Source: Arachis hypogaea
Lineage: Eukaryota > Streptophyta > Magnoliopsida > Fabales > Fabaceae
DNA: 64,000 nt
Direction of reading: 5' to 3'
Assembly: GCF_003086295.3 (NCBI RefSeq)
Contig: NC_092038.1
Span: 105,121,837-105,185,836 of the forward strand
Below the pieces are notes generated by a model that saw only the letters and a program-made list of their open reading frames with translations, had not been told where the DNA came from and ran no database searches. This document shows positions 1-64,000 of the stretch, piece after piece (the first letter of the stretch is position 1; each line of letters starts with the position of its first letter). The position numbers and the translations under genes were made by a program.

Positions 1-106
1 TACCTTTAGATTGTTGTAACTTAGCTTCTCTTAATTTTCTCTTCAGAGTCCTTTCAGGTTCTGGATCAATTTCAACAAGAGTGCCTTTTTCCTTGCTCCT
101 GCTCAT
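1..106 (-). CDS. M1 gag, N-terminal fragment (runs off left edge)
   Basis: Start of a Gag polyprotein that continues beyond the left edge. The ATG at 106-104 lies after a pyrimidine-rich stretch, as in E1, E2 and E3. The roughly 35 visible residues begin MSRSKEKGTLVEIDPEPER and continue with the basic LKRKLREAKLQQS segment found at the same place in E1 and E2. No stop interrupts the visible part. Gag would form the virus-like particle. Whether the rest is intact cannot be seen here. Confidence 0.75.
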   Translation of the reverse strand, partial: MSRSKEKGTLVEIDPEPERTLKRKLREAKLQQSKG

Positions 107-2432
107 ATGAAAGAGAAGTAAACAAGAAAAGAAAGAGGAATCCTCTATGTCACAGTATAGAGATTCCTTTATGTTAGTAGAAGAAGAAAGGGGAGAAGAG
201 TGAAGGAGAATGGGTTCGGATTTTTAGATGAAGAGAGGTGAAGAGAAGTGTTAGTAAATAAATAATTAAATAGAATAAGAAAAGAGAGGAAAAGTTTCGA
301 AAATAATTTTGAAAAAGAGGTTAGTGATTTTCGAAAATTAAAGATAAGATAAGATTAAAATTAAAATTTAAAACAATTAGTTAATTAAAAAGATTTTTTT
401 TTGAAAAAAAATGAGATGTTTTCAAAAATTAGAGAGGGAAGAGTAGTTAGGTGGTTTTGAAAAAGATAAGAAACAAACAAAAAGTCAAAGAGTTAGTTGA
501 AAAAGATATTAAAATCAAATTTGAAAAGATAAGAAGATAAGAGATTAGATAAGATATTTTGAAATCAAATTTTGAAAAAGATAAAATTTTTGAAAAAGAT
601 AAGATAAAAGATAAAAAGATTTAATTTTTAAAATTTAAAATTACTTACTTCACTAACAAGAAACTACAAGATAAGATTCTAGAACTTAAAGATTGAACCT
701 TCCTTAACAAGAAAGTAACAAACTTCAAATTTTTTAATCAATCACATTAATTGTTAGTGAGTTTTCGAAAATGTGATATAAAGATAAGAAAAAGATTTTG
801 AAAATAATTTCAAAAAGAATTTTTAAAATTTTCAAAAAATAAAAAAAAATAAAAAAGGTATAATTTTTGAAAAAGATTTTGAAAAGATAAGATTTTTAAA
901 ATTGAAATTTTGACTTGACTTGTAAGAAACAACTAATTTTGAAAATTTTTGACCAAGTCAACCCAAAATTTCAAAAATTTGGAGGGAAATAGGGAAAAGA
1001 TATTTTTTTATTTTTGAATTTTGAAATGATGAGAAAGAAAAACACAAACATGACCCAAAACATGCAAATTTTGGATCAAAACACAAGATGCATGCAAGAA
1101 CACTATGAATGTCAAGATGAACACCAAGAACACTTTGAAGATCATGATGAACATCAATAACATAATTTTGAAAAATTTTTGATGCAAAGAAAACATGCAA
1201 GACACCAAACTTAGAAATTTTTAATGCTTGGAAAATATGAATGCAAAGATGCACATGAAAAACAACAAACAACACAAAACAAGAAATCATCAAGATCAAA
1301 CAAGAAGACTTGTCAAGAGCAACTTGAAGATCATGAAGAACACTATGAATGCATGGAATTTTCGAAAAATGCAAGAAAAATTTTAAAAGCATGCAATTGA
1401 CACCAAACTTAAAAATTGACTCAAGACTCAAACAAGAAACACAAAATATTTTTGAATTTTATGATTTTATGATTTTTTTGTATTTTTATTAATTTTTTTT
1501 TTGAATTTTTTTATGATGAGAGAGAAAAACACTGAAAATACTCAATGCATGAAAATTTTGGATCAAAACACATGATGCATGCAAGAACACTATGAATGTC
1601 AAGATGAACTCCAAGAACACTTTGAAGATTATGATGAACATCAAGAACATATTTTTGAAAAATTTTCAATGTAAAGAAAACATGCAAGACACCAAACTTA
1701 GAAATTTTTCATGTTTAGACTCTATGAATGCAAGAATGCATATGAAAAACACCATACAACACAAAACAAGAAAATATGAAGATCAAGCAAGAGGATTCAT
1801 CAAGAACAACTTGAAGATCATGAAGAACACCATGAATGCATTAATTTATTGAAAATTTTATGCAAGAAAAAGATGAACATGCAATTGACACCAAACTTAT
1901 GACTTGACACAAGACTCAAACAAGAAACACAAAATATTTTTGATTTTTATGATTTTCTAATTTTTTTTTGTATTTTATTTGATTTTTTTCGAAAAACATA
2001 TAAGAAAAAGAAAATAAGAAATTCAAAATTTTTAATAAGGATTCCAGGAATCTTCGTAATGTTAGTCTAAAGCTCCGGTCCAGGAATTAGACATGGTTTA
2101 ATAGCCAGCCAAGCTTTCAATGAAAGCTCCAGTCCAAAACACTAGACATGGCCAATGGCCAGCCAAGCTTTAGCATACAGCTAATATTCAAATTAGTTTG
2201 CCTCTATGAAGATGGTTTTGAAGCCTCAGTCAAAAGAATTTAGACATGGCTTTACAGCCAGCCAGGCTTCAACATGCTTCATGAAACTCTAGAATCCATT
2301 CTTAAAAATTCTGAAGAACAGGATAAGTAATATAATTTTTTTCGAATTTTAAGAATAATAAAACAAAATAAAATAAAATAAAATTACCCAATCTGAGCAA
2401 CAAGATGAGCCGTCAGTTGTCCATACTCGAAC
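107..2432 (-). other. M1 untranslated leader
   Basis: About 2.3 kb of AT-rich leader between primer-binding site and gag; short ORFs here are low-complexity and not credible genes. It carries the recurrent motif AAGTTTGGTGT (as ACACCAAACTT on the plus strand) near 1203, 1404, 1690 and 1893. At 2040-2330 there are repeated segments reading ...agacatgg...gccagccaagctt... . It is much longer than the 1.4 kb leader of E2, partly because of a tandem duplication at about 1010-1990. Confidence 0.7.
1010..1990. repeat. Tandem duplication (~490 bp x 2) in M1 leader
   Basis: The block starting near 1010 (gaattttgaaatgatgaga..., then ...ttggatcaaaacacaagatgcatgcaagaac...) is repeated from about 1500 with scattered substitutions. 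Both copies end in ...gacaccaaactta...caagactcaaacaagaaacacaaaatatttttg. Each copy contains two ACACCAAACTT motifs. E2's leader has the unit once. Confidence 0.75.
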
Positions 2433-2452
2433 AATCCCCGGCAACGGCGCCA
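2433..2452 (-). other. Primer-binding site (tRNA-Asp type), M1
   Basis: On the minus strand this reads TGGCGCCGTTGCCGGGGATT, matching the complement of the 3' end of plant tRNA-Asp, including the complement of the terminal CCA. It lies 6 bases inside the 5' LTR boundary. Confidence 0.85.
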
Positions 2453-2458
2453 AAAACT

Positions 2459-4095
2459 TGGTGGACGAAATTGTGATACAAGAGTTCCAGGCACTGTTAG
2501 AGAAGCTCACAACTCCGTTCAACTTAACCAGCAAGTGTACTGGGTCATCCAAGTAATACCTTACGTGAGTAAGGGTCGATCCCACAGAGATTGTTGGTAT
2601 GAAGCAAGCTATGGTCACCTTGTAAATCTCAGTTAGGCAGATTAAATTGGTTTATGATGAGTTCGAAAATTAATAATAAATAGAAAATAAAAAGGGATAG
2701 AATTACTTATGTAAATCAATAGTGGAAATTTCAGATAGGTATATGGAGATGTTGTGCTCCTCTCGTATCTATACTTTCTTATTACATTCATCCAATCCTT
2801 CTTACTCCTTTCCATGGCAAGCTGTATGTAGGGCATCACCGTTGTCAATGGCTACATCCCATCCTCTCAGTGAAAATGATCCTATGCTCTGTCACAGCAC
2901 AGCTAATCATCTGTCGGTTCTCAATCAGGTTGGAATAGAATCCCTTGATTCTTTTGCGCTTGTCATCACGCCCAGCCTTCAGGAGTTTGAAGTTCGTCAC
3001 AGTCATTCAATCCCAGAATCCTAATTGGAATACCATAGACAAGGTTTAGACTTTCCGGATCCTCATGAATGCCGCCATCTATCTAGCTTATACCACGAAG
3101 ATTCTGTTGGGGAATCTAAGAGATTTGCGCCCGGCCTAAGGTAGAACGGAAGTGGTTGTCAGTCACGCGCGTTCATAGGTGAGAATGATGATGAGTGTCA
3201 CGGATCATCACATTCATCAAGTTGAAGTGCAACGTATATCTTGGAATAAGAATAAAAGAGAATTGAATAAAAAGTAATAATAATTGTATTGAAACTTGAG
3301 GTACAGCAGAGCTCCACACCCTTAATCTATGGTGTATAGAAACTCCACTGTTGAAAATACATAAGTGAAAGGTTCAGGCATGGCCGAATGGCCAGCCCCC
3401 TGAACGTGATCAGAAGACCGAATGTTCAAAGACTACAAAGTCAAAAGATTAAACTGTCAAAAGATGTCTAATACAATAGTAACTTATCCTATTTATACTA
3501 GACTAGCTACTCGGGTTTACATAAGTAATTGATGTATAAATCCACTTCCGGGGCCCACTTGGTGTATGTTTGGGCTGATCTTGATCTATCCACGAGCTGA
3601 GGCTTTTCTTGGAGTTGAACTCCAAGTTATAACGTGTTTTGGGCGTTCAACTCCGGATCATGACGTGTTTCTGGCGTTTAACTCCAGACAGCAGCATGTA
3701 CTTGGCGTTCAACGCCAAGTTACATCGTCAATTTCCGAATAAAGTATGGACTATTATATATCGTTGGATAGCTCTGGATGTCTACTTTCCAACGCCATTA
3801 AGAGCGCGCCATTTGGAGTTCTGTAGCTCCAAAAAATCCATTTCGAGTTCAGGGAGGTCAGATTCCAACAGCATCAGCAGTCCTTTTGTCAGCCTTTTTT
3901 TCAGAGTTTTGCTCAAGTCCCTCAATTTCAGCCAGAAATTACCTGAAATCATAGAAAAAACACACAAATACATAGTAAAGTCCAGAAATGTGAATTTAAC
4001 ATAAAAACTAATGAAAACATCCCTAAAAGTAGCTTGAACTTACTAAAAACTACCTAAAAACAATGCCAAAAAGTGTATAAATTATCCGCTCATCA
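2459..4095 (-). repeat. 5' LTR of M1
   Basis: 1637-bp LTR with termini TGATGAGCGG... and ...CCACCA in element orientation (TG...CA). It contains the GGCGTT-AACGCC palindromes typical of the family (about 3630-3720 on the plus strand) and a TATA-box-like AGTATAAATAGG at 3499-3488. Its right end abuts CTTGC, the expected right-hand 5-bp target duplication. Confidence 0.85.
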
Positions 4096-4267
4096 CTTGC
4101 TTCATACCAACAATCTCTGTGGGATCTACCCTTACTCACGTAAGGTATTACTTAGATGACCCAGTACACTTGCTGGTTAGTTGTGCGGAGTTGTGACAAA
4201 ATGTGATTCATGTTTGAGAGCACCAAGTCTTTGGAGCCATTGTTGATGATCACAATTTTGTCCACCA
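4096..4267 (+). repeat. E1 5' LTR, 3'-terminal 172 bp
   Basis: Aligns with the final part of the family LTR (cttgcttcataccaacaatctc ... gtccacca). The 5' portion is missing because M1 was inserted exactly here. LTR end CCACCA at 4262-4267 is followed by the primer-binding site. Confidence 0.85.
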
Positions 4268-4273
4268 AGTTTT

Positions 4274-4293
4274 TGGCGCCGTTGCCGGGGATT
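4274..4293 (+). other. Primer-binding site (tRNA-Asp type), E1
   Basis: TGGCGCCGTTGCCGGGGATT, complementary to the 3' end of plant tRNA-Asp, 6 bases after the 5' LTR. Confidence 0.88.
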
Positions 4294-5434
4294 GTTCGAG
4301 TATGAACAACTGACGGTTCATCTTGTTGTTCAGATCAGGTAATTTTCTTTTTGTTTTAATTTCAAAAACATTTTTAAAAAAAAAATTCTTTATTTTCGTT
4401 TTTCTAAAGAATATTTTCGAAAAATTTATTAAGAAAATACAAAAAAATCATAAAATCATAAAAATCAAAAATATTTTTTGTTTCTTGTTTGAGTCTTGAG
4501 TCAGTTTTTAAGTTTGGTGTCAATTGCATATTTTAAAAATTATTATGCATTTTTCAAAAAAAATTCCATGCATTCATAGTGTTCTTCATGATCTTCAAGT
4601 TGTTCTTGGTAAATCTTCTTGTTTGATCTTGATGTTTTCTTGTTTTGTGTCTTTTATTGTTTTTCATATGCATTTTTGCATTCATAGTATCCATGCATTA
4701 AAGAATTCTAAGTTTGGTGTCTTGCATGTTTTCTTTGCTTAAAAATTTTTTCAAAAATATGTTCTTGATGTTCATCATGATCTTCAAAGTGTTCTTGGTG
4801 TTCATCTTGACATTCATAGTGTTCTTGCATGCATCATGAGTTTTGATTCATAATTTTCATGTTGTGAGTCATTTTTTTTGTTTTTCTCTCTCATCATTAA
4901 AAATTCAAAAATAAAAAAATATCTTTTATATCATATCTTTTTCAAAAATTTGATTTTAAAATATCTTATCTAACCTCTTATCTTCTTATCTTTTCAAATT
5001 TGATTTTAATATCTTTTTCAACTAACTAATTAACTTTTTGTTTGTTTCTTATCTTTTTCAAAACCACCTAACTACTTCTCCCTCTCTAATTTTCGAAAAT
5101 ATCTCATCTCTTTTTCAAAATTCTTTTTAAATTAATTGATTGTTTTAAATTTTAATTTTAATTCTATCTCATCTTTAATTTTCAAAAATCACTAACTCCT
5201 TTTCAAAATTAATTTTCGAATTCTCTCTCTCATCTTCTTCTATTTATTTATTTATTTACTAACACTTCTCTTCACCTCTCTTCATCTCCAATCACTTCCT
5301 CTATCCTTACCCTTGTGTTTGGATTATTCCTTCTTCTTAATCCTTATCACCTTTCTTCTTCTACTAATAATAAGGATCCTCTTTACTGTGACATAGAGGA
5401 TTCCTCTACCTTTTCTTTTTCTCTTCTCTTTCAT
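4294..5434 (+). other. E1 untranslated leader
   Basis: AT- and pyrimidine-rich leader homologous to 12308-13741 in E2. Carries the recurrent motif TAAGTTTGGTGT at 4509 and 4709, repetitive GTTCTTG/TTCATC text around 4560-4830, and poly-pyrimidine runs before the gag ATG. No credible gene. Confidence 0.7.
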
Positions 5435-7610
5435 ATGAGCAGGAATAAGGGAAAACACACTCTTGTTGAAGCTGATCCTGAACCTGAAAGGACTCTGAAG
5501 AGGAAACTAAGAGAAGCTAAATTACAACAATCCAGAGGCAACCTTTCTGAAATTTTTAAACAAGAGAAGGAGATGGCAGCCGAACCCAACAACAATAATG
5601 CAAGGAGGATGCTTGGTGATTTTACTAAACACTTACTTCCAAGTTTGATGCAAGAAGAATCTCAATTCCTGCCATTGGAGCAAACAATTTTGAGCTGAAA
5701 CCTCAACTAGTTGCTCTAATGCAACAAAACTGCAAGTTTCATGGACTTCCATAAGAAGATCCCTATCCGTTTTTAACTGTGTTCTTGCAGATCTGCGAGA
5801 CTGTAAAGACGAATGGAGTAGATCCTGAAGTCTACAGGCTCATGCTTTTCCCTTTTGCTGTAAGAGACAGAGCTAGAACATGGTTGGATTCACAACCTAA
5901 GGATAGCCTGGACTCCTGGGATAAGCTGGTCACGGCCTTCTTGGCTAAATTCTTTCCTCCTCAAAAGCTGAGCAAGCTTAGAGTGGATGTTCAGACCTTC
6001 AAACAAAAAGATGGTGAATCCCTCTATGAAGCTTGGGAAAGATACAAACAGATGACCAAAAGATGTCCTTCGGACATGTTTTCAGAATGGACCATGATAG
6101 ATATATTCTATTATGGTCTATCTGAGTTATCTAAGATGTCATTGGACCATTCTGCAGGTGGATCTATTCACTAAAGAAAATGCCTGCAGAAGCTCAAGAA
6201 CTTATTGACATGGTTGCAAATAACCAGTTTATGTACACTTCTGAGAGGAATTCCGTGAATAATGGGACGCCTCAGAGGAAGGGAATTCTTGAGATTGATA
6301 CTCTGAATGCCATATTGGCTCAGAACAAAGTGTTGACTCAGCAAGTCAACATGATTTCTCAAAGTCTGAATGGAGGGCAAAATGCATCCAACAGTACTAA
6401 AGAGGCATCTTCTGAAGAAGAAGCTTATGATCCTGAAAACCCTGCAATGGCAGAGGTAAATTACATGGGTGAACCTTATAGAAACACCTATAATTCATCA
6501 TGGAGAAATCATCCGAATTTCTCATGGAAGGATCAACAAAAGCCTCAACAAGGCTTTAATAATGGTGGAAGAAATAGGCTCAGCAATATCAAGCCTTATC
6601 CATCATCTTCTCAGCAACAGACAGAGAATTATGAACAGAATACCTCTAACTTAGCAAACTTGGTCTCTGATCTGTCTAAGGCCACTTTAAGTTTCATGAA
6701 TGAAACAAGGTCCTCCATCAGAAATCTGGAGGCACAAGTAGGTCAGTTGAGTAAGAAAATCACTGAAACCCCTCCTAGTACTCTCCCAAGCAATACTGAA
6801 GAAAATCCAAAAAGAGAGTGCAAGGCCATTGATATAATCAATATGGCCGAATGCAAGGAGGAGGGAGAAGATGCGAATCCCAATGAGGAAGATCTCATGG
6901 GACGTCTCTCAAGCAGGAAGGAGTTCCCTATTGAGGATCCAAAGGAATCTGAGGCTCATATAGAGACCATAGAGATTCCATTAAATCTTCTTCTGCCATT
7001 CATGAGCTCTGAAGTTTATTCTTCCTCTGAAGAGGATGAAGATGTAACTGGAGAGCAAGTTGCTCAATATTTAGGAGCCATCATGAAGCTGAATGCCAAG
7101 TTATTTAGTAATGAGACTTGGGAAGGTGAACCTCCCTTGCTCATTAGTGAACTTGATACATGGGTTCAGCAAACTTTACCTCAAAAGAAACAAGATCCTG
7201 GGAAATTCTTAATACCCTGTACCATAGGCACCATGACCTTTGAAAAAGCTCTGTGTGACCTAGGGTCAGGCATAAATCTTATGCCACTCTCTGTACCCTA
7301 GGGGATCACTGAGGTACAGCCTGCCTTATTCTCATTACAAATGGCAGACAAGTCAAAAAGACAAGCTTATGGATTGGTAGAGGACGTGTTGGTAAAGGTT
7401 AAAGGCATTTACATCCCTGCTGATTTCATAATCTTAGACACTAGGAAGGAGGAGGATGAATGCATCATCCTTGGAAGACCCTTCCTAGCCACAGCAGGAG
7501 CTGTGATAGATGTTAACAGAGGAGAATTAGTCCTTCAATTGAATGGGGACTACCTTGTGTTTAAGGCACACGGCCATCCTTCTGTAACAAGGGAGAGTAA
7601 GCATGCATAG
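5435..7610 (+). pseudogene. E1 gag-protease pseudogene
   Basis: Degenerate copy of the 760-aa gag-protease ORF seen intact in E2 (13742-16024). The ATG at 5435 begins MSRNKGKHTLVEADPEPER. The reading frame is lost by a one-base insertion near 5630, an in-frame TAA where E2 has a Ser codon near 5753, a one-base loss near 6172 just after HSAGGSIH, and a small deletion leaving TAG at 7299. Still recognisable are the retrotransposon Gag domain (5780-6170), the Asn/Gln-rich centre, and a retropepsin-like domain with CDLGSG near 7254 and ILGRPFLAT near 7467. It ends earlier than E2's product. It lacks a CCHC zinc knuckle. No function is expected from this copy. Confidence 0.88.
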
Positions 7611-7773
7611 CTTCTTTCAGTACAGAGTCAAACAGAGCCCCCACAGTCAAACTCTAAGTTTGGTATTGGGAGGCCATAACCAAACTCTAAGTTTGGTGTT
7701 GGGACTATACAATATTGACCTTATCACCTGTGAGGCTCCATGAGAGCCCACTGTCAAGCTATTGACATTAAAG

Positions 7774-7798
7774 AAGCGCTTATTGGGAGGCAACCTAA
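7774..7798 (+). other. Conserved AAGCGCTT hairpin element, E1
   Basis: AAGCGCTT (7774-7781) is followed by TTGGG-AGGCAA-CCTAA, a 5-bp stem with a G-U wobble in RNA where E2 and E3 have G-C. The position between gag and ORF3 matches the other elements. Confidence 0.65.
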
Positions 7799-7945
7799 TT
7801 TTTATTTATCTAATTTTATTTTATTTTCATTATTCTTTCATGTTTTATTAGGTTCATGATCATGTGGAGTCACGAAAAAAATATTAAAATTAAAAACAGA
7901 ATAAAAAATAGCAAAAAAAAATCACACACTGGAGGAAGGACCTAC

Positions 7946-8219
7946 TAGCGTTCAATGCCAGTAAGGAGCATCTGGCTGGCGTTCAACACTAGAACAGAGC
8001 ATGGATCTGGCGTTGAACGCCAGAAACAAGCAACATCCTGGCGTTCAAACGCCAGGAATGCACCCTGAGGAGAGCTGGCGCTGAACGCCAGAAACAAGCA
8101 TGGAACTGGCGTTCAACGCCAGAAACAAGCATGGAACTGGCGTTCAACGCCAGAAACATGCTGCACATGGGCATTGAACGCCCAGAACATGCATCACTTC
8201 GGCGTTTAAATGCCAGAAT
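7946..8219. repeat. Palindromic minisatellite, E1
   Basis: Eight or so diverged copies of a palindrome of the type CTGGCGTTCAACGCCAG, each with an 8-bp arm, separated by about 15 bases of AGAACAAGCAT-like spacer. Homologous cluster in E2 at 16259-16500. Confidence 0.85.
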
Positions 8220-8604
8220 TGCATGGAAAGGCATTTTACATGCCTAATTGGTGCAGGGATGTAAATCCTTGACACCTCGAGATCTGTGGACCCAACAGGA
8301 TCATCTCAGGATCTGTGGACCCCACAGGATCCCCACCTACCATATTCTCCCCTCTTCTCAACATTCATCCTCTCTTTCCATCCACTATTTCCCATAAACC
8401 CCACCTACCTTCAAAATTCAAAATTTCTTTCCCACCCAAACCCACCCTAAATAGCCGAACCTACTCCCTCTCCCTTCATTATATAAACCCCTCCATTCTC
8501 CTTAATTTTCACACAATACAACCCCCTCTTCTACACCTTGGCCGAATACACCTCTCCCCCTCTCCTCCATATTTTCTTCTTCTTCTTCTTCTCTTCTTTC
8601 ATCT

Positions 8605-8641
8605 CTTGCTAGAGGGCGAGCAATATTCTAAGTTTGGTGTG
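8605..8641 (+). promoter_or_regulatory. Hairpin + AAGTTTGGTGT module upstream of ORF3, E1
   Basis: TTGCTAG-AGGG-CGAGCAA (one stem mismatch compared with E2), then TAAGTTTGGTGTGG at 8629-8642. It lies about 40 bases before the ORF3 start and after a pyrimidine tract. Function unknown. Confidence 0.55.
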
Positions 8642-8679
8642 GTAAAAGCATAGCTTTTTTTGTTTTTCCATAACCATTG

Positions 8680-9828
8680 ATGGCACCTAAGGCCGGAGAA
8701 TCCTCTAGAAAAGGGAAAGGGAAGACAAAAGCTTCCACCTCCGAGTCATGGGAGATGGAAAGATTCATCTCCAAAGCCGATCAAGACCACTTCTATGATG
8801 TTGTGGCCAAGAAGAAGGTGATCCCCGAGGTCCCTTTCAAGCTCAAGAAAAATGAGTATCCGGAGATCCGACATGAGGTCCAAAGAAGATGTTGGGAAGT
8901 TCTAACTAACCCTATCCAACAAGTCGGAATCTTAATGGTTCAAGAGTTCTATGCCAATGCATGGATCACTAGGAACCATGATCAAAGTAAGAACCCGAAC
9001 CCAAAGAATTATCTTACAATGGTTTAGGGGAAATACTTAGATTTTAGTCCGGAAAATGTGAGGTTGGCATTCAACTTGCCCATGATGCAAGGAGATGCAC
9101 GCCCCTACACTAGAAGGCTCAACTTTAATCAAAGGTTGGACCAAGTCCTTATGGACATATGTGTGGAAGGAGCTCAATGGAAAAGAGATTCCAAAGGCAA
9201 GCCGGCTCAACTAAGAAGACTGGACCTCAAGCCTGTGGCTAGAGGATGGTTGGAGTTCATCCAACGCTCCCTCATCCCCACTAGCAACCGATCTGAAGTT
9301 ACTGTGGATCGGGCCATCATGATTCATGGCATCATGAATGGAGAGGAAGTAGAAGTTCATGAAGTCATCTCCCATGAATTCTACAAAATAGCCGATAAGT
9401 CCTCTACTTTGGCAAGGCTAGCTTTTCCTCATCTTATTTGCCATCTATGTTACTCAGCTAGAGTTATCATAAAAGGAGACATCCTCATTGAAGAGGACAA
9501 GCCTATCACTAAGAAAAGGATGGAGCAAACAAGAGAGCCCACTCATGGAACCCAAGAGACGCATGAGGAAGCTCATCACCAAAAAATCCCGGAGATGCCT
9601 CAAGGAATGCACTTTCCTCCCAACAACTATTGGGAACAACTCAACACTTCCTTAGAAGGTTTGAGTTACAATGTGGATCAATTAAGGGTGGAACATCAAG
9701 AGCACTCCATCATTCTCCATGAAATTAGAGAAGATCAAAGAGCAATGAGGGAGGAGCAACAAAGGCAAGGAAGGGACATAGAAGAGCTTAAGAACATAAT
9801 TGGTCCTTCAAGAAGAAGACGAAACTAA
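8680..9828 (+). pseudogene. E1 ORF3 pseudogene (one in-frame stop)
   Basis: Third ORF of the element, homologous to E2's 379-aa ORF3. Start ATG at 8680 (MAPKAGESSRKGKGKTKAS...). A TAG at 9025-9027 replaces the Arg codon CGG of E2; otherwise the frame stays open to 9828. Domains as in E2: basic Ser/Lys-rich N-terminus, a conserved globular core (VIPEVPFKLKKNEYPEI ... QVGILMVQEFYANAW ... PTSNRSEVTVDRAIMIHGI), and a C-terminal heptad-rich segment ending in a basic GPSRRRRN tail. The core resembles the family annotated as a putative plant transposon protein. I see no signal peptide or membrane segment. Function unknown. Confidence 0.85.
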
Positions 9829-10506
9829 GGTGGATTCATTCCTTGTTCTTATTTTCTGTTTTTCATTTTTATCTATGTTTTGTGTCTCTACTTCATGATC
9901 ATTAGTATGTAGTAACTATGTCTTAAAGCTATGAATAAATTCCATAAACCCTTCACCTCTCTTAAATGAAAAATGTTTTTAATCCAAAAGAACAAGAAGT
10001 ATATAAATTTCAAAAATTGTCCTTGAATTTAGTTTAATTATATTGATCTGGTGACAATACTTTCTGTTTTCTGAATGAATGCTTGAACTGTGCATAATTT
10101 TTGATCTTGTTGTTTATGAATGTTAAAATTATTGGCTCTTGAAAGAATGATGAACAAAGAGAAATGCTATTGATAATCTGAAAAATCATGAAATTGATTC
10201 TTGAAGTAAGAAAAAGCAGTGAAAAAGCAAAAGCTTGCGAAAAAAAAAGAAAAAATGGCGAAAAATATAGAAAAAAAAAAAGAAAAAGCAAGCAGAAAAA
10301 GCCAATAGCCCTTAAAACCAAAAGGCAAGGGTAAAAAGGATCCAACGCTTTGAGCATCAATGGATAGGAGGGCCCAAGGAAATAAAATCCAGGCCTAAGC
10401 GGCTAAATCAAGCTGTCCCTAACCATATGCTTGTGGCATGCAGGTCCAAGTGAAAAGCTTGAGACTGAGTGGTTAAAGTCGTGATCCAAAGCAAAAAGAG
10501 TGTGCT
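9829..10506 (+). other. E1 3' non-coding tail, part 1
   Basis: Matches 18162-18839 in E2 (…tggattcattccttgttc… to …aagagtgtgct). Stops at GTGCT (10502-10506), where E2 is inserted; the sequence resumes at 21063 after the second GTGCT. A-rich run near 10240-10300. No gene seen. Confidence 0.8.
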
Positions 10507-12281
10507 TGATGAAGGCTTTAGTGAGTTTTTAGTAAGTTTAAGCTACTTTTAGGGATGTTTTCATTAGTTTTTATGTTAAATTCACATTTCTGGACTTTAC
10601 TATGAGTTTGTGTGTTTTTCTCTGATTTCAGGTAAATTCTGACTGAAATTGAGGGATTTGAGCAAAACTCTAAAGAAGGCTGACAAAAGGACTGCTGATG
10701 CTGTTGGAATCTGACCTCCCTGCACTCGAAATGGATTTTCTGGAGCTACAGAACTCCAATTGGCGCGCTCTCAATGGCGTTGGAAAGTAGACATCCAGGG
10801 CTTTCCAGCAATATATAATAGTCCATACTTTATTCGAAGAATGACGACGTAACTTGGCGTTAAACGCCAAGTACACGCTGCTGTCTGGAGTTAAACGCCA
10901 GAAAAACGTCATGATCCGGAGTTAAACGCCCAAAACACGTCATAACTCAAAGTTTAACGCCAAGAAATGCCTTAGCTCGTGGAATGATCAAGCTCAGCCC
11001 AAGCATACACCAAGTGGGCCCCGGAAGTGGATTTATGCATCAATTACTTACTCATGTAAACCCTAGTAGCTAGTCTAGTATATATAGGACATTTATCTAT
11101 TGTATTAGGCATCTTTGATCTCAGTTTTGTTTTATTCTTCATCTTAGGAGATCATTGATCACGTTAGAGAGGGCTGGCCATTCGGCCATGCCTGAACTCT
11201 TTGCTTATGTATTTTCAACGGTGGAGTTTCTGCACACCATAGATTAAGGGTGTGGAGCTCTGCTGTACCTCAAGTATTAATGAAGTTCTATTATCTTTTA
11301 TTCAATTCTCTCTTATTCTTATTCCAAGATATTCATTCGTACCCAAGAACATGATGAATGTGATGAGTCAGATTACCCTCATTATTATTCTCACTTATGA
11401 ATGTGAGTGATTGACAACCACTCCCGTTCTACATGCAACAGAGCTTGAATGTGTATCTCTTAGATTCCCCAACAGAATCTTCGTGGTATAAGCTAGATAG
11501 ATGGCGGCATTTATGAGGATCCGGAAAGTCTCACCTTGTCTGTGGTATTCCGAGTAGGATCCTGGGAATCCGGAAAGTCCAACCTTGTCTGTGGTGTTCC
11601 GAGTAGGATTCCGGTAATGAATGACCGTGAGGTGCTTCAAACTTTAACCTGCTGGGCATTAGTGACAGACGCAAAAGAGGGATTCTATTCCAGTAGGAGC
11701 GGGAACCAACCGGTGATTAGCCGTACTGTGACAGAGTGCGTTAGCATAGTTTTCACTGCGAGGATGGGATGTAGCCATCAGCCATGGGTGATGCCTCCAG
11801 ACTGGTTAGCTGTGCGAGTGACAGCCGCACAGGATATTTCCCCGTGAGGAATGAAAGTAGCCACAGTTGATGGTGAACCCCTATACAAAGCTTGCCATGG
11901 AAAGGAGTAAGAAGGATTGAGTAGAAGCAGTAGGAGGGCAGGCGTCCGAGAGCTCTACAGCATCTCCATCCGCTTATCTGAAATTCCCACCAATGAATCT
12001 GCATAAGTGTTCTATCCCTTTTATTATTTCTTCTTTTTATTATTAATTATTCGAAAACCCATAAACCATTTTTAATCTGCCTAACTGAGATTTGCAAGGT
12101 GACCATAGCTTGCTTCATACCAACAATCTCTGTGGATTCGACCCTTACTCACGTAAGGTTTATTACTTGGACGACCCAGTACACTTGCTGGTTAGTTGAA
12201 CGGAGTTGTGAAAATAAACAATGCCCTCAGAGTATACATCCTACAAGTAAAAAGAACAAGTGATCACAATTTCGTCCACCA
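10507..12281 (+). repeat. E2 5' LTR (5' terminus rearranged)
   Basis: 1775 bp against 1802 bp in the 3' LTR. After TGATGA, 38 bases of the 3' LTR (19262-19299) are replaced by 11 bases, AGGCTTTAGTG (10513-10523); the rest is nearly identical. Contains several AACGCC palindromes at 10853-10975 and the TATA-like box at 11079. Ends CCACCA. Confidence 0.9.
11079..11088 (+). promoter_or_regulatory. Putative LTR core promoter (TATA box), E2 5' LTR
   Basis: TATATATAGG, about 570 bp into the LTR. The same position holds TATAAATAG in E1 (22079), TATAAATAGG in E3 (33415-33406, minus) and similar in M1 and S2. This is the expected start of the U3/R boundary, but no transcript data are available. Confidence 0.5.
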
Positions 12282-12287
12282 AGTTTT

Positions 12288-12307
12288 TGGCGCCGTTGCC
12301 GGGGATT
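12288..12307 (+). other. Primer-binding site (tRNA-Asp type), E2
   Basis: TGGCGCCGTTGCCGGGGATT, perfect complement over at least 19 bases to the 3' end of plant tRNA-Asp, beginning 6 bases after the LTR. Confidence 0.9.
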
Positions 12308-13741
12308 GTTCGAGTATGGACAACTGACGGTTCATCTTGTTGCTCAGATTAGGTAATTTTCTTTTCAAAAATCTTTTTCAAAAATTTTTCTTTTATTTTT
12401 CGTTTTTCCAAAAATATTTTCGAAAAAAAATAATAAAAATACAAAAAAAATCATAAAATCATAAAAACCAAAAATATTTTGTGTTTCTTGTTTGAGTCTT
12501 GAGTCAAATTTTAAGTTTGGTGTCAATTGCATGCTTTTAAAAATTTTTCTTGCATTTTTCGAAAATCTCATGCATTCATAGTGTTCTTCATGATCTTCAA
12601 GTTGTTCTTGACAAGTCTTCTTGTTTGATCTTGATGATTTCTTGTTTTGTGTCTTTTGTTGTTTTTCATGTGCATTTTTGCATTCATATTTTCCATGCAT
12701 TAAAAATTTCTAAGTTTGGTGTCTTGCACGTTTTCTTTGCATCAAAAAATTTTTCAAAATTATGTTCTTGATGTTCATCATGATCTTCAAAGTGTTCTTG
12801 GTGTTCATCTTGACATTCATAGCATTCTTGCATGCATCTTGTGTCTTGATCCAAAATTTTCATGTTTTGGGTCATTTTTGTGTTTTTCTTTAAAATTCAA
12901 AAATCAAAAAATATCTTTTCCTTATTTCCCTCCAAAATTTCGAAATTTTGGGATTGACTTGGTCAAAATTTTTTTTAAAATTAGTTGTTTCTCACAAGTC
13001 AAGTCAAAATTTCAATTTTAAAAATCTTATCTTTTCAAAATCTTTTTCTTATCTTTTTCTTATCTTTTCAAAAAAAAAAAAATTAGCTAACAATTAATGT
13101 GATTGGTTCAAAAATTTGAAGTTTGTTACTTTCTTGTTAAGAAAGGTTCAATCTTTAAGTTCTAGAATCTTATCTTGTAGTTTCTTGTTAGTTAAGTAAT
13201 TTTAAAATTAAATCTTTTTCAAATATCCTTTTTCAAATATATCTTTTTATCTTTTATCTTATCTTTTTCAAAAATTTTATCTTTTTCAAAATTTGATTTC
13301 AAAATATCTTATCTTTTTCTTATCTTCTTATCTTTTTCAAAATTTGATTTCAAATCTTTTTCAATCAACTAACTAACTTTTTGTTTGTTTCTTATCTTTT
13401 TCAAAACAACCTAACTACTTTTCCCTCTCTTATTTTCGAAAATTCTCCCTCTCTTTTTCAAAAATTCTTTTTAATTGTTTTAAATTTTAATTTTAATTAT
13501 CTATTAACTTTAATTTTCGAAAATCACTAACTCTTTTTCAAAAATTAATTTCGAATTTCTCTTCTCTTTTCTTCTTTTATTTAATTAATTAATTACTAAC
13601 ACTTCTCTTCACTTCTCTTCATCCAAACCCGAATCCATCCTTCTTCTTTCTTCTACCTCTTTCTTCTTCTACTAACATAAGGGAATCTCTATACTGTGAC
13701 ATAGAAGATTCCTTTTTTTTTCTTGTTTTCTTCTCTTTCTT
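12308..13741 (+). other. E2 untranslated leader
   Basis: 1.43 kb, AT-rich, with TAAGTTTGGTGT motifs at 12512 and 12711, GTTCTTG-rich repetitive text at 12580-12830, and runs of CTTTTTC/TATCTTTTTC toward gag. Small ORFs in both strands here are low-complexity and differ between elements. I take it as the leader that may contain packaging or translation signals. Confidence 0.7.
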
Positions 13742-16024
13742 ATGAGCAGGAACAAGGATAAAGGCACTCTTGTTGACACTGATCCAGAACCTGAAAGGAC
13801 TCTGAAGAGAAAATTAAGAGAAACTAAATTACAACAATCCAGAAATAACCTTTCAGAAATTTTCGAACAAGAGAAGGAGATGGCAGCCGAAAATAATAAT
13901 AATAATAATGCAAGGAGAATGCTTGGTGACTTCACAAAGCCAACGTCCAAGTTTGATGGAAGAAGCATCTCCATTCCTGCCATTGGAGCCAATAACTTTG
14001 AGCTTAAGCCTCAACTAGTTGCATTAATGCAACAAAACTGCAAGTTTTATGGACTTCCATCTGAAGATCCTTATCAGTTCTTAACTGAGTTCTTGCAGGT
14101 CTGTGATACTGTAAAGACGAATGGAGTTAATCCTGAAGTCTACAAACTCATGCTTTTCCCTTTTGCTGTAAGAGACAGAGCTAGAATATGGTTAGATTCA
14201 CAACCTAAGGATAGCCTGGACTCCTGGGATAAGCTGGTCACTGCCTTCTTAGATAAGTTCTTCCCTCCTCAAAAGCTGAGCAAGCTGAGAGTGGATGTTC
14301 AAACCTTCAAACAAAAAGATGGTGAATCCCTCTATGAAGCTTGGGAAAGATACAAGCAGCTGACCAAGAGATGTCCATCTGACATGTTTTCAGAATGGAC
14401 CCTACTAGATATATTCTATTATGGTCTCTCTGAATTTTCGAAAATGTCACTGGACCATTCTGCAGGTGGATCTATTCACCTGAAGAAAATGCCTAAAGAG
14501 GCTCAAGAACTCATTGACATGGTTGCTAACAACCAGTTCATGTATACCTCTGAGAGGAATTCTGTGAATAATGGGGTCCCTCAGAAGAAAGGAGTTCTTG
14601 AAATTGATGCTCTGAATGCCATATTGGCTCAGAACAAAATGTTGACCCAACAGGTCAACATAATCTCTCAAAATCTGAATGGATTGCAACATGCAGCCAA
14701 CAGTACTAGAGAGGCAGCTTCTGAGGAAGCTTATGATCCTGAGAACCCTGCCATGGCAGAGGTTAATTATCTGGGTGAACCTTATGGAAACACTTATAAC
14801 CCATCATGGAGAAATCATCCAAATTTCTCATGGAAGGATCAACAAAAGCCTCAACAAGGCTTTAACAATGGTGGACGCAATAGGCTAGGCAATAGCAAGC
14901 CATATCCATCATCTTCTCAGCAACAGACAGAGAACTCTGAACAAAATAATTCTAATTTAGCTAATATAGTCTCTGATCTGTCAAAAGCCACTTTCAGTTT
15001 CATGAATGAAACATCCTCCATTAGAAATTTGGAGGCACAAGTAGGCCAGCTGAGTAAGAAAGTTATTGAAACTCCTCTCAGTATTCTCCCAAGTAATACA
15101 GAAGAGAATCCAAAAGGAGAGTGCAAAGCCATTGACTTAGTCAACATGGCCGAATGCACAAAGGAGGAGGAGGACGAAAATCCCAGTGAGGAAGACCTCC
15201 TGGGACATCCTCCAAGCAAGAAGGAGCTTCCTAATAAGGATCCTGAGGAATCTGAGGCTCATACAGAGACCATAGAGATTCCACTAAATCTCCTTCTGCC
15301 ATTCATGAGCTTTGACTATTATTCATCCTCTGAAGAGGATGAAGATGTGACTGGAGAGCAAGTTGCTCAATACTTAGGAGCTATCATGAAGCTGAATGCC
15401 AAGTTATTTGGTAATGAGACTTGGGAGAGTGAACCTCCCATGCTCATTAGTGACTTAGATACTTGGATTCAGGAAACTCTGCCTCAAAAGAAACAAGATC
15501 CTGGCAAGTTCTTAATACCTTGCACCATTGGCACCATGAGCTTTGAAAAAGCTCTATGTGACCTTGGGTCAGGAATAAATCTGATGCCACTCTCTGTGAT
15601 GGAGAAGCTAAGGATCATTGAGGTACAACCTGCATTGTTCTCATTACAATTGGCAGACAAGTCAATGAGACAAGCTTATGGAATAGTAGAGGACGTGCTA
15701 GTAAAAGTTGAAGGCTTTTACATCCCTACTGATTTCATAATCCTAGATACTAGGAAGGAAGATGATGAATGCATCATCCTAGGAAGACCTTTCCTAGCCA
15801 CAGCAGAAGCTGTGATAGATGTCAACAGAGGAGAGTTAGTCCTTCAACTGAATGGGGAATACCTTGTGTTTCAAGCACATGGCCATCCCTCTGTGACAAA
15901 AGAGAGTAAGCATGAAGAGCTTCTCTCAGTTCAAGGTCAAGAAGAGCCCACACAGTCAAACTCTAAGTTTGGTGTTGTGAGGCCACAACCAAACTCTAAG
16001 TTTGGTGTGGAGACAACACACTAA
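13742..16024 (+). CDS. Gag-protease polyprotein of non-autonomous element E2
   Basis: Intact 760-aa ORF; the ATG follows a pyrimidine-rich stretch and matches the start in M1, E1 and E3. Residues 1-70 are charged and Asn-rich. Residues ~75-250 form the retrotransposon Gag domain (LMLFPFAVRDRARIWLDSQP, FFPPQKLSKLRVDVQTFKQ, SLYEAWERYKQL). Residues ~330-430 are Asn/Gln/Ser-rich. Residues ~590-720 are a retropepsin-like aspartic protease with [11 protein letters not shown] as the active-site region (DLG instead of DSG, as in Athila-type elements) and IILGRPFLAT. No CCHC zinc knuckle and no RT follow. The last residues contain NSKFGV twice, encoded by the AAGTTTGGTGT motif. Gag would assemble particles and the protease would process them. 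The intact frame agrees with the low LTR divergence. Confidence 0.9.
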   Translation: MSRNKDKGTLVDTDPEPERTLKRKLRETKLQQSRNNLSEIFEQEKEMAAENNNNNNARRMLGDFTKPTSKFDGRSISIPAIGANNFELKPQLVALMQQNCKFYGLPSEDPYQFLTEFLQVCDTVKTNGVNPEVYKLMLFPFAVRDRARIWLDSQPKDSLDSWDKLVTAFLDKFFPPQKLSKLRVDVQTFKQKDGESLYEAWERYKQLTKRCPSDMFSEWTLLDIFYYGLSEFSKMSLDHSAGGSIHLKKMPKEAQELIDMVANNQFMYTSERNSVNNGVPQKKGVLEIDALNAILAQNKMLTQQVNIISQNLNGLQHAANSTREAASEEAYDPENPAMAEVNYLGEPYGNTYNPSWRNHPNFSWKDQQKPQQGFNNGGRNRLGNSKPYPSSSQQQTENSEQNNSNLANIVSDLSKATFSFMNETSSIRNLEAQVGQLSKKVIETPLSILPSNTEENPKGECKAIDLVNMAECTKEEEDENPSEEDLLGHPPSKKELPNKDPEESEAHTETIEIPLNLLLPFMSFDYYSSSEEDEDVTGEQVAQYLGAIMKLNAKLFGNETWESEPPMLISDLDTWIQETLPQKKQDPGKFLIPCTIGTMSFEKALCDLGSGINLMPLSVMEKLRIIEVQPALFSLQLADKSMRQAYGIVEDVLVKVEGFYIPTDFIILDTRKEDDECIILGRPFLATAEAVIDVNRGELVLQLNGEYLVFQAHGHPSVTKESKHEELLSVQGQEEPTQSNSKFGVVRPQPNSKFGVETTH

Positions 16025-16082
16025 ATTGACCTGATCATCTTGTGGCTCCATGAGAGCCACTGTCAAGCTATTGACATTAAAG

Positions 16083-16107
16083 AAGCGCTTGTTGGGAGGC
16101 AACCCAA
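16083..16107 (+). other. Conserved AAGCGCTT hairpin element, E2
   Basis: AAGCGCTT (16083-16090), a perfect 8-bp palindrome, then TTGGG-AGGCAA-CCCAA, a 5-bp stem with 6-base loop. In E4 the outer stem pair is C-G (CTGGG-AGGCAA-CCCAG) and in E1 one pair becomes G-U, so pairing is kept while bases change. Confidence 0.7.
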
Positions 16108-16258
16108 TTTTATTTATCTAATTTTATTTTATTTTGTTTCTTTGTTATTTTTGTGTTTAATTAGGTACATGATCATGATGAGTCAAGAAAAAATCAAAAA
16201 AATTAAAAACAGAGTCAAAAACAGAAGAAAAAAATTTTCACCCTGGAGGACGCACGGG

Positions 16259-16500
16259 CTGGCGTTCAACGCCCAGAAGATGCATCTGGCTGGCGTTCAA
16301 CGCCAGAACAGAGCATCTTTCTGGCGCTGAACGCCCAAAACAAGCTACATCCTGGCGTTTAACGCCAGGATGCGCACACAGAGGGCAATCTGGCGCTGAA
16401 CGCCAGAAACAAGCTTGAAACTGGCGTTCAACGCCAGAAACAAACATCACATGGGCGTTTAACGCCCAGAACATGCACCAATGGGCATTTGAACGCCAGA
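16259..16500. repeat. Palindromic minisatellite, E2
   Basis: Eight copies of palindromes of the type CTGGCGTTCAACGCCAG or CTGGCGCTGAACGCCAG, spaced roughly 30 bases apart, in the gag-ORF3 spacer. Confidence 0.88.
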
Positions 16501-16946
16501 ATGGTGCATGAAGGCAATTTACATGCCTATATGGTGAAGGAATGGTATTTCTTTTCACCTCAGGATCTGTGGACCCTACAGGATCCCCACCTACCTTTTC
16601 TTTTAAATCCTAATCACACTCTCCTAATCCAAATCTCATTTTCAATGTCACACCTCCCAAAAACCTTCACCAATCACCTCAACCCCTCTTCCTAATTTCC
16701 CCATGCACCATTCACATCAACCTCCTCTTCCCCATAAACCCCACCTACCCTCATCAAATCCAAATTCAATTTCCCACCCTTTCCCACCCAAATTGGCCGA
16801 AACCTAACCCTCCCCCCTCCCTATAAATACCTCTCCTTTCTTCTTCATTTTCACACAACACTACCCATTCTTCTCTCATATAGCCGAACCCACTTCTCTC
16901 CCCCTCTTCCACATTCTTTTCTTCTTCTACTACTCTTCTTTTCTTT

Positions 16947-16984
16947 TTTGCTCGAGGACGAGCAAAATTTTAAGTTTGGTGTGG
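16947..16984 (+). promoter_or_regulatory. Hairpin + AAGTTTGGTGT module upstream of ORF3, E2
   Basis: TTTGCTCGAGGACGAGCAAA (16947-16966) is a perfect 8-bp stem with AGGA loop, followed by TAAGTTTGGTGTGG. It lies 37 bases before the ORF3 ATG and follows a long pyrimidine tract, a context compatible with a 3' splice site. The same architecture, with a covarying stem base pair, immediately precedes the 3' LTR (19219-19255). Confidence 0.6.
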
Positions 16985-17021
16985 TAAAAAGCCTAAGCTT
17001 TTTATTTTTCATTCACCATCA

Positions 17022-18161
17022 ATGGCACCCAAGACCGGAGTTTCCTCAAGAAAAGGAAAAGGGAAGGCAAAAGCTTCCACTTCCGAATCATGGGAAAAGG
17101 AGAGATTCATCTCCAAGAGCCACCAAGACCACTTCTATGATGTTGTGGCAAAGAAGAGGGTGATCCCTGAGGTCCCCTTCAAGCTCAAAAAGAATGAGTA
17201 TCCGGAAATCCGACATGAGATCCAAAGAAGAGGGTGGGAAGTCATAACCAACCCCATGCAACAAGTCGGAATATTGATGGTTCAAGAGTTCTATGCTAAT
17301 GCATGGATCACTAGGAACCATGATCAAAGTATGAACCCGAATCCAAAGAACTATATCACAATGGTTCGGGGGAAATACTTAGATTTCAGTCCGGAAAATG
17401 TGAGGTTGGCGTTTCATCTACCCATGATGCAAGGTGATGAACGCCCCTATACAAGAAGGGTCAACTTCAATCAAAGGTTGGACCAAGTCCTAATGGACAT
17501 TTGTGTGGAAGGCGCCCAATGGAGAGTAGACTCCAAAGGCAAACCAGTCCAACTAAGAAGACTGGACCTCAAGCCTGTAGCTAGAGGATGGTTGGAGTTC
17601 ATCCAAAGATCCATCATCCCTACAAGCAACCGATCTGAAGTTACTGTGGATCGGGCCATCATGATTCATAGCATCATGATTGGAGAGGAAGTAGAGGTTC
17701 ATGAAGTCATCTCTAATGAACTCTACAAAATAGCTGATAAGCCTTCATACATGGCACGGCTAGCCTTCCCCCACCTCATATGCCATCTATGTTATTCAGC
17801 CGGAGTCATCATAGATGGAGATGTCTCCATTGAAGAAGACAAACCCATCACCAAGAAAAAGATGGAGCAAACAAGAGAAGTTCCTCACGGCCCTCAAGAA
17901 GAACATGAGGAAGTTTATCATCAACAAATGCCTCAAGGAATGCACTTTCCTCCCAACAACTATTGGGAGCAACTTAGTACCTCTTTGGAAGACTTGAGTC
18001 ATAATGTTGAACAACTAAGGGTGGAACACCATGAACACGCCCTCACTCTCCAAGAAATAAGAGAAGATCAAAGAGCAATGAGGGAGGAGCAACAAAGGCA
18101 AGGAAGGGACATAGAAGAGTTGAAGAACATCATTGGTCCTTCAAGAAGAAGACGCCACTAA
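17022..18161 (+). CDS. ORF3 protein of E2 (unknown function, coiled-coil C-terminus)
   Basis: Intact 379-aa ORF. N-terminus MAPKTGVSSRKGKGKAKAST is basic and Ser-rich. Residues ~30-230 form a conserved core (VIPEVPFKLKKNEYPEI, GWEVITNPMQQVGILMVQEF, PMMQGDERPYTRRVNF, RLDLKPVARGWLEFIQRSII, PTSNRSEVTVDRAIMIHSI) that I associate with the Pfam-type 'putative plant transposon protein' family. Residues ~320-370 are Glu/Gln-rich with heptad spacing, suggesting a coiled coil, and the tail IGPSRRRRH is basic. I see no signal peptide, membrane helix or furin-like site, so an envelope role is not supported. Homologues occupy the same slot in E1, E3 and the autonomous E4. It may act in the nucleus or bind nucleic acid; that is inference. 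Confidence 0.85.
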   Translation: MAPKTGVSSRKGKGKAKASTSESWEKERFISKSHQDHFYDVVAKKRVIPEVPFKLKKNEYPEIRHEIQRRGWEVITNPMQQVGILMVQEFYANAWITRNHDQSMNPNPKNYITMVRGKYLDFSPENVRLAFHLPMMQGDERPYTRRVNFNQRLDQVLMDICVEGAQWRVDSKGKPVQLRRLDLKPVARGWLEFIQRSIIPTSNRSEVTVDRAIMIHSIMIGEEVEVHEVISNELYKIADKPSYMARLAFPHLICHLCYSAGVIIDGDVSIEEDKPITKKKMEQTREVPHGPQEEHEEVYHQQMPQGMHFPPNNYWEQLSTSLEDLSHNVEQLRVEHHEHALTLQEIREDQRAMREEQQRQGRDIEELKNIIGPSRRRRH

Positions 18162-19218
18162 AGGTGGATTCATTCCTTGTTCTTTATTTTCTTTCTGTTC
18201 TCGGTTTTTAATACTATGATTATTTATGTTTTGTGTCTTTACTTCATGATCATTAGTATGTAACCATGCCTTAAAGATTATGAATAATTCCATGAATCCT
18301 TCACCTCTCTTAAAAGAAAAATGTTTTAATTCAAAAGAACAAGAAGTACATAATTTTCGAAATTATTAGTGAATTTAATTTAATTATATTGATGTGGTGG
18401 CAATAATTTTTGTTTTCTGAATGAATGCTTGAACAGTGCATATTTTTGATCTTGTTGTTTATGAATGTTAAAATTGTTGGCTCTTGAAAGAATGATGAAC
18501 AAAGAGAAATGTTATTGATGAACTGAAAAATTCATGAATTGATTCTTGAAGCAAGAAAAAGCAGTGAAAAAGCAAAAGCTTGTGCGAAAAAAAAAATGGC
18601 AAAAAAAAAATAGAAAGAAAATGCAAGCAGAAAAAGCCAATAGCCCTTAAAACCAAAAGGCAAGGGTAGCAAGGATCCAAGGCTTTGAGCATCAATGGAT
18701 AGGAGGGCCCAAGGAAATAAAATCCAGGCCTAAGCGGCTAAATCAAGCTGTCCCTAACCATGTGCTTGTGTCATGAAGGTCCAAGTGAAAAGCTTGAGAC
18801 TGAGTGGTTAAAGTCGTGATCCAAAGCTAAAGAGTGTGCTTAAGAGCTCTGGACACCACTAACTGGGGACTTTAGCAAAGCTGAGTCACAATCTGAAAAG
18901 GTTCACCCAGTTATGTGTCTGTGGCATTTGTGTATCCGGTGGTAATACTGGAAGACAAAGTGCTTAGGGCCACAGCCAAGACTCATAAGTAGCTGTGTTC
19001 AAGAATCAACATGCCTAAACTAGGAAAGTCAATAACACTATCTGAAATTCTAAGTTCCTAGAGAAGCCAATCACTCTGAACTACAAAGGAAAAAGTGAGA
19101 TGCCAAAACTGTTCAGAAGCAAAAAGCTACAAGTCCCGCTCATGTAATTAAATTAATATTCATTGATATTTTGGACTTTATAGTATATTCTCTTCTTTTT
19201 ATCCTATTTGATTTTCAG
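18162..19218 (+). other. E2 3' non-coding tail
   Basis: About 1.06 kb between ORF3 and the PPT module, conserved in E1 and (minus) E3 and E4: conserved text around 18300-18550, an A-rich run near 18590-18620, and a block agtgtgcttaagagctctgg at 18832-18851. No ORF of note. Confidence 0.75.
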
Positions 19219-19255
19219 TTGCTTGGGGACAAGCAACAATTTAAGTTTGGTGTTG
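19219..19255 (+). promoter_or_regulatory. 3'-LTR-proximal hairpin and PPT-equivalent, E2
   Basis: TTGCTTGGGGACAAGCAA (19219-19236) is a perfect 7-bp stem with a GGGA (GNRA-type) loop, followed by TTAAGTTTGGTGTTG ending directly at the 3' LTR. This is the position of the plus-strand primer (polypurine tract). The only purine run is GGGGA in the hairpin, so where priming occurs is unclear. Identical arrangement in E1, E3 and E4. Confidence 0.65.
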
Positions 19256-21057
19256 TGATGAGCGGATAATTTATACGCTTTTTGGCATTGTTTTCATATA
19301 GTTTTTAGTAAGTTTAAGCTACTTTTAGGGATGTTTTCATTAGTTTTTATGTTAAATTCACATTTCTGGACTTTACTATGAGTTTGTGTGTTTTTCTCTG
19401 ATTTCAGGTAAATTCTGACTGAAATTGAGGGATTTGAGCAAAACTCTGAAGAAGGCTGACAAAAGGACTGCTGATGCTGTTGGAATCTGACCTCCCTGCA
19501 CTCGAAATGGATTTTCTAGAGCTACAGAACTCCAATTGGCGCGCTCTCAATGGCGTTGGAAAGTAGACATCCAGGGCTTTCCAGCAATATATAATAGTCC
19601 ATACTTTATTCGAAGAATGACGACGTAACTTGGCGTTAAACGCCAAGTACACGCTGCTGTCTGGAGTTAAACGCCAGAAAAACGTCATGATCCGGAGTTA
19701 AACGCCCAAAACACGTCATAACTCAAAGTTTAACGCCAAGAAATGCCTTAGCTCGTGGAATGATCAAGCTCAGCCCAAGCATACACTAAGTGGGCCCCGG
19801 AAGTGGATTTATGCATCAATTACTTACTCATGTAAACCCTAGTAGCTAGTCTAGTATATATAGGACATTTATCTATTGTATTAGGCATCTTTGATCTCAG
19901 TTTTGTTTTATTCTTCATCTTAGGAGATCATTGATCACGTTAGAGAGGGCTGGCCATTCGGCCATGCCTGAACTCTTTGCTTATGTATTTTCAACGGTGG
20001 AGTTTCTGCACACCATAGATTAAGGGTGTGGAGCTCTGCTGTACCTCAAGTATTAATGAAGTTCTATTATCTTTTATTCAATTCTCTCTTATTCTTATTC
20101 CAAGATATTCATTCGTACCCAAGAACATGATGAATGTGATGAGTCAGATTACCCTCATTATTATTCTCACTTATGAATGTGAGTGATTGACAACCACTCC
20201 CGTTCTACATGCAACAGAGCTTGAATGTGTATCTCTTAGATTCCCCAACAGAATCTTCGTGGTATAAGCTAGATAGATGGCGGCATTTATGAGGATCCGA
20301 AAAGTCTCACCTTGTCTGTGGTATTCCGAGTAGGATCCTGGGAATCCGAAAAGTCCAACCTTGTCTGTGGTGTTCCGAGTAGGATTCCGGTAATGAATGA
20401 CCGTGACGTGCTTCAAACTTTAACCTGCTGGGCATTAGTGACAGACGCAAAAGAGGGATTCTATTCCAGTAGGAGCGGGAACCAACCGGTGATTAGCCGT
20501 ACTGTGACAGAGTGCGTTAGCATAGTTTTCACTGCGAGGATGGGATGTAGCCATCAGCCATGGGTGATGCCTCCAGACTGGTTAGCTGTGCGAGTGACAG
20601 CCGCACAGGATATTTCCCCGTGAGGAATGAAAGTAGCCACAGTTGATGGTGAACCCCTATACAAAGCTTGCCATGGAAAGGAGTAAGAAGGATTGAGTAG
20701 AAGCAGTAGGAGGGCAGGCGTCCGAGAGCTCTACAGCATCTCCATCCGCTTATCTGAAATTCCCACCAATGAATCTGCATAAGTGTTCTATCCCTTTTAT
20801 TATTTCTTCTTTTTATTATTAATTATTCGAAAACCCATAAACCATTTTTAATCTGCCTAACTGAGATTTGCAAGGTGACCATAGCTTGCTTCATACCAAC
20901 AATCTCTGTGGATTCGACCCTTACTCACGTAAGGTTTATTACTTGGACGACCCAGTACACTTGCTGGTTAGTTGAACGGAGTTGTGAAAATAAACAATGC
21001 CCTCAGAGTATACATCCTACAAGTAAAAAGAACAAGTGATCACAATTTCGTCCACCA
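19256..21057 (+). repeat. E2 3' LTR
   Basis: 1802 bp, TGATGAGCGGATAATTTATACGC... to ...TTCGTCCACCA. TATA-like box at 19855-19864, AACGCC palindromes at 19629-19740. Followed by the target duplication GTGCT. ORFs of 80-103 aa inside it also occur in the 5' LTR and are not genes. Confidence 0.93.
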
Positions 21058-21062
21058 GTGCT

Positions 21063-21479
21063 TAAAATCTCTGGACACCTCTAACTGGGGACTTTAGCAA
21101 AGCTGAGTCACAATCTGAAAAGGTTCACCCAGCTATGTGTTTGTGGCATTTATGTATCTGGTGGTAATACTGGAAAACAAAGTGCTTAGGGCCACGGCCA
21201 AAACTCATAAAAGTAGTTGTGTTCAAGAATCAACATACTTAACTAGGAGAATCAATAACACTATCCGAAATTCTAAGTTCCTAGAGAAGCCAATCATTCT
21301 GAACTTCAAAGGAAAAAGTGAGATGCCAAAACTGTTCAGAAGCAAAAAGCTACAAGTTCCGCTGATCTAATTAGAACTAATATTCATTTATATTTTGGAA
21401 TTTATAGTATATTCACTTCTTTTTATCCTAATTGATTTTCAATTGCTTGGGGACAAGCAACAATTTAAGTTTGGTGTTG
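21063..21479 (+). other. E1 3' tail, part 2, with PPT module
   Basis: Resumes the E1 interior after E2 (…cttaaaatctctggacacctctaactgggg…), matching 18840-19255 of E2. The hairpin TTGCTTGGGGACAAGCAA is at 21443-21460 and TTAAGTTTGGTGTTG runs to the LTR at 21480. Confidence 0.85.
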
Positions 21480-23120
21480 TGATGAGCGGATAATTTATAC
21501 GCTTTTTGGCATTATTTTTAGGTAGTTTTTAGTATGATCTAGTTACTTTTAGGGATGTTTTCATTAGTTTTTATGCTAAATTTACATTTCTGGACTTTAC
21601 TATGAGTTTGTGTGTTTTTTTGTGATTTCAGGTATTTTCTGGCTAAAATTGAGGGACCTGAGCAAAACTCTGATAGGAGGCTGACAAAGGACTGCTGATG
21701 CTGTTGGAATCTGACCTCCCTGCACTCAAAATGGATTTTCTAGAGCTACAGAACTCCAAATGGCGCGCTCTCAACGGCGTCGGAAATTAGACATCCAGAG
21801 CATTCCAGAAATATATAATAGTCCATACTTTATTCGAGATTTGATGACGTAAACTGGCGCTCAACACCAGTTCCATGCTGCATTCTAGAGTCAAACGCCA
21901 GAAACACGTCACGAACCAGAGTTGAACGCCCAAAACACGTTACAACTTGGCGTTCAACTCCAAGAGAAGCCTCAGCTCATGGATAAATCAAGCTCAGCCC
22001 AAGCACACACCAAGTGGGCCCCAGAAGTGGATTTCTGCATCAATTACTTACTTCTGTAAACCCTAGTAGCTAGTTTAGTATAAATAGAACTTTTTACTAG
22101 TTTATGAGATGTCTTTGATTGTATTTTTTATCTTTTGACCATGTTTGGGGGCTGGCCTCTTGGTCATGCCTAGACCTTCATTACTTATGTATTTTCAACG
22201 GTGGAGTTTCTACGCACCATAGATTAAAGGTGTGGAGCTCAGCTGTACCTCAAGTTTCAATGCAATTACTACTATTTTCTATTCAACTCGACTTATTCTT
22301 ATTCTAAGATATTCGTTGCACTTCAACATGATGAATGTGATGATCCATGACACTCATCATCATTCTTACCTATGAACGCGTGACTGACAACCACTTCCGT
22401 TCTACCTTAGACCGGGCGCATATCTCTTGGATTCCTTAATCAAAATCTTCGTGGTATAAGCTAGAATTGATGGCGGCATTCATGGGAATCCAGAAAGTCT
22501 AACCTTGTCTGTGGTATTCCGAGTAGGATTCTGGGATTGAATGACTATGACGAGCTTCAAACTCGTGATTGCTGGGCGTGATGACAAACGCAAAAGAATC
22601 AAGGGATTCTATTCCAACATGATCGAGAACCGACAGATGATTAGCCGTGCTGTGACAGAGCATTTGGAACCATTTTCACTGAGAGGATGGGATGTATCCA
22701 TTGACAACGGTGATGCCCTACATACAGCTTGCCATGGAAAGGAGTAAGAAGGATTGAATGAAAGCAGTAGGAAAGCAGAGATCCAACAGGGACACAGCAT
22801 CTCCATGCAATTATCTGAAATTTCTACCATTGAATTACATGAGTAACTCTATCTTTATTTTATGTTTATTATTTATTATTATTTGAAAAATCAATAATCT
22901 CTTAAATTAGTTAAATCCGCCTGACTGAGATTTACAAGGTGACCATAGCTTGCTTCATACCAACAATCTCTGTGAGATCGACCCTTACTCACATAAGGTA
23001 TTACTTGGACGACCCAGTACACTTGCTGGTTAGTTGTGCGGAGTTGTGACAAAGTGTGATTCATGTTTGAGAGCACCAAGTCTTTGGAGCCATTGTTGAT
23101 GATCACAATTTCGTCCACCA
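21480..23120 (+). repeat. E1 3' LTR
   Basis: 1641 bp, TGATGAGCGG... to ...TCGTCCACCA, with TATAAATAG at 22079-22087 and AACGCC palindromes at about 21855-21965. Clearly diverged from E2's LTRs. Right flank ATGTA. Confidence 0.9.
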
Positions 23121-23829
23121 ATGTATATTTTCTTTTTCTCTCTATATTGGCATTTTCTGTGTATTAATTTCATCAATTGGTTTCCCCATATATAACATGT
23201 TTATGGTGTTTGCAATGCGTTTCTTTGAAAGGATCATCATATACCAGGTGTCCATTGAGGGTTCACTGATCTTTTTAGATCTTAGTTAAACTAGTACAAA
23301 TTTATTATAAAAGACTGTGTGAGCATTAGCTTGTATTTTGAGTTAGTAAGTGTAAACTTGTGAAAGCTCAGAGATAATAGATAGTTTAACAATTGAATTT
23401 TGGTGAAACTACAAGGACTTACTGAGTAATTTTACATAATTTTAGTGCTTCATACATTTTCGTTAAGGATAATTTCCAAGTATGTTCATTATTCCCATCT
23501 TTTTATGAATTGAAAATCATTGATCAAATTTTAGAACTTTTCCTGCATCAGAATTTCAAGTTTAGATACTTTGTTCTGCGTCTTATTTGAAAGAACTCTA
23601 TTCTTGCCCATATGTTTTATCTACTGTATTTGATGATGGATTCCAAACACATTTCACTGTCATTTAGATAAACTTGTGAAAGTCATATTTGTGCTGAAAA
23701 GAATAAAATTCACATTTTATTCTCTGCAATAAGTTCATTTAAGAAAAATGAAGTTATTTTGTTTAGAGCATTTTATATTCTTTTTGTCTCCCCGCTAGTT
23801 ATCCTTGCAAAAGAAGTGACATCTCTTTC
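23121..23829. other. Non-coding, possibly remnant intron of CstF77
   Basis: AT-rich single-copy-looking DNA between E1 and the first recognisable CstF77 exon. I see no ORF, LTR or repeat. It could be intron sequence, since the exon starts directly to its right. Confidence 0.4.
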
Positions 23830-24686
23830 ATGGTACAGTTCATTCGTTTTCTACGAAGAACCGAAGGTGTTGAAGCAGCCCGAAAGTACTTTCTGGATGC
23901 ACACAAATCTCCAAGTTGCACATATCATGTTTATGTTGCTTATGCTACAATTGCCTTTTGTCTTGACAAAGACCCAAAGGTCCTTCCTGTTTCCTTTTAT
24001 TTATGTCTTTTGCTTTGTGTATTTATAAAGTTAGTAGATTATTATATGTATTGCATATATTCATGTGCTTTACAATAACTATTCTTCTAGATGAATGCCT
24101 TCTAGCGAAGAAGATGAGACTCATTAGTTAAAGGCTATATGATAATATGATTACTTTTCTGGCTTTTCCATGCAGATGGCACATAATGTTTTTGAAGATG
24201 GACTAAAACGCTTTATGCATGAGCCTGTTTACATTCTTGAGTGAGTTATATTCCCTCCTGTCATTGAGTCAACCTAATCATGAACAACAATCTAATCATA
24301 GTGATTAAATCAACCTAAGATCAAATTAAATCAACATACCTAGATATTACATCACTTCAACATATCCCTAGTATGTTCTACTAGCTTGCTCTCTTAATAT
24401 TTGGATCTTTGTAAACATACATCCACTAATGTTGGTTTATGTGCCTCTTATTGTTATGTCTTTGTTGTCTCTGAATAAAAATTGTACTAATTCTTTTGAT
24501 CTTGTACTACCTCTTTTTCCCTGAGTTAGATGATATCTTATTGTCTCACTGGTTGTGCATGTCATCATTTCTATTAAAAATATTTCCTTTCATATTCAAA
24601 ATATTATTGACTGAGTATTAAGAATGTTTTCATGATGCTTTAGATATGTTGATTTCTTGACATGTCTGAATGATGACCAAAATGTC
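23830..24686 (+). pseudogene. CSTF77: CstF77 (cleavage stimulation factor 77) three-exon fragment
   Basis: Three segments match consecutive exons of the HAT-repeat region of plant CstF77, a pre-mRNA 3'-end processing factor. Exon a (23830-23979) encodes FIRFLRRTEGVEAARKYFLD and SPSCTYHVYVAYATIAF. Exon b (24176-24240) encodes AHNVFEDGLKRFMHEPVYIL. Exon c (24644 to about 24686) encodes VDFLTCLNDDQNV. Intron borders look real (…tgcag before exon b, gtgagt after it, …tttag before exon c). After exon c the conserved continuation is missing and a stop follows. A full gene is about 700 or more residues; only about 85 are here. E1 inserted just upstream. This is a pseudogene, or a gene piece carried or cut by transposons. 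Confidence 0.8.
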
Positions 24687-24730
24687 TCTGAATTACAGTG
24701 GGGAATCCAGCCTTAAAGGCATGTGTATAA

Positions 24731-24886
24731 GTATATAAATTGAAATCTGAGGAAAGTTGGGATGATGAAGAAGAAGCAGCAGCAGCAGAAAGAGCAAGTG
24801 AAGTGAATTTTACAGATGAGATAAGTGGAATTAACACAGGATCTCCTTCACCAACTTCATCTAATGAATCCTCTGTTACAAGCTAA
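24731..24886 (+). pseudogene. C-terminal exon-like ORF of unknown gene
   Basis: An open stretch of 51 codons after a TAA at 24728, ending in TAA at 24884. It encodes an acidic segment (SEESWDDEEEAAAAERASEV) and a Ser/Thr-rich tail (GSPSPTSSNESSVTS). An acceptor-like sequence (…gaattacag) lies at 24699. Composition and the in-frame stop look like a host-gene last exon that has decayed. It does not match CstF77's C-terminus as I know it. I do not recognise it. Confidence 0.3.
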
Positions 24887-25279
24887 TTATTAGAGCAGCG
24901 AAATTTGTTCAAATGAGTTAGGAAATTGAATAGGAGTTGCTTGCAGCATAGTTCTTTTAATTTACTAGTATGAGGAAAATTATTTAGAGCCCTTTGGATA
25001 CCATTAACAACTTTTAATTTACTCAATACAATTTGTTGATGTATGGTTATTTATTATTATGGTTGATATATCAATACACTTTGTTTATGTTTTAAATTAT
25101 ATTGACTTGTTTGTTTATAGTATTTTTCTTTTAGTTTGATAATACGATGAATTTGTTTATTTTTTGAAATATTATAAATATTCGAATTCAAATTAGATAA
25201 AAAATTTGTATTTATTAAATTTATATTTATTTTGTATGAAAACAAGTTTATTTTGTAATAAAAAGTTAAAAAATATTTT

Positions 25280-25725
25280 ACCTTACCGAGGGATTTACAA
25301 ACGGATTTTCTGTCTGTATTTAGAGTATAGAATGGCTTTCTAAAGTTCCAATTACAGACAAAAAATCTATCAGAAAATTCGTCTGTAATTACAGATGAAA
25401 AATCCGTCAGAAAATCTGACTGTAATTACAGACGGAAAATCCGTCAGAAAATCCGTCTGTAATTACAGACAGAAAATCCAACGGAAAGTTCGTCACATTC
25501 GAAAAAAATGGATGCAGAATTTATAGAGAGAAAATCCGTTGGTAACTGGTAAAAATCCGTCTGTAATTTTCTGACGGAAAAAAATTCGTCGGTAAATAAT
25601 TTCTGACGAAACTTTTACAGAGGGACAAAATCTGTCGATAATTTCGTTGGTAACCAAAAATCCGTCTGTAATAAAAACTAAATCCATCTGTAAATCTGTC
25701 TGTATTAATCCATTTTCTAGTTGCG
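25280..25725. repeat. Tandem palindromic repeat patch (possible DNA-transposon subterminal repeats)
   Basis: Repeated text built on GTCTGTAATTACAGAC, a perfect 16-base palindrome (e.g. 25455-25470), joined to AAAATCCGTCAGAAAATCC. Three or four units of about 38 bp occur at 25340-25500, with diverged forms to 25700. Dense inverted subterminal repeats like this are typical of CACTA or MITE-like ends. The right edge reads ccattttctagttgcg, loosely like a degraded CACTA terminus. Borders are uncertain. Confidence 0.5.
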
Positions 25726-26236
25726 AATGATAACATATTTTTCTTCTTCTTTTTTATTGAAATTAATTCCTTTTAAAATATAAATCATAATTTTCTTTTC
25801 CTCTTTAACTATTTCATATAATGATAATATAATTTTGTCGATTTGAATGCTAATTATAGTTGAATATGATAAGTTGCATCTATTTAATTTGGATGTGATA
25901 TTTATATTCTTTTTAATTTTAATTTCTTTTTTATCATTTATAAGTTTTTTTTTATCAAATTCAAATATATCCAAGTTAAATACTGTTAATATGATATGTA
26001 TATAATTTTAATATACTTTTAAATTATCAATACAAAAAAATGAATTTTTAAATTAATAATAATATTTTATTGTTAATAATACTAAATGTGTATAAAGACA
26101 GAATGCTTTAAATATGTGTTTTACGTAATACTTTACATACATTAATATATTATATAATATTAGTAACAAGTTTTGTGAAAAAAACGTGGATATTAATACA
26201 TGATTATGATTTAGAAAAAAAATATTTATTGTTATG
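25726..26236. other. AT-rich DNA, no gene seen
   Basis: Very AT-rich (long runs of A/T, no credible ORF or repeat boundary). Ends at TTATG, the left flank of solo LTR S4. Confidence 0.5.
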
Positions 26237-27637
26237 TGATGCGTGAGCATCTTTCTCATCTTTTCTTAGTGAATTTGCATTTAAATTGTTAAGTTTAATA
26301 AAAAATTAATTGTCTTTTAGTCACTATGGATGCTACTTTGAGTCTTGTGCAATTCTGTTTATTTTAGATAGCATTCAGTTAGATTTGATGGAGTTTTTGC
26401 AGTACAAGAATTAAATGAGATGACAGTGAGGAGCGACGCGTGTGCGTGCCTGATACGTACACGTGAAAAGCGAAGTTACACAGCGACGCGTGCGCGTACC
26501 TGACGCGTACACGTGACACGCAGAATAGACCATTGACGCGTACGCGTGACATGCGTCACGTGCAGAAAATGCATAAAACATTGGGGGCGAATTCTGGGCC
26601 CATTTTGACACTCAAGTAAGGCACAGCTTTCTGCCAAGATTAGGCGCAGATCCAGTGAAGCCAAGTGGTCCCCACGTTACATGGCGTGGATTATTTAATT
26701 GATTCTGATTCAAATTTGAATTTGAAAATAGGAAAAGATATTATCTTAATTTTAGATATTAGATTTTAAATTAATTAGGATTAGTTATAAAAAGAAGAAA
26801 CTTTTCTTCTTTAAGGGGATTTTGGGGGATTCCATCAGATTGGAACTCAGTACATTTTACCTGAATCCTTATTTTCTCTCTGAACCATGAGCAACTAAAC
26901 CTCCATTATTAAGGTTAGGAGCTCTGTCTATTGTATGGATTGATACTATTATTTCTCTATTTTAATTCATGTTTTGATTTATATTTCAATAATTGTTTTC
27001 GTTCTTTATTTTATGAATTTGGGTGGAACGGAAGTATGACCCAAGTTCTAATTGAGTTCTTGTATAACTTGGAAAAGCTATTTACTTGAACAACAGCTTG
27101 AAAACATATTATCTTGAATTTCTAATTGTTTGTATTTAACGGGATACGTGATATATAATCTCCTTATTTTTGGATAATTAGGATTCTTGTGGCATACAAA
27201 CTGGAATTTGATCATGCAGCTTCTAATTGGAATTAACTGACCAAGGAATTGGCAGTTAATGAATTTTAGAGGAGACTAGGAAGGTCTAAGAAATTAGGGT
27301 CTAGTCACATATAGTTTGCCATGAATTAAATCTTGCATGCTTAAAATAGTTAGTAAGAAAAGTCAATCCAGAAAATAGATAACTCTGAAGCCTTAACTGT
27401 TTTCTCCCATATTTTATTTTCAACTTAATTACTTACTGCCTTCTAATATTTTGAAGTCACTTTTTAAACCTTTTGAACATCTCAAAATCATTTTTTACTT
27501 GCCTAACTAAGTTAATCATTTAACTATTGTTGCTTAGTCCATCAATTCTCGTGAGATCAACCCTTACTCACCTAAAGTATTACTTGGTACAACCCAATAC
27601 ACTTACCAGATAATTTGTGAGGGTAATTACCACACCA
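26237..27637 (+). repeat. S4: solo LTR, TGATGCGTGAGCATC family
   Basis: 1401-bp LTR beginning TGATGCGTGAGCATC and ending ...TTACCACACCA. It contains CACGTG/GACGCGT-rich text at 26430-26570 and the LTR-end block …gatcaacccttactcacctaaagtattacttgg… at 27555-27595, which S3 shares in reverse orientation. Flanks TTATG and TTATA agree in 4 of 5 bases, a plausible aged target duplication. No interior on either side. Confidence 0.7.
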
Positions 27638-27642
27638 TTATA

Positions 27643-28660
27643 TCATTATCATTATATTATTTTATAACAGTTGCATTCTAGCGATAAGCATGCTGACATG
27701 GTGCGTTTTTGTGTGAGCATACTTGCTTTTTTTCTGTTGTTTTTTATTTTTGGAAAGTATCAACTTTAAATTATTATATTTATAAACATTTATTAATCAA
27801 ATATGATAAAATTTATCAATAATTAGAATATTCTATATTATATCTTTTTAATAATTAAAATGATTCAGTTTATATCTCCATGAATATTATATTTATTTAT
27901 ATAGAGTATTTTTTTTTACTGTGTAAAAATGTAAGTTCTAGAGTTAAAGTATTTTTTTTATTTTTTTCTTCTTTAATGATTTCATATAATCATATTATAT
28001 TTTTCTTTTTTTAATTAACTTAATCTTTTTAAGGTATAAATCATCATTTTATATATTATTAAAATTAGAATATGTGTATTAATATTTGAAATCACTTAAT
28101 GATAAGAACATAAGATACGTGATTATATTATTTGGAGAAAGATAATATTTTAATTTATTATAAATTAGACAAAACATAAATTATTCAAATTATAATTATT
28201 TGTTCTTAAATTAGTGAATCGAGTTACCATATCATTATCATTAATTAATAATTTTTTTTTAATTTTAAGAGTATTATAATTAAATATATAGACTTTGATT
28301 GAGGAGTAAACATGTTAGTCTATTAAATAGAAATTTTAAATTAAATTTTGAGAAAATAATATTTCAAATTTTTTCTTTGTTTAAAATCCATAGTTTGTTT
28401 TAGGTAGTTTGAGATTTTGTTTTCTGGTGTGATGAGCATAATTTTATTTTGATGCTTTTTATTATTATATCATTAATTAATAATTTCTAAAATATTTATG
28501 TATTATTAAAGTTAGAATGCGTGCATTAATATTCTAAATCAATTAATAACAGGAACATATGTGATTATATTATTAGGAGAAAGATAATATTCTAATTTAT
28601 TACTAATTACACTAAACATAAATTATGTAAATTATACTATAATTATACATCATTATTTGT
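27643..28660. other. AT-rich DNA with internal direct repeat
   Basis: No gene. A block of about 160 bp (28050-28210, …ttattaaaattagaatatgtg…gattatattatttggagaaagataatatt…) recurs diverged at 28495-28655. Origin unknown. Confidence 0.45.
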
Positions 28661-28682
28661 TCTTTGGTGTTGACTTAGCCAA

Positions 28683-29088
28683 TGAGATATTTGAAAATAG
28701 AAACTCTTACCTAAAAGAGGTGGTGCAGTGAAACAACAAAAGAAAGGACTTACAAGAATTGAAAGAGTGGTCCTTGATGATGATGAAGAAGAGCTTGATG
28801 ACATTCCTCCTCCATCCACCACTGGAACATCTAACTCTACTAGACACAAATCACTTCTGTATGGAGTTGTTAAGGATGTTCTGCATGAATTTGTGAATCT
28901 GTCCAATCATCTTATCTCCACAAGCCAATAAGAGAGAAAGCTTGTTGTTTGGAATGAAAATGTGTTGCGTAAGTTAAGAGATAGAGTGGCAGTTCTCTTA
29001 AATATGTGAAAAATATTCATGAAGATGATACTATGGCCACTGATCGAGAGGAGCCATTGGACACTGAGGATGAAGGCTCGGATACCTA
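28683..29088 (+). pseudogene. Acidic ORF remnant in the 3' region of a Ty1/Copia element (C1)
   Basis: A diverged coding stretch. The first part encodes KQQKKGLTRIERVVLDDDEEELDDIPPP and YGVVKDVLHEFVNLSNHLISTSQ, then a TAA at 28929. In the following codons the sense continues with a frame change, ending in an acidic tail (NIHEDDTMATDREEPLDTED). It lies upstream of a Copia-type polypurine tract and LTR, the position where SIRE-type Copia elements carry an extra ORF. I infer that origin from position, not from a recognised domain. Confidence 0.35.
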
Positions 29089-29672
29089 AAGATATCTCAT
29101 GTTAAAGACTTTTGATTTTATTGCACTTTGTTTAATGAAATAATTTGGTTTTAGACATTGTTTTAATGTTTTTTAGAAGACTGTATCCCTTAAATATGCT
29201 TATGTGATCTTTGGAGTCTAACATCTTTTGTGCAGGTCTAAACTAGAAGCTATTTCCTCCCTTGTGACAAAAGGATGAGTAGTATAAATAGAATAGAGGA
29301 TGGTCTAATCCATAGAGGATGGTATGAACTATAGATGATGGTCTAAAATTATGATGTTTTTAAATGTTTTGTGCTGATTAAGTTGTTTTGATGACTTGCT
29401 GGTTAATTTGCTAATTCACTTTTACTTATGCTGAATCATTGCATACCATGCTGCAATACAAGATAATACTTTGCAATATTTGCTTGTCTTGTATAGATTT
29501 TTCTATTTTTATGCAAACAGGGAATTGTAGATGAGCATACATTAAGGGAGAGTAATCCTTATGAAAGAGAGGAGGAGCACATCATGATAATATAGTATCA
29601 TCAAAGGAAGGTCTCTGAAATTTTTCTATATTAATTCCTTTTATTATTACCTCATAAATTATGTTTGTCATC
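29089..29672 (+). other. C1 3' non-coding region
   Basis: Non-coding sequence between the acidic ORF remnant and the polypurine tract, ending …gtttgtcatcaaggaagagat. This wording before TGTTGA is characteristic of Ty1/Copia 3' ends. Confidence 0.5.
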
Positions 29673-29683
29673 AAGGAAGAGAT
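29673..29683 (+). other. Polypurine tract, C1
   Basis: AAGGAAGAGAT immediately before TGTTGAG, the LTR start. Confidence 0.6.
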
Positions 29684-31208
29684 TGTTGAGTTTAGTTAAT
29701 AATAACAAGAATTAATGATGACAAATATGTTGATGGTTGGGTTAAAAGCCTAATTAGGGTTTGATGAAGTTGTTTAATGTTGCAGGCCCAAAAGTCTTGG
29801 AGCAGCCCAAACAAAGAAAATCATATATCTAAGCCAAAGTTACTTGGACCAAGGCTGCTAAAGAAAATTGAATCCATAACCTAGCTCATTCCCATTCAAG
29901 AAGAAGGAAAGCAACCCTCAACTTCTGCTAATGTTCAATTTGGGTAAAGCATAGAACTAAGAAAAAAGAGCTTCACTTTTTCTCTAAGCACCAAATAGGA
30001 AGGAAGGAAAAGCTCATCTTGGAAGCTAATGTCTAATCAAAATCAACTTGCTCAAGTTAAGCACAATCAAAACAAAAAAGGTAATTTGTTTTTATTTACA
30101 TGCAAGCCAATTGCTTGCTGTTTTTTTCTTTCATCTGCAAAACCATTTCGGACAATGTGGAGAAAGTGGTGGTTACTTTTCTCTGCCAGGAATCAATAGC
30201 TAATATTAAAACTTAAGGTTAATGGTTTGGATTTATCAAATTCATTGACGATCTATTTTCAAGGAATTTGTGTTGCTTATTTCTGAATTCAAATCCCTGA
30301 TTTTTTTTGTCTAAGAAAAGAAAAGAAAAGAAAGATCTCAATTGGTTCAAGATTCAAGGAGTTGACTTAGGAAGCAAACCCTAACTGAGGAAATAGAGCT
30401 CATACGAAAGGGAAAATCATCTTCATTTCTGCTTAAGGAAAGAGAACCCAAGAGAAGAGAAAAAAGAAACCTCACAAATTGAAGTTTGAAGTCTTGGAAG
30501 TATTGCACCTACGGTAAAAGGAGCATTCCGCCAAAGATGAAGAGCGACATTTGAGAGTTCAAAAATTGGGTCCAACATATAGAGTTTGAGTTATTCAACA
30601 TCATCTCCTTTATGGTCTATCATTATTCTATTTCTATGATGTATCTTTCTTTGTTTCTATTCAGTGGTAAAAGGCATATAAGTGAGACATTAAGAAAAGA
30701 CCATTGAGAGAAAAGGCATAGAGAGAAACTTGGAGAGAAAAGACAATATTTATTTCTTGTCTCTTTTGATTGTATTTTCTATTTTGCATCTTGTATCTGA
30801 TCTATCCTTTGCTAAGTTGGGTAAGTACTTAGTGTATTAAGAGTCTAGGACATTGCCTAGCCAAGTCAAGTTTATGTTGGAACTTTATTTGTCTCTAATA
30901 AGATTATGTTGAGTCCTTGAAAATTCGTGTATGTAATACTTGAAATGATAGTGAAATTCTACCAACATTGTGGTAGAGACTGGATGTAGGTTGCATTGCA
31001 CAAGGAAACTGAATCAGGATATATGACTGTGTCATCTTCTTCTTCCTACACTGATTTTGTTTTTCTCGATTTATGAGACAAAATAAAATTGTCTCTTGCA
31101 TAACACATATCGTAGACAGAATAGAAGCCAAGTTTTATTTCTGGTTTGAGGCAAAAATTAATCATGTTTAAAAGAAGGCCACAGATTCAACCTCTTTCTC
31201 TAGGCTAT
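29684..31208 (+). repeat. C1: Ty1/Copia 3' LTR (interrupted by S3)
   Basis: Begins TGTTGAG after a polypurine tract. It contains a Copia-LTR-like stretch (…gaaattctaccaacattgtggtagagactggatgtaggttgcattg…, 30952-30998) and a pyrimidine-rich end (…ttcaacctctttctctaggctat). S3 splits it at GCTAT; about ten more LTR bases (caagaacctt…) follow at 43015. Upstream is the 3' end of the interior only; no Copia pol is seen on this strand. Confidence 0.6.
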
Positions 31209-32377
31209 TGGTGCAGAATTTAAAGTCCACAAACTAGCCGACAAGTACACTGGGTCGTACCAAGTAGTACCACAAGTGAATGAGAGTCGATCCCATGAGG
31301 ATTGATGGACTAAACAACAATGGTTAAGTGATTTACTTAGTTAGACAAATAGAAAAGAGTATTGAGAGTTCAAATACATGAAACAGTAATTCAGAGAATC
31401 AGACAAGCAAGCAGTAAACAAGTTGTAAAGTATATATGGAAAAATAGTTAAGGCTTCAGAGATATCTATCTTCTGAATTGACTTTACGTACTAGCTATTT
31501 TAATCATGCAAGATTCAATTTATGGCAAACTATATGTGACTAAATCCTAATTTCTTAGACCTTTTTAGTCTCCTCTAACCTTCATCAATCGCCAATTTCT
31601 TGGTCACTTAATTCCAATTAGAGGATGCAGTTCAATTCTAGTTATATGCCACAAAAATTCTAATTACCCAAATATAAGAGGATTATATGTCATGTATCCT
31701 GTTAAGTCCAGATAATTAATAATTTAGGAGAAATTATTCTCAAGTTGTTGTTCAAGTAAAGAGCTTTTCCAAGTTATACAAGAACTCAATTAGAACAAGG
31801 GTCATACTTCTGTTCTACCCAAATTCATAAGATAAAGAACGAAAACAATTCTTGAATTAGAAATCAGTACATGAATTAAAATAGAAAAATAATAGTATCA
31901 ATCCATACAATAGACAGAGCTCTTAACCTTAAAAGTGGAGGTTTAGTTGCTCATGGTTCAGAGAGAAAACAAGGATTCTGTAAAACTATAAAGTGCAGAA
32001 TGAGGTAAGAGAAGAGATGAGCCTAAAGGGCTGATTCTTTTTCCTTTTATATCTAATCCTAATTAATGTAAATTGTATTTCCAAAAACTAAATAATATCT
32101 TTTCCTATTTTTAAAAGACTTAAAAGTTCAATCAGAATTAAAAGAGATCTTCATGGCTTTGCTGTTTGGGCGTGGGGACCATTTTGCTCATTAATGTTGG
32201 CGCCTAACTTGGTAATTGGGGCGCCTAACTTGGAGGGGGCAGAGTGGTTTGGGCACTTGGTGCGTGTGTTGCTTTGCCTAACTTGATGGAGGTTGAACCC
32301 TTTGTGCGTGCTTGTTGTGATTGGTGGCTTATGTTCATCTTGGTGCCTAACTGGAGAAACCTCAAGTTAGGGGCCAC

Positions 32378-34010
32378 TGGTGCACGAAATTGTATCATCA
32401 ATGGCGCCATCAACATGGTACGCTCAATTGCAATCTCAACTCTTTATCACAACTTCACACAACTAACCAGCAAGTGCACTGGGTCGTCCAAGTAATAAAC
32501 CTTACGCGAGTAAGGGTCGATCCCACGGAGATTGTTGGTATGAAGCAAGCTATGGTCATCTTGTAAATCTCAGTCAGGCGGATTCAAATGGCTATGGAGG
32601 ATTGATAATTAAAAGATAAATAAAACATAAAATAAAGATAGAGATACTTATGTAATTCATTGGTGAGAATTTCAGATAAGCGTTTGGAGATGCTTTGTCC
32701 CTTCCGTCTCTCTGCTTTCCTACTGTCTTCATCCAATCTTTCTTACTCCTTTCCATGGCAAGCTGTATGTTGGGCATCACCGTTGTCAATGGCTACAGTC
32801 CCGTCCTCTCAGTGAAAATGTTCAACGCGCTCTGTCATAGCACGGCTATTCATCTGTCGGTTCTCGATCATGTCGGAATAGAATCCAGTGATTCTTTTGC
32901 GTCTGTCACTAACGCCCCACAATCGCAAGTTTGAAGCTCGTCACAGTCATTCAATCCTTGAATCCTACTCAGAATACCACAGACAAGGTTTAGACCTTCC
33001 GGATTCTCAAGAATGGCCGCCAATGGATTCTAGCTTATACCACGAAGATTCTGATTAAGGAATCCAAGAGATACACATTCAAGCCTAGTTTGCATGTAGA
33101 ACGGAAGTGGTTGTCAGGCATGCGTTCATAAGTGAGAATGATGATAAGCGTCACATAATCATCACATTCACCAAGTTCTTGGGTGCGAATGAATATCTTA
33201 GAACAAGAATAAGCTGAATTGAATAGAAGAACAATAATAATTGCATTAATACTCGAGGTACAACAGAGCTCCACACCTTAATCTATGGTGTGTAGAAACT
33301 CCACCGTTGAAAATACATAAGAACAAGGTCTAGGCATGGCCGAGAGGCCAGCCTCCACGATCTAAGAACTAGACGTCCAAAGATGATAATACAATAGCAA
33401 AAGGTCCTATTTATAGAGAACTAGTAGCTTAGGGTTTACAGAAATGAGTAAATGACAAAAAAATCCAATTCCGGGCCCACTTGGTGTGTGCTTGGGCTGA
33501 GCATTGAAGCTTTCATGTGTAGAGACTTTTCTTGGAGTTAAACGCCAGCTTTTGTGCTAGTTTGGGCATTTAACTCCAGCTTTTGTGCCAGTTCCGGCGT
33601 TAAACGCCGGGTATTCTTAAGCTGATTTGGAACACCGGTTTGGGCCATCAAATCTCGAGCAAAGTATGGACTATTATATTGCTCGAAAGCCCTTGATGTC
33701 TACTTTCCAACGCAATTGAGAGCGCGCCAATTGGGCTTCTGTAGCTCCAAAAAATCTACTTCGAGTGTAGGGAGGTCAGAATCCAACAGCATCTGTAGTC
33801 CTTTTCAGCCTCTGAATCAGATTTTTGCTCAGGTCCCTCAATTTCAGCCAGAAAATACCTGAAATCACAAAAAAACACACAAACTCATAGTAAAGTCCAG
33901 AAAAGTGAATTTTAAATAAGAACTAATAAAAATATAATAAAAACTAGCTAAGACATACTAAAAACATACTAAAAACAATGCCAAAAAGCGTATAAATTAT
34001 CCGCTCATCA
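32378..34010 (-). repeat. E3 3' LTR
   Basis: 1633 bp, TGATGAGCGGATAATTTATACGC... (minus) to ...CGTGCACCA. TATA-like TATAAATAGG at 33415-33406; AACGCC palindromes near 33535-33610. Confidence 0.9.
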
Positions 34011-34047
34011 CAACACCAAACTTAAATTGTTGCTTGTCCCCAAGCAA
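34011..34047 (-). promoter_or_regulatory. 3'-LTR-proximal hairpin and PPT-equivalent, E3
   Basis: On the minus strand TTGCTTGGGGACAAGCAA (34047-34030), then TTTAAGTTTGGTGTTG running to the LTR. Identical to E1 and E2. Confidence 0.65.
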
Positions 34048-35098
34048 CTGAAAATCAAATAGGATAAAAAGAAGAGAATATACATTGAATTCCAAAAATA
34101 TCTATGAAGATCAGTATTAATTAGATGAGCGGGGCTTTTAGCTTTTTGCCTTTGAACAGTTTTGGCATCTCACTTTATCCTTTGAAGTTCAGAATGATTG
34201 GCTTCTATAGGAACTCAGAATCCGGATAGTGTTATTGATTCTCCTAGTTAAGTATGATGATTCTTGAACACAGCTACTTTATGAGTCTTGGTCGTGGCCC
34301 AAAGCACTCTGTTTTCCAGTATTACCACCGGATACATCCATGCCACAGACACATAACTGGGTGAACCTTTTCAGATTGTGACTCAGCTTTGCTAGAGTCC
34401 CCAATTAGAGGTGTCCAGGGTTCTTAAGCACACTCTTTTTGCTTCGGATCACAACTTTAACCGCTCAGTCTCAAGTTTTCACTTGACACCTTCACGCCAC
34501 AAGCACATGGTTAGGGACAGCTTGGTTTAGCCGCTTAGGCCAGGATGTTATTCCTGTAGGCCCTTGTATCCACTGATGCTCAAAGCCTTGGATCCTTTTT
34601 ATTTTTTACCCTTGCCTTTTTGTTTAAAGGGCTATTGGCTTTTTCTACTTTTTTTTAATTCACTGCTTTTTCTTACTTCAAGAATCATTTTTATGATTTT
34701 TCAGATCCTGAGTAACATGTCTCCTTTTTCATCATTCTTTCAAGAGCCAACAATTTTAACATTCATGAACAACAAATTCAAAAGACATATGCACTGTTCA
34801 AGCATACATTCAGAAATCAAAAGTATTGCCACCACATCAAAATAATTAATCTGTTATAAAATTCGAAATTCATGCAATTCTTCTCTTTTTCAATTAAGAA
34901 CATTTTTCATTTAAGAAAGGTGATGGATTCATAGGACATTCATAATTTTAAGGCATAGATACTAAGACACTAATGATCATAAGACACAAACATAAATAAA
35001 ACATAAAGCACAATTTTCGAAAAACAAAAAAATAAAGAACAATGAGATTAAAGAACGGGTCCACCTTAGTGATGGCGGCTTGCTCTTCCTCTTGAAGA
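34048..35098 (-). other. E3 3' non-coding tail
   Basis: Homologous to 18162-19218 of E2 in reverse. Apparent ORFs here correspond to non-coding sequence in E2. Confidence 0.7.
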
Positions 35099-36211
35099 TC
35101 ATATGGAGTGCTTGAGCTCCTCAATGTCTCTTCCTTGCCTTTGTTGCTCCTCTCTCATGATTATTTGATCTTCTCTAATTTCATGGAGGAGGATGGAATG
35201 TTCTTGGTGCTCCACCCTTAGTTGTCCCATGTTGGAACTCAATTCTCCTAGGGAGGTGTTGATTTGCTCCCAATAGTTTTGTGGAGGAAAGTGCATCCCT
35301 TGAGGCATCTCAGGGATTTCATGATGAGGAATTTTCTCATGTCCATGAGTGGGATCTCTTGTTTGCTCCATCCTCTTCTTAGTGATGGGCTTGTCCTCAT
35401 CAATGAGGATGTCTCCCTCTATGTTTATTCCAACTGAATTACAGAGGAGACAAATGAGATGAGGGAAGGCTAACCTTGCCAAGGTAGAGGACTTGTCCAC
35501 CACCTTATAAAGTTCTTGGGATATAACCTCATGAACTTCTACTTCCTCTCCAATCATGATGATATAAATCATGATAGCCCGATCTATAGTAGCTTCGGAC
35601 CGGTTGCTATTGGGAATGATTGAGCGTTGGATAAACTCCAACCATCCCCTAGCCACGGGCTTGAGGTCATGCCTTCTCAGTTGAACCGGCTTCCCTCTTG
35701 AATCTCTCTTCCATTGAGCGCCCTCTTCACAAATGTCTATGAGGACTTGGTCCAACCTTTAATCAAAGTTGACCCTTCTAGTGTAGGGGTGTTCATCTCC
35801 TTGCATCATGGGCAAGTTGAATGCCAACCTTACATTTTCCGGACTAAAATCTAAGCATTTCCGCCGAACCATTGTAAGCCAATTCTTTGGGTCCAAGTTC
35901 ACACTTTGATCATGGTTCTTGGTGATCCATGCATTGGCATAGAACTCTTGAACCATTAAGATTCTGACTTGTTGAATGGGGTTGGTAAGAACTTCCCAAC
36001 CTCTTCTTTGGATCTCATGTTGGATCTCCGGATATTCACTCTTTTTGAGTTTGAAAGGGACCTCGGGGATCACCTTCTTCATGGCCACAACTTCATAGAA
36101 ATGGTCTTGATGCACCCTTGAGATGAATCTCTCCATCTCCCATGACTCGGAGGTGGAATCTTTTACCTTCCCTTTCCTCTTTCTAGAGGTTTCTCCAGCC
36201 TTAGGTGCCGA
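35099..36211 (-). pseudogene. E3 ORF3 pseudogene
   Basis: Homologue of E2 ORF3. The start codon position (36211-36209) reads TCG, so the start is lost; the next Met is MERFISRVHQ at 36136. A TAA at 35758-35756 replaces Gln of the conserved NQRLDQVL, and a TGA cuts off the basic C-terminal tail. The remaining text keeps the core (VIPEVPFKLKKSEYPEI, ILMVQEFYANAWITKNHDQS, PNSNRSEATIDRAIMI) and the Glu-rich coiled-coil-like end. Confidence 0.85.
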
Positions 36212-36249
36212 AAATGGTTATGGAAAAAAACAAAAAGCAACGCTTTTAC

Positions 36250-36287
36250 CACACTAAACTTAGAAGGTTTGCTCGTCCTCGAGCAAA
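36250..36287 (-). promoter_or_regulatory. Hairpin + AAGTTTAGTGT module upstream of ORF3, E3
   Basis: On the minus strand TTTGCTCGAGGACGAGCAAA (36287-36268), the same 8-bp stem as E2, then CTAAGTTTAGTGTGG. Lies about 40 bases before the former ORF3 start. Confidence 0.6.
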
Positions 36288-36716
36288 AGAGGAAAGAAAG
36301 GAGTAGAAGAAGAAGAAAATGGAAGAGATGGAGGGGGCTTTATGGTTCGGCCAAGAGGGAGAAGTAGTGTTTAGGTTGTGTGAAAATGAAGAAGTGAAGA
36401 AGGGTTTATATAGGGGTTGAGAGAGGGGTAGGGTTCGGCCATTATGGGTGGGTTTGGGAGGGAAAGTGGTTTGAATTTAGATGGTAGGGTAGGTGGGGTT
36501 TTATGAAGGATGGATGTGAGTGGTAAAGAGAATGGTGGGATTTGATAGGTGAGGGTTTTTTTTTTTTTTGGGAAGAGGTATTGAGGTGATTGGTGAATGG
36601 GTGAAGAAGAGAGAGTGGTGGGGTAGGTGGGAATCCTGTGGGGTCCACAGATCCTGAGGTGTCAAGGATAGCTCATTCCTGCACCAAGTGGCGTGTAAAA
36701 TGCCCTTTCTGCCAAT

Positions 36717-36890
36717 CCTGGCGTTAAACGCCGGGCTGCTGCCCTTTTCTGGCGTTAAACGGCAGTCTGGTGCCCCTTTCTAGCGTTAAACGCCAATCTG
36801 GTGCCCCTTTCTGGCGTTAAACGCCCAGAATGGTGCCAGACTGGGCGTTAAATGCCCATTTGCTGCCCTTACTGGCGTTTAAACGCCAGC
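36717..36890. repeat. Palindromic minisatellite, E3 spacer
   Basis: Six copies of CTGGCGTTAAACGCCAG-like palindromes spaced about 30 bp, in the spacer between gag and ORF3, with GGTGCCCCTTT-like spacers. Confidence 0.85.
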
Positions 36891-37029
36891 AAGCTTTTCC
36901 TCCAGGGTGTGCTATTTTTCTTTCTATTTTTTCATTCTGTTTTTGCTTTTTCAATTGTTTTTGTGACTTCACATGATCATCAACCTACAGAAAACATAAA
37001 ATAACAATGGAAAATAGATAAATATAACA

Positions 37030-37054
37030 TTGGGTTGCCTCCCAACAAGCGCTT
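37030..37054 (-). other. Conserved AAGCGCTT hairpin element, E3
   Basis: On the minus strand AAGCGCTT (37054-37047), then TTGGG-AGGCAA-CCCAA (37045/41 and 37034/30), same as E2. Confidence 0.7.
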
Positions 37055-37267
37055 CTTTAATGTCAGTAGCTTGACAGTGGGCCCTCATGGAGCCTCACAG
37101 ATGTTCAGAGCAATGTTGGAACCTCCCAAACTTAGAGTTTGAATGTGGGGATTCAACACCAAACTTAAAATTTGGTTGTGGCCTCCCAACACCAAACTTA
37201 AAGTTTGACTGTGGGGGCTCTGTTTGACTCTGTTTTGAGAGAAGCTCTTCATGCTTCCTCTCCATGG

Positions 37268-39426
37268 TTACATAGGGATATCCTTGTTTAGAAACACAAA
37301 GGATTCTTCATTCACTTGAATGATCAATTCTCCTCTGTCAACATCAATCACAGCCTTTGCTGTGGCTAGGAAGGGTTTGCCAAGGATGATGGATTCATCC
37401 ATGCACTTCCCAGTCTCTAGGACTATGAAATTAGCAAGGATGTAATGGTCTTCAATCTTTACCAGAACATCCTCTACAAGTCCATAAGCTTGTTTTCTTG
37501 AATTGTCTGCCATCTCTAGTGAGACTCTTGTAGCTTGTACCTCAAAGATCCATAGCTTCTCCATTACAGAGAGAGGCATGAGGTTTATGCTTGACCCTAG
37601 GTCACACAGAGCCTTCTCGAAGGTCATGGTGCCTATGGTACAAGATATTGAGAACTTCCCAGGATCCTGTCTCTTTTGAGGTAATCTCTGCCTAGTCAAG
37701 TTATCCAGTTCTTTGGTGAGCAAGGGGGTTCATCCTCCCAAGTCTCATTACCAAATAACTTGTCATTTAGCTTCATGATTGCTCCAAGGTACTTAGCAAC
37801 TTGCTCTTCAGTGACATCTTCGTCCTCTTCAGAGGAAGAATACTCATCAGAGCTCATGAATGGCAGAAGTAAATCCAATGGAATCTCTATGGTCTCAGTA
37901 TGAGCCTCAGATTCCCATGGTTCCTTATTAGGGAACTCATTGGAGGCCAGTGAACGTCCATTGAGGTCTTTCTCAGTGGCGATCACTGCCTCTTTCTCCT
38001 CTCCAAATTTGGCCATATTGATGGCCTTACACTCTCCTTTTGGATTCTCTTCTGTATTGCTTGGAAGAGTACTAGGAGGGAGTTCAGTAACTTTCTTCCT
38101 CAGCTGACCCACTTGTGCCTCCAAGTTTCTAATGGAGGACCTTGTTTCAGTCATGAAACTTTGAGTGGTTTTGATTAGATCAGAGACCATGGTTGCTAAG
38201 TCAGAGTGGCTCTGCTTAGAATTCTCTGTCTGTTGCTGAGAAGATGATGGAAAAGGCTTGCCATTGCTAAACCTATTTCTTCCACCATTATTGTTGTTGA
38301 AACCTTGTTGAGGTCTCTGTTGATCCTTCCATGAGAGATTTAGATGATTTCTCCATGAAGGATTATAGGTGTTTCCATAGGGTTCTCCCATGTAATTCAC
38401 CTCTTCCATTGATGGGTTCTCAGGATCATAAGCTTCTTCTTCAGATGAAGTGTCCTTAGTACTGCCTGGTGCAGCTTGCATTCCAAACAGGCTTTGAGAA
38501 ATCATATTGACTTGCTGAGTCAATATTTTGTTCTGAGCCAATATGGCATTCAGAGTATCAATCTCAAGAACTCCTTTCTTCTGATTCGTCCCATTGTTCA
38601 CAGGATTTCTTTCAGAAGTGTACATGAATTGGTTATTTGCAACCATTTCAATGAGTTCTTGAGCTTCTGCAGGCGTCTTCTTTAGATGAAGAAATCCTCC
38701 AGCAGAGCTGTCCAATGACATCTTGGACAGTTCAGACAGACCATCATAGAAGATACCTATGATGCTCCATTCAGAAAGCATGTCAGAATGACACTTTCTG
38801 ATCAATTATTTGTATCTTTCCCAAGCTTCATAGAGGGATTCACCTTCCTTTTTCCTGAAGATTTGGACTTCCACTCTAAGCTTACTCAATTTTTGAGGTG
38901 GAAAGAACTTTGCCAAGAAGGTATTGACTAGCTTTTCCTAAGAGTTCAGGCTTTCTTTAGGTTGTGAGTCCAACCATATCCTAGCTCTGTCTCTTACAGC
39001 AGAAGGGAATAGCATAAGTCTGTAGACCTCAGGGTCAACCCCATTGGTCTTGACAGTGTCACAGATTTGCAAGAATTCAGCTAAAAACTGATGAGGATCT
39101 TCCAATGGAAGTCCATGAAACTTGCAACTCTGTTGCATTAAAGAAACTAATTGAGGCTTAAGCTCAAAGTTGTTTGCTCCAATGGCAGGGATAGAGATGC
39201 TTCTCCCATAGAAGTCGGGAGTAGGTGCAGTAAAGTCACCCAGCACCTTCCTTGCATTGTTGGCATTGTTGTTGTTTTTGGCTGCCATGTCTTTTTCTTG
39301 TTTGAAGATTTCTGTTAGGTTCTCTACAGAGAGTAGTGCTTTAGCTTCTGTTAGCTTTCGCTTTAGGGTCTTTTCAGGTTCAGGGTCAGCCTCAACAAGA
39401 ATGCTTTTGTCTTTGCTCCTGCTCAT
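37268..39426 (-). pseudogene. E3 gag-protease pseudogene
   Basis: Homologue of E2 gag-protease. Starts MSRSKDKSILVEADPEPEK at 39426. Breaks: TAG for the Trp of the conserved SWDKLV at about 38940; TAA for Gln of ERYKQ at about 38808; and a one-base deletion near 37725 that shifts the frame into the protease part. Recognisable: Gag domain (YRLMLFPSAVRDRARIWLDS), Asn/Gln-rich centre with [10 protein letters not shown], protease with CDLGSSINLMP and IILGKPFLATAKAVIDV. Its C-terminus is shorter than E2's. Confidence 0.88.
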
Positions 39427-41016
39427 ATGAAAGAGAAGAGAACAAGAAAATATGGAATCCTCTATGTCACAGTATAGAGATTCCTTGAGATGTCAGAGGA
39501 AAAGAATAATAGAAGGAGGAAGTAGAAGAAGAAGAATTCAAACTTATCAAGAGAGATAGACTTCGAATTGTTGATAGTGGAGGAGTGTTAGTCCTTAAAT
39601 AGAAGGATGTGAGAAGAGGAGAAGAATTTTCGAAAATAAATTAAAAGATTTTGAAGAAATTTTGAAAAATTGAAGAATGATTTTTGAAAATTAAAGTTGG
39701 GAAAGAAACAAAGTGATTTTTGAAAAAGATTTTGAAATTAGAAATAAAAAAGATTGAAAATTATTTGGAAAAAGATGTGATTAAGAAGATATGATTGAAG
39801 AGTTATGGTTTTGAAAAGATATGATTGAAAAGATATGATTGAGAAACAATTTAAAAAGATTTGATTTTTAAAATTAATGACTTGGCTAACAAGAAATTTA
39901 AAGGATATAATTCAAACATTAAACCTTTCTTAACAGAAAAGGCAACATACTTGAAATGTTGAATCAAATCATTAATTGTAGGCAAGTATTTTTGAGAATG
40001 GAAAGAAATTGATTTTGAAAAATTATGAAAACTTGAAAAAAATTTGAATTAAAAACAAAATCTTCCCTCTTATGCCATTCTGGCGTTAAACGCCTAGAAT
40101 GATGAAAAAAATTTGAATTAAAAACAAAATTTTCCCTCTTGTGCCATCCTGGTGTTAAACGCCCAGAATGGTATCCATTCTGACATTTAACGCCCAAAAT
40201 GCTACCCTTTTGGGCGTTAAATGCCTAGCCAGGTACCCTGGCTGGCGTTTAAACGCCAGTTTTCCTTCCTCACTGGGCATTTTGAACGCCCAGCTTTTTC
40301 TGTGTAATTCCTCTGCTGCCTGTTTTGAATCTTCAATTCTCTATATTATTGACTTGAAAAGACACAAATTAAAAATTTTTTTGAATTTTTAATGATGAGG
40401 AATAATCAAAATGCAACTAAAATCAAATAAACAATGCATGCAAGACACCAAACTTAGAAGTTTGTATACTATTGACACTAACAAATTGAGAATGCATATG
40501 AGAAACAACAAAAAACTCAAGACAACAGAATTTAAAGATCAGAGTAAGGAAATCATCAAGAACAACTTGAAGATCAATGAAGAATATAATGCATGTAATT
40601 TTCGAAAATTAGAAGACTAAAAACATGCAATGTACACCAAACTTAAAATTAGACACTAGACTCAAACAAGAAACATAAAATATTTTTTATTTTAAGATTT
40701 TATAAATTTTTTTTTTGGTCTTTTCAAAAATTATTGGGAAAAGAAAAATAAGGATTTCAAAATTCTTAATGAGAATTTCCAGGAATCATGCAATGTTAGT
40801 CTAAAGCTTTAGTCAAAAAAGATCAGACATGGCTAGCCAAGTTTCAGCAGGACATTACATTCAAGAGCTAAATTGATGAGAATCAATCAGCTTTGGTGAT
40901 GATGAAAACATCATCTGAAACTCTAGAATTCATTCTTAAGAACTCTGAAGAACAAAATAAAATAAAATAACCTAATCTAAACAACAAGATGAACCGTCAG
41001 TTGTCCAAACTCGAAC
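39427..41016 (-). other. E3 untranslated leader
   Basis: 1.6-kb leader, A-rich on the plus strand, with the ACACCAAACTTA motif at about 40446 and 40634. A second palindrome cluster lies at 40079-40299 (about six GGCGTTAAACGCC-like copies), which E2's leader does not have. Confidence 0.7.
40079..40299. repeat. Palindromic minisatellite in E3 leader
   Basis: Copies such as CTGGCGTTAAACGCCTAG and TGGGCGTTAAATGCCTAG, plus a duplicated stretch gaaaaaaatttgaattaaaaac (40034-40125). Same palindrome type as in LTRs and spacers. Confidence 0.75.
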
Positions 41017-41036
41017 AATCCCCGGCAACGGCGCTA
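41017..41036 (-). other. Primer-binding site (tRNA-Asp type), E3
   Basis: Minus strand TAGCGCCGTTGCCGGGGATT, one substitution (G to A at position 2) from the intact site, consistent with ageing. Confidence 0.82.
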
Positions 41037-41042
41037 AAAACT

Positions 41043-42665
41043 TGGTGCACGAAATTATGATCATCAATGGCGCTATCAACATGGTACGCTCAATTGCAAT
41101 CTCAACTCTTTATCACAACTTCGCACAATTAACCAGCAAGTGCACTCGGTCGTCCAAGTAATAAACCTTACGCGAGTAAGGGTCGATCCCACGGAGATTG
41201 TTGGTATGAAGCAAGCAATGGTCATCTTGTAAATCTCAGTCAGGCGGAGTCAAATGGTTATGGAGGATTGATAATTAAAAAATAAACAAACATAAAATAA
41301 AGATAGAGATACTTATGTAATTCATTGGTGAGAATTTCAGATAAGCGTATGGAGATGCTTTGTCCCTTCCGTCTCTCTGCTTTCCTACTGTCTTCATCCA
41401 ATCCTTCTTACTCCTTTCCATGGCAAGCTGTATGTTGGGCATCACCGTTGTCAATGGCTACAGTCCCGTCCTCTCAGTGAAAATGTTCAACGCGCTCTGT
41501 CATAGCACGGCTATTCATCTGTCGGTTCTCGATCATGTCGAAATAGAATCCAGTGATTCTTTTGCGTCTGTCACTAACACACCACAATCGCGAGTTTGAA
41601 GCTCGTCACAGTCATTCAATTCTTGAATCCTACTCAGAATACCACAGACAAGGTTTAGACCTTCCGGATTCTCAAGAATGGCCGCCAATGGATTCTAGCT
41701 TATACCACGAAGATTCTGATTAAGGAATCCAAGAGATACACATTCAAGCCTTGTTTGCATGTAGAACGGAAGTGGTTGTCAGGCACGCGTTCATAAGTGA
41801 GAATGATGATGAGCGTCACATAATCATCACATTCACCAAGTTCTTGGGTGCGAATGAATATCTTAGAACAAGAATAAGCTGAATTGAATAGAAGAACAAT
41901 AATAATTGCATTAATACTCGAGGTACAGCAAAGCTCCACACCTTAATCTATGGTGTGTAGCAACTCCACCATTGAAAATACATAAGAACAAGGTCTAGGC
42001 ATGGCCGAGAGGCCAGCCCCCATGATCTAAGAACTAGACGTCCAAAGATGATAATACAATAGCAAAAGGTCCTATTTATAGAGAACTAGTAGCTTAGGGT
42101 TTACAGAAATGAGTAAATGACATAAAAATCCACTTCCGGGCCCACTTGGTGTGTGCTTGGACTGAGCATTGAAGCTTTCATGTGTAGAGACTTTTCTTGG
42201 AGTTAAACGCCAGCTTTTGTACCAGTTTGGGCGTTTAACTCCAGCTTTTGTGCCAGTTCCGGCGTTAAACGCTGGGAATTCTTGAGCTGATTTGGAACGC
42301 CGGTTTGGGCCATCAAATCTCGAGAAAAGTATGGACTATTATATATTGCTAGAAAGCCCTAGATGTCTACTTTCCAACTCATTTGAGAGCGCGCCAATTG
42401 GGCTTCTGTAGCTCCAAAATATTTACTTTGAGTGTAGGGAGGTCAGAATCCAACAGCATCTGCAGTACTTTTCAGCCTCTGAATCAGATTTTTGCTCAGG
42501 TCCCTCAATTTTAGCCAGAAAATACCTGAAATCATAGAAAAATATACAAACTCATAGTAAAGTCCAGAAAAGTGAATTTTAAATAAAAACTAATAAAAAT
42601 ATAATAAAAACTAGCTAAAACATACTAAAAACAATGCCAAAAAGCATATAAATATCCGCTCATCA
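41043..42665 (-). repeat. E3 5' LTR
   Basis: 1623 bp, pair of 32378-34010. Ends TCATCA at 42665 on the plus strand. Confidence 0.9.
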
Positions 42666-43024
42666 GTCACCCTTGCAGAATTGATGGAAAATAAGTATAA
42701 AATATTATACATATTTGAAAATCTCTAGAAGTTAGCTTTTCAACGCCACTGAAATCACATTAATTGGACCTTTGTAGCTCGAGTTATTCAGGTTAGAGTA
42801 CAAAGAGGTCAAGGTTGACAGCATCCTTTGCTTTCTTCTCCTTTTCTACAAAAATTCAATCAAATCCATCCAAATGTTGAAATAAATAGAATTACACACG
42901 ACTCAAAGTAGCGTCCGCACTGGCTAAAAAATAATTAATTCTTGATTAAACTCAACAATTTGAATGCAAATTCACTAAGAAAAGATAGGAATGATGCTCA
43001 CGCATCAGCTATCAAGAACCTTCA

Positions 43025-43599
43025 ACAACAATATCATATTTTTAGTTCTTAAACTCATCAACACACTCACAAAAAAAAAAGAATTTTTAACAACTCAATA
43101 CATTTTTTCATTCGCATGGAGAGATGACAAAGTATATCGACATTCATGTCTTTATATATGCAAAGTATGAGGAAAGGTTATTATTGGCTATGAACAACTA
43201 AGCAAGTTGTAACGGAGGTGGTAAACCTAATAGAAAGTTCAACTTGCTACACATTAGTTGTTTTAATAAGCTTGACGACTTATGAGTATAATATATATCT
43301 AGTCACTATTGTTGTCTATCTTTGATTCGCTTTTAGCATGTAGTCAAACTTTACAAATTTTTTTTGCTACTATATTCTAAGCACTTCTAGCATGTTGTAA
43401 TCAACTTGTAGTATTTTTGAATCCTCTAGGATTTTGAAAAAATATCATATGAGTTGTCATTTGATCATCATTATCCAAGTTGTGTTTTGACTTTCAAACT
43501 TAGCAACTAGGATGTTTCTTGGTTTTTCTAGTATAATGGTGATTATGCAAGTTGGTTTATATATTATTATCAACATTGTCTCCCCTTAAATCAAGTTTG
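43025..43599 (-). repeat. C2: minus-strand Ty1/Copia 3' LTR and polypurine tract (degenerate)
   Basis: On the minus strand TTTAAGGGGAGACAA (43590-43576) is a Copia polypurine tract followed by TGTTGATAATAATATATAAACC, an LTR start at 43575. The LTR probably runs to about 43025; its far end is unclear where C1 LTR sequence begins. Confidence 0.5.
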
Positions 43600-44257
43600 T
43601 ATAATTAATCATTCCAAACATCTTCATTAACTTGTAAAATAACTCGGTCATTAATGGCTTTATAAAGATATCTACAATTTATTCTTCTTCTGTAGGATAG
43701 TACTCGATTACAACTTCTTTCTCATTCACCAACTCTCTAATTTTGTGAAATTGAAGATCAATATACTTGGATTTTCCATGGAATACTGAATTTTTGCAAA
43801 GTGTAATAGCCGAATTGTTTTCCCAAAATATTGGTATTGGAGTACTTTGCTTCTTGTTTAATTCTTCAAGAATTCTTCTTAACCATACTGATTGTGTAGC
43901 ACAACTTGCTGCTGCCATGTATTCTCCTTCTGCTGCAGAGAAAACAACTACTGATAATTTTTTCGATGACTATGAAATTGCACCAGAACTAAGATGAAAT
44001 GCAAATACTGAAGTATTTTTTCTTATTTTTATATCTCCAGCTCAATCACTATCAGTGTAGCCAACAAGATTTACTTCATTAGTATTTTCATAATAAATAC
44101 CAGCATTTAAAGTAACTTTGATATATAAAAGAATCATTTTTACTGCTTGCAAATGGTTGGTATAAAGCTCTTCCATAAATATGTTTAGTAATTGATGAAT
44201 CCATATTTGACGATATATTTTGGTTTGATTTGAGTGGATTTCATCATATAAATCCAC
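43600..44257 (-). pseudogene. C2 Ty1/Copia pol remnant (RT end and RNase H)
   Basis: 3' end of a Copia polyprotein. The segment 44257-44042 encodes NHLQAVKMILLYIK and NEVNLVGYTDSD, then TGA where Trp is expected. The segment 43918-43679 encodes MAAASCATQSVWLRRILEEL, a diverged SAITLCKN and FHKIRELVNEKEVVIEYYPT, the RNase H end. Frameshifts lie between. It belongs to the C2 LTR immediately downstream on the same strand. Confidence 0.85.
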
Positions 44258-44269
44258 ATTTATTCATCT

Positions 44270-44557
44270 AAAAAGCATGCTTTTGAGATTTCTTCCTAAA
44301 TTGTGCTTGAAAGTGAAAACACGCTCTTTTGTGCTTAATTTAGTCAATTTGTATTAACTTTAATTTTATTTGGTGCCTTGATGTATTTGTTAAGTGATTT
44401 CAGGTTTTCAAGGCAAAGTTGGGTTGAAGAAGTGAAGAAAGAGCATCAAAAAGGGGAGAAATCATGAAGAAAATGGAGTTTGGAAGCTGCTGCAAAGGTG
44501 TGTACGCACAGTGATGTGTGCGTACACACAAAGGTGACCTCGTGCAAGCATGCGTAC
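44270..44557 (+). repeat. Truncated LTR fragment related to H
   Basis: Sequence …cttttgagatttcttcctaaattgtgcttg… through …atttgttaagtgatttcagg… resembles the front part of the adjacent H LTR (44640-44780) and stops at 44557 where the H LTR starts. Probably an older related LTR into which H inserted. Confidence 0.5.
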
Positions 44558-46301
44558 TAATAAACCCCAATTTTATGGTTTATCTTGTACTTAATTTGGG
44601 GGTTTTGTCAATATTTCTCTCACTTATTCACAAGAAATGCATGGTTTTGTGTTCACCTCCTAATATTGCTCCATGATGGAAAACATGCTTATTTTGCCTT
44701 AGAATTTCTATATTTTGATCCTCTTTTATTGCCATTTGATGCCGTGATATATTTGTTGGGTGATTTCAGAATTAGTAGGGTAAGAATGGCCTAGAAGAGA
44801 GAAAGAAAGCATGCACAAGAGGAAGGAACATGAAGATTTGGATTTTGGGAACTTCAGCACCGACGCGCACGTGCACTTCACGCACACACATGGATGAGGA
44901 TAGCTAGAAGCAGCGTGCAAGGATGGGCGCATCTGCGCGGGCCAAAGAATTCCAACTGACACGCACGCGCACTTGGCGCGCACGCGTGGATCACAAAAGC
45001 AATCGACGCGCATGCACGCATAACGTGCACGCGCGGGAAGCTGCACGTGACCTCATTAAAGGAAATCATGCCTGGAGATTTCTAAGGCTCATTAGGCCCA
45101 AATTCAAGCTGTTTCTACGTGGAAAAGACCCAAGGATGCTAGGGAGAAAGGGGGGATCAATCATTTTTCACACTAAGACACATTTTCTAGTTTTTGGTTT
45201 TTTGTTCTTCTAGAGAGATAAATTCTTGTCCCTCTCTAGATCTAGCTTTAATTTGATCTTCCCTTGTTAAATTCTGAATTAGATCTTCTTAATTACTAGT
45301 TTTGATTGTTTAATTTGAATTCCTTAGTATAATTTTGCTTAGATCTTGTGTTAGTTTCATGGATTCTTGTCAATTGTTACTTTATACCCATTGCATGAAT
45401 GTTGTGAATCTTGATTTGTTGATGTTACATTGATGATTTCTATGATTAATTGTGTTATTTGAGTGATTGTATGTTGATACTTGTTAGTGGGTATTTGTTA
45501 ATTTCAATCCAATTGCAATTTGAACATGTCTTTTGCTAATGCTTACCATGTGTTTGATGAATTGTTTACCTTGATTATGGAGTAGTTCTTTTTACTCTTG
45601 ACTTAGGCCAAGGGAATTGGGTATACTTGAGTTATTGGGTCTAATGGATTTGATGATTTGGGAACCCTTAGTGGTCAATTTGATAGCCATTGACACTAGC
45701 CTACTACTAGGTTAATTAGTAGTGAGGTTAGACCTTATGGGTGGATGTTGACCAAACCATTTAACATACTTCAAGTATAGAAGTAGACTTAATGAGTTTG
45801 GTTCCTCATAATTGTCAAGATATGGTTATTAGACAAGGATAGTGACCCCAATTCCCATGTCTAGCCAAGAGTTGCTTTTATCATTCTTATTTGAAAACCC
45901 AAAAATCTTGATTGCTTTGTCTTAGTTATAGTTACTTGTTTAGTTTAGAATAGAATTCTATTGGATGTAATCATACTAGTTTAGAATTGCTCACTTCTTG
46001 CTTTAGTTATTTTAATTAATTTCTTGCATTTCAAGATTCCTTGCGTATTAAGATCCCTAGTTTAATTTCTTGCTCATGACTTGCAACCCCAGAATTCTAA
46101 CCAATGTTGAAGCACATGTTTGCCCATTCCTTGTGAGACGACCCGAGGTTTGAATACTTCGGTTACTTTATTGGGGTTGAACTTGTGACAACCAATTCCT
46201 TTCTAAATTTGATCCTCGAGGATTGTTGTTGGTAGAGCTATACTTGCAACGCAACTTTATTGAGAAATTCTCTCTCGACATAGTCCATGAGATACGCATC
46301 A
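44558..46301 (+). repeat. H 5' LTR (Athila-like, TGATAAACCCC family)
   Basis: About 1.74 kb starting TAATAAACCCCAATTTTATGG (TG of the terminus mutated to TA) and ending ...GAGATACGCATCA just before the primer-binding site. GC-rich CACGCGC text at 44870-45040 is typical of such legume LTRs. ORFs over that text are chance. Confidence 0.75.
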
Positions 46302-46307
46302 AACTTT

Positions 46308-46327
46308 TGGCGCCGTTGCCGGGGAAT
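46308..46327 (+). other. Primer-binding site (tRNA-Asp type), H
   Basis: TGGCGCCGTTGCCGGGGAAT, six bases after the LTR end. Confidence 0.85.
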
Positions 46328-46450
46328 GGTTGCAACATATGCCTTGATATTGGTTATGTGAATATGTGAATATTGTAGATAGTTTGTTTGCTTTCAATAC
46401 TTAGCTATAGTTTAGCTTCTTTTATTTTTGTGCTTTGACTCTCAAGTTTG

Positions 46451-48371
46451 ATGACTCAGTCTCAACCGAATTCTAGCTTAGTGGTGTATGAAATTGTGAT
46501 CATCAATGGCGCCATCAACATGGTACGCACAATTGTAATCTCAACTCTTTATCACAACTTCGCACAACTAACCAGCAAGTGCACTCGGTCGTCCAAGTAA
46601 TAAACCTTACGCGAGTAAGGGTCGATCCCACAGAGATTATTGGTATGAAGCAAGCTATGGTCATCTTGTAAATCTCAGTCAGGCAGATTCAAATGGTTAT
46701 AGATGATTTATGAATAAAGTATAAAATAAAGATAGAGATACTTATGTAATTCATTGGTGAGAATTTCAGATAAGCGTATGGAGATGCTTTGTCCCTTCCG
46801 TCTCTCTGCTTTCCTACTGTCTTCATCCAATCCTTCTTACTCCTTTCCATGGCAAGCTGTATGTTGGGCATCACCGTTGTCAGTGGCTACAATCTCGTCC
46901 TCTCACTAAAAATGTTCAACGCACTCTGTCACAGCACGGCTAATCATCTGTCGGTTCTCAATCAGGTTGGAATAGAATCCATTGATTCTTTTGCGTCTAT
47001 CACTAACGCCCAGCCTTCAGGAGTTTGAAGCTCGTCACAGTCATTCAATCCTTGAATCCTACTCAGAATACCACAGACAAGGTTTAGACCTTCCGTATTC
47101 TCTTGAATGCCTCCATCAATTCTAGCTTATACCATGAAGATTCCGATTAAGGGATCCAAGAGATATCCACTCAATCTAAGGTAGAACGAAGGTGGTTGTC
47201 AAGCACACATTCATAGGTGAGAATGATGATGAGTGCCACGGATCATCACATTCATCAAGTTGAGGAACAAGTGATATCTTAGAACAAAAATAAGCTGAAT
47301 TGAATAGAAGAACAATAGTAGTTGCATTAATACTCGAGGTATAGCAGAGCTCCACACCTTAATCTATGGTGTGTAGAAACTCCACCGTTGAAAATACATA
47401 AGTGATAATGGTGATCATTGGCTTTGGCCCCATAGAGGGAACCAGAAGAACCAAGATGAAAATACAATAGCAAAAGGTCCTATTTGTAGAGAATTAATAG
47501 CTTAGGGTTTACAAAGATGAGTAAATGACATAAAAATCCACTTCCGGGCCCACTTGGTGTGTGCTTGGGCTGAGCATTGAAGCTTTCATGTGTAGGGACT
47601 TTTCTTGGAGTTAAACGCCAACTTTTGTGCCAGTTTGGGCGTTTAACTCCCATTCTTGTGCTAGTTCCGGCGTTAAACGCCAGAATTCTTGAGCTGATTT
47701 GGAACGCCGGTTTGGGCCATCAAAACTCAGGCAAAGTATGGACTATTATATGTTGATGGAAAGCCCAGGATGTCTACTTTCCAACGCAATTAAGAGAGCA
47801 CCAATTGGGCTTCTGTAGCTCCAGAAAATCCACTTTGAGTGCAGGGAGGTCAGAATACAACAGCATCTGCAGTCCTTTTCAGCCTCTGAATCAGATTTTT
47901 ACTCAAGTCCTTCAATTTCAGCCAGAAAATACCTAAAATCACAGAAAAACACACAAACTCATAGTAAAGTCCAGAAAAGTGAATTTTAACTAAAAATTAA
48001 TAAAAATATAATAAAAACTAACTAAAACATACTAAAAACATACTAAAAACAATGCCAAAAAGCGTATAAATTATCCGCTCATCACTTAGTCGATTTTGAT
48101 CCCGAGATTGAAAGAACTTTGTTACACACTCGGCAAGCTAGACGGCGGTTGGATTATATGGCTAGTACTTCGGCCTCTCTTGAAGAACATACCGAATCAC
48201 TAGAAGGTACCAAGAGTGACTTGGAGTCTGCTACTTCCTATTCTTTTGTTAGCACTATTAATACATCTTTGCATCCTACAGGTGAGCCATACATGGCGGA
48301 GCCATGCCAGATCACTTTGCATGAGCAAGGAGCTCCGGATATCATACTTCAACCGTTGCAAGCAAGGTATC
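46451..48371 (+). pseudogene. H gag, N-terminal part, split by S1
   Basis: ATG at 46451 (MTQSQPNSSL), interrupted at 46481 by S1 and resumed at 48085 with one copy of the CTTAG duplication. If one CTTAG copy is discounted the frame is continuous (FDPEIERTLLHTRQARRRLD ... ITLHEQGAPDIILQPLQARY). It is cut again at 48371 by S2. The typical legume Athila Gag N-terminus shows no other damage here. Confidence 0.88.
46482..48084 (-). repeat. S1: solo LTR in H gag
   Basis: 1603-bp LTR of the TGATGAGCGG family on the minus strand, flanked by perfect CTTAG duplications (46477-46481, 48085-48089). AACGCC palindromes at about 47610-47690. No interior, hence solo. The short ORF at 46789-47028 is part of the LTR. 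Confidence 0.93.
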
Positions 48372-48481
48372 TGGTGCACAAAATTGTGATCTCAATGGCG
48401 CCAACAACTTGGTACGCACAATTGTAATCTCAACTCTTTTTCACAACTTCGCACAACTAACCAGTAAGTGCACTGGGTCAT

Positions 48482-50003
48482 TGGTGCACGAAATTGCAAT
48501 CACACTTTTGCAATTCCGCACAACTAACCAGCAAGTGCACTGGGTCGTCCAAGTAATACCTTACGTGAGTAAGGGTCGATCCCACGGAGATTGTCGGCTT
48601 GAAGCAAGCTATGGTTATCTTGTAAATCTTAGTCAGGATATCAGAAATTCTCAGGATTGATTGTGAAAAGCAAAAGAACATGAAATAAGTACTTGTTTTG
48701 CAGTAATGGAGAACAGGTTGAGGTTTTGGAGATGCTCCATCTTCTGAATCTCTGCTTTCCTACTGTCTTCTTCTTCAAGCACGCAAGGCTCCTTCCATGG
48801 CAAGCTGTATGCAAGGGTTTCACCGTTGTCAGTGGCTACCTCCCATCCTCTCAGTGGAAATGTTCAACGCACCCTGTCACGGCACGGCTATCCATCTGTC
48901 GATTCTCAATCAGGCCGGAATAGAATCCAGTGATTCTTTTGCGTCTGTCACTAATGCCCCGCCTTCAGGAGTTTGAAGCTCGTCACAGTCATTCAATCAT
49001 TGAATCCTACTCAGAATACCACAGACAAGGTTTAGACCTTCCGGATTCTCTTGAATGCCGCCATCAGTTCTAGCTTATACCACGAAGATTCTGATTAAAG
49101 AATCCAAGAGATATCTACTTAATCTAAGGTAGAACGGAGGTGGTTGTTAGGCACACGTTCATAGATGAGAATATGATGAGTGTCACGGATCATCACATTC
49201 ATCCGGGTTAAGAACAAGTGATATCTTAGAATGGAAGTAAGCATGATTGAATGAAAAATAGTAGTAATTGCATTAATCCATCAAGACACAACAGAGCTCC
49301 TCACCCCCAACCATGGGGTTTAGAGACTCATGCTGTGGAAGGTACACAAAGAAACGTGTAAAGTGTCATGAGGTACAGATACAATGTCAAAAGATCCTAT
49401 TAATAGTAAACTAGTAACCTAGGGTATACAGAAATGAGTAAAATGACACAAAAATCCACTTCTGGGTCCACTTAGTGTGTGCTTGGGCTGAGCAATGAAG
49501 CATTTTCGTGTAGAGACCTTTTCTGGAGTTAAACGCCAGCTTTCATGCCAGTTTGGGCGTTTAACTCCAAGTTTTATGCCAGTTCCAGCGTTAAACGCTG
49601 GAATTTCTGAGGCTGATTTGCCACGCCGGTTTGGGCCATCAAATCTCGGGCAAAGTATGGACTATTATACATTGCTGGAAAGCCCAGGATGTCTACTTTC
49701 CAATGCCGTTGAGAGAGCGCCAATTGGGCTTCTGTAGCTCCAGAAAATCCACTTCGAGTGCAGGGAGGTCAGAATCCAACAGCATCTGCAGTCCTTTTCG
49801 GTCTCTGAATCAGATTTTTGCTCAGGACCCTCAATTCCAGCCAGAAAATACCTGAAATCACAGAAAAACACACAAACTCATAGTAAAGTCCAGAAAAGTG
49901 AATTTTAACTAAAAACTATTAAAAATATACTAAAAACTAACTAGATTATACTAAAAACATACTAAGAACAATGCCAAAAAGCGTATAAATTTTCCGCTCA
50001 TCA
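48482..50003 (-). repeat. E4 3' LTR
   Basis: 1522 bp; pair of 58465-59986. Contains AACGCC palindromes near 49525-49605. Ends GGAAAATTTATACGC on the U3 side, one base changed from the family GGATAATTTATACGC. Confidence 0.93.
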
Positions 50004-50040
50004 CAACACCAAACTTAAATTGTTGCTTGTCCCCAAGCAA
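50004..50040 (-). promoter_or_regulatory. 3'-LTR-proximal hairpin and PPT-equivalent, E4
   Basis: Minus strand TTGCTTGGGGACAAGCAA (50040-50023), then TTTAAGTTTGGTGTTG adjoining the LTR, identical to E1, E2 and E3 although the rest of the interior differs. Confidence 0.65.
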
Positions 50041-50941
50041 CTGAAAATCAAAACAGTATAAAAAGAAGAGAATATACTATAGACTCCAAAATATCAAGGA
50101 AACTTAGCTCCAATTAGATGAGCGGGACTAGTAGCTTTTTGCCTCCGAACAGTTTTGGCATCTCACTCTATCCTTTGAAGTTCAGAATGATTAGCATCTA
50201 TAGGAACTCAGAACTCAGATAGTGTTATTGATTCTCCTAGTTAAGTATAATGATTCTTGAACATAGCTAGTGTATGAGTCTTGGCTGTGACCCAAAGCAC
50301 TCTATTTTCCAGTATTACCACCGGATACATACATGCCACAGACACATAATTGGGTGAACCTTTTCAGATTGTCACCCAGCTTTGCTAGAGTCCCCAATTA
50401 GAGGTGTCCAGGGTTCTTAAGCACACTCTTTTTGCCTTGGATCATAACTTTATTTCTTTCTTTTTCTCTTCTCTTTTTTTTCGAAATTTTTTTTTTGTAT
50501 CCACTGCTTTTTCTTGCTTCAAGAATCAATTAGATGATTTTTCAGATCCTCAATAACAGTTCTCTTTTTTCCTCATTCTTTCAAGAGCCAACAATTTCTA
50601 ACATTCTCAAAACAACAAATTCAAGAGACATATGCACTGTTCAAGCATTCATTCAGAAAACAAAAATTATTGTCACCACATCAAACTAATTCAACTAGTT
50701 TCAAGGATAAATTTCGAAATCCTGTACTTCTTGTTCTTTTGTGATTAAAGCATTTTTTTCATTTAAGAGAGGTGATGGATTCATAGGACATTCATAGCTT
50801 TAAGACATGAATTTTAAATTTTATTAATTATGAATTAAAAACAAGACTAAAAAATAGATATAAGATTAGACTAGAAAATATAAATAGAAAACAAAAATCT
50901 AAATAGGCTCCTAATGATAGAGGTTTTCACAGAGTTAGGAC
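50041..50941 (-). other. E4 3' non-coding tail
   Basis: Related to the E2 and E3 tails (hairpin-proximal part and the ...gtgtgcttaagaaccctgg block) but diverges toward ORF3. No gene. Confidence 0.7.
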
Positions 50942-52054
50942 TCAACAACCTTGATTTTGAGAAGTGGATGCTCCCTCAACTTGAGATGAAAGCTTTTGGC
51001 GTTTCAACTCTTGGAGTTCACGCCCCTGCTTCTCTTGTTCCTTCAGCAACTTGCAGAGCATGCAGTTCTGATTCTGCTGTTCTTCCTTCAGTTGCTCCAT
51101 AGTTTCTTGCAACTTGGTGATAGATGCTTCTAGGCTGGTCCAGTAGTCAATTTTAGGGAATTCAGGGAGGAACTCCTGCGCCCTCCTTTTGATAGAGTTG
51201 TCTTGCATTTGTCCTTCCATTGACTTCTTGGTGATTGGATGTTCAATGGGTATGAATTCATCTACTCCCATCTTTACCCCAGCCTCTTTACAGAGCAAGG
51301 AGATCAAGCTTGGGTAAGCCAATTTGGCTTCAGTGGAATTTTTATTTGCAATTGTGTAGATCTCACAGGCAATTACATGATGAACCTCCACTTCTTTTCC
51401 AAGCATAATGCAATGAATCATCACTGCTCTCTTGATAGTGACCTCAGAACGGTTGCTAGTGGGCAATATGGAACGCCCAATAAAGTCTAGCCAACCTCTT
51501 GCAATTGGTTTGAGGTCTCCCCTCTTGAGTTGGTTTGGGACACCCTTTGAATTGGTTATCCACTTAGTTCCAGGGAGGCATATGTCCTCTAGAACTTGAT
51601 CCAACCCTTTATCTGCTCTCACCATTCTCCTATTAAAGGATTCAGGATCATCTTACAGTTGAGGTAATTTGAAGATTTCTCTTATTTTGTCCAGATGGAA
51701 GTACATAACTTTCCCTCTGACCATGGTTCTGTAGGTATGGTAAGCAGTTCCAGTCATTCTCTGCTTATCTGTTAACCACAGATTTGAGTAGAATTCCTGA
51801 ACCATGTTCCTTCCAACCTTTATTTCAGGATTGGTTAGAACTTCCCATCCTCTGTTTCGAATTTGCTTTTGGATCCCCGGATACTCATCTTCTTTCAGAT
51901 CAAATTTTACTTCCGGGATCACTGACCTCAGACCCATTATTTTGTGATAATGGTCTTCATGTTCTTTGGTTAAGAACTTCTCTTGATTCCAAAGATTCTT
52001 TGGATTATTCTCTTTCTTTCCTCTTAAATTGGTTTGTTTTCCCTTAGGAGCCAT
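50942..52054 (-). pseudogene. E4 ORF3 pseudogene (one in-frame stop)
   Basis: Homologue of E2 ORF3, about 370 codons from ATG at 52054 (MAPKGKQTNLRGKKENNPK). The TAA at 51655-51653 follows EIFKLPQL, where E2 has Gln; the frame then stays open to 50942. Core motifs SVIPEVKFDLKEDEYPGI, RNMVQEFYSNLW and PTSNRSEVTIKRAVMIHCI align with E2. The C-terminus is Gln/Glu/Lys-rich (coiled-coil-like) and ends KLSSQVEGASTSQNQGC without the RRRR tail. ORF3 being in an element with full pol shows it is an original family component, not a replacement for pol. Confidence 0.85.
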
Positions 52055-52089
52055 GATCTTGATGAATCTTGGCTTAGTGATCACGGAAA

Positions 52090-52128
52090 AGCACACCAAA
52101 CTTAGAGGTTTGCTTGTCCTCAAGTAAA
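52090..52128 (-). promoter_or_regulatory. Hairpin + AAGTTTGGTGT module upstream of ORF3, E4
   Basis: Minus strand TTTACTTGAGGACAAGCAAA (52128-52109; one A/C mismatch), then CTCTAAGTTTGGTGTGC. The stem carries T-A where E2 and E3 carry C-G. Confidence 0.6.
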
Positions 52129-52454
52129 AGAAAGGAAAGAAGAGAGAGAAGAGAAGAGCAAATTCGAATGGTGTGGGGGAATTAGGGGGCCAAACGTGTA
52201 TTTAAAAGGGGGGAGGGAGATTTCGAAAAAATTGAAGGGAGATTTGAGAAGATATGGAGAGAATTTGAGAGAAGAGTGAGTTTTTGAGTAAGATATGGGA
52301 TTGATTTGAGAGGGATTTGAAGAATGATTTTGATTTTTGAAGATTTGAAGGTGAATGATGAAAGGTTAAGATGTATTTATGTAGAAAAGTATGGGCAAGA
52401 AAAGGGAAATTTAAAAAAAATTTGATTGAAAATCAAAATCGTGGTCCCCCCACC

Positions 52455-52757
52455 TTTCTGGCGTTAAACGCCCAGAATGGCACCCATTCTGGCGTTTAAC
52501 GCCCATTTGTTTCCCCTTTTGGGCGTTTAACGCCCAGCCAGGTACCCTGGCTGGCGTTAAACGCCAGAATTCCTTTATCACTGGGCGTTTTTCTAGAACG
52601 CCCAGGATGCTGCACACCTGGCGTTAAACGCCCAGAATGGTGCCCATTCTGGCGTTTAACGCCCAAAATGGTACCTTTACTGGCGTTAAACGCCCAGAAT
52701 GGTGCCCATTCTGGCGTTTAACGCCCAAAATGCCCCTTACTGGCGTTTTTTCGCCAG
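52455..52757. repeat. Palindromic minisatellite with ~31-bp period, E4
   Basis: Ten palindromes with GCGTT cores starting at 52461, 52492, 52523, 52554, 52585, 52621, 52652, 52683, 52714 and 52743; spacing 29-31 bp except one of 36. Each is of the CTGGCGTTAAACGCCAG type, with CCATT/AATGG or CAGAATGG spacers that also pair. It lies between pol and ORF3. Confidence 0.9.
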
Positions 52758-52864
52758 TAAGCTCTTTTTCTCTGCTTTTTGAGCTGAATCCTTCTGTAAC
52801 TCTGTGAATTCCTTCATTTTTGATACTTGCCTCTGTAAAAACAAAACATATAACCTGCTAATGA

Positions 52865-52889
52865 CTGGGTTGCCTCCCAGCAAGCGCTT
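52865..52889 (-). other. Conserved AAGCGCTT hairpin element, E4
   Basis: Minus strand AAGCGCTT (52889-52882), then CTGGG-AGGCAA-CCCAG. The outer pair is C-G here versus T-A in E2 and E3. It lies just after pol, the same relative place as after gag-protease in the polymerase-less elements. Confidence 0.72.
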
Positions 52890-52922
52890 CTTTACTTTCT
52901 TTAGCTGGACTCTTACTGAGAA

Positions 52923-55667
52923 TCACTCAAGTCTCAGTTTTGAGCATTCCTGCTCAAAATTGCCTTCAAGATAATGCTTGATTCTCTGTCCATTAACAAT
53001 GAACCTTTTGTCAGAATCAGTATCCTGAAGCTCAACATATCCATATGGTGACACTCCTGTAATCACATACGGACCCCTCCACCGGGATTTGAGTTTTCTT
53101 GGAAACAATTTGAGCCTAGAGTTGAAGAGTAGAACTTTTTGTCCTGGCTCAAAGACTCTGGTTGACAACTTCTTGTCATGCCATTTCTTTGCCTTTTCCT
53201 TATAAATTTTTGCATTTTCAAAGGCATTGAGTCTGAACTCCTCTAGCTCATTTAGCTGGAGCAATCTTTTTTCACCAGCTAACTGAGCATCCATGTTTAG
53301 GAATCCGGTTGCCCAGTAGACTTTATGTTCCAGTTCCACGGGCAGATGACAGGCCTTCCCATACACCAGTTGGTATGGAGAGGTTCCTATAGGAGTCTTG
53401 AATGCTGTTCTGTATGCCCACAGAGCATCATCCAAGCTCTTTGCCCAATCCTTTCTTCGGGCTATCACAGTCCGTTCCAGGATTCTTTTTAGCTCTCTGT
53501 TAGAGACTTCAGCTTGCCCATTTGTCTGTGGATGATATGGAGTTGCCACTTTGTGGCTAATTCCATATCTAACCATAGCAGAGTATAGCTGTCTATTGCA
53601 GAAATGAGTGCCCCCGTCACTGATTAGTACTCTGGGAACACCAGACCTGCTGAAGATGTGTTTCTGGAGGAATTTCAGCACGGTCTTGGTATCATTAGTG
53701 GGTGTAGCAATTGCTTCTACCCACTTAGATACATAGTCCACTGCCACCAGAATGTAAGTGTTTGAGTATGATGGTGGGAATGGACCCATGAAGTCAATTC
53801 CCCATACATCAAACAATTCTATCTCTAATATCCCTTGTTGAGGCATGGCATATCCGTGAGGCATGTTACCAGCTCTTTGGCAACTGTCACATTTACGCAC
53901 AAACTCTCGGGAATCTTTATAGAGAGTAGGCCAGTAGAAGCCACATTGGAGGACTTTAGTGGCTGTTCGCTCACTTCCAAAATGTCCTCCATACTGTGAT
54001 CCATGGCAGTGCCATAGGATCCTTTGTGCTTCTTCTCTGGGTACACATCTGTGGATCATTCCGTCTGCACATCTCTTAAAGAGATATGGCTCATCCCAGA
54101 GGTAGTACTTAGCATCTGAAATTAATTTCTTTCTTTGCATTCTGCTGTACTCCTGGGGTATGAATCTTACAGCTTTATCGTTTGCAATATCTGCAAACCA
54201 TGGAGCTTCCTGAATGGCAAAGAGTTGCTCATCTGGGAAGGTCTCAGAGATCTCAGTAGAAGGGAGGGACGCCCCAGCTACTGGTTCTATTCGGGACAGA
54301 TGATCAGCTACTTGGTTCTCTGTCCCTTTTCTGTCTCTTATTTCTATATCAAACTCTTGCAGAAGCAACACCCATCTTATGAGTCTGGGTTTTAAATCCT
54401 GCTTTGCGAGTAAGTATTTAAGAGCAGCATGGTCAGTGTACACAACCACTTTGGATCCCACTAGATAGGATCTAAACTTGTCAATGGCATAGACCACTGC
54501 AAGTAACTCTTTTTCTGTGGTTGTGTAATTCTTCTGTGCGTCATTTAGAATACGGCTGGCATAATAAATGACGTGCAGAAGCTTGTTATGCCTCTGTCCC
54601 AACACTGCATCAATGGCATGGTCACTGGCATCACACATTAGTTCAAATGGCAATGTCCAATCTGGTGCAGAGATGACTGGTGCTGTGACCAGCTTAGCTT
54701 TCAGGGTCTCAAATGCCTGCAGACACTGTGTGTCAAACACAAATGGTGTGTCAGCAGCTAGCAGGTTACTCAAAGGTTTTGCAATTTTCGAAAAATCCTT
54801 TATAAACCTTCTGTAGAACCCTGCATGCCCCAGAAAGCTTCTGATTGCCTTAACATTGGCAGGTGGTGGTAATTTTTCAATTACCTCTACCTTTGCCTTA
54901 TCCACCTCTATTCCCTTACTTGAAATTTTGTGCTCAAGGACAATTCCTTCAGTCACCATAAAGTGACATTTCTCCCAGTTTAAAACCAGGTTAGTCTCTT
55001 GGCATCTTTTCAGGACAAGTGCTAGGTGATTAAGACAGGAGCTGAATGAGTCTCCATATACTGAGAAGTCATCCATGAAGACTTCCAAAAATTTCTCTAC
55101 CATATCTGAGAAGATAGAGAGCATGCACCTCTGAAAGGTTGCAGGTGCATTGCACAGACCAAAAGGCATCCTTCTGTAGGCAAACACGCCAGATGGGCAA
55201 GTAAATGCTGTTTTCTCTTGGTCCTGAGGGTCTACTGCAATTTGGTTGTAGCCTGAATAGCCATCCAAAAAGCAATAATAATCATGACCAGCTAATCTTT
55301 CTAGCATTTGGTCTATGAATGGTAAAGGAAAATGATCCTTTCTAGTGGCTGTATTGAGCCTTCTGTAGTCAATACACATACGCCACCCTGTGACTATTCT
55401 TGTAGGAACCAGTTCATTTTTTTCATTATGAACCACTGTCATGCCTCCCTTTTTGGGGACAACTTGGACAGTGCTCACCCAAGGGCTATCAGAAATAGGA
55501 TAAATAATCCCAGCCTCTAGTAATTTAGTGACCTCTTTCTGCACCACCTCCTTCATGGCTGGATTTAGCCTCTTCTGTGGTTGAACCACTGGTTTGGCAT
55601 TATCCTCCAACAGGATCTTGTGCATGCATCTAGCTGGGCTAATGCCCTTAAGATCACTTATGGATCA
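52923..55667 (-). pseudogene. E4 pol: RT, RNase H, integrase (upstream stop)
   Basis: Open for 900 codons from Met at 55625, but separated from protease by TGA (55667-55665) where the frame calls for Trp (…TALG-stop-SISDLKG…). From that Met: RT with YRRLN (~88) and FMDD (183-186). RNase H with CDASD (331-335), TEKELLAV (~370), [10 protein letters not shown] (~396) and ADHLSR (~440). Integrase zinc finger (HC..H ~539-548, C579/C582), catalytic D611, D670 and E706 ([21 protein letters not shown]), and a C-terminal [16 protein letters not shown] domain. No chromodomain. LGHK-type Gly is Glu (~231) and a Gly before AVLGQ is Asp (~339), both fitting G-to-A decay. The product would copy and integrate element DNA; this copy is probably dead. 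Confidence 0.92.
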
Positions 55668-57904
55668 CCCAAGAGCTGTCTTGTGTGTCCTTAGCAATTG
55701 AATCAGTGCTTCCTCTTCCTGTGGATTTAAAGCAGAGCTTATAATCACTGGAAAAGTGTCACCCTCTCCCAGAAATGCATATTTCAGGGATGGTGGTAAT
55801 GGTTTGAGTTCAGGTTTGGGAGGCTTATCCTCCTCCTGAGGAATTTTCGAAAATTCCTTTGTTTCCACTGATTCTTCTTGATCAGGTTGAGCATCTTTGA
55901 AGATGTCCTCAAGCTCTGATTCTAGGCTTTCAGTCATATTGATCTCTTCTACCAGAGAGTCAATAATGTCAGCGCCCATGCAGTCATTTGGTGTGTCTGG
56001 ATGCTGCATAGCTTTTACAGCATTCAACTTGAACTCATCCTCATTGACTCTCAGGGTTACTTCCCCTCTCTGTACATCAATGAGAGTTCGTCCAGTTGCT
56101 AGGAAAGGTCTTCCTAGAATGAGAGTTGCACTCTTGTGCTCCTCCATTTCCAGCACCACAAAGTCAGTTGGAAAGGCGAATGGCCCAACCTTGACAATCA
56201 TATCCTCTATTATGCCTGATGGATATTTAATGGAGCCATCAGCAAGTTGGAGGCATATCCGGGTTGGTTTGACTTCTCCAGTCAACCCAAGCTTTCTGAT
56301 AGTGGATGCAGGTATTAGATTGATGCTTGCTCCAAGATCACATCGGGCTGTCTTGGTGCAAGCACCTTCTAATGTGCATGGTATCATAAAGCTTCCTGGA
56401 TCTTGAAGCTTTTCTGGTAAGCTTTTTAGAATGACTGCACTGCATTCTTCAGTGAGAAACACTTTTTCAGTTTCTCTCCAATCCTTCTTATGACTTAAGA
56501 TTTCTTTCATAAACTTAGCATAAGAAGGTATTTGCTCAAGTGCCTCTGCAAACGGAATCTTTATTTCAAGAGTCCTTAGATAGTCTGCAAAGCGGGCAAA
56601 TTGCTTATCCTGTTCCGCTTGGCGGAGTTTTTGAGGATAAGGCATCTTGGCTTTATATTCTTCAACCTTAGATGCTGCAGGTTTATTCCTTGCAGCGGTG
56701 GTTGAAGAAGCCTTGTTAGAGGGATTACTGTCAGCACTCTCAGGTGTCTGATCCTCCCTTGGCATCTGAACGCCAGGATTGGGTGGAAAATGGGCGTTTA
56801 ACGCCAACTTTTCCCCCTTTTCTGGCGTTTGAACGCCAGAACTGGGCAAGGAATGGGCGTTTAACGCCAACTTTCCTTCCCTCTCTGGCATTTGAACGCC
56901 AAAAGTATTCCTCTCTGGGCTCTTACTGTCCTCAGAGGGATTTTGAACAGTGGGTTGGTTATCCTCTGTCAATTGTTCCTTATTTGGCCTTTTGCTCTTT
57001 TGAGCAGTGTTATTCAGTGTCTTCCCACTCCTCAGTTGAACTGCTTGACATTCCTCTGTTATCTGTTTAGATATTTGTTGTTTTGCTTGATTCAACTGCA
57101 GTTCTATGTTCTTGTTAGCAACTTTAGTTTCATGGAGCATCTCTTTAAATTCTGCTAACTGTTCTGTCATCAGGAGCAATTGTTGATTAAGCTCAATCAT
57201 CTGTTCTTGAGGATTAGGATCAGTGACTACTGTCATGACTTCCTCTTTTGGAGAGAACTCATTGCTAGAGTACAAATATTGATTTCTAGCAACAGTGTCT
57301 ATAAGCTCTTGAGCCTCTTCAATTGTCTTCCTCATGTGGATAGATCCACCAGCTGAGTGGTCTAAAGACATCTGAGCCTTTTCTGTGAGCCCGTAGTAGA
57401 AGACATTTCAGAGGGGCATTTTCTTAGCATACCTCTATACCTCTCCCAGGCATTATAAAGGGATTCATTATCCTCTTGTTTAAAGCCTTGGATGTCCAGC
57501 CTTAGCTGTGTCATCCTCTTTGGAGGGTAAAAGTGATTCAGGAATTTGTCTGATAACTGTTTCCATGTCTTTATGCTTGCTGTAGGTTGGTTATTCAACC
57601 ACCTCTTAGCTTGATCTTTTACAGCAAATGGAAACAGTAATAGTCTGTAGACATCCTGATCCACCTCTTTATCATGTACTGTGTCAACAATTTGTAAGAA
57701 CTGTGCCAGAAACTCAGTAGGCTCTTCCTGTGGAAGACCGGAATACTGGCAATTTTGCTGCACTATGATAATGAGTTGAGGATTTAGCTCAAAGCTGCTT
57801 GCTTTGATGGGAGGTGTACAAATGCTACTCCCATATGCAGCTGTAATGGGGTTAGCATATGACCCCAGAGTCCTTCTGGATTGATCAATCCCACTTAGGT
57901 CCAT
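55665..57904 (-). pseudogene. E4 gag-protease (frameshifted by small deletion)
   Basis: Starts MDLSGIDQSRRTLGSYANPI at 57904, a different Gag type from E1-E3. The Gag domain (YRLLLFPFAVKDQAKRWLNN, FYPPKRMTQLRLDIQGFKQE, SLYNAWERYRGMLRKCPSEM) is followed near 57405 by loss of roughly eight codons and of the frame. The other frame resumes at [15 protein letters not shown] (57371). Further on are coiled-coil-like Gln-rich text, a Pro/Lys repeat region encoded by palindromes (56905-56758), a charged KMPYPQKLRQAEQDKQFARF segment, and a retropepsin-like domain with CDLGASINLIP and LILGRPFLATGRTLIDV. It ends at the TGA before pol. No CCHC knuckle is seen. Confidence 0.88.
56758..56905. repeat. Palindromic repeats inside E4 gag coding sequence
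   Basis: At least five GGCGTTTGAACGCC / GGCGTTTAACGCC units, the same as in the non-coding spacer, in frame. They yield peptide repeats FGVQMPE, KLALNAHSLPSSGVQTPE and KLALNAHFPPNPGVQMPR. Spacing about 60 bp per pair. Confidence 0.85.
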
Positions 57905-58438
57905 AATGGATAAAGGGAAATGATATGGATTCTCAAGCAAAGTATATTTTTTTTGAATTAAACGAAAAAATAAAATAAAATAAAATAAAATAAAATAAAA
58001 TAAAGATTTGAAAATTAAAAAGAAAATAAAATCAAAGTAAATTGAGAACTGAATCAATTAGTCAATTAAAAAGATTTTGAAAATAGCAATTAAAAAGATA
58101 TGATTGAAAAATTTTTATGAAAAAGATTTGATTTTTTGAAATGAGGAAAGAGAAAAACAACAAAATGACACCAAACTTAAAATTTTTAGAAAATCAAACA
58201 CTAATTTTCGAAAATTTTTAAGGGAAAAACACAAGAGGACACCAAACCTAGAATTTTTAAAGATCAAAAAGAGACTAAGGACATGCAAATTCGAGAAACT
58301 AAAAAAAAAACAAAAGCATGCAATTGACACCAAACTTAAAATATGAAACCAGACTCAACTAAAAGACTCTAAACCAACAAAAATAAAACAGTCCTAATCT
58401 AAGCAACAAGATAAGCCGTCAGTTGTCCAAACTCGAAC
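57905..58438 (-). other. E4 untranslated leader with (TAAAA)n tract
   Basis: 0.53 kb, A-rich on the plus strand, with a (TAAAA)-type microsatellite at 57971-58004 and ACACCAAACTTA-type motifs at about 58168, 58239 and 58331. The open frame extending upstream of 57904 is hydrophobic low-complexity and probably untranslated. Confidence 0.7.
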
Positions 58439-58458
58439 AATCCCCGGCAACGGCGCCA
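58439..58458 (-). other. Primer-binding site (tRNA-Asp type), E4
   Basis: Minus strand TGGCGCCGTTGCCGGGGATT, 6 bases inside the 5' LTR. Confidence 0.9.
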
Positions 58459-58464
58459 AAAACT

Positions 58465-59986
58465 TGGTGCACGAAATTGCAATCACACTTTTGCAATTCC
58501 GCACAACTAACCAGCAAGTGCACTGGGTCGTCCAAGTAATACCTTACGTGAGTAAGGGTCGATCCCACGGAGATTGTCGGCTTGAAGCAAGCTATGGTTA
58601 TCTTGTAAATCTTAGTCAGGATATCAGAAATTCTCAAGATTGATTGTGAAAAGCAAAAGAACATGAAATAAGTACTTGTTTTGTAGTAATGGAGAATAGG
58701 TTGAGGTTTTGGAGATGCTCCATCTTCTGAATCTCTGCTTTCCTACTGTCTTCTTCTTCAAGCACGCAAGGCTCCTTCCATGGCAAGCTGTATGCAAGGG
58801 TTTCATCGTTGTCAGTGGCTACCTCCCATCCTCTCAGTGGAAATGTTCAACGCACCCTGTCACGGCACGGCTATCCATCTGTCGGTTCTCAATCAGGCCG
58901 GAATAGAATCCAGTGATTCTTTTGCGTCTGTCACTAACGCCCTGCCTTCAGGAGTTTGAAGCTCGTCACAGTCATTCAATCATTGAATCCTACTCAGAAT
59001 ACCACAGACAAGGTTTAGACCTTCCGGATTCTCTTGAATGCCGCCATCAGTTCTAGCTTATACCACGAAGATTCTGATTAAAGAATCCAAGAGATATCTA
59101 CTTAATCTAAGGTAGAACGGAGGTGGTTGTCAGGCACACGTTCATAGATGAGAATATGATGAGTGTCATGGATCATCACATTCATCCGGGTTAAGAACAA
59201 GTGATATCTTAGAATGGAAGTAAGCATGATTGAATGAAAAACAGTAGTAATTGCATTAATCCATCAAGACACAGCAGAGCTCCTCACCCCCAACCATGGG
59301 GTTTAGAGACTCATGCTTTGGAAGGTACACAAAGAAACGTGTAAAGTGTCATGAGGTACAGATACAATGTCAAAAGATCCTATTAATAGTGAACTAGTAA
59401 CCTAGGGTATACAGAAATGAGTAAAATGACACAAAAATCCACTTCTGGGTCCACTTAGTGTGTGCTTGGGCTGAGCAATGAAGCATTTTCGTGTAGAGAC
59501 CTTTTCTGGAGTTAAACGCCAGCTTTCATGCCAGTTTGGGCGTTTAACTCCAAGTTTTATGCCAGTTCCAGCGTTAAACGCTGGAATTTCTGAGGCTGAT
59601 TTTCCACGCCGGTTTGGGCCATCAAATCTCGGGCAAAGTATGGACTATTATACATTGCTGGAAAGCCCAGGATGTCTACTTTCCAATGCCGTTAAGAGCG
59701 CGCCAATTGGGCTTCTGTAGCTCCAGAAAATCTACTTCGAGTGCAGGGAGGTCAGAATCCAACAGCATCTGCAGTCCTTTTCGGTCTCTGAATCAGATTT
59801 TTGCTCAGGACCCTCAATTCCAGCCAGAAAATACCTGAAATCACAGAAAAACACACAAACTCATAGTAAAGTCCAGAAAAGTGAATTTTAACTAAAAACT
59901 AATAAAAATATACTAAAAACTAACTAGATTATACTAAAAACATACTAAGAACAATGCCAAAAAGCGTATAAATTATCCGCTCATCA
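58465..59986 (-). repeat. E4 5' LTR
   Basis: 1522 bp with the full TGATGAGCGGATAATTTATACGC terminus; about 19 substitutions from the 3' LTR, mostly transitions. Confidence 0.93.
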
Positions 59987-61538
59987 GTCATCCAAGTAAT
60001 AAACCTTACGTGAGTAAGGGTCGATCCCACGGAGATTGTCGGTTTGAAGCAAGCTATGGTCATCTTATAAATCTCAGTCAGGCGGATTCAAATGGTTATA
60101 GATTTTTGATAATTAAAAGATAAATAAAACATAAAATAAAGATAGAGATACTTATGCAATCCATTGGTGGGAATTTCTGATAAGCGTATGAAGATGTGTT
60201 ATTCCTTTTGAATCTCTGCTTTCCTACTGCCTTCATCCCATTATTCGTATTCCTTTCTATGGCAAGCTGTATGTTGGGGGATCACCGTTGTCAATGGCTA
60301 CCGTCCGTCTTCTCAGTGAAAATGGTCCAAATGTGCTGTCACCGCACGGCTAATCATCTGTCGGTTCTCCCTCATGTTGGAATAGGATCCATTGATCCTT
60401 TTGCGTCTGTCACCACGCCCAACACTTGCGAGTTTAAAGCTCATCACAGTCATCCCATCCCAGATCCTACTCAGAATACAACAGACAAGGTTTAGACTTT
60501 CTGGATCTCAAGAATGCTGCCAATTGATTCTAGCTTATACCACAAAGACTCTGATCGTGAACCAGAAGGCTAAGAGATATGCATTCAAGCTCGTTTGCAT
60601 GTAAAACAGAAGTGTTTGTCAGACACGCGTTTATAGGTTGAAAATGATGATGAGCGTCACATAATCATCACATTCATCATGTTCTTGTGTGCGAATGGAT
60701 ATCATAGAACAAGAATAAGCATGAATTGGATAGAAAACAGTAGTAATTGCATTAATACTCGAGGAACAGCAGAGCTCTACACCTTAATCTATGGTGTGTA
60801 GAAACTCCACCGTTAAAAATATATAAGTGATGATGGTCCAGGCATGGCAGTGAGGCCAGCCCCCAATGTCTCAGATAGCATAAAACTGATCAAAGATCCC
60901 AGCATGTCCAATACAATAGTAAAAGGTCCTATTTATACTAGACTAGTTATTAGGGTTTACAGAAATAAGTAACTGATGCAGAAATCTACTTCCGGGCCCA
61001 CTTGGTGTGTGCTTGGGCTGAGCATTGAAGCTTTCATGTGTAAAGACTTATTTTGGAGTTAAATGCCAGTTTGCAGCCTGTTTTGGGCGTTTAACTCTAG
61101 CTTGTAACTTGTTTCTGGCATTTAACGCCAGAATAGGGCAGGGAATTGTCATTTGAACACCAATTTGCGTCATCAAAACTCGAGTAAAGTATGGACTATT
61201 ATATATTGATGGAAATCCCTGGATGTTTACTTTCCAACGCAATTGAGAGTGCACCATTTGGTGTTCTGTAACTCCAAAAATTACATTTCGAGTGCAGGGA
61301 AGTCAGAATCCAATAGCATCAGTAGTCCTTTTTTAGCCTCTGAATCAGATTTTTGCTCAGGTCCCTCAATTTCATCCAGAAAATACCTGAAATCACAGAA
61401 AAACACACAAACTCATAGTAAAATCCAGAAATGTGAATTTTGCATAAAAACTAATAAAAATATACTAAAAAGTGACTAAATCATACTAAAAACTACTTAA
61501 AAACAATGCCAAAAAGTGTATAAATTATCCGCTCATCA

Positions 61539-64000
61539 GTATCCTAACCTTGATCCAAACTTTGAATTGAAGAGTAGCTTGATAAATCTACTACCGAAGT
61601 ATCATGGGTTGCCGGTTCAAGACCCCATCCGACATCTAAAGGATTTTCAAGTTGCTTGTTCTACGGGTCGAAGGCATGGAGCCGATGAGGTCGCAATCAT
61701 GGTTTTTGCCTTCCCTCTCTTGAAAGGCAAGCAAGGACATGGTTTTATTCGCTACTGGATGAGATTGTGACCAATTGGGATTTCTTGAGAAGAGAGTTTC
61801 TAGATAAATTCTTCCCACCGGAGAAGACCAACTACATCCGGAAGGAGATTTCAGGTATAATGCAAAGAGGCCAAGAGAGTTTGTACGAGTATTGGTCTTG
61901 GTTCAAGAGGCTATTGGAATCTTGTCCACACCATGGAATGAACACTCACTTGCTCATTAGCTACTTCACCGGAGGCCTTTGTGTGGAAGATAGAAGATTG
62001 CTCACCGCTTCTAGTGGTGGTTCCCTTTCGGAAAACAAGACGGAGGGAGAATCTTGGAATTTGATAAAGGATGTTGCCGAAGCTACACAACATACAAGGG
62101 TGAGAAGTGATCCTCTCAAGGGTGTGGTAGAACCGTGCCCTTCCGAATCCAACATAACCAAAGTACTTGGGGATATGACCACCATCCTCACACAAATACA
62201 AAAGGATCAAAAGGAATACTACTCCATCCAAGCCATCCAAGCTCCACCTCCAGTTGCTCAACTTGAAGGCCTCCTAAGATTTATGGTTTGTGCTCTAGGA
62301 CTACACATTACACCAATTAATGCCATCAAATTCAAGAGGAACATGCCCTTGTAGTGGCTAATGTGAATTACAACAACTGTTCACCCTATCCTTCTCAAGA
62401 CCAAAATAACTACCCTCATGGTAGTAATCAACATCAAGGGTGGAGGGATAATGCACAAGGGAGCAATCAAAACCAAAGATGGAATAACTCTTCTTCTCAT
62501 TACAACAACAACCAATCTTCATCTCAATACCACCACAACATTAACAACCACCAAGCTAACCAAAATCACCACAACCAAAATCAAAACAACTACACCAAAT
62601 ACCAAGCACCACACCATAGACAACAATCCAACCAATCCTCTTCATCTTCCACTAATCAAGTTGATGAGCTTAGAGCTGTTGTGGATAAATGGGACGAGGG
62701 CTATAAGGCTCAATTCGAGGCCATGAGTGCTCAATTGGCCCATCTTACCGACATGATTTCGAAGATGTCCATGTCCTCCTCCAACAACACCAACCAACCC
62801 TCAAGCTCTTCTAGCCTTCCTTCCCAACCCCAACCAAATCCAAAGGGCGGTCTCAACGCCATCACTCTACAGTCGGGGAGTACATTGGAGGAGATGCCTC
62901 CTAGGGTCATGGAAGACATTCATGAGGTAGAGGTGGTCGTTGAAGCTCCACATGAAGAGGGGGAGGTAGACAAAGGGCATGAGGAGGAAGGAGTAAACCT
63001 TAAGGAACCCAAGAGGAAAGCTATAGTGGATGAGTTCATTCCTATTCCATTCCCTTCCATGGTGAAGAAAGCAAAGAAAACACCAGAATTTGATTTGAAC
63101 ATGCTTCAAGTGTTCAAGAAGGTTGAGGTAACCATACCACTTCTTGATTATATTCAACAAATTCCAAAGTATGCAAAATTTTTGAAAGACTTGTGTACAC
63201 ACAAGGATAGGATAGGAGAATTGGAGACACTATCCTTAGGTAGTTCAATTTCTTCCTTGATGGAACCTATTCCAAAGAAATGTGGTGACCCTGGGCTTTG
63301 TTTGGTGTTTTGTTGTATTGGTGGACGCACTTTTCATGATTGTATGTGTGACCTTGGAGCTTGTGTAAGCATCATGCCGCTTTCCATCTTTGAGCGGTTG
63401 AATTTAGCTCCATTAAAGAAGTCGGCGGCAAAGTTTTCCTTAGCAGATAAAAGTGTGATCACGGTAACAGGAATAGCCGAAGATGTACTTGTGGCGATCG
63501 AGGATTTGGTTTTTCCGGTTGACTTTTACATCCTTGAAATGCCTCCAACAGAAAATAGAAGCTCATCCTTCGTTCTACTTGGTAGACCCTTCCTTAAGAC
63601 CTCTAAATTCAAGTTAGATGCCTTCACCGGCACATATTCCTTTGAGGTTAGAGACAAGACTATCAAGTTCAATTTGGAAGAAGCCATGAAGCATCCTCCC
63701 AAAGAGCATTCTATTCTCCAATGTGATGTAATCGATGAAATGGTAGCGGAAGTGCGAGAAGAAGACCATAACAAGTTGTGCTACCATATTGTTGAAGAGA
63801 CGGATGACCAAGAGGGTGAACATGAGAAAGTTGTTGAGAATAAACTCTGTGAGCTTGATGAAAAGCTTGAGGCAAAGATTGAATTGAAGCCTCTTCCATC
63901 TCATTTAAAGTATACTTTCTTAGAGGACAACCAAAAGTTTTCGATCATTATTGCTAGTGAGCTTCCTAGTGAAGAAGAAGAAAAGCTCCTAGATGTTCTC
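61539..64000 (+). pseudogene. H gag C-terminal part and protease (runs off right edge)
   Basis: Continuation of H gag after S2. Gag domain: NLDPNFELKSSLINLLPKYH, FPPEKTNYIRKEISGI, SLYEYWSWFKRLLESCPHHG, LLTASSGGSLS. Damage: frameshift near 61735, another near 62265, and TAA at 62318-62320 inside a Cys/His segment (GLCSRTTHYTN-stop-C). From 62321 the frame is open to the end of the window: Asn/Gln-rich stretch (62360-62650), SSSTNQVDELRAVVDKWDEG, GLNAITLQSGSTLEEMP, and a retropepsin-like domain with CDLGACVSIMP near 63347 and LLGRPFLKTS near 63578. The last visible residues (HLKYTFLEDNQKFSIIIASE) are the usual lead-in to Athila RT, which should lie just right of 64000. Confidence 0.88.

Follow-up and report, generated by a model that had tools for sequence, protein, structure and literature searches.

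The window analysed here, 64,000 nt of Arachis hypogaea contig NC_092038.1, holds four elements, E1 to E4 (Table 1). In tblastn searches of the window, ORF3 was found in all four, while a pol match was obtained only for E4 and none for E1-E3. The ORF matches of E4 run in the order PF03732, PF13650, RVT_1, RT_RNaseH and rve, which is the order of gag and then pol (protease, reverse transcriptase, RNase H, integrase) in Ty3/gypsy elements, and an ORF with a PF20167 match lies downstream of pol. We infer that the PF20167 ORF3 is an env-like ORF; an Athila-lineage group of Ty3/gypsy forms part of the best explanation of these elements. The minus-strand PBS of E2 is presumably complementary to tRNA-Asp, by analogy with Diaspora and Calypso. 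Among 20 further loci (L009-L028), 17 have no pol match, two have a full one and one has a 30-aa piece.

Table 1. Positions of the elements' features and copies of the 12-mer M in the window.
Feature	Position	Strand	Remarks
E2 minus-strand PBS	12288..12305	+	PBS-like sequence starting 6 nt past LTR
E2 leader M, copy 1	12512..12523	+	
E2 leader M, copy 2	12711..12722	+	
E2 gag-protease ORF	13742..16024	+	760 aa; PF03732; protease-like region (by eye); lacks reverse transcriptase
E2 gag-end M tandem, copy 1	15964..15975	+	in frame, SNSKFGV
E2 gag-end M tandem, copy 2	15997..16008	+	33 bp on; 71-nt pair folds at -27.4, z -3.15
TATA box, putative ORF3 promoter (E2)	16822..16828	+	149 nt 5' of M
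E2 pre-ORF3 hairpin	16946..16967	+	9-bp stem, loop AGGA; -10.9 kcal/mol, z -2.51
E2 pre-ORF3 M	16971..16982	+	
E2 ORF3	17022..18161	+	379 aa; PF20167
E2 hairpin before 3' LTR	19218..19237	+	8-bp stem, loop GGGA; -12.1 kcal/mol, z -2.87
E2 M at 3' LTR	19242..19253	+	putative plus-strand primer core, 2 nt before LTR
E2 3' LTR	19256..21057	+	TGATGAGCGG ... CCACCA; no internal M
E1 leader M, copy 1	4509..4520	+	
E1 leader M, copy 2	4709..4720	+	
E1 gag-end M tandem	7655..7699	+	7655 (one mismatch) and 7688
E1 pre-ORF3 hairpin and M	8606..8640	+	one A.G mismatch in stem
E1 3' hairpin and M	21443..21477	+	
E3 3' hairpin and M	34013..34047	-	
E3 pre-ORF3 hairpin and M	36251..36287	-	8-bp stem; M with one mismatch, TAAGTTTAGTGT
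E3 gag-end M tandem	37156..37200	-	37200 and 37167
E3 leader M	40445..40645	-	two copies, at the ends of the stretch (40645, 40456)
E4 3' hairpin and M	50006..50040	-	
E4 pre-ORF3 hairpin and M	52093..52127	-	one A.C mismatch in stem
E4 protease, reverse transcriptase, RNase H and integrase ORFs	52923..57371	-	no M
E4 leader M	58168..58338	-	three copies: 58338, 58250 (one mismatch), 58179
Leader fragments with M	1899, 1700, 1411, 1213	-	

The elements share a 12-mer, TAAGTTTGGTGT (M), preceded mostly by T or C. The window contains 24 exact copies, and 33 matches at no more than two mismatches compared to 7.88 expected, a number reached in 0 of 100 shuffles. With one mismatch permitted, each element carries five or six M sites, located in the leader, at the 3' end of gag-protease (in the pol-less E1-E3), before ORF3 and at the 3' LTR. 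M is absent from the four 3' LTRs tested, as well as from the protease-pol ORFs of E4 at up to one mismatch. In the 2.56-Gb genome, 349,887 exact copies were counted (about one per 7 kb), compared to 1,087 for the reversed control. Leader clusters of two to four copies with unlike flanks occur in many elements, for example L025 and, if the region is a leader, L136; family B loci L131, L133 and L142 have a single leader copy. M is common to several families, including ones that seemingly have no copying enzyme of their own.

M is nearly invariant compared to its surroundings. In three site sets (n=15-19 each), limited to anchored sites no more than five mismatches from M and with flanks compared ungapped, per-column variation is 0.000-0.046 within M and 0.11-0.54 in the flanks. 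These sets retain 18 of 20 sites for the first leader copy, 19 of 22 anchored pre-ORF3 sites and, with a looser anchor, 15 sites for the second leader copy. A fourth set, from pol-bearing elements (n=3), says little, with flanks differing by just 0.00-0.18. No letters 3' of M are common to every site; the two leader sites share TTGCATG. With respect to the element, 110 of 114 exact copies in the 20 loci are on the sense strand; the other four fall in L018/L019, overlapping loci that hold two oppositely facing elements. A short, near-invariant, mostly non-coding and dispersed motif common to several families could be bound by a DNA-binding protein, encoded by the element or by the host, such as an anti-silencing factor of the kind represented by the VANC proteins of VANDAL transposons. 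We consider this very improbable, as exact M occurs in one orientation only and is missing from the tested 3' LTRs, where regulatory sites would be expected.

Several other roles were considered for M. In the gag-end frame it encodes SNSKFGV, yet identical letters stand where nothing is encoded, in the leader, before ORF3 and at the 3' site, which coding alone does not account for. A second PBS or a tRNA piece was rejected, as M resembles the PBS start only in its last six letters, and the letters that follow vary between sites (by eye). Pairing of M with the U5/PBS junction (cyclisation) was set aside, though not disproved: a duplex scan of E2 ranked other windows at the top, the best (-12.7 kcal/mol) at 16291 and 16422, and these pair not only with M but also with the 3'-site flank. 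A search of the window against Rfam gave 0 matches at the gathering score.

The hairpin accompanies M only before ORF3 and at the 3' LTR; the leader and gag-end copies lack this particular hairpin. Hairpin and M follow each other at these two places in E2 (16946-16982 and 19218-19253) and at the matching places in E1, E3 and E4, and in all eight copies M starts 5-6 nt past the 7-bp core stem, in agreement with the spacing of about five bases described in an earlier note. That note regarded the whole as a duplicated module, which holds for the two hairpin places, but not for M itself, whose copies extend to the leader and gag end. The stem, said to be perfect over 7 bp, is so in six of the eight copies. 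The E1 pre-ORF3 stem is TTGCTAG/CGAGCAA; that of E4, previously read as TTGCTTG, is TTACTTG/CAAGCAA. M is exact in seven of the eight copies, the exception being E3 pre-ORF3, and it does not abut the 3' LTR as had been stated.

The pairing of the stem shows covariation. Both sides change in two of eight pairs, with a score of 0.205 compared to 0.114 in shuffles (0/500). The set comprised 30 hairpins, for which at least six of eight positions had to be paired, a rule that inflates the percentage paired; L010 (short hairpin), L025 (3' copy) and L026 (3' copy, broken) fall outside it, and 16 gag-end sites that were also counted as internal hairpins do not represent this hairpin. With this filter removed, a run of at least seven pairs is present in 21 of 25 pre-ORF3 and 24 of 26 3' copies, counted by rows in a listing that omits L001-L008, which overlap L009-L016. 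Genome-wide, the stem pair is T-A in 63,045 cases, C-G in 14,738, T.G in 810 and C.A in 798. This distribution shows two inherited stem states together with neutral decay, and hence a handful of events rather than hundreds of independent ones. The covariation is real, but the events behind it are few, and the single-change intermediates are equally frequent, as under neutral decay. Within C1:1-10.4 Mb, exact M follows at 4-6 nt in 21 of 22 cases for T-A hairpins and in 8 of 10 for C-G hairpins.

The pre-ORF3 and 3' hairpin and M units are alike over ~35 nt, as they would be after a duplication. The internal copies could accordingly be functionless leftovers of faulty replication, from cDNA that was mis-primed or had switched template, and the equal frequency of T.G and C.A would fit inserted copies that decay neutrally. 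This explanation has a low probability in our estimate: M has remained near-invariant at leader and pre-ORF3 sites despite diverging flanks, and compensated stem changes do exist.

The region upstream of ORF3 raises the possibility that the hairpin and M form a 5' UTR or splice element controlling ORF3 expression. Of 29 distinct regions before ORF3, 19 contain a strict TATA box, compared to 0.81 expected for first-order Markov sequences; in 18 the box is 137-153 nt 5' of M, and a pyrimidine-rich tract lies between the box and M. Ten regions have no strict box (L131, L133, L137, L140, L017 and L020, and L132, L019, L025 and E4, where box-like variants occur). The hairpin and M are also kept before a stretch with no ORF3 match in L017, L020, L131, L133 and L137, and M occurs where no gene comes after, as at the 3' LTR. 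The splice or subgenomic RNA signal for ORF3 proposed earlier gains the upstream TATA box from these data, but leaves the leader, gag and 3' copies unexplained, and we regard control of ORF3 expression as improbable.

The RNA context of M differs by site: it lies beside a hairpin, within a CCAAACU/AGUUUGG stem, or near neither. Gag could bind the RNA at M, which would make M a dispersed packaging signal and give pol-less elements entry to the particles of others, with multivalent clusters in the leader and gag. The clustering of leader copies with unlike flanks and the strictly sense orientation of exact M are consistent with this, and a regex search of the E2 gag detected no CCHC knuckle, so that another mode of RNA choice is conceivable. 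Packaging, however, does not require a position 2 nt from the 3' LTR, and M is in a predicted stem at the gag end but free elsewhere. We judge such a packaging role to be unlikely, if far from negligible.

Judged by its location 2 nt short of the 3' LTR, M most probably represents the plus-strand primer core. Of the second priming or strand-transfer site, splice signal or hairpin functions suggested in the earlier note, a second site of plus-strand priming has the most support, since the 3' copy is at the primer's place and the internal copy is identical letter for letter. When M was masked, exact M was found in 93 of 100 3' sites listed among 33,331 matching, in a search that demanded exact flanks and favours young copies. 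Families with other LTRs (TGATGCGTGAGC, TGATGCCAAGG, TGATGACAAG) have the same M + TG + TGATG at the 3' end, although these loci were chosen for having M and their LTR starts are inferred. At the 3' LTR, M would escape RNase H and prime plus-strand DNA, and the hairpin ending ~5 nt 5' of M may mark or expose it. Copies of M alone in the leader and the gag-protease 3' end would allow plus-strand synthesis to start at several places simultaneously. The copies may be kept alike because pol-less families need the reverse transcriptase and RNase H of pol-bearing families, and hence one recognised sequence. We give slightly less than an even chance to this combination, in which M is the primer core, internal copies prime and trans-mobilisation keeps copies alike. 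A stronger form, in which about six identical non-purine primers from PBS to 3' LTR make the second strand in segments and also serve as a cis-signal shared by pol-bearing and pol-less families, appears rather unlikely; such a signal for copying pol-less families would explain the ~350,000 copies of one 12-mer.

The composition of M is unusual for a primer, as 6 of its 12 letters are pyrimidines. In the available part of PMC3185511, one departure from the all-purine rule for PPTs is described, consisting of one pyrimidine. Close to the 3' LTR, the only purine-rich stretch noticed is formed by the loop and 3' arm of the hairpin, GGGGACAAGCAACAA (12/15 purines). It stops 16 nt short of the LTR and might belong to the real primer. 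This purine-rich arm slightly weakens the primer reading and slightly raises that of Gag binding. A U-box upstream of PPTs has a printed precedent.

Multiple PPTs have been described in several systems. In Athila4 and Calypso, one extra PPT lies in the linker between pol and env (Wright and Voytas 2002, as cited in PMC2829016), contrary to the earlier view that no such element was described in Athila-type retrotransposons. The pre-ORF3 hairpin and M unit would correspond to this extra PPT: the lineage type is the same, with a second plus-strand primer copy upstream of an env-like ORF. Unlike the Athila4/Calypso PPT as cited there, M is not polypurine, is accompanied by a hairpin before ORF3 as well as at the 3' LTR, and has further copies in the leader and at the end of gag-protease. 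Sireviruses (Ty1/copia) contain 3-5 PPTs, with several letter-identical primer copies per element and an inverted repeat associated with the terminal copy (PMC2829016). Their copies are in the linker and rare elsewhere (0.3 per element), whereas M extends to the leader and gag; their upstream PPTs have no inverted repeat, the right arm of which sits inside the LTR (PMC2829016), whereas the hairpin here is entirely upstream of M and is repeated before ORF3. Compared to such multi-PPT elements, M has the letter-identical internal copies and, by position, the terminal sequence beside the 3' LTR, while being half pyrimidine. HIV-1 and Ty1 have internal PPTs in the coding domain (PMC2829016), and share with M an internal second plus-strand start; in contrast, protease-pol of E4 has no M, although M at the gag end does lie in frame.

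In Arabidopsis, pol-less Athila families kept gag and the env-like ORF, lost pol, as the pol-less elements here seem to have done, and are mobilised at least partly in trans (PMC2410132). The term PPT is absent from the text of that paper, and its available passages show no shared cis motif. Our literature search found no description of leader and gag primer copies, of a hairpin with an internal copy, or of sharing between pol-bearing and pol-less elements, and no precedent for leader copies just downstream of the PBS acting as primers. A literature text search by the motif letters and neighbouring spellings gave no retrotransposon title among the matches listed.

Should M act as a primer, plant gypsy elements would rely on non-purine priming at many sites, leader included, which would widen the notion of a plus-strand primer and provide a testable cis-rule for which pol-less elements are mobilisable. 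M would also give a test case for the role of multiple PPTs in plus-strand synthesis, which has been called unclear (PMC2829016). Whatever its role, a 12-mer of this abundance is a sharp handle to find and order these elements.

Sequences with the PBS letters were also found in other collections. Viral contigs gave four PBS matches and no relative of the E4 pol; L030, one of these loci, has just a 67-aa pol match (E 4e-4). A collection of genome contigs gave 97 stretches, 80 of which became loci L033-L112. By tblastn of these loci and the four viral ones, L087 alone has both gag and pol. It is a distant Athila-like element (pol 58.8% identical), probably plant contamination in an endophyte assembly, and carries CTAAGTTGGGGGGAG, a purine-rich look-alike of M, ~200 nt past the integrase at the linker place.

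The window contains nested Ty3/gypsy elements whose LTRs start with TGATGAGCGG. Element E4 encodes gag, protease, RT, RNase H and integrase; its pol protein matches E4 alone in a tblastn search of the window, in which ORF3 (the PF20167 ORF) is matched in E1, E2, E3 and E4 (the PF20167 scan took in E1, E2 and E4). The pol-less E2 has a 760-residue gag-protease ORF (PF03732) with a protease motif, read by eye, and no CCHC knuckle by regular expression, as well as a sequence resembling the minus-strand primer-binding site (PBS) 6 nt downstream of its 5' LTR. This LTR lacks the normal TGATGAGCGG start. The stretch that separates gag-protease from ORF3 in E2 contains two copies of CTGGCGTTCAACGCCAG, an inverted repeat of 17 nt with 8-bp arms around a single central base.

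Coordinates of the sequences and features discussed (positions of E2 features are those of the window)
Feature	Position or length	Source
Window	C3:105121837-105185836	2.557-Gb assembly
Place in the 5' LTR where the TGATGAGCGG start is lacking	10441-10540	E2
Gag-protease ORF	13742-16024	E2
CTGGCGTTCAACGCCAG inverted repeat copies	16290-16306, 16421-16437	E2, between gag-protease and ORF3
TATA box, pyrimidine-rich stretch after	16822-16828	E2, upstream of ORF3
L087	5,605 bases	Blastococcus endophyticus assembly contig

The earlier note had placed a module, a small hairpin followed by the 12-mer TAAGTTTGGTGT (M), twice in each element, before ORF3 and at the 3' LTR. Both places are occupied in E1-E4, with a perfect 7-bp stem in six of the eight copies and exact M in seven, but two per element is an incomplete count, as a wider scan yields 24 exact M in the window. 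With up to two mismatches, 33 matches are found versus 7.88 expected, a level that none of 100 shuffles reaches; if a single mismatch is tolerated, the count is six sites in each of E1, E2 and E3 and five in E4. At this threshold M is absent from the four 3' LTRs, from the protease-pol stretch of E4 (4,449 nt), and from ORF3 and positions 13742-15900, 16025-16900 and 18162-19200 of E2.

Among 20 loci of 10 kb (L009-L028), every one chosen for an exact 3' M, the main element mostly carries 3-7 sites, and more if a second element is included. The leader, which follows the PBS, holds two copies in ten loci, one copy in one and none within the stretch in seven; L023 has three, and L025 four, two of them with one mismatch. 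The end of gag-protease has 1-3 copies spaced by 33 bp. In E2, this end encodes 11-residue repeats (SNSKFGVVRPQP...) in frame with M. Genome-wide (2.557 Gb), exact M occurs 349,887 times, versus 1,087 for the reversed control, and is followed by TGTGATGAG at 40,968 places. Exact copies in the 20 loci are sense in 110 cases and antisense in four, the latter in the overlapping L018/L019, where elements run in opposite directions. Antisense M with one mismatch is present in L019 and, similarly placed ∼240 nt past the pre-ORF3 M, in both L017 and L020.

M is better conserved than its surroundings, as measured by mean pairwise difference per column with anchors placed outside M. Values are 0.046 at the first leader site (n = 18; flank blocks 0.39-0.54), 0.000 at the second (n = 15; 0.32-0.52) and 0.025 before ORF3 of pol-less elements (n = 19; flanks 0.26-0.30, and 0.11-0.13 in the anchor-holding block directly downstream), a contrast favored by ungapped comparison of flanks and by dropping sites more than five mismatches from M. 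The pol-bearing pre-ORF3 sites (n = 3; M 0.000, flanks 0.00-0.18) say little. When M was masked at the 3' site and exact flanks were demanded, 33,331 places matched, with exact M in 93 of 100 among the matches listed.

The module extends to other families, represented by loci chosen for holding M. Hairpin and M precede the LTR in each of six such loci, whose putative LTR starts, placed by the TGATG after M, read TGATGC[GA]TGAG (L131, L133, L137, L141), TGATGCCAAGG (L130) and TGATGACAAG (L143). L131 gag is 45-54% identical to that of E2 over three main matches, L130 ORF3 is 35% identical to E2 ORF3, and L133 contains pol. L130 matches only the end of pol, weakly (33% over ∼80 residues, E = 4e-6; lost at 1e-5 in a larger set), and has three M between this match and ORF3. 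Two exact M in L141, ∼0.5 kb apart in opposite orientation, are probably pieces of two elements. Internal hairpin and M are present in L017, L020, L131, L133 and L137, where no match to E2 ORF3 is detected at 1e-5; thus, "pre-ORF3" names a position in the element, which need not be followed by the gene. L017 and L020 have gag and the module, with neither a TATA box nor an E2 ORF3 match before the 3' M; a different gene or a deletion may account for the stretch between their internal and 3' M. The contig L087 is probably plant DNA with an Athila-type element contaminating a bacterial assembly. It carries a distant relative (PBS; gag, 28-40%; pol, 58.8%) with the G-rich CTAAGTTGGGGGGAG ∼200 nt past the pol match, again at the linker place. 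This one sequence suggests that M may derive from a purine-rich primer.

In any LTR element, plus-strand synthesis is primed from the sequence that immediately precedes the 3' LTR, and M and the hairpin are the features common to families there. A second plus-strand priming site is the best of the three ideas proposed earlier, ahead of a splice or subgenomic signal and a packaging or processing hairpin. In Sireviruses, an internal copy that matches the terminal one letter for letter is counted as a polypurine tract (PPT) (PMC2829016), and by this logic the internal M copies would be PPTs. However, known PPTs are nearly all-purine (PMC3185511) and M is not, which counts against this reading. 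The only purine-rich stretch seen nearby is the hairpin loop with the 3' arm (12 of 15 purines). It stops 16 nt short of the LTR, and the primer might thus extend beyond M or be located in this stretch. A U-box upstream of PPTs is important in several systems (PMC10085805); T or C usually precedes M. The sharing of M by pol-bearing and pol-less families would fit trans-mobilization, as argued for Athila in Arabidopsis (PMC2410132). Contrary to the supposition that no such element had been described, the internal pre-env copy has a precedent in the one additional PPT in the linker of Athila4 and Calypso (PMC2829016). What is new is the wider set of M copies and their sharing between families; the accessible portions of the open-licence literature yielded no description of leader or gag copies.

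The hairpin itself is well paired, with runs of at least seven pairs in 45 of 51 copies (21/25 pre-ORF3, 24/26 at the 3' LTR). On C1:1-10.4 Mb, exact M comes next in 21 of 22 T-A hairpins (at 4-5 nt) and eight of ten C-G hairpins (at 6 nt), giving 29 of 100 M among the matches listed. RNA folding is favorable before ORF3 (z = -2.51), at the 3' site (-2.87) and at the L131 3' site (-2.20), and weaker at the L130 3' (-0.88) and L131 pre-ORF3 (-0.20) sites. In L026, an apparent LTR end replaces the 5' arm just upstream of the 3' M (oriented position 9480), which is what insertion of a further element into the loop might have left.

The claim that the stem covaries holds in part. Several families contributed to a set of 30 distinct hairpins, each required to have at least six of eight positions paired. 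In this set 93.3% of 240 cells pair, falling to 29-53% in slid alignments, and the covariation score (0.205) exceeds all 500 shuffles (0.114, sd 0.015). Both sides change at two of eight pairs (outer pair U-A, G-C, C-G; pair 9-16 U-A, C-G), and two more show G-U variants. However, neither the number of double-change pairs (497/500) nor that of pair types (451/500) is above shuffles, and the outer pair is broken in 10 of 30. Genome-wide counts (TTGCTTG/CAAGCAA, 63,045; TTGCTCG/CGAGCAA, 14,738; T.G, 810; C.A, 798) indicate that the strong association is one of two inherited states; T.G and C.A are equal although only T.G pairs, as neutral decay of inserted copies gives. Pairing is thus supported by a few events among master copies, not hundreds.

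A separate matter from M is the TATA box with a pyrimidine-rich stretch upstream of ORF3 in E2. It recurs at the equivalent positions of E1, E3 and many of the 20 loci and is a likely internal ORF3 promoter of family A. The strict box is missing in ten of 29 distinct regions, some of which hold near variants, and present in 19, versus 0.81 expected from first-order Markov sequences; it lies 137-153 nt upstream of M in 18 regions and 102 nt upstream in L023.
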